The notes under the pieces are model-generated. The model was not told the origin of the DNA. It saw only the letters and a program-made list of their open reading frames with translations, and did no database searches. From the NCBI GenBank assembly GCA_016931085.1, contig JAFGFO010000404.1:1-33168 (forward strand): 33,168 bases of DNA, given 5' to 3'. The stretch is from Thermoflexales bacterium. GTDB taxonomy: Bacteria; Chloroflexota; Anaerolineae; Fen-1058. This document shows positions 1 to 33,168 of this stretch, one piece after another (within the stretch, counting starts at the first letter, position 1; every line of letters starts with the position of its first letter). The translations under genes were made by a program, and so were the position numbers.

Positions 1-67
1 TGGGTTCGGCAGCCTTGCGCTTGCCCCCGACGTTATATGTCATCAGCCTGAGCTGTACGTGTTCCAT
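1..67 (-). CDS. Truncated N-terminus, possible endonuclease/exonuclease/phosphatase-family protein
   Basis: An ATG at 67 on the minus strand opens a frame that runs off the left edge of the window after 22 codons. The peptide begins MEHVQLRLMTYNVGGKRK. A hydrophobic strand ending in MTYNVGG close to the N-terminus is typical of the endonuclease/exonuclease/phosphatase superfamily, where the Asn binds the catalytic metal. No clear ribosome-binding site is visible, and only one motif is available, so this is a tentative call. It lies downstream of gmd on the same strand, separated from it by a 17-bp repeat array and about 80 bases without an evident gene. Confidence 0.35.
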   Translation of the reverse strand, partial: MEHVQLRLMTYNVGGKRKAAEP

Positions 68-149
68 AGTTACCGATTGGGTGCCTGAGTCGAGGTCGTT
101 TCACCAGGGACCTTTGGCGCGTATGTCGTGGCATATGTCGATGAATAAC

Positions 150-1256
<1,107 letters not shown>

Positions 1257-1265
<9 letters not shown>

Positions 1266-2207
1266 CACCCTCGTGCGCCAATAGTCGAGCGTGTCGCGCA
1301 GCGTTTGCTCGAACGGAATGCGAGGTGTCCAGCCTGTTGTTGCGCACACTTTGCTGGCGTCGCAATAGCTCAGGGGCGTATCGGACGGGCGCAAACGCGC
1401 TGGGTCGATTTCGACCCGAATGGGCACTTGGCTCAAGGATAACAGGATGTCCAGGAGCGACTGTACGCTGCGGGGCTGGCCGGAGCCGATGTTATACACC
1501 TCGCCGGCTTCCCCTTGGGTCACAACCAGGTGGTAGGCGCGCACCATATCCCGTACGTCGCTAAAGTCGCGTTGTGCGTTCAAATTGCCAACACGGATGA
1601 CGGCCTCTTGTTGGCCAGCCTCTATCTGCGCGATTTGCCTGGCAAAGGCCGAGGCGACAAATCTGTCTGACTGGCGTGGACCAATGTGATTGAACGGGCG
1701 CACGCGCACGCACGGGATCTGGTGGCTGAGAAAATACTGCAGCCCGAGGTAATCTTGGGCGATCTTGCTGACGGCATACGGACTCTCGGGGCGCAGCGGC
1801 GTGTCTTCGCGCAGCGGCATGGCACTTGCCGGTGCGCGCCCATATTCCTCGTTGGAGCCAATGACCAGCACACGAGCCTTGGCGCCTAGCTTGACCAGGG
1901 CGTTGAGAATGTTGGTTTGGGCGCGGATATTATTCTCCAGCGTGTCCCATGGATCGTCCCAAGACACGGGGACGTAGGCCTGGGCCGCCAGGTGAAAAAT
2001 CACGTCCGGGGTGTGCCGCTCAAGCATGGCTTGGGTCGCCTCGAGGTCACGCAAATCGACTTCCAGGCAGTCCACCCGGCGGTCGAGCAGCGAACGGTCC
2101 CAGCCGGGCAAGATACAGCCACTTACCTGCCAGGTGCTTTGTTCCAAAAGATAATCGGCAAGATGGCTGCCGGCAAAACCGGCAGCGCCTGTGATCAAAG
2201 CGCGCAA
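1257..2207 (-). CDS. rmd: GDP-6-deoxy-D-mannose (4-keto) reductase, SDR family
   Basis: This 316-residue extended SDR protein has GAAGFAG at 7-13 and the catalytic Tyr144/Lys148 in SPYAVSK. The stretch RPFNHIGPRQ followed by VGNLNAQRDFSDVRD is typical of Rmd, which reduces the Gmd product to GDP-D-rhamnose. The neighbouring gmd supports this over a generic epimerase. GDP-fucose synthase is less likely because its usual signatures are absent. Translation starts at TTG 2207, giving MRALITG, with AAGGA seven bases upstream. A promoter-like element lies at 2242-2270, so rmd-gmd may be transcribed apart from prfB. The last codons, GTG AAA ACC TGA, run into the CTGAAAC repeat. Confidence 0.85.
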
Positions 2208-2241
2208 TGCTTGTTCCTTCTATCTATGGTGTCTGATGTGA

Positions 2242-2270
2242 ATTATACCTCAGAAGCTGGGTTTTTGGAA
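2242..2270 (-). promoter_or_regulatory. Predicted promoter for rmd-gmd
   Basis: On the minus strand TATAAT (2247-2242) lies 17 bases downstream of TTCCAA (2270-2265). The -10 is a perfect match and the -35 is weak. It lies in the 81-base gap between prfB and rmd. Confidence 0.5.
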
Positions 2271-2288
2271 AAAAACGGTTTCTAACAA

Positions 2289-3393
2289 CTACTCGTTTTC
2301 GCCTATGATCGAGCGCAGATAAGCTTCCATAAACTTGTCGAGCTGCCCGTCCAACACCGCCGTTGTATTGCCTGTTTCGTGCTCGGTGCGGTGATCTTTG
2401 ACCATCTGGTAGGGGTGCAGTACGTAGGAGCGAATTTGGCTACCCCATTCGGCGCTGACGTGAACGCCCTTTAACTCGGCTAATTCTTGGCGGTGCTTAC
2501 GTTCCTCCAGTTCGGCCAGGCGCGCGCGCAGTACCTTGAGCGCGTTTTCGCGGTTTTGGGTTTGGCTGCGCTCGTTTTGGCAGCTCACCACCAGCCCGCT
2601 GGGTAGGTGCGTGATGCGCACAGCCGTCTCGTTCTTTTGCACGTGTTGACCCCCGGCGCTGGAGGCACGAAAAGTATCTATCCTGAGATCGTCTGGCTGG
2701 ATGACGATCTCGCTGTTTTCGCCAATGTCTGGCCAAAGCTCGACCAGGGCGAACGAGGTGTGGCGGCGATGGGCGGCGTCAAACGGGCTGAGTCGCACCA
2801 GGCGATGGACGCCCCGTTCGGCGCGCAAGTAGCCGTAGGCGTATTCGCCTTCGATAGCGATGGTCACGCTTTTGATACCGGCCTCGTCGCCGCCCATCTG
2901 ATCCAGGATACTGCTTTTGTAAGCGTGTTGTTCGGCCCAGCGCAGATACATGCGCATCAACATCTCGGTCCAATCTTGGGCGTCTACACCGCCGGCGCCG
3001 GCGTGAATCGCCAGGATGGCATCACCGCGATCGCGCCGCCCGGAAAGCAGCAGGGTGAATTCACGCTGTTCCAGCTCGGCCTCCAGCCGGCCGGTTTCAG
3101 CTAGCACGTCATCAAGCAGAGTCTCATCTGATTCAAGTTGAGCCAGTTCCAACAGATCCAATGCGTCGCGGGCTCGGCTTTGCAGCCCGGTCCAATTATC
3201 TACCTCAGCACGCAAGGCGGTCAATTGGCGCATGTCCGCTTGGGCTGTTTCTGGATCGTCCCAAAAACATGGGCTTGAAGCGTGTTTCTCTAGCTTGACT
3301 AGCTCTTGCTGCTTGCCGGCTATGTCAAAGACGCTCCAGTAGATTGGCAATTCTTGCATTCAACTCGACCAGGCGTGAGCGTGATTCTTCCAT
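2289..3393 (-). CDS. prfB: Peptide chain release factor 2, expressed through a programmed +1 frameshift
   Basis: RF2 reads UGA and UAA and triggers peptide release on the ribosome. The tripeptide anticodon SPF (about residues 202-204) and the catalytic GGQ in SSAGGQHVQ (about 247-249) are both present. The true start is ATG 3393, preceded by GAGGAG. It encodes 22 codons ending in CTT at 3330-3328, followed by in-frame TGA. A +1 slip to GAC continues the main frame from DIAGKQQEL, giving 367 residues, very near the 365 of E. coli RF2. Reading only the uninterrupted frame, from an internal ATG at 3359, would give a wrong N-terminus. ftsY lies 52 bases upstream on the same strand. Confidence 0.95.
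3324..3337 (-). promoter_or_regulatory. prfB +1 programmed frameshift site (CTT TGA C with SD-like GGAG)
   Basis: On the minus strand the sequence is GGAG CGT CTT TGA C. The slippery CTT and the poor-context stop TGA-C match the classical prfB autoregulatory site. The Shine-Dalgarno-like GGAG sits three bases before CTT, the spacing found in E. coli. When RF2 is scarce, the ribosome slips at CTT and full-length RF2 is made. Confidence 0.93.
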
Positions 3394-3419
3394 CTTTTTT
3401 TACTCCTCGAAAATAGATG

Positions 3420-3446
3420 GTAGGGGCGGGGTTACCCTGCCCCTAC
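3420..3446. repeat. GTAG-footed palindrome at the ftsY stop codon
   Basis: GTAGGGGCGGGG (3420-3431) pairs with CCCTGCCCCTAC (3435-3446) over a three-base loop, with one G-U pair. The minus-strand end GTAG overlaps the ftsY TAG stop (TTAGTAG). It may act as a hairpin between ftsY and prfB. No T-run follows, so it is not a typical terminator. Confidence 0.75.
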
Positions 3447-4357
3447 TAATCGAACAAACCATCCACAAAGGCTTGCGCGTCAAATTCAGCCATGTCCCCC
3501 ATTTTCTCGCCCGTGCCGATAAAGCGCACCGGCAGCCCCAAGCCATTCGTGATCGAGAAAATCATCCCGCCTTTGGCTGTGCCATCCAGCTTGGTCACGA
3601 TCACGCCGCTGGCTTTTACCGCGTCGCGAAACAGGCGAGCCTGGGTCAGCGCGTTCTGGCCGGTGGTGGCATCGATGACCACCAGGGTCTCGTGCGGCGC
3701 GCCGGGCAAAGCCTTGGCCGCCACGCTGCAGACCTTGGCGAGTTCTTGCATCAGGTTATACTTGGTGTGCAACCGCCCAGCCGTGTCGGCGATGACCAGA
3801 TCGACCTTGCGGGCCTGAGCAGCCTTGATGGCGTCGAACACGATCGCGGCCGGGTCCGCCCCCGGCGTGCCGCCGACTAGTGGCACACCGGCTCGCTCGG
3901 CCCAGATGTCGATCTGTTCGCCGGCCGCCGCGCGGAAGGTGTCGGCCCCGGCCAGCAGCACGCTGCGCCCGCGCTGCTTGTAATAGGCCGCCAGCTTGGC
4001 GATGCTGGTCGTCTTACCTGAGCCGTTCACACCGATGATGACGATGACAGACAAGGGACGCGCTTCATCGCTGCTCATAGGAGTCGCCTCTCCCAGCAGG
4101 ACGCGCAATTCGACCTTGAGCACGTCTTGAAGCTGACCGGTTTGGGTCAGCCCCTTGCTTTTGACGTGCGCTTGCAGGCGCTCCAGCAAGAATAAGGTGG
4201 TGTCCACTCCCATGTCGGCCTGGATCAGCAAAGCCTCTAACTCGTCCCAGGTCTCGGGCGTGATTTCAGTTTGCCCCAGCAGCGTGGCCACGCGGCCAAA
4301 GACAGTCTGGCGCGTTCGGGTCAAACTGTCGCGTATCGAAGCGATTTTTCCAAGCAT
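3446..4357 (-). CDS. ftsY: Signal recognition particle receptor FtsY
   Basis: FtsY is the SRP receptor GTPase that docks ribosome-SRP complexes at the membrane. The protein has a short helical N domain followed by the G domain. Numbered from ATG 4357, the P-loop GVNGSGKTT is at about 109-117. DTFRAAAGEQ, DTAGRLHTKYNLMQEL and TKLDGTAKGG follow in the expected order. I prefer ATG 4357 (MLGKIASIRDS, 303 residues) because GAGGG lies seven bases upstream. A longer in-frame start at 4411 would add 18 residues without family character. There is no acidic A domain, as in many short FtsY proteins. prfB follows 52 bases downstream. Confidence 0.95.
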   Translation of the reverse strand: MLGKIASIRDSLTRTRQTVFGRVATLLGQTEITPETWDELEALLIQADMGVDTTLFLLERLQAHVKSKGLTQTGQLQDVLKVELRVLLGEATPMSSDEARPLSVIVIIGVNGSGKTTSIAKLAAYYKQRGRSVLLAGADTFRAAAGEQIDIWAERAGVPLVGGTPGADPAAIVFDAIKAAQARKVDLVIADTAGRLHTKYNLMQELAKVCSVAAKALPGAPHETLVVIDATTGQNALTQARLFRDAVKASGVIVTKLDGTAKGGMIFSITNGLGLPVRFIGTGEKMGDMAEFDAQAFVDGLFD

Positions 4358-4464
4358 GCGTTTTCCCTCACCAAGAAAAAAAGATGGCGCACTATTCAGG
4401 AATGGCGACATCGTGGGTCTCGCACCCGAGACCTTGAACCTGAAACTGTTTTAACAACCCCCTG

Positions 4465-4492
4465 ATTATACCGTTATCTGGAATTGACGCAA
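4465..4492 (-). promoter_or_regulatory. Predicted promoter for ftsY-prfB
   Basis: On the minus strand TATAAT (4470-4465) lies 16 bases downstream of TTGCGT (4492-4487), in the gap between the cyclase stop and ftsY. Confidence 0.5.
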
Positions 4493-4521
4493 GTAGAGAC
4501 GTAGCATGCTACGTCTCTACT
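4492..4521. repeat. 30-bp perfect palindrome at the cyclase stop codon
   Basis: The 15-base arm AGTAGAGACGTAGCA is followed directly by its reverse complement, with the centre between 4506 and 4507. Its GTAG foot overlaps the TAG stop of the cyclase gene (ATAGTAG on the minus strand). It has the same GTAG...CTAC ends as the palindromes at 3420-3446 and 29556-29625. Confidence 0.85.
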
Positions 4522-7500
4522 ATGCCAGCCCATCCCTATGTTGTAGGACCGGCATCTCTATACCAGCTCGCCTCAAGTCATAACCCGCGTTCAACTGCTT
4601 AAAAACCTGGCCCGCGCGGGCCAAGTGCTCTTGGCCTTTGGCGCCGCTGGTGTGTTGGGCCAGCTCGTAATGCGCCAGGCCTTGTTCGTAGGGCATCCCC
4701 AAGCGCCCGGCTGTCTCCAGGCACTTGCCCCACAGAGCTTGCGCACGGTGCGGGCGACCAGATATCTGCTCGTATAGCCCCTGCCATAGCCAGGCGCTGG
4801 GTTGGCCGATGGGAAACACGCGGGCAAATTGTCCCAAGGCCCTACAGGCTTGCTTGGCCCTGGATTTGAAATTCGATGCGGCTGCCTCCGGCTCGGCGGA
4901 CGCCCACAGGTTGAGGCAGACTTGGGCCACGTGTGAGTAAGCCAGGAGCAGTGTGTAAGAAATGGGTCGAGACTGGCTAATCAAGTCCAAAGCCGTTTCG
5001 GCGGCCCGTCCAGCCAGGTCGAGCTCTTCCTGGTAACTATAAGCCAGGGCCATTAACCCGTGAGCGTGAACCTCCTCTAAACGCCCAAGGTGTTCGGCCA
5101 GCAAAAAGTCTAACTCTGCCAAGGGGACGGTGGCCGCCCCAACTTGCCCTAGCGAGAGCATGCATCGAATTTGCCCAAGCACGCCATAAGCGCGGTATTG
5201 GACATCGCCGCGCTCGCGAGCCGAGGTGTAGAGATCGGCGAACAATCTGGCGCTTTTCGCGAAATTACCTTGGAGGTAAGTGATGGTTGCCAGGGTGTTC
5301 ATGCCTTGTTCCCAACGGCGGCGATCTCCCAACTGAGCGGATATCTCGATGGCTTCCTTGAGGGATTTTTGAGCTTCTTCCCACTGGCCGCTGCCAGCAT
5401 CGTAAACGGCGGTCAACAGCAGCACCCAGGCTAACGAGGGAAGATGGTTCACGCTGCGGGCGATCTCCCGCGCGCGGCGGCTGTAAGCTCGGGCGATGGG
5501 ATGTAGTGGAATGAGGCCAGCGGCGACACTGACGTTGGCGTGGCTTAGCGCTAGCTCTGGAGAGGGGCCGGCCGCCTCGGCCAGGTTGAGCGAGCGCAGA
5601 TTGGCGTTGATGTTCAACGTCGCCTCATTGGCGTAAAAGTAGACCTGGCCCAGCACCCAGTAGGCACGGGCCGCTTCCATCGAAACGATAGCTGCTCGTG
5701 TCTTTTCCTCGCTTGCCTGGGGGGAGCGGGCAAATCTGGCCAGCCAGGCGCGGTGCACTATTTGGCGCACGACTTGGTCCCCCAGGCTCAGGACCAGGCC
5801 CTGGCGCGAGCTTGGCGCCGCCTGGCCTAGCAGCATCAGCGCTTGCTCCAGGTGTTGGCGGCTTTCCCGCAGTTGGCCCAGGCCCAGATAAGCTTCTCCC
5901 AATTGCCGTTCCCAACGGGCTCGCTGTTCTGACAACGCCCCTGCTGACTGATCAGCGAGCTGAGGCCCTACCAGCTCGAGAGCCTGGCTGAAGAAATTGA
6001 CCGCTTCCCGGTTGGCATAGCTGTGCAGAGCTTGCTCGCCAGCTTTTTCCAGGTAAGCAATGGCTTTGGCCGGCACCTGGGCCTTGCTCCAGTGATGCGC
6101 CAGCAGGGGGTAGGACGAGCTGAGGTCGTCGGCGTAGGTGCGCTCGTACCACTCGGCCACGGCGCGGTGCAACTGCTGCCGCTGCGAAAAGAGCATCAAG
6201 TTATAGGCCACTTCCTGGGTGATGATGTGTTTGAAGGTATAGCCCAAGTCGGGCTGAGATGGGTCCAGCGGCGTGAGATCGAGCTGGCGTAGAACGTCGA
6301 GGTAATCGCCCAAGTGCTCCTTGTCGGCTTCGAGGGGATAAATGTCGCGCAGGATGCGAAAAGCAAAGGCGCGCCCGATCACACTGGCCACTTTGAGCGC
6401 CAGTTGCTGCGAGGGGGGCAGGCGATCGATGCGGCTGGTGATAATGCCCTGGACCGTGTCTGGTAAACTCAGCTCGTTCAGGTTGCCGGCGCCAGTCGCG
6501 ATGTGACATTCGCCCTCGTCGATGAGGATCAGCCCTGAATCGCGCAGGGCGTAGGCCATTTCTTCGCTGAAAAAGGGGTTGCCCTGGGCCTTGTCGCGAA
6601 TGAGAGCCGCCACCGCTTCCGGCAGTGACTTGACGCCCAACTGCTGACGCACGAGCGCCAGCGTATCTTCCAACGACAGCGCTTCCAGGTTCAGCCATTG
6701 CGCGTTGTCCGCGCTGAATAACATCTGGCAGTATTCCTCGGGTAGCGCACCGAGCAATGGCCGCGCGACAATGACCAGCAGGAGCGAGTGGCTGCCTTGG
6801 CCGATGAACAGCGTCAACAGCCACGAGGCTGAATCCATCCAATGAGCGTCTTCCAGAACGAGCAAGGTGGGTGACTGGGCAGTGGCCGTTTGCAGCAGTT
6901 GCAGCAGGAGCGTGCGCGTGTTGTCAGCCCGCACTTGCCCGTCCATCTGCCGCGTGATGTCGTTTTCCGGCAGGTCCAATGGCAGGACCGCGTTGAGCAA
7001 AGGCGCCAGGCGCATCAAGTTGGGATAAGCTTGCAGCCGCTCCAACACCCGCTTCCGGCGCTCGTCTGCGTCGGTCAGCGTGTCCAGGCTGAAGAACTGC
7101 CGGAACACGGGCCGCCAGGCGTGGTAAGGTGTAGACTTTTCGATGGCGTCTCCGGCGCCGCTCAGGGTCGGAATGCCCAGGCCCTTGGCCCGTTCGAGCA
7201 GGTCGCTGACCAGCCGCGACTTGCCGATACCGGCCTCGCCCTCGATGACGATGGTGCCCCCTTGACTGTCCTTCAGCAGTGTTTGGAGTTTGGCCTCCAA
7301 CATCGCGCGTTCTTTCGCACGCCCGACTATTGTGGACTTGTGGTCGACGGCTGTCGTCTTTGGTTGAGTGGTGTGTTTGGCGGCGGCCTCAGCCGGCGAG
7401 AGGGGACGGTAGACGGCAATGGGGTCTTTTTTACCTTTGACCGTCATGTGGGGCAGCGTCTCAAAGCCAAGCCGCGAGCAGGCGGTATGGTAGGTGGCCT

Positions 7501-8725
7501 CATCGCACAGGATGCTGTCGGGTGCGGCGACCATCAGCCGGGCCGATAGGTTGACATTGTCTCCGATCATGGCGTACTCGCGCCGCCGCTCGCTCCCTCG
7601 CCGGCCACAAAACACCCGCCCGCTGGTGATGCCGATCGCGCTGCGCAGCCCCAAACGGCCCAGCTCGGCTTGCATTTCTATGGCAGCCTGCACGCCGCGC
7701 AGCGGATCGTCTTCGTGGGTCAGCGGCGGCAGTCCGAAGGCTGCCAGCAGTGTCGTGCCTTTGTCATCCACGATGAACTGGTTGACGCTGCCTTCATAAT
7801 GGTACAGGATGGTCTGTAGATGGTGCATCACGGTTTGCATTTGCTGCAATGCATCCGGCGCTTCGAAATCGATGCCGGTCAGGTTGAGGAACACCACGGT
7901 CACGTGGCGGAGTTCGGCCAGCCAGCCGGTTTGCCCGGCGTCCAGGCGGGTCAGGATGGCGCCGGGGATATAGCCCTTGAGGGCAGTTTCCATTTCAGGC
8001 GCCAGTTTTATCGGTGCGGGTGAGCGAAGGGGAAGGGGGTTGATCACGTCCTCCAGGCGCACGCTGTTTTTCCCCACCTGCCTGTCCTTGTTGGGAATGG
8101 CGATGCCGGCGCAATTGTCACGCACAAGCTCCCAGGCTTCGGGCGACAGGACGACGTCGCCAGGTTTGGCTTGTTTGTTGGCTATACCCATTTGAACGAG
8201 CGGCTCGCCAGCTACCAGGAATTCCCATCGCCCGCGCTGGCCACCCACACTGGCTGCCAGTATCTCGCCGGCCCCGATCCCCAATCGCATGGATAGACGC
8301 ACGTCTTCTGTGGGTTCATAGTTGTGCAAGATCATTTGCAAGGCCAGGCTGGCCTGCGCGGCCCGCAAGGTGGCGGTAGCCAGGGCTTGCTCGCCATTAG
8401 AGCCTTCTGGGTTCTCACCACCAGCCGGCCACAACGCCAACGCGGCGTCACCCGCGAACTTGATGACGTCGCCGCCCAAGGTGGTCACCAGCTCGATGAG
8501 CTGCCCAAAGTAGGCATTGAGAATGATGGTCAATTCTTCCGCCCCGGATGGGCCGCGTTGGGCCATGCGTTCGGCCAGCGGCGTAAAGCCCGAGATGTCG
8601 GCAAACAGCACCGCAGCCGGGAAACGCTCGCCGTGGGGCGCCGTCAGGGGAGCGGGATTGGCAGCCAGGCGGCGCACAATCAAATTTGGCACATAACTGG
8701 CCAGTGTCTCTAGCATGATGGACAT
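4520..8725 (-). CDS. Tandem class III nucleotidyl cyclase - AAA/NB-ARC-type ATPase - TPR regulator
   Basis: This 1401-residue protein has the order C1 cyclase domain (about 35-200), C2 cyclase domain (about 270-440), P-loop ATPase (about 463-900) and a long TPR-like helical region. C1 keeps both metal-binding aspartates, D43 in FADISGF and D93 in KFAGDA, but lacks the N-x3-R transition-state pair. C2 lacks the first metal Asp (FLNLTGID) but keeps VDDKGTT (K322) and N392/R396 in GDNVNLSAR. One complete active site could therefore form between C1 and C2, as in mammalian soluble adenylyl cyclase, which has the same domain order. Walker A is GEAGIGKSR (496-504) and Walker B is LLVLEDA (621-627). 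The ATG at 8725 follows AAGGTG. The product nucleotide and signal are unknown. Confidence 0.9.
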   Translation of the reverse strand: MSIMLETLASYVPNLIVRRLAANPAPLTAPHGERFPAAVLFADISGFTPLAERMAQRGPSGAEELTIILNAYFGQLIELVTTLGGDVIKFAGDAALALWPAGGENPEGSNGEQALATATLRAAQASLALQMILHNYEPTEDVRLSMRLGIGAGEILAASVGGQRGRWEFLVAGEPLVQMGIANKQAKPGDVVLSPEAWELVRDNCAGIAIPNKDRQVGKNSVRLEDVINPLPLRSPAPIKLAPEMETALKGYIPGAILTRLDAGQTGWLAELRHVTVVFLNLTGIDFEAPDALQQMQTVMHHLQTILYHYEGSVNQFIVDDKGTTLLAAFGLPPLTHEDDPLRGVQAAIEMQAELGRLGLRSAIGITSGRVFCGRRGSERRREYAMIGDNVNLSARLMVAAPDSILCDEATYHTACSRLGFETLPHMTVKGKKDPIAVYRPLSPAEAAAKHTTQPKTTAVDHKSTIVGRAKERAMLEAKLQTLLKDSQGGTIVIEGEAGIGKSRLVSDLLERAKGLGIPTLSGAGDAIEKSTPYHAWRPVFRQFFSLDTLTDADERRKRVLERLQAYPNLMRLAPLLNAVLPLDLPENDITRQMDGQVRADNTRTLLLQLLQTATAQSPTLLVLEDAHWMDSASWLLTLFIGQGSHSLLLVIVARPLLGALPEEYCQMLFSADNAQWLNLEALSLEDTLALVRQQLGVKSLPEAVAALIRDKAQGNPFFSEEMAYALRDSGLILIDEGECHIATGAGNLNELSLPDTVQGIITSRIDRLPPSQQLALKVASVIGRAFAFRILRDIYPLEADKEHLGDYLDVLRQLDLTPLDPSQPDLGYTFKHIITQEVAYNLMLFSQRQQLHRAVAEWYERTYADDLSSSYPLLAHHWSKAQVPAKAIAYLEKAGEQALHSYANREAVNFFSQALELVGPQLADQSAGALSEQRARWERQLGEAYLGLGQLRESRQHLEQALMLLGQAAPSSRQGLVLSLGDQVVRQIVHRAWLARFARSPQASEEKTRAAIVSMEAARAYWVLGQVYFYANEATLNINANLRSLNLAEAAGPSPELALSHANVSVAAGLIPLHPIARAYSRRAREIARSVNHLPSLAWVLLLTAVYDAGSGQWEEAQKSLKEAIEISAQLGDRRRWEQGMNTLATITYLQGNFAKSARLFADLYTSARERGDVQYRAYGVLGQIRCMLSLGQVGAATVPLAELDFLLAEHLGRLEEVHAHGLMALAYSYQEELDLAGRAAETALDLISQSRPISYTLLLAYSHVAQVCLNLWASAEPEAAASNFKSRAKQACRALGQFARVFPIGQPSAWLWQGLYEQISGRPHRAQALWGKCLETAGRLGMPYEQGLAHYELAQHTSGAKGQEHLARAGQVFKQLNAGYDLRRAGIEMPVLQHRDGLA

Positions 8726-8748
8726 ATCACACCTTGTGCTTAATGCAT

Positions 8749-8782
8749 ATCATACCATATAAAGCGCCATTAGGAAATGGCG
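8749..8782 (-). promoter_or_regulatory. Possible cyclase promoter with small inverted repeat
   Basis: A TATGAT box (8754-8749, minus strand) lies just upstream of the cyclase start. CGCCATT (8765-8771) and AATGGCG (8776-8782) form a 7-bp stem over a four-base loop around the place a -35 box would occupy. No T-run follows, so an operator-like role is more likely than a terminator. The rest of the gap up to 8895 shows nothing I recognise. Confidence 0.3.
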
Positions 8783-8895
8783 GCGCTAGAATGCCGTAGA
8801 GAAATATCCTCTCTCTAGCTTAACGCCAGATGGCGGGCTTGTTTTTTCCAGTCTGCTCACACAGATTTCCACTTTTTGGAAAAAGAAACCCGCAC

Positions 8896-8923
8896 TTGAC
8901 AATCGCGTTATTGTGACTACACT
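8896..8923 (+). promoter_or_regulatory. Predicted promoter for the hydrolase-dus pair
   Basis: TTGACA (8896-8901) lies 16 bases upstream of TACACT (8918-8923). A very strong ribosome-binding site, AAGGAGGTGAT (8948-8958), follows just before the GTG start at 8961. Confidence 0.6.
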
Positions 8924-8960
8924 ATAGAGAAGAATCCATGTCACAAAAAGGAGGTGATTT

Positions 8961-9791
8961 GTGCATCACTTGGAGTTTGTCTGGAAAACAGAGGGTCACG
9001 GACGATTCTATGCCCAGGTTTGGCAGCCTGAGGCCGAGCCTAAGGCTGTCGTTTGCCTGGTGCATGGCCTGGGAGAACACAGCGGGCGTTACGCGCACTT
9101 GGGAACTTTTTTGGCCCAGGCCGGTTATGCGCTGTTAGCCTTTGATTTGCGCGGGCACGGTAAATCGGACGGGCAACGCGGCCACGCGCCCAGCTACGAG
9201 TGCCTATTGGACGACATCGCTCATTTTCTGAGCTTGGCAACTGAGCGTCACCCCGATTGTCCTCGTTTCCTGTATGGCCACAGTCTGGGCGGCACCCTGG
9301 TGCTCAGCTATGCTTTGCAGCGCCGGCCTCAACTGTCTGGCGTGATTGCCACTGGGCCGTTGCTGCGAGTAGCCTCCGAGCCGCCGGCTTGGAAACTTGC
9401 CCTTGGGAAAGCGATGTATGCTTTGCGGCCAACCTTTTCTATGTCCAATGACCTGGACGCTCTTGGTCTCTCGCACGACCCGGTGGTGGTGCGCGCCTAC
9501 CAGGACGATCCCTTGGTTCACGACCGCATCACGGCTCGCCTGGCGTTGGACATGTTCAGCGCCGGCTCGTGGGCCTTGGAGCATGCCGCCGAGTTGCCGC
9601 TGTCCCTGCTGCTGATGCACGGCGGCGCGGACCCGATCTGCTCTGTGCAGGCCAGCCGCGACTTTGCCGCCGCCGCAGGCTCCCGCTGTACGCTCAAGAT
9701 ATGGGACGAGCTGTATCACGAGATCCACAACGAGCCGGAACAGGGCCAGGTGTTTGCCTATCTGCTGGACTGGCTAAACAACACCGGATGA
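8961..9791 (+). CDS. Alpha/beta hydrolase, monoacylglycerol lipase / lysophospholipase family
   Basis: This 276-residue serine hydrolase of the Hydrolase_4 type probably cleaves acyl esters such as monoglycerides or lysophospholipids in the cytoplasm. The oxyanion strand reads VHGLGEHSGRY (about 34-44) and the next strand FDLRGHGKSDG. The nucleophile is Ser108 in GHSLGG, the acid is Asp224 in HGGADPI, and the base is His253 in LYHEIHNE. No signal peptide is seen. Translation starts at GTG 8961, six bases after GGAGG in a perfect anti-SD match. The gene overlaps dus by four bases (ATGA). The substrate cannot be fixed from sequence. Confidence 0.88.
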   Translation: MHHLEFVWKTEGHGRFYAQVWQPEAEPKAVVCLVHGLGEHSGRYAHLGTFLAQAGYALLAFDLRGHGKSDGQRGHAPSYECLLDDIAHFLSLATERHPDCPRFLYGHSLGGTLVLSYALQRRPQLSGVIATGPLLRVASEPPAWKLALGKAMYALRPTFSMSNDLDALGLSHDPVVVRAYQDDPLVHDRITARLALDMFSAGSWALEHAAELPLSLLLMHGGADPICSVQASRDFAAAAGSRCTLKIWDELYHEIHNEPEQGQVFAYLLDWLNNTG

Positions 9792-10747
9792 AACTTGAGC
9801 CCACTTTTATCGTTCGCGATATCCCGATCTACGGCGATCTGATCCTGGCCCCCATGGCTGGCTTTTCGGACCAGCCCTACCGCCGGCTGTGCCGCGAGTT
9901 CGGCTCGGCTGTGTCTTGCACCGAGTTTGTCCTCGACACCAGTCTCTCTTACGGCAGCCGGCGCTCTGAGCAAATATTGAGCTTTGACCCCATTGAAAGG
10001 CCGGTGTCGGTCCAAATCTTTGGCCGAGACGAAGATACGCTGGAGCAGGCCGCCCGCCAGGTGGAGCAGTTGGGCGTGGATATCGTGGACCTGAACCTGG
10101 GCTGCTCGGTGCCCAAGGTGCTCAAGCGCGGCGCCGGCGCCTGCCTGCTCCAAGATCCGGCCAGGATCGGGCGCATTATGGCTCGGCTTTGCCGCACGCT
10201 GTCCGCGCCGGTCACCGCCAAGATGCGGCTGGGTTGGGACGAGAGCTCACTCAACTACCTGGAGGTGGCCAAGATATTGGAGGATAACGGCGCTGCGTTA
10301 ATCGCCGTCCACGGGCGGACGCAGTCACAGAATTACGACAGCCCGGCCAACTGGGACGCCATTGCCGAGGTCAAGCAGGCTGCCCACGTCCCCGTTATCG
10401 GCAACGGCGACGTGGTACGCGTGGCCGATATCGAGCGCATCAAGCGCCACACCGGCTGCGATGGGGTGATGATCGCCCGCGCGGCGATTGGCAATCCGTG
10501 GATCTTTCAGCGCCGGGATCTGGAGCAGGTGCCGCTGGGCGAGAGGGTGGCGGTGATGGGCCGCCACCTGGACTTGATGGTCGACTTTTACGGCGATGAG
10601 TGGGGGGCGCTCCGCTTTCGCAAGCACGTTGCGAAATACATACGCAGCGTGCCTGACGCCGCCAGGTGGAGGCACCAACTGATGGCTTGCACCTGCCGCC
10701 AGGAGTTTATGGCGATCCTGTCCTCGATGGCGCAAGCGGCTCAATAA
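9788..10747 (+). CDS. dus: tRNA-dihydrouridine synthase
   Basis: This 319-residue FMN-dependent enzyme reduces uridines in the tRNA D-loop. The N-terminal APMAGFSDQPYRRLC (about 21-35) is the Dus signature. LNLGCSVPK carries the probable catalytic Cys106, although the usual GCP is GCS here. AKMRLGWD (about 144-151) and the phosphate-binding IGNGDV and MIARAAIGNPWIF segments follow. ATG 9788 overlaps the hydrolase stop as ATGA, which indicates translational coupling. A frame open further upstream lies inside the hydrolase and lacks Dus features. The 3' end overlaps that of convergent deoC by seven bases. Confidence 0.93.
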   Translation: MKLEPTFIVRDIPIYGDLILAPMAGFSDQPYRRLCREFGSAVSCTEFVLDTSLSYGSRRSEQILSFDPIERPVSVQIFGRDEDTLEQAARQVEQLGVDIVDLNLGCSVPKVLKRGAGACLLQDPARIGRIMARLCRTLSAPVTAKMRLGWDESSLNYLEVAKILEDNGAALIAVHGRTQSQNYDSPANWDAIAEVKQAAHVPVIGNGDVVRVADIERIKRHTGCDGVMIARAAIGNPWIFQRRDLEQVPLGERVAVMGRHLDLMVDFYGDEWGALRFRKHVAKYIRSVPDAARWRHQLMACTCRQEFMAILSSMAQAAQ

Positions 10748-11472
10748 CCGCCCGATGCGCTCGTTTTGGCGCTGAGCGCCGTTATGGCCGGCAGCCCCAG
10801 GCGCTGCCGACATTCGTCAAGGATGGCCGCCGTCCCGGAGGCCCCGGCGCGGCTCGCGCCCAGGGCGCGCATTTCAAGCAGTTGGTCCAGCGTGCGCACG
10901 CCGCCGGCCGCCTTGACCTGGATGTGGGCCGGTGTGTGCCGGCGCATCAACTCCACGTCTTTGGGCGTGGCCCCACCTGTGCCGTAGCCGGTCGAAGTCT
11001 TGACCCAGTCGGCCCTCAGTTCGCTGCAAATCTCACACAAGCGGATCTTGTGCTCGTCACTCAGATAGCAGTTTTCGAAAATGACCTTGACCTTTTGCTC
11101 ACGGGCGTGGGTCACGTCGACGACGGCCTCGATGTCGTTTCGCACATAGTCCCACTGGCCGCTGAGGACCTGGCTGATGTTGACCACCATGTCCAGCTCT
11201 TGGCCGCCATCAGCCAACGCTTGTTGGGCCTCGGCGACCTTGGCCGCCGTCGTATGCCCTCCGTGGGGAAAGCCGATCGTCGTGCTGGCTTTGACCGTGC
11301 TGCCGGCCAGGATCTCGGCGCAGCGCTTGAGGAAGTATGGCATGAGGCATACACTGGCTACGTCATAAGCCAACGCCAGCCGGCAGCCTTTTTCCAAATC
11401 CTCGACTGTTGTGGTGGGATTCAACAGCGAATGATCGATCATCTTGGCGATTTGTGTGTAGGTATAGTCCAT
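10741..11472 (-). CDS. deoC: Deoxyribose-phosphate aldolase
   Basis: DeoC splits 2-deoxyribose-5-phosphate into glyceraldehyde-3-phosphate and acetaldehyde in deoxynucleoside catabolism. The 243-residue TIM barrel has Asp94 in ELDMVVNIS, the Schiff-base Lys158 in WVKTSTGYGTGGAT, and the second Lys187 in VKAAGGVRT. All match the catalytic residues of the family. GAGAGG precedes the ATG at 11472, and a promoter lies upstream. It is convergent with dus, and their coding ends overlap, so there is no room for an intergenic terminator. Confidence 0.95.
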   Translation of the reverse strand: MDYTYTQIAKMIDHSLLNPTTTVEDLEKGCRLALAYDVASVCLMPYFLKRCAEILAGSTVKASTTIGFPHGGHTTAAKVAEAQQALADGGQELDMVVNISQVLSGQWDYVRNDIEAVVDVTHAREQKVKVIFENCYLSDEHKIRLCEICSELRADWVKTSTGYGTGGATPKDVELMRRHTPAHIQVKAAGGVRTLDQLLEMRALGASRAGASGTAAILDECRQRLGLPAITALSAKTSASGGY

Positions 11473-11519
11473 TGTGCCCTCTCGAGTTGCTTTTTGATAA
11501 CTTGTTCTTTGTCCTCTCC

Positions 11520-11549
11520 ATTATACTTCTTCGTGAGCTTTTTTGCCAA
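11520..11549 (-). promoter_or_regulatory. Predicted promoter for deoC
   Basis: On the minus strand TTGGCA (11549-11544) and TATAAT (11525-11520) are separated by 18 bases. It lies just upstream of the terminal bases of the nucleotidyltransferase gene's 3' side, giving deoC its own start. Confidence 0.55.
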
Positions 11550-11551
11550 AT

Positions 11552-12457
11552 CTACTCGAACTCCTCGGATTCTTCGTCGGGGTAGAAGAGGAACATGTCC
11601 TCCCTACGCAAGCCCTGTTCATCGGTGGCGAGCATCTGCCGCTCCCGCTGCTCCCGCATGCAGATGGCAGACTGCTCCATCGCCCGCAGCCGGTCGATGA
11701 TCCCGCGCTCGCGCAGCAGAGCTTTTCCGTCCGCGAAGAGCTTCCCGCTGCCGTATAGCAAGACCGCCTCGTCCAATATCTTGCATGCCACCATCCGCTG
11801 GAAGGTGTCGAACTCGGCCTGTTCGCACAACTTGCTAAAACGCTTGACGATGTAGTCGATCTCCTCACGGAAGGCCGGATGCTTGAGGTACTGGTACTTC
11901 TTCCGGTAGATGGCGTCATCCAGTTGGTTGACTAGTTCGCCAGGCGCCTCGTCGCTTACGATCACCACGATGTCCAGGTCGGAGCCATGCACCATCTTGC
12001 CGGTGCTGCGCTCCGGTCGATTCACATCGTGTGCCATCTCGTAGACGATGTCGCCGGCCACGACTACACAGAACGGATTCTCCTCTTCGCCGCCAGCGGT
12101 GAACGGTGCAGCAATGTCAGTCATGATACGCGTTGCCAGTTCTAGCTTTTTCCGGCTGACGCCCTTGATATGAGCCTCGAGTTCCTTCTGCCACAGGTCC
12201 ATCGCGGCGGGATCGTCCGCGAGCCCCACCACCGTGTATGTGAGAAACTCCCTCAGGATGGATGGAGATAAGCGAGCGTAGCCATCGACCCGCCGGTCGA
12301 GCCTGACGTAGCGCCGTCCTACCCTGCGAATCGCCAGCCGGGGCGACAGCATGCACGTCTTCCACAACGCGAACCTCTCGCCGCCTAGTGCCTTATGGAT
12401 CTCGGCGCCCGTCCGCGGCCCTGTCTGTTCTAGCAGGTCGATGATTCGCTCCTGCAT
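11552..12457 (-). CDS. Winged-helix plus nucleotidyltransferase-fold protein
   Basis: This 301-residue protein starts with a winged-helix-like segment (about 1-60, with IIDLLEQTGPRTGAEIHKAL). It continues into a nucleotidyltransferase-like core. HGSDLDIVVIV at 157-167 matches the GS-x-DxD metal-binding motif of the DNA polymerase beta-type fold, followed by a helical tail ending in an acidic DEESEEFE. The family transfers nucleotides to proteins, RNA or small molecules, and I cannot say which here. Its ATG lies nine bases after the nagB-like stop, so it is the last gene of a compact operon. An antitoxin or toxin role is possible but unsupported. Confidence 0.65.
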   Translation of the reverse strand: MQERIIDLLEQTGPRTGAEIHKALGGERFALWKTCMLSPRLAIRRVGRRYVRLDRRVDGYARLSPSILREFLTYTVVGLADDPAAMDLWQKELEAHIKGVSRKKLELATRIMTDIAAPFTAGGEEENPFCVVVAGDIVYEMAHDVNRPERSTGKMVHGSDLDIVVIVSDEAPGELVNQLDDAIYRKKYQYLKHPAFREEIDYIVKRFSKLCEQAEFDTFQRMVACKILDEAVLLYGSGKLFADGKALLRERGIIDRLRAMEQSAICMREQRERQMLATDEQGLRREDMFLFYPDEESEEFE

Positions 12458-12466
12458 CCGGTCCTC

Positions 12467-13489
12467 CTAGCACACGCAGCCGGTGTTCGGGTCACGGCTA
12501 AATGCCAGGTCCGACACCCGCTTGCAGGGTTGGTCGCGCACGTCAACGATCTCGTACCCTCGGGCCTCGACCTCGGACCGGCGAGCCAGTAATTCCGCGG
12601 CAGCCGGCTCGTCGAGGACGTAGACCAGTGTGCCGCCCTTGTCCACGAATGTCTGGCCGTAAGAGACCGGGACGTCACAGGTGACGGGGCCCAGGACGGA
12701 TTCGCAGATCGGGCCGGTCTTGCGGGCACCGTTAGCGAGCAGGACGACGGTTCGCGCCTGATAGACCAGTTCTGCACCCATGGAGATGGCGTATCGCGGG
12801 CTCTCTTCGATGGCCGCAAAGTGCCCGTCGACGACGGCGTTCTCCACGGTGTTGTCGTCCAGTTTCACGAGCAGCACGGGGTAGGCGTCGAAGGGGATCC
12901 CGCTCTCGTGGAAGGCTACGTGACCTCGGCCGCCGACGCCGATCACGTGCAGGTCGATGCCGCCGAAGGATGCGATCTTGTTCGCGTACGCGTCCAGGAT
13001 CTCCTCCTTGACCAGGCGCAAGACGCCCTTGGCGTGGTCCTTGACGACGACTGCCTTACCCTTGTCTGTCCCCCGCATCTCGTAGTAGTCTGGGTATCGC
13101 TCAAGCGCCTCGATCAGTTCCGCTTGATCCACCAGCGTCCCCCACGGCACGTTTGTCTCGCGGAACTTGCGCTTCAAGAAGGCGAACAGCTCGGACACCA
13201 TAAAGTAGCTGTACGACTCTGGGTGGAGCGCGCGTTGCTGGGCGTTCTCCCCGGGGAGGCCCACGTACTCGTCCAGGTTGAACGAGCGGACCCGGCTCGA
13301 GTCGATCCGGCCGGCATTGAACGCCTTGGCCAGGTGTTTGTAAAGCCCGGTGGGCGAGTTGCCCGTTGCCAGGCCGAGCACGTATTTGTCCTTGACTGAC
13401 TGCTTCTCGCGAATGTCGGCCTCGACGAGGTCGGCGGCCACCTTGCTCATTTGGTCAAAGTCGCGTGTGACATAGATTGTGAAAGACAT
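12467..13489 (-). CDS. nagB: NagB-family (glucosamine-6-phosphate deaminase-like) protein, divergent
   Basis: This 340-residue protein has the NagB fold signatures LATGNSPTGLY (about 40-50), FNLDEYVGL with Asp73, and GVGGRGHVAFHESG (about 184-197). Canonical NagB is about 240-270 residues, and most of the extra length is an insert near 105-165. In E. coli the equivalent of the last motif reads GxDGHIAFNE, or GxNGH in some Firmicutes. Here the Asp/Asn position is Arg188, while His190 and Glu195 remain. Deamination of GlcN6P is therefore uncertain, and a related sugar-phosphate isomerase reaction is possible. The ATG at 13489 follows the grpB-family stop by one base. Confidence 0.75.
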   Translation of the reverse strand: MSFTIYVTRDFDQMSKVAADLVEADIREKQSVKDKYVLGLATGNSPTGLYKHLAKAFNAGRIDSSRVRSFNLDEYVGLPGENAQQRALHPESYSYFMVSELFAFLKRKFRETNVPWGTLVDQAELIEALERYPDYYEMRGTDKGKAVVVKDHAKGVLRLVKEEILDAYANKIASFGGIDLHVIGVGGRGHVAFHESGIPFDAYPVLLVKLDDNTVENAVVDGHFAAIEESPRYAISMGAELVYQARTVVLLANGARKTGPICESVLGPVTCDVPVSYGQTFVDKGGTLVYVLDEPAAAELLARRSEVEARGYEIVDVRDQPCKRVSDLAFSRDPNTGCVC

Positions 13490-13490
13490 C

Positions 13491-14075
13491 TCATTTACTC
13501 TTGTTCAGTTGATTCCAATTGATAGCTTTTCCACTGCAGCGTGTATTCTCCTCGTCTGACCTGGCCAAGCACAGGATGCGCTCGATGAAGGCGGCTTTCC
13601 CGTCGGTGTAGGCCCCCCGGTCGCGGGGGAATCGCTCGGCCAACGCCAGCTTGAGGGCCGTGTACTCCTCGACGGCGGCCGGGTGCTTGCGCATGTAATC
13701 CCGAAACAGGATGTGATTCCCCCAGGCCGGATTGCTCTCCTCAAACATGTGCACGTGATGGGTCGTGTCTGGGACCCTTTTCACAAAATAGTGCCGGCGC
13801 GGTATCCCGTTTTCGCCTCCGTACTCGTAGCCCAGCCGCTCCATGGGGCCCACGCACACAAAGGCGCCCTCGAAACTCTCGACGGCTATTCCGATGTCGA
13901 TGATCGGCTTGGCCACGCCGCCGGGGATGGAGGTGCTCCCTATGGGCTGGATGTCCAGGACATAAGCGCCCACAGCCGCCTGCAGGCGTGCCTTCTCCTC
14001 TTCGAAGAGGCGTGGCCAGCCGGGGTGATAGGAAACCAACCTGACGACGTCTCTTTCCAGGCCGATGATGGTCAT
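13491..14075 (-). CDS. GrpB family (UPF0157) nucleotidyltransferase-fold protein
   Basis: This 194-residue protein begins with VRLVSYHPGWPRLFEEEKARL and carries IGSTSIPGGVAKPIIDIGI (about 45-63), the hallmark of the GrpB/UPF0157 family. GSTS with the following Asp60 resembles the nucleotidyltransferase-fold active site. RRHYFVKRVPDTTHHVHMF follows. The family is widespread but its substrate is not established. The gene is sandwiched in an operon with one-base gaps to a 45-residue ORF upstream and to the NagB homologue downstream. The last 20 or so residues are polar and probably dispensable. Confidence 0.88.
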   Translation of the reverse strand: MTIIGLERDVVRLVSYHPGWPRLFEEEKARLQAAVGAYVLDIQPIGSTSIPGGVAKPIIDIGIAVESFEGAFVCVGPMERLGYEYGGENGIPRRHYFVKRVPDTTHHVHMFEESNPAWGNHILFRDYMRKHPAAVEEYTALKLALAERFPRDRGAYTDGKAAFIERILCLARSDEENTRCSGKAINWNQLNKSK

Positions 14076-14076
14076 T

Positions 14077-14214
14077 TTACAGTTGATAGCTCACGATGCG
14101 GTGCGCACGCTGCACCATCTTGAAAGCCCCGGCCAGTTTGTAAGCCAGGCGATACCCCAAGTTGAGGCGGATGCTACGGAATATGCCGAGTGGCGACGAG
14201 TGATTATGTTTCAT
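14077..14214 (-). CDS. Small basic 45-residue ORF, translationally coupled on both sides
   Basis: The ORF starts at ATG 14214, which overlaps the aminotransferase stop as TAATG. It ends with TAA at 14077-14079, one base before the grpB-family ATG. The peptide begins MKHNHSSPLGIF and ends RAHRIVSYQL. It is rich in Arg, Lys and His with an amphipathic pattern in its centre (LGYRLAYKLAGAFKMV). No known family is recognised. The double coupling at exact gene junctions argues for real translation, either of a functional small protein or of a coupling leader for grpB. A chance frame bridging the gap exactly is possible but less likely. Confidence 0.6.
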   Translation of the reverse strand: MKHNHSSPLGIFRSIRLNLGYRLAYKLAGAFKMVQRAHRIVSYQL

Positions 14215-15374
14215 TATACCAGGAAATAATCACCTGCAATCCTCAGAATGGCCCCACCACCAAAGCTGCTCAAGCAAGCTCCGACACGCTCCAACGCCTC
14301 GCCAAGATTTTTCCGCCCCAGGCCCAGCCGGAAGTGATTGCCCGGAAAATCAAAAAGGCTCCCCGGCACGATCATTACGCTCTGCTGTTCCAGCACGGCC
14401 TGGCAAAATTGCTCCACCGAGATATCGCCTGTCCAGCGCGGGAAAGTGATTGGACCGGCTTGAGGCTCGATCCAGGCAAGCCAGTCGGCGTGTTCTGCAA
14501 AGAACCGCTCGGCGATTTTTAGATTCCCCTGAATGATGCCGAGGTTGCGAGCCACGATGCCTTCTTTGGCCCGCAGCGCCATGATGCCCAGAATCTCACT
14601 CGGCGCGCTATGGCAAATGGTCGTATAGTCCTTGAAGGTCAGCCAACGTTCCAGCAATGCTCGTTCTTGTGTGGCAAGCCAACCCAGGCGCAGCCCCGGC
14701 AAGGCAAAAGACTTGGACAAACCCGACAGGGAAATCCCTTTCTCATATAGATCGCACATCGCCGGCAGGCGGCGGGCCGGGTCATATTCCAGAAAGCGGT
14801 ACATCTCATCGCAAAAGATATACAGACCGCGCTTGCGGGCCGCTTCCACGATTGAATCCAATTCTGAGCGAGACGGCAAGTAGCCGGTAGGGTTGTGGGG
14901 AAAGTTGAGGACGAGCAGCCGTGTGTGGTCGGTGAGCAAGCCCTCTAAATGATCCAGGTCAAGCCGCCAACCACTCGGGCCTAACTCGAATGTCCAGGGT
15001 GTCACCTCGCAGCCGATCGCACGCGCGATTTCGTATAGAGACTGGTAGGCGGGAAAGACAGAGACAATATGATCGCCAGGCTTGAGCAGCGTGTGCATGG
15101 CGATGAAAATCGCTTCTTCAGGCGCTGCAATCATCACATGATCAGCATCGATGGTTTGGTAGAGGCAGGCCGCTTCGGCCCTCAAGAGTGGATGCCCCGG
15201 CGACTCGGTGTACCCCAATCTTAGCTCATTCCATAGCGATAGACTTGCCGGGTCGGCCATTTGCAATAGTTCACTCATCGGCATGCTTTCGCAATCTGAG
15301 GGGCTGAGCAAATACTTGACGTTGAACTCGTAGCGGGCGAAATATCGCTCCAGCTTGAAAGGATTGATCTGCAT
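14214..15374 (-). CDS. Class I/II PLP-dependent aminotransferase
   Basis: This 386-residue fold-type I aminotransferase has FPAYQSLYEIARAIG, LNFPHNPTGYL (cofactor/substrate Asn), FCDEMYRF (Asp to the pyridine nitrogen) and the Schiff-base Lys221 in SGLSKSFALPGLRLGW. The substrate is not obvious. It resembles the broad MalY/AspC-like group rather than a specific biosynthetic branch. I chose ATG 15374, preceded by GGGAG five bases away. A TTG at 15386 would add four residues but lacks a ribosome-binding site. It lies downstream of the GMP-synthetase-like gene and a secreted-protein remnant, and overlaps the small ORF that follows. Confidence 0.9.
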   Translation of the reverse strand: MQINPFKLERYFARYEFNVKYLLSPSDCESMPMSELLQMADPASLSLWNELRLGYTESPGHPLLRAEAACLYQTIDADHVMIAAPEEAIFIAMHTLLKPGDHIVSVFPAYQSLYEIARAIGCEVTPWTFELGPSGWRLDLDHLEGLLTDHTRLLVLNFPHNPTGYLPSRSELDSIVEAARKRGLYIFCDEMYRFLEYDPARRLPAMCDLYEKGISLSGLSKSFALPGLRLGWLATQERALLERWLTFKDYTTICHSAPSEILGIMALRAKEGIVARNLGIIQGNLKIAERFFAEHADWLAWIEPQAGPITFPRWTGDISVEQFCQAVLEQQSVMIVPGSLFDFPGNHFRLGLGRKNLGEALERVGACLSSFGGGAILRIAGDYFLV

Positions 15375-15397
15375 AGAGTCTCCCAAAGCAAGTATTG

Positions 15398-15609
15398 TCA
15401 GTTTCTCAAGGCCAGCGGCAGGTAGAGGTGAAATCCATAGTACTCGTCGGCGCCGATGTCGTAGCCTGCCCCGGCTGGCCGCCCCTGCCCACCGATGTCC
15501 ACGCTGACGCCGGCGTTCGCGCCGCGATTGGGGTGGGGTCGCCGGCCACCAAGACCGGCAACACCAACACGAGCGCGATCAGCCAACGTGAGAATGTGCG
15601 CACGTTCAA
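15398..15609 (-). pseudogene. Remnant of a secreted repeat protein (signal peptide joined out of frame to C-terminal motif)
   Basis: AGGAGG precedes a TTG at 15609 that encodes MNVRTFSRWLIALVLVLPV, a clear signal peptide ending near VLVAG. About 30 codons on, that frame turns into nonsense. A second frame (15586-15398) carries GGQGRPAGAGYDIGADEYYG and then HLYLPLALRN before its stop. I know DIGADE-type endings from secreted parallel beta-helix (choice-of-anchor Q) proteins, and LYLPL-type tails from Chloroflexi exported proteins. The simplest reading is an internal deletion with a frameshift, leaving only the export signal and the C-terminal tail. It lies between two intact operon genes. Confidence 0.55.
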
Positions 15610-15628
15610 GTTGACCTCCTGTGACTTG

Positions 15629-16591
15629 TTACACGGCTTCAATCGTCGACGGCGGCTTGGGCGCTATGTTGTAGGTGACGCTGACGACACCGGGCACCGC
15701 CTGGACGATCTCCTGCGCCAGTTGCTCGAGGAGCTCGAACGGGAGCCGGGTAGGGGTGGCCGTGCGCGCATCCACGCTGTCCCAGCAGCGCACTTCGATC
15801 TGCTGGCCGAAAGCGCGCCGGCCGTGCCGCATTCCCGTCACCCGGTCTTGGTGCAAGATGGCCAGGTATTGAAAGGCGCCGCAGCCCGCCAGCAGCCGCT
15901 CAACCACCTGCGTGACCTGCCGGACCGTCTCGATGCGCTCCGGCGTTGCCTCGCCGATCACGCGGGCGGCCAGCGCTGGCCCCGGAAAGGGGATGCGCTG
16001 GAACAGCTTGTGGGGTAGCCCAAGCGCCTGCCCCAGCTTTCTCACGCCGTCCTTGCGCAATTGGATGAGCGGCTCCAGGATACGGTAGCCAAACGCCGCC
16101 TGCGGGTCAATCCCCAACTGCTCGAAGACATTGTGCTGCCGCTTGATCCCGGCAACGGTCTCGTCCACGTCGGTCAAGATCGTCCCCTGGAGCAGATACT
16201 TGGCCCCGCTCTCGCGGACGAGACGGCCAAAGACGTGGCGGTAGAAGGTTTGCGTGATGGCCTCGCGCTTCGCTTCGGGGTCCGTCACACCCTTGAGTGC
16301 CGCAAAAAACTCGGCCCGCGCGTCGACGACCTCGACCGTGACGCCGAGGGCGCGGAAAAAGCCGGTGACCTGCTCGGCTTCGCCCGCGCGCATGAGGCCG
16401 TTTTCGATGAACACCGTCTTCAGGCGCTCACCCAAAGCGCGATGCCCCAGCAGCGTGACCGTGGACGAATCGACACCGCCCGAGAGGGCATTGATGGCCC
16501 ACCCCTCCCCCACGGCGCGCCGGATCTCTTTTACCTTCTCGTCGATAAAACGCTCCGTGTCGAGCTCTTGCGCCCTGATCTCTGCAATCAT
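15629..16591 (-). CDS. guaA: GMP synthase-like ATP pyrophosphatase (synthetase domain only)
   Basis: This 320-residue protein corresponds to the synthetase half of GuaA, as in the archaeal GuaAB subunit. It lacks a glutamine amidotransferase domain, and none is visible in the window. The ATP-PPase P-loop SGGVDSS is at 37-43. LLQGTILTDVDET, PFPGPALAARVIGEATPE and the KPPSTIE tail follow the GuaA order. Canonical segments are altered: the HHNVGGLP region reads QHNVFEQL, the MGDGR segment MRHGR, and the terminal TIEWE becomes TIEAV. It may be an ammonia-dependent paralogue acting on another nucleotide. AAGGAGAAGGG precedes the ATG at 16591, overlapping the upstream stop region. Confidence 0.8.
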   Translation of the reverse strand: MIAEIRAQELDTERFIDEKVKEIRRAVGEGWAINALSGGVDSSTVTLLGHRALGERLKTVFIENGLMRAGEAEQVTGFFRALGVTVEVVDARAEFFAALKGVTDPEAKREAITQTFYRHVFGRLVRESGAKYLLQGTILTDVDETVAGIKRQHNVFEQLGIDPQAAFGYRILEPLIQLRKDGVRKLGQALGLPHKLFQRIPFPGPALAARVIGEATPERIETVRQVTQVVERLLAGCGAFQYLAILHQDRVTGMRHGRRAFGQQIEVRCWDSVDARTATPTRLPFELLEQLAQEIVQAVPGVVSVTYNIAPKPPSTIEAV

Positions 16592-16603
16592 GTACCCTTC
16601 TCC

Positions 16604-18022
16604 TTATGGTGTGATCCTCCCCTCGCTCGGTGCACCGAGGGGGGAGTATTTGGCGACGTATTCTTCCATCACTTCTGGCACGATGGTCGGCACTTCATAC
16701 TCAACCTGCTGATCTGGAACCACCAGGTAATTCAAGATCTCGGAAAATTCCAGGTCGGTCGCCGCGACAACGTATTTGCGCTCCGCCTGGAGCGGCTCGC
16801 CGCCAATCCGTACTTCGACCGGCTCGAATGATTCGGGATCGTACCTGACCCACATGCCGGCCACGTGTGGCATGCCCACCGGGACCCCTCGCAGCGGCCG
16901 GAGCGTGCGGGCGGCATTGTCTGGCTTGAGCGCCTGGCGTAGGAACTGGCGGATTTGTTCGCCGCTCAGCTCGGCCCGCGCCGGGTTGCCCGTCGAGCGC
17001 AGGGCGCTGTTGAGCGCGCCAAGCGTCAGCGGCCCGGCGTCGAGGCCGGTCGTCCAATGGCAAACCATCGCCAACGCCACGTGTGCCCCCTTGACTCGAT
17101 CCAGTAGTATATCGGCCAGTAAATTGCCGGCCGCGCACTGCCGGTCGTCGGCCTTGTCGATTGGGGCGCGCAGCTCGCCGATCACGCGCTGCATCATCTG
17201 CTGCATTCTTTCACGTTCGGTTTCGAGCGCCGCCACGGTTTCGGGCTCGGGCGGGATGTCTTCGCCGACTGGGATCAGCTCGCCGGTGTGTCCAGTGATT
17301 TTGCCTGTTGTGGGGTCTATCTCCAAATCGAGCCGTCCCAGGAATTGCCCATAGTCGCCAGCTTGCGCGATCACCACGCCATTCACAACCAGTGGTGGGG
17401 ACAGCTTGAGGTGATCGTGCCCGCCGATAATCAGGTCGAGGCCACTGACCTGCTCGGCCAACATCTTGTCTTTGGGTGATCCCAGGTGCGACAACAGCGC
17501 CACGGTCTGAGCGCCGCGTGAGCGGGCCTGCGCGATAAGGCCGGGCAGCACGCTCAGCGGATTGCCCAGGGTGATTGTGTCGAAGAAAGAGTAAAATGGC
17601 ATCGGGTCGGTCAACCCGATGACGCCGAGCTTGAGATCGCCAAAGGTCTGAACGGTGTAGGGCTCAAGCCCGGCTACAGGCTGGCCGGTGGCCGCGTCCA
17701 GCATGTTCGCGCCCAGCAGGGGGCGCCCGAAGCGCTCGGCCAGGTTCCCAATCGCCTGCGGCCCGTAGCGTAATGGCGTGGCATTGCCCAACACGGCCAG
17801 GTCGTAGCCGGCGCTGCGCAGCACCGCCATCATCGCGCCGCCTTTGGTCGCGCTGCTTTCCAGCCATATCGTGTCTTCGGCGTCGCCGCCATCCCATACG
17901 GTGCAGTACCCGCCTGCCGTTTCAACCTCGCCCCGAATCCGCTTGACGAGCGTGGCAATGCGGGATAACGGTTCAACGCGCGCGTGGATATCATTGGTGT
18001 GCAAAATGGTCAGGTGAATCAT
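16604..18022 (-). CDS. UshA-type 5'-nucleotidase/metallophosphoesterase homologue lacking the catalytic His
   Basis: The 472-residue protein has an N-terminal calcineurin-like metallophosphoesterase domain and a C-terminal 5'-nucleotidase substrate domain. Metal ligands are visible in HTNDIHARVEP (Asp11, His13), DGGDAEDT (Asp47), Asn80, SHLG (His179) and GGHDHL (His202, His204). The usual GNHEFD motif is GNATPLRYG, so Asn is kept but the catalytic His and Asp of UshA-type enzymes are absent. No signal peptide is present, unlike periplasmic UshA, so it should act in the cytoplasm. The C-terminal domain keeps AAGNLLAD and YVVAATDL segments. It is the first gene of a long minus-strand run and has a good promoter. 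Confidence 0.85.
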   Translation of the reverse strand: MIHLTILHTNDIHARVEPLSRIATLVKRIRGEVETAGGYCTVWDGGDAEDTIWLESSATKGGAMMAVLRSAGYDLAVLGNATPLRYGPQAIGNLAERFGRPLLGANMLDAATGQPVAGLEPYTVQTFGDLKLGVIGLTDPMPFYSFFDTITLGNPLSVLPGLIAQARSRGAQTVALLSHLGSPKDKMLAEQVSGLDLIIGGHDHLKLSPPLVVNGVVIAQAGDYGQFLGRLDLEIDPTTGKITGHTGELIPVGEDIPPEPETVAALETERERMQQMMQRVIGELRAPIDKADDRQCAAGNLLADILLDRVKGAHVALAMVCHWTTGLDAGPLTLGALNSALRSTGNPARAELSGEQIRQFLRQALKPDNAARTLRPLRGVPVGMPHVAGMWVRYDPESFEPVEVRIGGEPLQAERKYVVAATDLEFSEILNYLVVPDQQVEYEVPTIVPEVMEEYVAKYSPLGAPSEGRITP

Positions 18023-18074
18023 TTCGGTATTTGCTCCTGGATGATGTCATAAATGCCGGCATTTTTCCCCCGAT

Positions 18075-18103
18075 ACTATATCACACTGGCAGCGAATTGT
18101 AAA
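18075..18103 (-). promoter_or_regulatory. Predicted promoter of the long minus-strand operon
   Basis: On the minus strand TTTACA (18103-18098) and TATAGT (18080-18075) are separated by 17 bases. The -35 box overlaps that of the divergent plus-strand promoter. AGGAG lies 11 bases before the ATG at 18022. Confidence 0.6.
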
Positions 18104-18124
18104 TAGGGACAAGTATGCTATACT
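18097..18124 (+). promoter_or_regulatory. Predicted promoter of the sensor-kinase remnant
   Basis: TTGTAA (18097-18102) and TATACT (18119-18124) are separated by 16 bases. GGGAGG follows just before the ATG at 18141. The -35 overlaps the opposing promoter, so polymerases could not occupy both. Confidence 0.55.
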
Positions 18125-18140
18125 TACCAGGGAGGCGCAG

Positions 18141-18814
18141 ATGAATCTTGCACAAGACCACTCGACACTCTATGAGAACCTCGCCGATTTGCAGGAACAA
18201 TCCCTGACGCTGATCGCGTTTTTCGTTGGATCGCTTGCCTATGCCTGCTTCCTATGGGTAAACTGGGTCCAACTCACAGGGCCCGCACATGTGGTTGCCT
18301 CGATTGGCATAGGGCTATTGGTTCTAGCTGCCCTCGGCAGTCACCTACTGAAACAATCCCACCTGCGGATCGCTACCCATCTGCTGGTCTGGCCTGTCTT
18401 GGGCGCTAACGTCTGTGCGGTCTTTGTGTTTGCGGCCCCCGAGATGGCCTACCTCTTCATCCTGCCGATTATCTTTGCCAGTGTGCTCCTCAGCCGGCCG
18501 GCTCACCTTGTGGTAGCCGTCGCATCTGGCTCATTCTGATCGTTGTTCACCGAGGTCGAGCCTGACTTGCCCCCCTTGAGGATGTGACCTTTGCTGTGAC
18601 AGACACCGGCGTAGGGATTGCGCCCAAAGACATTCCCCACATCTTTGAAGAGTTCCGGCAAGCTGATGGCAGCCTGCGGCGGCGTCAAGGCGGGGCCGGG
18701 TTGGGCTTGGCCATCAGCCAGCGCTTTGTGGCGCTGCACGGCGGTCGAATGTGGGTGGAAAGCCAGGTTGGCCAGGGAAGCACCTTGGTACCAAATACAA
18801 GCCAGATGAATTGA
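18141..18814 (+). pseudogene. Decayed membrane sensor histidine kinase
   Basis: The first part (18141-18539) encodes 132 residues with a short cytosolic start and four or five hydrophobic segments (for example IGIGLLVLAALGSHLL and YLFILPIIFASVLL), then stops at TGA. A second frame (18584-18814) encodes the end of a HATPase_c domain: [10 protein letters not shown] (G1 box), IFEEFRQ (F box) and [10 protein letters not shown] (G2 box), with the usual HGGRMWVES. The dimerisation/phospho-acceptor helix and the N box are missing. This looks like one kinase gene with a large internal deletion, and the two pieces would not give a working kinase. The C-terminal end is also atypical. Confidence 0.7.
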
Positions 18815-18920
18815 AAACACGGCGCGACCAGATCTACGAGGAGTTCACACGCCATCTTTTGTGCCGCCTGGACTTTTATTATTATTTCGTTGTCGGAAAG
18901 TTAAGGGGGCTGTGGGCAAC

Positions 18921-18949
18921 AAAAAAGTGGCCAAGTAGGCCACTTTTTT
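18921..18949. terminator. Bidirectional Rho-independent terminator
   Basis: AAAAAAGTGGCC (18921-18932) is the exact complement of GGCCACTTTTTT (18938-18949) around a five-base loop. Each strand has a GC stem ending in a run of T. It lies between the plus-strand kinase remnant and the minus-strand tRNA. Confidence 0.88.
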
Positions 18950-18973
18950 GGCTTGACTCGCAATCCCTTTTTT

Positions 18974-18990
18974 ACAAGCATAAGTTTGCC
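18974..18990. repeat. Extra copy of the tRNA terminator arm
   Basis: The 17-mer here matches the arm at 19001-19017 at all but one base (AAGTTTGCC for AAGCTTGCC). It is a direct copy lying just beyond the T-run of the tRNA terminator. Confidence 0.7.
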
Positions 18991-18995
18991 GGTGC

Positions 18996-19039
18996 AAAAA
19001 ACAAGCATAAGCTTGCCACCCCGGCAAGCTTATGCTTGT
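18996..19039 (-). terminator. tRNA-Leu terminator with 17-bp stem
   Basis: ACAAGCATAAGCTTGCC (19001-19017) pairs perfectly with 19023-19039 over the loop ACCCC. Read on the minus strand the stem is followed by six T residues. It lies 33 bases beyond the tRNA 3' end. Confidence 0.82.
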
Positions 19040-19071
19040 AGTCGCATGTATGCCGGGGTGGCAAAACGGAA

Positions 19072-19154
19072 TGCCCGCCCTGGGACTCGAACCCAGACGT
19101 CCAAACGGACACAGGCCCTCAACCTGCCGCGTATGCCAATTCCGCCAGGCGGGC
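19072..19154 (-). tRNA. tRNA-Leu (anticodon GAG)
   Basis: On the minus strand the acceptor arms GCCCGCC (19154-19148) and GGCGGGC (19079-19073) pair, with discriminator A at 19072. The D region TGGCGGAATTGGCATACGC has leucine-type form. The anticodon loop TTGAGGG places GAG at 19120-19118. A long variable arm (TGTCCGTTTGGACG) marks a class II tRNA, and CTGGG TTCGAGT CCCAG forms the T arm. CCA is not encoded. It decodes CUC/CUU codons. Confidence 0.96.
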
Positions 19155-19163
19155 GACACTGCT

Positions 19164-19191
19164 ATTATAATCCATTCACCCCGCTTGTCAA
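19164..19191 (-). promoter_or_regulatory. tRNA-Leu promoter, both boxes consensus
   Basis: TTGACA (19191-19186) and TATAAT (19169-19164) on the minus strand are both perfect, with a 16-base spacer. The -10 ends only nine bases before the mature 5' end, so the primary transcript would carry a leader of a few bases at most. Confidence 0.85.
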
Positions 19192-19297
19192 GGTTGTTCC
19201 GAAAATAACCTTTGGTAGAGATGCCCCACCGGGTGGTTATCAGAATGCAACTCATCGGTAGGCTTTGCCTCACCACAGCCCGTCAAGGGCAAACGCT

Positions 19298-19326
19298 TTG
19301 CTATTCCGTGCCTGCTGTGGTATCAT
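19298..19326 (+). promoter_or_regulatory. Candidate promoter for plsX-fabF
   Basis: TTGCTA (19298-19303) and TATCAT (19321-19326) are separated by 17 bases. It lies in the roughly 400-base gap between tRNA-Leu and plsX. The rest of this gap holds the tRNA promoter, an SD-like AAGGGAGG at 19456-19463 and a dispersed repeat; I see no gene. Confidence 0.4.
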
Positions 19327-19469
19327 AGCGCCAGTGCCAGCATGTAGGCGTTTTGTGGGTCGGGCATATGCCAAGTCAAGTGGTGTGCTATCATTGCCCT
19401 TGTGTGCGTAATCCAGGCCCGTAACGACTCGATCGAATGAGGGTTTAACCTTTGCAAGGGAGGCGCCGA

Positions 19470-19530
19470 AATCCAAACACAAAGCACGAAATCCGAAACC
19501 TGTCCTGAGCGAAGTCGAAGGATTCGACAT
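19470..19530. repeat. Dispersed repeat inserted at the plsX start
   Basis: The tract includes AAAGCACGAAATCCGAAACC followed by CCTGAGCGAAGTCGAAGGA. Both pieces resemble short interspersed repeats I associate with Chloroflexi genomes; the second encodes STSLRTG on the opposite strand. It separates an SD-like AAGGGAGG from the conserved plsX coding sequence. Confidence 0.55.
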
Positions 19531-19551
19531 CCCAAAATTGTCCTGGACGCC

Positions 19552-20613
19552 ATGGGCGGCGACCACGCCCCCGGCGTGGTGATCGACGGCGCAGTGCTGG
19601 CTGCCCGCGAACTTGGCCCCTCCGGCGTGGAGATCGTCCTGGTTGGGCGCGAGGCCGACATCCGGCGCGAATTGGCCCGCCATCAGACCCAAGGCCTGCC
19701 TATCTCGGTCGTCCACGCTGACCAGGTGATCGAGATGGAAGAGCATACGGCTGCCGTCAGGGAGAAAAAGGACTCCTCGATGGTTGTGGGCGTGCGCATG
19801 GTCCGCGATGGGCAAGCCTCTGCGTTCGTGAGCGCCGGCAATTCCGGCGCGGCGATGGCGGCGGCCCTGTTTGGGCTGGGCCGCATTCGAGGCATCGATC
19901 GCCCGGCGTTGGCTGGCATTTACCCGGCCGCCCCCACACCGTGTGTGCTGATCGACATAGGCGTCAATACCGACCCCAAGCTGGATAACCTGGTGCAAAA
20001 CGCGCTGATGGGCTCGGTCTATGCCGAGCGCGTGATGGGCATCGCTCACCCGCGCGTGGGCCTGGTCTCGAACGGCGAAGAGGCCGACAAGGGCAGCGCG
20101 TTGGTGCGAGACGCCTACAAGGTGCTGGCAGCCAGCCATTTGAACTTTGTGGGCAATGTCGAGGGCAAAGATATCTGCCGCGGCCTGACCGACGTGGTTG
20201 TGACCGACGGCTTTGTGGGCAATGTCATCGTCAAGCTGTCGGAAGGGTTGGTGTCGTTCCTGGCTCGTTACCTCAAGCGCGAGCTGAGCAACGGCGTACG
20301 TAACGTACTGGCGTGGGTCTTGATGCTGCCCGGCTTGCTGCTGATGCTGCCCGGCTTGCTGCTGATGTCGCCGACTTTCAGGCAAATCGCGCGTCGTGTC
20401 GATTACGCCGAGTATGGTGGCTCGCTGCTGCTGGGGGTAAATGGTGTTGTCGTCGTCGGCCATGGCCGCAGCAACGCCAAGGCGATTAAAAACGCCGTGC
20501 GAGTGGCCGCTCAATGTGTGCAAGAAAGAGTGCTTGACTCGATCAAGCAAGGCATTGCCGATATACAGACTGGCGTGCAGTCTGATATGCAGAAAGGAGA
20601 AGAAAACACATGA
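19552..20613 (+). CDS. plsX: Phosphate acyltransferase PlsX, start displaced
   Basis: PlsX makes acyl-phosphate from acyl-ACP for phosphatidic acid synthesis at the membrane surface. MGGDHAPGVVIDGAV, SAGNSGAAMAAALFGLGRI, LIDIGVNTD and TDGFVGNVIVKLSEG are family signatures. Normal PlsX begins MKIVLDAMGGDHAP. Here KIVLDA is encoded upstream of ATG 19552, but the initiator Met is missing and the frame continues back into repeat DNA to a stop at 19438. AAGGGAGG at 19456-19463 lies seven bases before an in-frame ATC (19471). Either ATG 19552 is used, losing strand 1, or a rare codon starts a longer form. Near the C-terminus LMLPGLL is duplicated. fabF overlaps as ATGA. Confidence 0.88.
   Translation: MGGDHAPGVVIDGAVLAARELGPSGVEIVLVGREADIRRELARHQTQGLPISVVHADQVIEMEEHTAAVREKKDSSMVVGVRMVRDGQASAFVSAGNSGAAMAAALFGLGRIRGIDRPALAGIYPAAPTPCVLIDIGVNTDPKLDNLVQNALMGSVYAERVMGIAHPRVGLVSNGEEADKGSALVRDAYKVLAASHLNFVGNVEGKDICRGLTDVVVTDGFVGNVIVKLSEGLVSFLARYLKRELSNGVRNVLAWVLMLPGLLLMLPGLLLMSPTFRQIARRVDYAEYGGSLLLGVNGVVVVGHGRSNAKAIKNAVRVAAQCVQERVLDSIKQGIADIQTGVQSDMQKGEENT
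20320..20361 (+). repeat. 21-bp tandem duplication inside plsX
   Basis: Two adjacent 21-base units (20320-20340, 20341-20361) differ only at the first base and encode LMLPGLL twice. The duplication is in frame and lengthens a hydrophobic helix near the C-terminus. Confidence 0.85.
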
Positions 20614-21866
20614 GAACAGATCGGTCGGACAAACAACGTGTAGTGGTGACTGGCATGGGTGCCATCACGCCATTGGGCTTGACGGTCCCAGAACTGTGGG
20701 ATGGCCTGGTCAACGGGCGCTCGGGCATCGCACCTGTCACATTTTTCGATGCCAGCACCTTCTCCTCGCGAATTTCCGGCGAGGTGAAGGGCTTCGACCC
20801 GGCCGCTTACATGAATCGCAAGGGGGCGCGCCGCATTGCGCGCTGTTCCCAGTTGGCCATCGCTGCCTTGCAAGAGCTGAGGGCTGATGCGGGGCTGCCG
20901 TCGCGCTTCGAGGACGGCGTGCGCGTTGGGGTGCTCCTCGGCTCGGCGTTGGGAGGCTTCGAGTCTGGAGTGAATGAATGTATTACCTTGCGCTCGTCCG
21001 GCTGGGAGCGAGTCAGCCCATTCTTGTCTATCGCTTGTCTGCCTAATATGCCGGCCCATCACGTCAGCATGGAGTTGGGCGCCAAAGGGCCTAATTCCAC
21101 GGTCGTCACAGCCTGCGCCAGCGGCACGCAGGCGATCGGCGAGGCCTCCGAAGTCATCCGGCGCGGCGCGGCCGATATGATGATCAGCGGCGGCGTGGAT
21201 GCGCTGGTTTGCGATTTTGCACAGGGTGCTTTTTGCGCCATGCGTGTCCTTTCGACTCGTAACGAGGAGCCTGAAAAGGCCAGCCGCCCGTTCGACAAGA
21301 ACCGCGACGGTTTTATCCTTTCCGAGGGCTGTGGCCTGGTGGTGTTGGAGAGCCTCGATCACGCCAGGCAACGTGGCGCGCGCATTTACGCCGAAGTGCT
21401 GGGCCAGGCCGCGTCTTGCGACGCCTATCACGTCGCCGCACCAGATCCCGGCGGCGAGGGAGCCTCGAACGCGATGCGCTGGGCGATGCAGGATGCCGGC
21501 ATAAGCCCAGACGAGGTGGATTACATCAATGCGCACGGCCCCGGTACCCCCCAGGGCGACTCGGTTGAAACCCTGGCGATCAAGAACGTGTTGGGCCAGC
21601 GAGCTTATTCGGTGCCTGTCAGCTCGACCAAGTCCATGATCGGCCACTGCATGGGCGGCGCCGGCGCCATCGAGGCTATCGCGTGTATCTCGACCATCCA
21701 TCACGGCGTCATCCATCCGACGATCAACTTCGAAACGCCTGACCCGGCCTGCGACCTAGATTACGTGACGGAGGGCGCTCGCAAGCAAGAGGTGCGCGTG
21801 GTGATGTCCAATTCGTTCGGCCTGGGTGGACAGAACGCTTGCCTCGTGCTGGGGCGCATGGAGTAG
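20610..21866 (+). CDS. fabF: 3-oxoacyl-ACP synthase II (KAS II)
   Basis: FabF condenses malonyl-ACP with acyl-ACP in fatty-acid elongation. The 418-residue thiolase-fold protein has VVVTGMGAITPLG at the N-terminus, the nucleophile Cys169 in TACASGTQAIG, His309 in NAHGPGTPQGD, Lys341 in SSTKSMIGH and His346. The usual NAHGTSTPxND reads NAHGPGTPQGD, a departure around an intact His. SNSFGLGGQNACLVL closes the protein. ATG 20610 overlaps the plsX stop by four bases, so the two are coupled for lipid synthesis. Confidence 0.94.
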   Translation: MRTDRSDKQRVVVTGMGAITPLGLTVPELWDGLVNGRSGIAPVTFFDASTFSSRISGEVKGFDPAAYMNRKGARRIARCSQLAIAALQELRADAGLPSRFEDGVRVGVLLGSALGGFESGVNECITLRSSGWERVSPFLSIACLPNMPAHHVSMELGAKGPNSTVVTACASGTQAIGEASEVIRRGAADMMISGGVDALVCDFAQGAFCAMRVLSTRNEEPEKASRPFDKNRDGFILSEGCGLVVLESLDHARQRGARIYAEVLGQAASCDAYHVAAPDPGGEGASNAMRWAMQDAGISPDEVDYINAHGPGTPQGDSVETLAIKNVLGQRAYSVPVSSTKSMIGHCMGGAGAIEAIACISTIHHGVIHPTINFETPDPACDLDYVTEGARKQEVRVVMSNSFGLGGQNACLVLGRME

Positions 21867-21873
21867 ATATACA

Positions 21874-22599
21874 GTGCGCGTCTATAAAAACCAAGCTTAT
21901 ATCAAACGCCAGGCGACGCTGGGCAAGGTTTTTTTCTGGGCGGCCCTGAGCACGCTGGTGACTGGGATGGTGGTGTCATGGGTCTGGCCGCAGTATCTGT
22001 TTGTGCCCCTGGTGGCGATGGTGGCTGGACTCATCCTGGCCCGCCTCGGGACTTTTTACCTCAACCGCTTCGTGCGCCCTGACCGGGCCGATGTTTCACT
22101 GACCGCGGCGCTCAAGGGCTTTAGTGACAATTACGCCCTCTACCATTATAGCTCGCCCGCCTCGCATGTCCTGCTCGCTCCCGAAGGCTGCTATGTGTTC
22201 GTGACCAAGCTGCAGGACGGCAAGGTCGATATCAAGGATGGGCGTGGGAAGCAAGCGATGACATTCGGGCGCTTGTTGGGCCTGATCGCACAGGAGGGCA
22301 TCGGTGATGTGGCCCGCGAGGCGACGACTGAGGCGGAGTCGTTGGAGCACCATATCGCCAAACATTTGCCAGGGGCTAAAATCGAGGTGACGCCGGTCGT
22401 GGCGTTTGTCCATCCTAACGTCCAATTGAGGGTCGAATCGTCCAGCGTGCCGGTCCTGCACGCCAAGCAGCTCAAGAATTGGCTGCGTGGCCCTGGCAAG
22501 GTCAAGGGCTTGTCCGCGCGGGATCACGCACAACTGGTGAATTTATTGGGCAAACAGGAGATGGCGAAAGAGGGGCAGGCCGAGCCTGATGAAGCTTGA
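21874..22599 (+). CDS. Membrane-anchored protein with NERD-like domain
   Basis: From GTG 21874 the protein has 241 residues. Two hydrophobic segments near the N-terminus (LGKVFFWAALSTLVTGMVV and LFVPLVAMVAGLILARL) are followed by a soluble domain with NYALYHY, HVLLAPEGCYVFVTKLQDGKV and VTPVVAFVHPNVQLRV. This pattern of strands resembles the NERD (nuclease-related) domain, but I cannot confirm its catalytic residues. An upstream ATG at 21826 lies inside fabF and gives no family character, whereas GGAG precedes the GTG by ten bases. The function is unknown; it overlaps the following methyltransferase by 11 bases. Confidence 0.7.
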   Translation: MRVYKNQAYIKRQATLGKVFFWAALSTLVTGMVVSWVWPQYLFVPLVAMVAGLILARLGTFYLNRFVRPDRADVSLTAALKGFSDNYALYHYSSPASHVLLAPEGCYVFVTKLQDGKVDIKDGRGKQAMTFGRLLGLIAQEGIGDVAREATTEAESLEHHIAKHLPGAKIEVTPVVAFVHPNVQLRVESSSVPVLHAKQLKNWLRGPGKVKGLSARDHAQLVNLLGKQEMAKEGQAEPDEA

Positions 22600-23326
22600 C
22601 GAATACGAGGCCATGTACCGCGCCGAAGATAGCATGTGGTGGTACCAGGGCATGCGGGCGATTACGCGAGCTGTGCTGGAGCGTACATACCGGCGCGCTG
22701 GCAGGCTGCGGATACTGGATGCCGGCTGCGGCACCGGCGCCGTGATGACGTATTTGGCTGATTATGGGCGCGTGAGCGGCTTTGACTTTTCGGCCCAGGC
22801 CCTGGCCTTCTGCCGCAAGCGTGGCCTGTACGAGTTGACGCGCGCTTCCGTCAGCGAGCTGCCTTACGCGGACGCCAGTTTTGACCTGGTGGTCTCGTTC
22901 GACGTGATCTGCGTCCACAGTGTCCCCGATGACGTGCAAGCTTTGCGCGAATGCGCGCGCGTGCTGCAAAGAGGCGGGCGGCTGGTGCTGCGCTTGCCAG
23001 CCTATAACTGGCTGCACGGCCACCACGACGAGGCGGTCGACATTCGCCATCGCTACACGGCCGGCGAAATGCGTCGCAAGTTGGCCGAGGCCGGCTTGCA
23101 GCCCGAATGGTTGAGTTATGCCAACACGGCCTTGTTTCCGGTGGCGCTTGCCAAGCGTTTCCTGGAAAGACTCTTCCCGCCGAGCGATGGCGGATCGGAC
23201 GTGGCCATCGATTATGGTGCCGCCAATGCCTTTTTCCGGGCTATTCTCAGCGCCGAGGCGCCCTTCGTCGCGAGCGCGGGGCTGCCTTTTGGCCTAACGA
23301 TCGTGGTTGTGGGACGCAAACCTTGA
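22589..23326 (+). CDS. Class I SAM-dependent methyltransferase
   Basis: This 245-residue protein has motif I RILDAGCGTGAVMTYL (about 41-56), the acidic-loop strand VSGFDFSAQAL, and SFDLVVSFDVICVHSVPDD as motif IV. ALRECARVLQRGGRLVLRLPAYNWLHGHHDE follows. The HGHHDE and RHRYTAGEM segments resemble methyltransferases found with polyprenol-linked glycosyltransferases. Its position ahead of GT2 and GT39-like genes suggests a lipid-linked glycan role. Its TGA stop is the first of the CTTGAAAGCC repeat tract. The acceptor is unknown. Confidence 0.88.
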   Translation: MKLDEYEAMYRAEDSMWWYQGMRAITRAVLERTYRRAGRLRILDAGCGTGAVMTYLADYGRVSGFDFSAQALAFCRKRGLYELTRASVSELPYADASFDLVVSFDVICVHSVPDDVQALRECARVLQRGGRLVLRLPAYNWLHGHHDEAVDIRHRYTAGEMRRKLAEAGLQPEWLSYANTALFPVALAKRFLERLFPPSDGGSDVAIDYGAANAFFRAILSAEAPFVASAGLPFGLTIVVVGRKP

Positions 23327-23405
23327 AAGCCTGAAAGCTTGAAACCTGTAACCCTGAAACCTGTAACCCTGAAACCTGGAACCTTACAAGCTGGAACCCA
23401 GAAAC
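23322..23405. repeat. CTGAAAC-type repeat tract with 15-bp tandem units
   Basis: Units GAAACCTGTAACCCT at 23341-23355 and 23356-23370 are identical, and 23371-23385 is a near copy. Flanking bases are degenerate versions. The tract begins at the methyltransferase stop and supplies the first 20 or so codons of the next reading frame. Confidence 0.8.
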
Positions 23406-24121
23406 TGGCCAGCTTGAGTATCTTTTTCCCGTGCTATAACGACGCCGGGACGATCCCGACCATGGTGATTCGCGCGGATCAGACGGCGCGCGAGTTGAGC
23501 GGCGATTACGAAATCATTGTGCTGGACGACGGCAGCCGGGACGATTCCGTGCGAGTGCTGGAGGAGCTGACCCGCCTGTATCCCCACCTGCGCATCATCC
23601 GCCACGATCGGCCCAGCGGCTACGGTGGCAATGTGCGCGCCGGCATCGCCGCATGCAGCAAGGAATGGATTTTTTACACGGATGGTGATGCGCAATACGA
23701 TGCGCGTGAGCTCAGGCTGTTGGTCGACGCCCTCCGGCCTGGCGTAGACGTGGTCAACGGCTGGAAAGTCAAGCGCCACGACCCTTTGCCTCGCATCTGG
23801 ATTGGCCTGGCTTACCAGTATTTTGTCAAGCTGGCTTTTGGCCTGGTCATCCGCGATGTGGATTGTGACTTTCGCCTGATGCGCCGCAGCATCTTTGACC
23901 AGGTGAAACTAGAGTCTGATACCGGCACGATCACATTCGAGATGGTCAAAAAGATCCAGGACGCCGGTTTCACCTTTGCCGAGGTCCCTGTCCGCCATTT
24001 TTACCGGCAGTATGGCACGTCGCAGTTTTTCAACTTTGCGCGCGTGGCTCGTACCCTGCTGGCATTGGTCAAGTGGTGGTGGCGGCTGGTGGTGCAAAAA
24101 GATCATGGGCTATCGAAATAG
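23339..24121 (+). CDS. Family 2 glycosyltransferase (polyprenyl-phosphate sugar synthase type)
   Basis: This GT-A enzyme has LSIFFPCYNDAGTIP, EIIVLDDGSRDDSVRVLEEL, GYGGNVRAGI and the metal-binding DGDAQYD. DCDFRLMRRSIFD is typical of dolichyl/polyprenyl-phosphate mannose or glucose synthases. These make lipid-linked sugars used by GT-C enzymes such as the next gene. The start is uncertain. TTG 23339 gives 260 residues, but its first 22 (MKPVTLKPVTLKPGTL...) are repeat-encoded. TTG 23414 begins directly at the conserved LSIFFPCYN (235 residues). Neither has a good ribosome-binding site. The next gene overlaps its 3' end by 17 bases. Confidence 0.88.
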   Translation: MKPVTLKPVTLKPGTLQAGTQKLASLSIFFPCYNDAGTIPTMVIRADQTARELSGDYEIIVLDDGSRDDSVRVLEELTRLYPHLRIIRHDRPSGYGGNVRAGIAACSKEWIFYTDGDAQYDARELRLLVDALRPGVDVVNGWKVKRHDPLPRIWIGLAYQYFVKLAFGLVIRDVDCDFRLMRRSIFDQVKLESDTGTITFEMVKKIQDAGFTFAEVPVRHFYRQYGTSQFFNFARVARTLLALVKWWWRLVVQKDHGLSK

Positions 24122-27100
24122 CCTGCCGGTGATGGTCGCTTCGCAAAGGGTGCACCGTTCCTTCCATGGACGCTGGCTTGAGTGGGCCTTGTGTTTGAGC
24201 TTGTTTGCCGGTGCGTTGTCGATGCGTGTGGCCAGCTTGAACTATAACGTTCAGGCCGACGAGTTGGCCTGGGTGTGGCGCAGCATTTTTTTTCGTGCCG
24301 CTCTGCTGGCTGGCGACTGGCGCAATACGATTTATGTGGGACACCCCGGTGTGACGACTATGCTCCTGGGCGCGCTGGCCGTTCAACTTCGCGTGTGCCT
24401 GGCTCCGGCGACCGCCCAGCCATTGTTGGAGTGGCTGGGCCGCCTGGCCTGGCTCGACCCGGATAACGTTCAAGCCTTCGTGCGCCTGAGATACTTTTTC
24501 CCTCTTTCCCGCTTGTTGGTCGCGGTGATTAGCTCGGTGGGTGTCGTTGGGATATATGGAGCGGGCAAGAGGGTCCTGGGACGAGGCGCGGCCTGGCTTT
24601 CGGCGGCGCTGCTGGCTTTTGATCCGTTTATTGCCGGCCTGGGTGGCCTGATGCACGTGGACAGTTTGTTGACCATGTTCACCACTTTGTCATTGCTGGC
24701 TTTGCTGGCCGCCTTAGGTGGCGGGCGCTTTTACCTGTGGATGGCTCTAAGCGGTGCAGCCACGGGATATGCTGTGCTTACCAAGACTTCGGCCTTGCTG
24801 CTGGGGCCAGCGTGTGCTTTGCTCTTGCTGCTGGGCTGGTGGTGGACGCGGCGACAGCGCACAGTAGGGCAAACGATCGTGGCCGGCTTGATCTGGTTGG
24901 CTTCGTTCGCTGCCGTGATGGCGACCTGGCCGGCGCTTTGGGACGATCCGCTGCGTGTTTGGGGACTGGCTACTGGGATGGCCGGCATGCTCAAAGAGCC
25001 GGTACAACATACCGGCCCAGGCTATTATTATGGCCTGGTGGTGGCGCTGCGCACGACACCGCTCACGCTCGTGGGAGCTGGAGCGGCGTTGGCCTTTGTG
25101 TGGATTGACCGCCGCCGTCCAGAGGCGATCTGGTCGAGGCGCGTCACGCTTGTGATGCTCGGCTGGGCACTCGTTTTCTTGGGCGTTATTACCGCTTGGG
25201 GGGCAAAATATGATCGTTATGCTGCGCCAGCTTTAGCTGCGCTGGTTTTGTTGTCTGGCATTGGATGCTATCGCTTGGCCACGGCGTTGTGGTCTCGCTG
25301 GACACTGCCTGCCAGGCTGCCAAAGGAGAGCCTGTTGCTTGGAGTGATTGCTGCCCAACTTGGCGCGGCACTGCCGTGCTACCCGCACCTGGTGAGCTAC
25401 GCTGATCCCTTGCTGGGAGGAGGAGAGGCGCTTACTCGCTATGGCCTCACTCACGTGAGCAACCCGGCTTTGGGTATGGCCGCCGCCTATCTTGGCCGCT
25501 TGTCGAATGCTGAGCTTACCCAGGTGGCCACGACCTCGCCCACAGCATTCGCGCCTTTGTTTCGTGGCCAGACCTTGCTGCTTTCGGACGAGACTTTGTC
25601 AGTGGCGGATTGGGCCGTGCTTCCTGGCCAGGGCGAGACGGACTGCCCGAAGCTAGGCTCTAAATGGCGCTTGGAGCGGGCGTTTGCTGCGAGTGGCCAG
25701 GGCCTGACGCTTGTCTGTGCCTCGCCGTATGCCCAGCTTTTGCTCGATGATTTGACGCGCCGCACCCAGCCAGGTGACCTTGTCATAGTCGACGCGGATA
25801 CCGCCCTGGCGCGGGCCTGGACTGGCCAGGTGCCCTTGTTTGTTGTCCACGACCTGGGCGCGCTCGAGACCCTGGCCGGGCGCTTGGCGGACGCATTGCA
25901 GGGTGTGCAGCGCGTGTGGTACGTCAGTTACCCGGCTGTGTCACCCGTTACGCGAACCTGGATGAAACACTTGTTGGGTATTGATGCGCCTGCTTCGCCC
26001 GGACAAGACTTGACCGGGGCCGGCATACAGGTGTATAGCCTCACCGCATGGCCCGACATGCATGGGATGAGCCGGCCAGCGCTGGGGCGTTATGAAGATA
26101 AGCTGACGCTGCTGGATGCGGCTTTTTCGCCCAACCCGGCCAGTTATCCCGCCTTCCGCGCCGTCTTGCGCTGGCAGGCGGCCAGCAGGTACGATTATCA
26201 CCTAAAGCTCGCTTTGCGTGACAACGCCGGTCATGTGCGGGTCATGTTGAAAGAACAGTTGCTAAGCAGCAACGTCTTTGCCTCTTCGATGTGGGAAGCT
26301 GGCCAGACTTACGAGAGCGTGACGCGCGTTTCACTGCCACCCGGCTTGCCACCCGGCGAGTACTCGCTTGAGGCGTCTGTGATGGATTCTGTGACCGGCG
26401 CGCACCTGGGCGTGTGGCAGGCCGACGCGTTTAAGGGGACGACTTGCTCATTGGGTACAATCCGTATCTCGTCGTATCCTGGCGTTATTCTCTCGGACTG
26501 GCTCGAGATGCTCCGGGGTTTCAGAATCCAGGCTGGGACATTGAACCTGGTGGGGATCTCTACCTGGCCGGATGGGGGACGCGCGGGTGACAGCTTGACT
26601 TTTGGCGTGTACTGGCGTGCACGTGAGCCTAGCTCGCAAGCGTATCGTGTCCGTTGGCGCCTTGTGGACCAGGCCGGACAGATTGTTACAGAGACTGTTG
26701 TGCCGTTGAGCACTTATCCCACAGCGCAGTGGATCAAGTCTGAGTTGATCGACGCCTGGTATGATGTGGCGCTCGACCCCTTGCTGCCGGCCGGGGAGTA
26801 CAGCCTGCAGCTCAATGTACTGAAAGCTGACGGACAGGCTGTATGGGAACAGGATACCGTGTTGGGAAACTGGCTGATAGAGCAGCCGGCGCGCTCTTTT
26901 GCGGCGCCAATGAGCTTGCCCTATCCGCTGCGTGCCCAACTGGGGCAAGAGCTGGCCCTGTTGGGCTACGATTTGGATCGCACCGAGTTGGCGCCAGGTG
27001 ATAGGCTTCAGGTGACCCTGTATTGGCAAGTTGTCGCCAGGCCAGGGCGCAATTACATGGGCTTTATCCACCTGCTCGATGCGGACGGTGCTATCGTCGC

Positions 27101-27344
27101 CCAAGCGGACCGCTTGATGTTGGAGGACGGGCAGCCGTCGTCGGGGTGGGCAGTGGGACAGGTTATCGTCGAGCATTGCCAGGTCCATATACCAGCCGGT
27201 GCGCCGGCCGGCTTGCACATCGGGCTGGGCGTGTACGATGCGGAGAGTGGCGGGCGACTGGCGCTTAGCTTGCCGGATGGATCCCGCTTGCCCGATGATC
27301 GCCTGTTTCTGGATACAGACCTTGTAGTGAATCAGGGGGAATAG
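24105..27344 (+). CDS. GT39/ArnT-like membrane glycosyltransferase with C-terminal beta modules
   Basis: The protein of 1079 residues starts with about ten transmembrane segments. Just after the first lies NVQADELAWVWR, whose Asp-Glu fits the catalytic acidic motif of GT-C enzymes, then YVGHPGVTTMLLGAL. Such enzymes move sugars from polyprenyl-phosphate donors on the outer face. After about residue 470 it becomes soluble, with repeated beta-rich modules (LTFGVYWRAREP, LQVTLYWQVVARPG, MGFIHLLDADG). Modules of this kind follow GT39 domains in many Chloroflexi. ATG 24105 overlaps the GT2 gene; ATG 24132 is an alternative. The GT2 product is the probable donor maker. Confidence 0.87.
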   Translation: MGYRNSLPVMVASQRVHRSFHGRWLEWALCLSLFAGALSMRVASLNYNVQADELAWVWRSIFFRAALLAGDWRNTIYVGHPGVTTMLLGALAVQLRVCLAPATAQPLLEWLGRLAWLDPDNVQAFVRLRYFFPLSRLLVAVISSVGVVGIYGAGKRVLGRGAAWLSAALLAFDPFIAGLGGLMHVDSLLTMFTTLSLLALLAALGGGRFYLWMALSGAATGYAVLTKTSALLLGPACALLLLLGWWWTRRQRTVGQTIVAGLIWLASFAAVMATWPALWDDPLRVWGLATGMAGMLKEPVQHTGPGYYYGLVVALRTTPLTLVGAGAALAFVWIDRRRPEAIWSRRVTLVMLGWALVFLGVITAWGAKYDRYAAPALAALVLLSGIGCYRLATALWSRWTLPARLPKESLLLGVIAAQLGAALPCYPHLVSYADPLLGGGEALTRYGLTHVSNPALGMAAAYLGRLSNAELTQVATTSPTAFAPLFRGQTLLLSDETLSVADWAVLPGQGETDCPKLGSKWRLERAFAASGQGLTLVCASPYAQLLLDDLTRRTQPGDLVIVDADTALARAWTGQVPLFVVHDLGALETLAGRLADALQGVQRVWYVSYPAVSPVTRTWMKHLLGIDAPASPGQDLTGAGIQVYSLTAWPDMHGMSRPALGRYEDKLTLLDAAFSPNPASYPAFRAVLRWQAASRYDYHLKLALRDNAGHVRVMLKEQLLSSNVFASSMWEAGQTYESVTRVSLPPGLPPGEYSLEASVMDSVTGAHLGVWQADAFKGTTCSLGTIRISSYPGVILSDWLEMLRGFRIQAGTLNLVGISTWPDGGRAGDSLTFGVYWRAREPSSQAYRVRWRLVDQAGQIVTETVVPLSTYPTAQWIKSELIDAWYDVALDPLLPAGEYSLQLNVLKADGQAVWEQDTVLGNWLIEQPARSFAAPMSLPYPLRAQLGQELALLGYDLDRTELAPGDRLQVTLYWQVVARPGRNYMGFIHLLDADGAIVAQADRLMLEDGQPSSGWAVGQVIVEHCQVHIPAGAPAGLHIGLGVYDAESGGRLALSLPDGSRLPDDRLFLDTDLVVNQGE

Positions 27345-28334
27345 ATGGATGAGCCTACTTTTTCCAAGCAGCGAGTCTTGATCACTGGCGGCCTTGGCTT
27401 TATCGGCAGCGCGTTGGGCGTTCGCCTGTGCGAAATGGGAGCTCAGGTGATGCTGGTGGACAGCCTAATCCCAGAATACGGCGGGAACCTGTTCAATATC
27501 GCCGGTTACGAGGACAGGCTCAAGGTCAACATCGCTGACGTGCGTGACGAGTACAGCATGAACTACCTCGTCCAGGGGCAGGATTATGTGTTCAACCTGG
27601 CCGGGCAGAACAGCCACATAGACTCGATGCGCGATCCCTATACTGATCTGGAGATTAACTGCCGCGCACAACTGTCGATCCTCGAAGCCTGCCGCAAGCA
27701 CAACCCGGCCGCCAAGCTCGTTTACGCCAGCACGCGCCAGATTTATGGCAAGCCCGATTACCTGCCGGTGGACGAGCGCCACTTGCTGCACCCGACTGAC
27801 GTCAACGGCATCAACAAGATGGCCGGCGAGTGGTACCACATCTTGTACAACAACGTCTATGGAGTGCGCGCGGTGAGCTTGCGCCTGACCAACACCTACG
27901 GCCCACGCATGCGAGTCAAGGACGCGCGCCAAACCTTTTTGGGCGTCTGGATCAGGCGATTGATCGAGGAGCAGCCGGTTGATGTGTTTGGTGACGGCCT
28001 GCAGGTGCGCGATTTTAACTACGTGGACGACGTGCTCGACGCTATGCTGCTGTGTGCCTCGACCGAGGAATCCGACGGCCAGATTTACAACCTGGGCAGT
28101 GACGAGGTGATCAATCTGCGTGACCTGGCGGCTTTGATGGTCGAGCTGAGCGGCGCCGGAGAGTATCGCGTCGTGCCGTTCCCGCCTGAGCGCAAGGCGA
28201 TCGACATTGGCGATTACTACAGCGACTATCGCCGTATCCGCGGCAAGCTGGGCTGGGCGCCCAAGGTGTCGCTGCGAGATGGCCTGCAACGCACGCTCGA
28301 CTTTTACCGCCAATACCACGAACACTACTGGTAA
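27345..28334 (+). CDS. Extended SDR sugar-nucleotide epimerase/dehydratase, catalytic Tyr replaced
   Basis: The 329-residue protein has the NAD-binding GGLGFIG (15-21), FNLAGQNSHIDSM, VYASTRQIYGKP and FGDGLQVRDFNYVDDV. These place it among nucleotide-sugar epimerases and dehydratases. The YxxxK pair is not intact: the segment reads DVNGINKMAGEWYH, with Asn154 at the Tyr position and Lys158 kept. A related function is likely but the chemistry may differ. ATG 27345 follows the GT39-like stop with no gap, with GGGGGAA upstream. With the DegT-type aminotransferase it may make an amino sugar. Confidence 0.87.
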   Translation: MDEPTFSKQRVLITGGLGFIGSALGVRLCEMGAQVMLVDSLIPEYGGNLFNIAGYEDRLKVNIADVRDEYSMNYLVQGQDYVFNLAGQNSHIDSMRDPYTDLEINCRAQLSILEACRKHNPAAKLVYASTRQIYGKPDYLPVDERHLLHPTDVNGINKMAGEWYHILYNNVYGVRAVSLRLTNTYGPRMRVKDARQTFLGVWIRRLIEEQPVDVFGDGLQVRDFNYVDDVLDAMLLCASTEESDGQIYNLGSDEVINLRDLAALMVELSGAGEYRVVPFPPERKAIDIGDYYSDYRRIRGKLGWAPKVSLRDGLQRTLDFYRQYHEHYW

Positions 28335-28344
28335 ATAAGAATTT

Positions 28345-28424
28345 ACCACAAAGGCGCAAAGGGCGCTAAGAAAAGTTGTTTAGGAAAACGCCTCCTTTCT
28401 TTGCGATCTTGAGGTCTTTGCGGT
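28345..28424. repeat. Imperfect inverted repeat, MITE-like
   Basis: ACCACAAAG (28345-28353) pairs with CTTTGCGGT (28416-28424) at the outside. CGCAAAG and CTTTGCG pair further in. It fills the only sizable gap in the glycan block. No ORF is present. Confidence 0.6.
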
Positions 28425-28441
28425 GAAAGAAGTATTTGTCG

Positions 28442-29554
28442 ATGATCCCACAAGCTAATCCCAGGGCTCAATACCTGGCTCACAAAGACGAAATCGACGC
28501 TGCCGTCGTGCGCGTGCTCGAGGGTGGATGGTATATCCTGGGGCAAGAGTGTGTGGCCTTCGAACGCGAATTCGCTGCCTATTGCGGCGTGGCGCACGCC
28601 GTGGGCGTAGGATCCGGCACGGAGGCGCTTCACCTGGCGCTGGCAGCCTGTGGGGTGGGGCAGGGGGATGAGGTGATCGCCCCGGCCCATACCGCCGTGG
28701 CCACCGTGGCGGCGATCGAGTTGGCTGGCGCTGCGCCGGTGTTGGTGGATATCGATCCGCGCAATTTCAATCTCGATCCTGGTAAATTAGAGGCCGCCAT
28801 CACCCCCCGCACAAAGGCCCTCGTCCCCGTTCACCTGTACGGCCAGGCCGCCGACCTCGACCCGGTCCTGGCAGTGGCCCGCCGGCACGCCCTGCGCGTG
28901 GTGGAAGACTGCGCCCAGGCTGTCGGCGCCCTCTATCGCGGCCGGCGAGTAGGGAGCTGGGGAGATATAGCCGCCTTTAGTTTTTACCCGACCAAGAACC
29001 TGGGCGCGCTGGGTGATGGTGGCATGGTGGTGACGTCTGATCCGGAGCTAGCCGAGCGCGCCGGCTTGCTGCGCCAGTATGGTTGGCGCACGCGCTACAT
29101 CAGCGAGCGCATTGGCGGCTGCGTTGGCTGGAACACCCGCTTGGATGAGTTGCAGGCAGCCATCTTGCGCGTCAAGCTGAGCCACCTGGAGGAGGACACG
29201 GCTCTCCGCCGCAGATGGGCGGCGTTATACGATGAGCTTGTGTCAACAGGCGATGACTTGGCCTTGCCAAGCGAGATGCCCTATGGCCAACACGTGTATC
29301 ATCTGTACGTCGTGCGCCATCCCCGCCGGGATGCGCTGCAAGCGTATCTCAAAGAGCGTGGTGTGGGGGCGCTCATCCATTATCCTGCCCCGATTCACCT
29401 GCAGCCGGCTTACCGGGGACGCTTGGGAGACGCGGGCTCTTTCCCTCAGGCCGAACGGGCGACGCGCGAAGCACTTTCCCTGCCACTCTACCCCGAGCTG
29501 ATAGAGGAGCAAGTGCGCACGGTCGCCGGCGCAGTGAACAGTTTCAATTTCTAG
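28442..29554 (+). CDS. DegT/DnrJ/EryC1/StrS-family sugar aminotransferase
   Basis: This PLP enzyme of 370 residues from ATG 28442 transfers an amino group to a keto-sugar nucleotide. GGWYILGQECVAFEREFA, VGVGSGTEALHLAL, VPVHLYGQAADLDP, VVEDCAQAVGA and FSFYPTKNLGALGDGG (Lys185, Schiff base) are family signatures. HYPAPIHLQPAY near the C-terminus fits 3-keto-6-deoxyhexose transaminases of the FdtB/QdtB kind. An alternative TTG at 28436 adds two residues. The preceding SDR could supply its keto-sugar. The stop is followed after one base by a double palindrome. Confidence 0.9.
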   Translation: MIPQANPRAQYLAHKDEIDAAVVRVLEGGWYILGQECVAFEREFAAYCGVAHAVGVGSGTEALHLALAACGVGQGDEVIAPAHTAVATVAAIELAGAAPVLVDIDPRNFNLDPGKLEAAITPRTKALVPVHLYGQAADLDPVLAVARRHALRVVEDCAQAVGALYRGRRVGSWGDIAAFSFYPTKNLGALGDGGMVVTSDPELAERAGLLRQYGWRTRYISERIGGCVGWNTRLDELQAAILRVKLSHLEEDTALRRRWAALYDELVSTGDDLALPSEMPYGQHVYHLYVVRHPRRDALQAYLKERGVGALIHYPAPIHLQPAYRGRLGDAGSFPQAERATREALSLPLYPELIEEQVRTVAGAVNSFNF

Positions 29555-29555
29555 A

Positions 29556-29625
29556 TGTAGGTCACGCTTTTAGCGTGACAGTGGCCAGCACGCCAGAAGA
29601 TGTCACGCTGCAAGCGTGACCTACA
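29556..29625. repeat. Paired GTAG-footed palindromes (REPIN-like)
   Basis: Two hairpins stand in inverted orientation. GTCACGCT/AGCGTGAC pair at 29561-29568 and 29572-29579, and again at 29602-29609 and 29613-29620. The outer arms TGTAGGTCACGCT (29556-29568) and AGCGTGACCTACA (29613-29625) are also complementary. A 20-base spacer separates the two. The layout matches a REP doublet. It lies between convergent genes and could also stop transcription. Confidence 0.85.
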
Positions 29626-29644
29626 ACTTAACGACTAGAGATGC

Positions 29645-30712
29645 TTAGCTCGACAAGAACGCGTCCAGGGCGGCCTTGCTGATACGGTACTGGGCCCCGA
29701 TCTGCTTGGCCTTGAGCTGTCCAGCCTCGATCATTTGCATCACGTCGGCCTCGGCCACTTGCATGTAGGCGGCCGCTTGGGCCGGGCTCATGACGTCGGG
29801 AATGCTGGCTGCGGCGGCTGCGGGCGCTGCGGCTGCGGCTGCGGCGGCGGGCTGTTGCTGCGCGCCTGGCTGCGTCATGCTGCCCATCATGCCGGTCATC
29901 ATCTGCCCCAGCCCCAGGCCTGCTCCCAGGCCTACGCCTGCCCCGGCCAGCCCGCCACCTTGCTGCTGGGCCGCGTCACGCATGGCGTCGGCTGCTTGCA
30001 ACTGAGCATAGGTCTGGGTGTCGATCAGCCCCATCTTGCGCAGATCTTCGGCGGTGGATTCGGACGGCGTGATCGATTCGACGATCAGTGCTTTGAGCGT
30101 GATGCCCAATGCCTCGAAGCGCTCTTGCGCCTTGGCGCGCACGCCGGCAGCCACCTCTTCGGTCAGCCCCTGAATTTCAAAGGCCGACTTTTTCAACTCG
30201 CCCAGCAGATCGCGCATAGACTGCAGGATGCTACCTACCAGCCTGTCGCGAATCTCGTCGAATTGATACGAGCCTTGCGCGCCGACGATCTGGGCCACGA
30301 ATTGCTGCGGTTCGCTGATCTGGATGCCAAACGTGCCATAGGCGCGCAGCAGGCTGGCGCCCAGTCCGATGCCGGGATGCATGACCGGCACCGGTTGAGG
30401 TGTGCCCCACTTCATCTGCGGGAACTCGCGCGTGCTGACAAAGTATACCTCGGCGGTGAAGGGACTGCGCCCGTCGAAGGCCAGGCCAAGCACGTCTTTT
30501 AGGAGTGGGACGTTGGCCGTCGTGATCGTGTGGCGGCCAGGGCCAAAGGTGTCCAGCGCCTTGCCGTCGCGCATAAATACGGCCATCTGCCCCTCGCGCA
30601 CGATGACCTGCGAGCCGATGTGAAAGTCGCCCGCGCCCGATTCGGGGATGCGCTGCACCAACCTGTCGCGCATCTCGTTGGGATTCTCAATAACGTCAAA
30701 TACTCTTGGCAT
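29645..30712 (-). CDS. SPFH-domain (YdjI/virion-core-like) protein fused to a C-terminal helix-turn-helix
   Basis: The 355-residue protein has an SPFH/Band-7-like N-terminal part (about 20-240) with GSQVIVREGQMAVFMRDGK, GPGRHTITTANVPLLKD and EALGITLKALIVESITPSE. A low-complexity linker of Gly, Gln, Ala and Pro follows (about 245-302). The last 53 residues (MSPAQAAAYMQVAEADVMQM... to ISKAALDAFLSS) match the excisionase/MerR-type helix-turn-helix. B. subtilis YdjI-type relatives usually end in a zinc ribbon, so this tail is unusual. AGGAG precedes the ATG at 30712. The partner gene lies 18 bases upstream. Confidence 0.82.
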   Translation of the reverse strand: MPRVFDVIENPNEMRDRLVQRIPESGAGDFHIGSQVIVREGQMAVFMRDGKALDTFGPGRHTITTANVPLLKDVLGLAFDGRSPFTAEVYFVSTREFPQMKWGTPQPVPVMHPGIGLGASLLRAYGTFGIQISEPQQFVAQIVGAQGSYQFDEIRDRLVGSILQSMRDLLGELKKSAFEIQGLTEEVAAGVRAKAQERFEALGITLKALIVESITPSESTAEDLRKMGLIDTQTYAQLQAADAMRDAAQQQGGGLAGAGVGLGAGLGLGQMMTGMMGSMTQPGAQQQPAAAAAAAAPAAAAASIPDVMSPAQAAAYMQVAEADVMQMIEAGQLKAKQIGAQYRISKAALDAFLSS

Positions 30713-30730
30713 GAGTTATCTCCTTTTATT

Positions 30731-31252
30731 CTACTCTTTCTCGGTCAAGACGCTCTTGCGTTGTCTGAACAAGGTGTTGAGCTGGCGGCACAGCTTGTCC
30801 AACGCGCGAATCGCTTCTTGGATGCCCTCCTGGGCGTCAGTGGCGCTCTGTAGGGTGTCTATGGCGGCTGCAACATCTCCGACGCTGCTGGACAGAGCGT
30901 TGTCGAATTCGTACAGCTTGTCCAGTGCCTCTTCTTTTACCTTGATCGCGTCGAAGAAACCGCTGTAGCCATAGCTGGCCGTCTTGAGCTTGTCAATGAA
31001 CCCGCGCAAGCGGGTGGCAGCGCCTTCGATGTCGTCTATGTACAAGATGCCGCCGGACGATATCAGTTGTTGTTGAACGTCGGCCAGGCGCTGCCATTGC
31101 GCCTCGAACTGGCGCCCGAGCGTTTCGCGCAGCAGCTTGTCGGCTTCGCGACGCATCTCCTTTTCCTTGTAGCCTTTGTAACCCGGGATGGAGCCGATGA
31201 GCTTTTCCAAGCCACCCTGCTCATCCTTGATCTTGCCTAGTAAATCACTCAT
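30731..31252 (-). CDS. Coiled-coil protein of SPFH operon
   Basis: This 173-residue protein is highly charged and helical, with long heptad-like stretches (EMRREADKLLRETLGRQFEAQ; SATDAQEGIQEAIRALDKLC) and a conserved-looking IPGYKGYKEKEMRREAD near residues 24-40. It has no membrane segment or signal. It begins with ATG 31252 after AGGAG and is co-transcribed with the SPFH gene. Small coiled-coil partners beside SPFH proteins occur in membrane-stress loci. I recognise no specific family, so the role is inferred from context. Confidence 0.75.
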   Translation of the reverse strand: MSDLLGKIKDEQGGLEKLIGSIPGYKGYKEKEMRREADKLLRETLGRQFEAQWQRLADVQQQLISSGGILYIDDIEGAATRLRGFIDKLKTASYGYSGFFDAIKVKEEALDKLYEFDNALSSSVGDVAAAIDTLQSATDAQEGIQEAIRALDKLCRQLNTLFRQRKSVLTEKE

Positions 31253-31272
31253 ATTTTCTCCTTGTGTGTTTA

Positions 31273-31328
31273 CCAGGCCGAAAGTAGCCTGGCATGCTAA
31301 TTATAACCGATTCATCGCAAGTAATCAA
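31273..31328 (-). promoter_or_regulatory. Promoter and leader hairpin for the SPFH operon
   Basis: On the minus strand TTGATT (31328-31323) and TATAAT (31305-31300) are 17 bases apart. Downstream in the leader, GCCTGG and CCAGGC (31273-31278 with 31287-31292) form a small hairpin before the AGGAG site. Confidence 0.55.
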
Positions 31329-31347
31329 CTCTTGATTACATCGCTTT

Positions 31348-31527
31348 TCAGGCTAGAGAACCCAGATGGCCCAGCGGGCGTAGGCTACTTATGGCGTATG
31401 GCTGGTTGGTCAAGGTCTGGTAGGCCGTGTCGAGCAGGGTGAGCAGCCGGCTGCATGTCGCCAGGCGGCTGTCGCTCGCTTCGTGAGGAGCGCGGAGGGT
31501 GTACCAGGCTGGCATGGGTGTTCCCAT
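31348..31527 (-). CDS. Possible 59-residue hypothetical ORF
   Basis: ATG 31527 opens 59 codons beginning MGTPMPAWYTLRAPHEASD and ending LGHLGSLA. The middle (ATCSRLLTLLDTAYQTLTN) could form a helix. There is no clear ribosome-binding site and no recognisable family. It lies alone in a 530-base gap, and its stop is just upstream of the SPFH promoter. It may be a gene remnant or a chance frame. Confidence 0.25.
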   Translation of the reverse strand: MGTPMPAWYTLRAPHEASDSRLATCSRLLTLLDTAYQTLTNQPYAISSLRPLGHLGSLA

Positions 31528-31685
31528 TGCAGCAAACTTGCTGACGATGTGAGTCGAATCTGATCTGTAGTCAAAATACCACCTGAATCCCCGATTAGAT
31601 TATAGATGAGAAATCATCAAAAGGCAAGTCCCCCGAAGCCCCGAAGGACCCTAAAGCTCTAAGACCTTGAGGGTATAGACGAGTT

Positions 31686-31714
31686 TTGCGCTATTAGTAT
31701 TTAAGCGTTATAAT
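31686..31714 (+). promoter_or_regulatory. Predicted promoter of the cysteine desulfurase gene
   Basis: TATAAT (31709-31714) lies 17 bases after TTGCGC. The -10 is framed by AAGCG...TGCTT. The leader carries TAGGG three times and ends with AGGAT before the ATG at 31784. Confidence 0.5.
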
Positions 31715-31783
31715 GCTTCATGTAAGCGTGATAGCAACCGAGATGCCCTGGTAGGGCCATTAGGGTTTAGGGATAGGATTGCT

Positions 31784-32965
31784 ATGGATCAACAGACGAT
31801 TTACCTGGATCACGCAGCTACGACCCCCATCGACCCGCGTGTCATCGAAACCATGCGTCCTTACTGGTCAGACGTGTATGGCAATACCTCGTCGGTGCAC
31901 AGCGTGGGACGCGCGGCTCGCAAGGCTGTCGATGAGGCGCGCCAGGTGTGCGCTGAGACACTGGGTTGCCACTCACAGGAGATCGTGTTCACAGGCAGCG
32001 GCACCGAGAGCGACAATCTGGCCCTGCGCGGTGTGGCCTGGGCATGCCGCAAGCGAGGCCAGCGCCTCCACCTGATTACTACCCCGATCGAGCATCACGC
32101 CGTGGGACATACGGCCGAACAATTGGTCGAGCTGTTCGACGTCGAGTTGACCATTCTACCGGTAGACGGTTATGGACGCCTTGACCCGGACGACGTGGGC
32201 CGCGCCATCTACAACTTGGAGCTTGAAACCCGAAACCTGAAACCCACTTGCCTGGTCAGCGTGATGTATGCCAATAACGAAGTGGGCACTGTTTAACCCC
32301 TGGCCGACATCGGCCGCCTGGTACGCACCAGCGGTGGGCTGGTGCACACCGACGCTGTGCAGGCGGCCAGCATGCTGAACCTGAATGTGGATGATCTAGA
32401 GGTGGATCTCTTGGCGCTCAGCGCACACAAATTTTATGGCCCCAAGGGCGTGGGGCTGCTGTACGTCCGAGATGGCGTGGATAGCCTGCCGGCCTTGACG
32501 GGCGGCGGGCACGAGCGCGGCCGGCGGCCCGGCACGCTCGACGTCGCCGGCATCGTGGGGTTGGCCACGGCGCTCCGCCTGGCACAAGAGAACCGTGAAA
32601 GTGAGAACGCGCGCCTGATCGCTCTGCGTGAGCGTTTGGTGACAGGGATACTGGTACGGGTGCCAGATGCTATCGTGAGCGGTCACCCGTCCGAGCGCTT
32701 GCCCAACAATGCCTCGTTTGCCTTCAAGGGAGTGGAGGGCGAGGCCTTGGTGATGGCGCTCGACCTGGAGGGTATTTGCGCCAGCGCCGGTTCGGCGTGC
32801 ACGGGGGGAGAGCACGAGCCATCGTTCGTGCTGTCGGCGATGGGTTTGGAACGCGAGTGGGCGTTGGGCAGCTTGCGGCTGACGTTGGGGCGGGCGACCA
32901 CAGATGCCGATTTGAATACCGTGCTCGATCTTCTCCCGCGCTTGGTCGAGCGGCTGCGAGCTTAG
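31784..32965 (+). pseudogene. Cysteine desulfurase (NifS/IscS family) with in-frame TAA
   Basis: The gene encodes a 393-position PLP enzyme that takes sulfur from cysteine for Fe-S clusters or tRNA. LDHAATTPIDPRV, GSGTESDNLAL, PIEHHAV, MYANNEVGTV, HTDAVQAA, Lys216 in LSAHKFYGPKG and Cys339 in ASAGSACTGG are all present. Codon 171 (32294-32296) is TAA where the family normally has Gln (EVGTVQP), so a single C-to-T change in CAA explains it. Both halves stay in one frame. About nine extra residues (LELETRNLK) before SVMYANNE come from a CTTGAAACC repeat. The first 170 residues alone lack the Lys and Cys. A sequencing error cannot be excluded. Confidence 0.85.
32220..32246 (+). repeat. CTTGAAACC repeat inside the desulfurase gene
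   Basis: CTTGAAACCCGAAACCTGAA and adjoining bases form a tract related to those at 1246-1265 and 23322-23405. It is read in frame as LETRNLKP. Confidence 0.7.
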
Positions 32966-33073
32966 CCGATCAAGTGCTATTCGCGTAGCGACAAAGCGTT
33001 GCCGGAGATACGTGGTTAGACTTTCTCTGTGGGCGTCTGGCGCGATTTGCATATTGATGATACAATTTTAGGC

Positions 33074-33168
33074 ATGGTTCAAGTTAGATTGACACCTCTA
33101 GAAGTATCGTTCACGCTTTTTGGGCGCGAACACCCAAATATGTGGCAAAAACCGCTGCGAATAGGCAA
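33074..33168 (+). CDS. Truncated ORF of unknown function
   Basis: ATG 33074 opens a frame that reaches the right edge of the window after 31 codons, beginning MVQVRLTPLEVSFTLFG. TACAAT at 33061-33066 could be a -10 box, which would make the message nearly leaderless; there is no ribosome-binding site. I do not recognise the sequence. The gap 32966-33060 shows nothing else. Confidence 0.3.
   Translation, partial: MVQVRLTPLEVSFTLFGREHPNMWQKPLRIG

Follow-up and report, generated by a model that had tools for sequence, protein, structure and literature searches.

Seven open reading frames, all on the minus strand, occupy positions 11552–18022 of the window (the whole stretch of DNA analyzed, 33,168 nucleotides). 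These and the adjoining features are as follows.

10741–11472, minus strand: deoC, downstream of the nucleotidyltransferase gene with 79 bases between
11549–11520, minus strand: promoter-like site ahead of deoC, 11/12 match, the best of the region's three
11552–12457, minus strand: nucleotidyltransferase with a winged helix and a predicted Pol-β-type core, 301 residues, no family in the libraries searched
12467–13489, minus strand: NagB-like protein, 340 residues, Pfam/NCBIfam family assignment, Arg188 at the position of E. coli Asp141
13491–14075, minus strand: GrpB-family protein, 194 residues (PF04229, E 1.8e-49; solved relative 2nrk)
14077–14214, minus strand: 45-residue ORF, unsupported, no family match
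14214–15386, minus strand: fold-type I aminotransferase, likely start at ATG 15374, nearest models below cut-off
15398–15609, minus strand: remnant of a gene for an exported protein, from three-frame translation
15629–16591, minus strand: paralogue of the GMP synthetase ATP-pyrophosphatase (GuaA-like), 320 residues, lacking an amidotransferase
16604–18022, minus strand: phosphoesterase of a UshA/SoxB-like subfamily, lacking the GNHE histidine and (by eye) a signal peptide
18075–18103, minus strand: promoter-like site, 10/12 match, at chance level

The reading frames lie where an earlier note on this DNA places them; families were assigned by Pfam/NCBIfam. From the phosphoesterase to the nucleotidyltransferase, the intergenic gaps amount to 12, 242, −1, 1, 1, and 9 bases; thus, their description as mostly 0–12 bases fits four of them, along with one overlap of a single base, but not the gap of 242 bases between the GuaA-like and aminotransferase genes. 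The latter is the site of the gene remnant, which has a ribosome-binding site and a signal-peptide-like start in one frame and a C-terminal tail (...DIGADEYYGFHLYLPLALRN) in another, the tail presumably being that of an exported protein. The run of seven genes is therefore split. The aminotransferase itself probably starts at ATG 15374, given the GGGAG ribosome site there. The single promoter proposed at 18075–18103 does exist as a site, but the number of such sites in the region (three, vs 2.3 ± 1.6 in shuffled sequences) is at the level of chance. For the 45-residue ORF, neither the profile libraries searched nor tblastn against the searched loci returned a match, although so short a query can escape detection in the latter. 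None of the seven proteins had a PADLOC match, and a defense system was rejected.

Two of the seven genes, those for the NagB-like protein and the winged-helix nucleotidyltransferase, form a conserved pair, which is also found in distant bacteria. Among six loci retrieved with NagB as the query, the nucleotidyltransferase neighbored the NagB homologue in four and GlmM lay beside NagB in all; among 10 loci retrieved with the nucleotidyltransferase, NagB or GlmM was close by in nine (co-occurrence between the searches drew on the best 120 matches of each). In other bacteria, the pair is clustered with a GlmU-C-like protein and GlmM, a sister version of the cluster contains canonical NagB and YvcK/GlmR, and the clades of the NagB-like protein and the nucleotidyltransferase are partner-matched. 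Loci L109 and L111 have the NagB-like protein without the nucleotidyltransferase, L093 and L094 have the nucleotidyltransferase and GlmM without the NagB-like protein, and L084 has the nucleotidyltransferase with neither. The loci are not independent, the members of L083/L084 and of L093/L094 being closely placed in the tree. At L089 and L095–L099 the NagB and nucleotidyltransferase genes are convergent and, hence, not part of one transcript. The window contains neither GlmM nor the GlmU-C-like gene nor YvcK and, thus, shows the pair alone; the GrpB protein is co-located with it, with no sign of membership. Searches for the nucleotidyltransferase came back empty in 350 genomes of the phylum of genome G001 and in six further genomes (both searches without a positive control), which suggests that the enzyme is uncommon in the phylum presumed for the window.

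The NagB homologue had been described as carrying arginine at a catalytic aspartate position. Arg188 does align with Asp141 of E. coli NagB, and arginine is a family trait here, but the aspartate is not invariant in genuine NagB either, being asparagine in the S. mutans enzyme (2ri0) and in three of seven canonical NagB proteins of related clusters. The NagB fold is present, the score against TIGR00502 is 144.2 bits (cut-off 236.9), and Asp73, His190, and Glu195, corresponding to E. coli Asp72, His143, and Glu148, are invariant in 25 aligned rows (24 of the best 120 matches plus the window's own protein). Asp72 and Asp141 have functional roles in the E. coli enzyme. The roles of His143 and Glu148 are given in PMC4008608. 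No canonical nagB scored over the curated cut-off in the six genomes carrying the Arg form. GlmS was over its cut-off in 16 of 19 genomes tested, including four of these six, the other two (G1020 and G358) possibly being incomplete. Because GlmS coexists in these 16 genomes, the NagB-like protein and its partner were rejected as a general substitute for it.

In the nucleotidyltransferase, Asp160, Asp162, and Asp201 (a DxD motif plus a third aspartate) are invariant among the aligned rows (41 of the best 120 matches plus the window's own protein); by motif, we presume them to be the catalytic triad. The modeled structure was compared using VIA alongside Foldseek; Foldseek returned no match to the whole model at E 0.001 or better, and the predicted catalytic core has a Pol-β-type fold.

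NagB interconnects fructose-6-phosphate and glucosamine-6-phosphate (GlcN-6-P), and GlmM routes the latter toward UDP-GlcNAc and the cell wall. Given the company that the pair keeps in other bacteria, with the GlmU-C-like gene and GlmM in one kind of cluster and YvcK/GlmR and canonical NagB in its sister version, the most likely site of action of the module is the GlcN-6-P branch point. The basis for the module is gene presence and order, retained residues, folds by model, and partner-matched clades. The nucleotidyltransferase would regulate this node in one of two ways: by nucleotidylation of NagB or GlmM, as suggested by the gene neighbors and by analogy to GlnE, which nucleotidylates glutamine synthetase; or via the winged helix, which may couple it to transcription. 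In its most specific form, the proposal is that the enzyme covalently nucleotidylates NagB or GlmM and thereby directs GlcN-6-P either into central metabolism or to UDP-GlcNAc for the cell wall; this is put forward tentatively, with a low probability. If true, it would be an amino-sugar counterpart of the GlnE switch, and no prior description of one was found in open-licence PMC texts.

The enzyme might, by analogy to aminoglycoside nucleotidyltransferases, instead add a nucleotide to a small molecule, an amino sugar or its phosphate. Structural matches of that type were confined to the catalytic core, at 9–15% identity; the protein-modifying relatives DrrA and GlnE scored 11.0 and 8.4; the winged helix would be left unaccounted for. 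This reading is possible but doubtful. Also unlikely is that Arg-form NagB is not an enzyme at all but a sensor of sugar phosphates, with the nucleotidyltransferase as its DNA-binding or output partner: the replaced Asp141 varies in real NagB too, and the invariant Asp73, His190, and Glu195 would be superfluous for a pure sensor.

That the phosphoesterase lacks the catalytic histidine, as first noticed from the sequence, proved correct: it has GNAT where 5′-nucleotidases have GNHE, and the histidine was absent in 18/18 relatives found (298 genomes, class of G006). It scored 141.5 bits against the SoxB model TIGR04486 (cut-off 550), and none of the partner families occurred at the 10 loci inspected, which came from 10 of these 18 relatives. 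The same was true for the aminotransferase at the 12 loci inspected, from 12 of 54 genomes; its nearest models (PRK07324, GntC, and capreomycidine synthase) all matched below cut-off.

The GuaA-like protein was correctly described as a GMP-synthetase-like ATP pyrophosphatase without an amidotransferase and with a changed tail, ending in ...TIEAV rather than the canonical ...TIEWE. Its score against TIGR00884 is 290.8 bits (cut-off 338.75). In all of 200 aligned rows, the first histidine of the lid motif IK(T/S)HHN is glutamine, and the terminal residue is valine, isoleucine, or leucine in 198 (a gap in two), the canonical glutamate being absent. Canonical GuaA was found alongside in 18 of 20 proxy genomes (one by a partial match; the exceptions were G358 and G1232), with 41–47% identity between the two within a genome (10 genomes). 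The GuaA-like protein was the more conserved one in 45/45 genome pairs, from genomes chosen by the paralogue. Around 80 GuaA-like loci, the best of 449 confirmed (so that their high identity is partly due to selection), no neighbor gene recurred beyond a few: with simple ORF calling, the GuaA-like ORF itself was recovered at 71 loci, one of them the window, the next ORF cluster at eight (antisense to it in representative L036), and the following one at five. Judging by sequence, it is a separate, highly conserved paralogue, independent of the NagB pair. Its relatives are annotated as "ExsB family transcriptional regulator" or "GMP synthase," and nothing was found in open-licence PMC texts on the former term or on a GuaA paralogue.

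The suggestion that all seven proteins constitute one undescribed pathway acting on a common unusual substrate draws on the shared strand and the mostly short gaps. A neighborhood with at least four of the families was not found in other genomes; among 80 GuaA-like, 12 aminotransferase, 10 phosphoesterase, and 16 NagB-like/nucleotidyltransferase loci, many of which are truncated by a contig boundary, no locus contained more than two. Given these counts and the interruption of the run by the remnant, the single pathway was rejected as very improbable. The residue changes were for the most part described correctly, and the GuaA-like, NagB-like, phosphoesterase, and aminotransferase proteins all score below the curated cut-offs of their named families, but the shared substrate is not supported. 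Least probable of all, the nucleotidyltransferase might stand in for the uridylyltransferase half of GlmU, as only a GlmU-C-like gene adjoins GlmM in the clusters; this was ruled out for 16/16 genomes tested, which have the uridylyltransferase-type domain elsewhere (profile matches starting at position 2 or 3 and reaching at least about 240, with at least 250 bits).

The stretch is thus best read, at a probability of roughly 60%, as mostly unrelated genes assembled in this lineage, with one real module inside, Arg-form NagB and the winged-helix nucleotidyltransferase, most likely at the GlcN-6-P branch point. A tempting seven-enzyme pathway is thereby replaced by two sharper targets: the NagB/nucleotidyltransferase/GlmM cluster, which points to an unrecognized way for environmental bacteria to control their UDP-GlcNAc supply and of which no description was found in open-licence PMC texts, and the strongly conserved GMP synthetase paralogue, for which no assigned reaction was found.

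Compared with known systems, the phosphoesterase resembles UshA/SoxB metallophosphoesterases in having the metallophosphoesterase and C-terminal domains (the Metallophos match being just under cut-off), and differs from them in the replaced GNHE histidine and, by eye, the missing signal peptide. The GuaA-like protein differs from GMP synthetase in lacking the amidotransferase and in being an extra copy beside canonical GuaA. Like GuaAb (2dpl and 6jp9), it keeps the equivalents of PfGMPS Asp371, Glu374, Lys386, and His389 and of MjATPPase Arg102, Arg249, Lys302, and Glu308 (positions hand-counted), the roles of which are given in PMC10526850; unlike GuaAb, it has glutamine for His388, serine for Arg294, and valine or isoleucine for the terminal Glu310. 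Judging by the residues that are kept, adenylation of a nucleotide with a 5′-phosphate, using free or supplied ammonia, is probably retained. The NagB-like protein differs from the glucosamine-6-phosphate deaminase NagB (TIGR00502; 2ri0 and 1dea) by arginine for Asp141, FHES for FNEP, and some 40 additional residues ahead of position 165, and is 28–32% identical to canonical NagB of the sister clusters. The nucleotidyltransferase shares the predicted core fold and the DxD...D triad with the Pol-β-type enzymes ANT(4″), GlnE, DrrA, and MntA. No description was found in open-licence PMC texts of such an enzyme among the GlmS–GlmM–GlmU and YvcK (GlmR) genes for UDP-GlcNAc supply; in that same setting, distant relatives of the pair adjoin GlmM, the GlmU-C-like gene, and YvcK.

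All seven genes that had been described as one compact operon were located on the minus strand of 11552-18022 (phosphoesterase, GuaA-like ATP pyrophosphatase, aminotransferase, 45-residue ORF, GrpB protein, NagB-like protein and nucleotidyltransferase), and that observation was mostly right. The gap between the GuaA-like and aminotransferase genes, however, is 242 bases and contains a gene remnant:

15398-15609 (-), exported-protein gene remnant (frame changes between start and tail)

A ribosome-binding sequence and a signal-peptide-like start share one frame; the tail, ...DIGADEYYGFHLYLPLALRN, lies in another. The promoter-like site assigned to the run (18075-18103) is no more than chance would give (3 such sites in the region versus 2.3 expected). 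The deoC gene, which passes the TIGR00126 cut-off, lies 79 bases beyond the end of the run; a promoter-like match before it (11549-11520, minus strand; TTGGCA-18-TATAAT, 11/12), in a region where the site count is at chance level, suggests that deoC is a separate unit. Divergent from the run, 18141-18814 (+) holds a sensor-kinase-like remnant (by eye), whose membrane N-terminal and HATPase-like C-terminal portions are read in two different frames, apparently an internal deletion or an assembly join. Elsewhere, 4520-8725 (-) encodes a 1401-residue protein with matches to adenylate cyclase, AAA and TPR, and FabF (20610-21866) is closest to that of genome G006 (58%; others 55%), a rough placement among 20 genomes.

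The joint pathway of all seven genes proposed in the earlier note is not supported, because no common neighbour emerged at 80 GuaA-like loci and no other window protein matched at 12 aminotransferase and 10 phosphoesterase loci. What merits follow-up is a smaller conserved NagB/nucleotidyltransferase module and, independent of it, a conserved GuaA-like paralogue. Within the class of G006, 18/298 genomes carry a phosphoesterase relative (E 1e-60), and no other window protein was matched in the 10 best of these loci. The GNHE histidine is absent from 18/18 relatives, other metal-site motifs being largely retained; judged from these sequences, its loss is therefore an old subfamily trait and not part of a drift common to the operon's enzymes. 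Aminotransferase relatives (54/298 genomes at the same threshold; best 73%) likewise had no match to another window protein at the 12 loci compared, covering at most about 8 kb each side and often less. The enzyme itself scores under the thresholds for the PRK07324, GntC and capreomycidine synthase models.

Among the best 120 of 8000 candidates scored, the 119 GuaA-like relatives besides the window's own are 83-93% identical. A scan of GTDB contigs confirmed 449, of which the best 80 were fetched (78-88% identity; at least 15 phyla by reading of record titles). When ORFs adjoining these 80 were clustered, no common neighbour emerged: the GuaA-like cluster covered 71 loci, the next 8 (antisense in its representative) and then 5. 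By tblastn, the only match of another window protein to the 80 loci was the aminotransferase, at 25%, in L044. Searched with the GuaA profile, 20 genomes chosen from among the 80 all yielded the paralogue; 18 also had canonical GuaA above the cut-off (one of these, G1239, as a partial match), and none was found in G358 and G1232. The latter, which holds L043, is a chromosome-level Phycisphaerales record. Of the six Arg-form NagB genomes, three (G356, G357 and G358) also carry the paralogue, on other contigs. In genomes chosen by paralogue similarity, the paralogue averages 79.0% identity versus 62.5% for canonical GuaA and is the more alike in 45/45 genome pairs.

Differences at fixed positions separate the paralogue from canonical GuaA (10 from such genomes): the lid His is Gln in 200/200 rows, Arg304 is Ser in 198/200, and the C-terminal Trp-Glu is mostly Ala-Val/Ile. 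Arg109, Asp141, Glu144, Lys150, His153 and Arg259 are kept in 200/200 rows, and Lys312, Thr316 and Glu318 in 198 or 199. Since a GMP-synthetase review (PMC10526850) ties the equivalents of the kept residues to adenylation and XMP binding, the paralogue likely adenylates a nucleotide, and its base or acceptor may differ from that of GMP synthetase.

The conserved module comprises the NagB homologue with Arg188 at the position of E. coli Asp141 (12467-13489) and the nucleotidyltransferase (11552-12457). Neighbours were surveyed at 16 loci, 10 from the nucleotidyltransferase query (NagB in 7/10, GlmM in 7/10, either in 9/10) and 6 from the NagB-like query (nucleotidyltransferase in 4/6, GlmM in 6/6); LbH denotes a GlmU-C-like gene:

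L106, L107, L108, L110: LbH-GlmM-NagB(Arg)-nucleotidyltransferase
L109: LbH-GlmM-NagB(Arg)
L111: GlmM-NagB(Arg), at contig end
L093, L094: LbH-GlmM-nucleotidyltransferase
L096-L099: LbH-GlmM-nucleotidyltransferase, with convergent canonical NagB and YvcK
L089 (3-kb contig): GlmM-nucleotidyltransferase, with convergent NagB
L095: YvcK, NagB, nucleotidyltransferase
L083: NagB-nucleotidyltransferase
L084: nucleotidyltransferase alone

In the window the pair is present, and GlmM, LbH and YvcK were not found there; G006 has no match to the nucleotidyltransferase. The survey agrees with the best 120 matches of each query, in which the NagB-like and nucleotidyltransferase lists have 21 contigs (equated by size) in common, versus 4 and 3 with the GuaA-like list. 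A tree of 25 nucleotidyltransferases splits Arg-form neighbours from canonical-NagB neighbours, 10 of the 15 Arg-form labels resting on contig-size matching. SASHNP, the phosphomutase motif, occurs at 12 of 13 GlmM loci; the GlmM of the exception, L098, nevertheless passes TIGR01455 (594 bits), and GlmM of L109 passes as well (572 bits). NagB of L098 also exceeds its cut-off (285 bits). The GlmU-C-like genes match GlmU only partially (44 bits for L109; 137 bits, against the archaeal type, for L098); the former has no Pfam match and the latter has hexapeptide repeats. YvcK/GlmR adjoins canonical NagB in all five loci L095-L099, the family being confirmed for L098 (TIGR01826, 368 bits).

Replacement of GlmU by the nucleotidyltransferase was refuted for 16/16 genomes, and the idea of a general GlmS replacement finds no support. 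No canonical NagB over the cut-off was found in the six Arg-form genomes; the Arg form may therefore be their NagB. GlcN-6-P is common to NagB and GlmM. Beside these genes lies a nucleotidyltransferase that has a winged helix and whose presumed active site is intact, which suggests that it would control this branch point. In B. subtilis, YvcK/GlmR is reported to promote flow into UDP-GlcNAc (PMC6171935).
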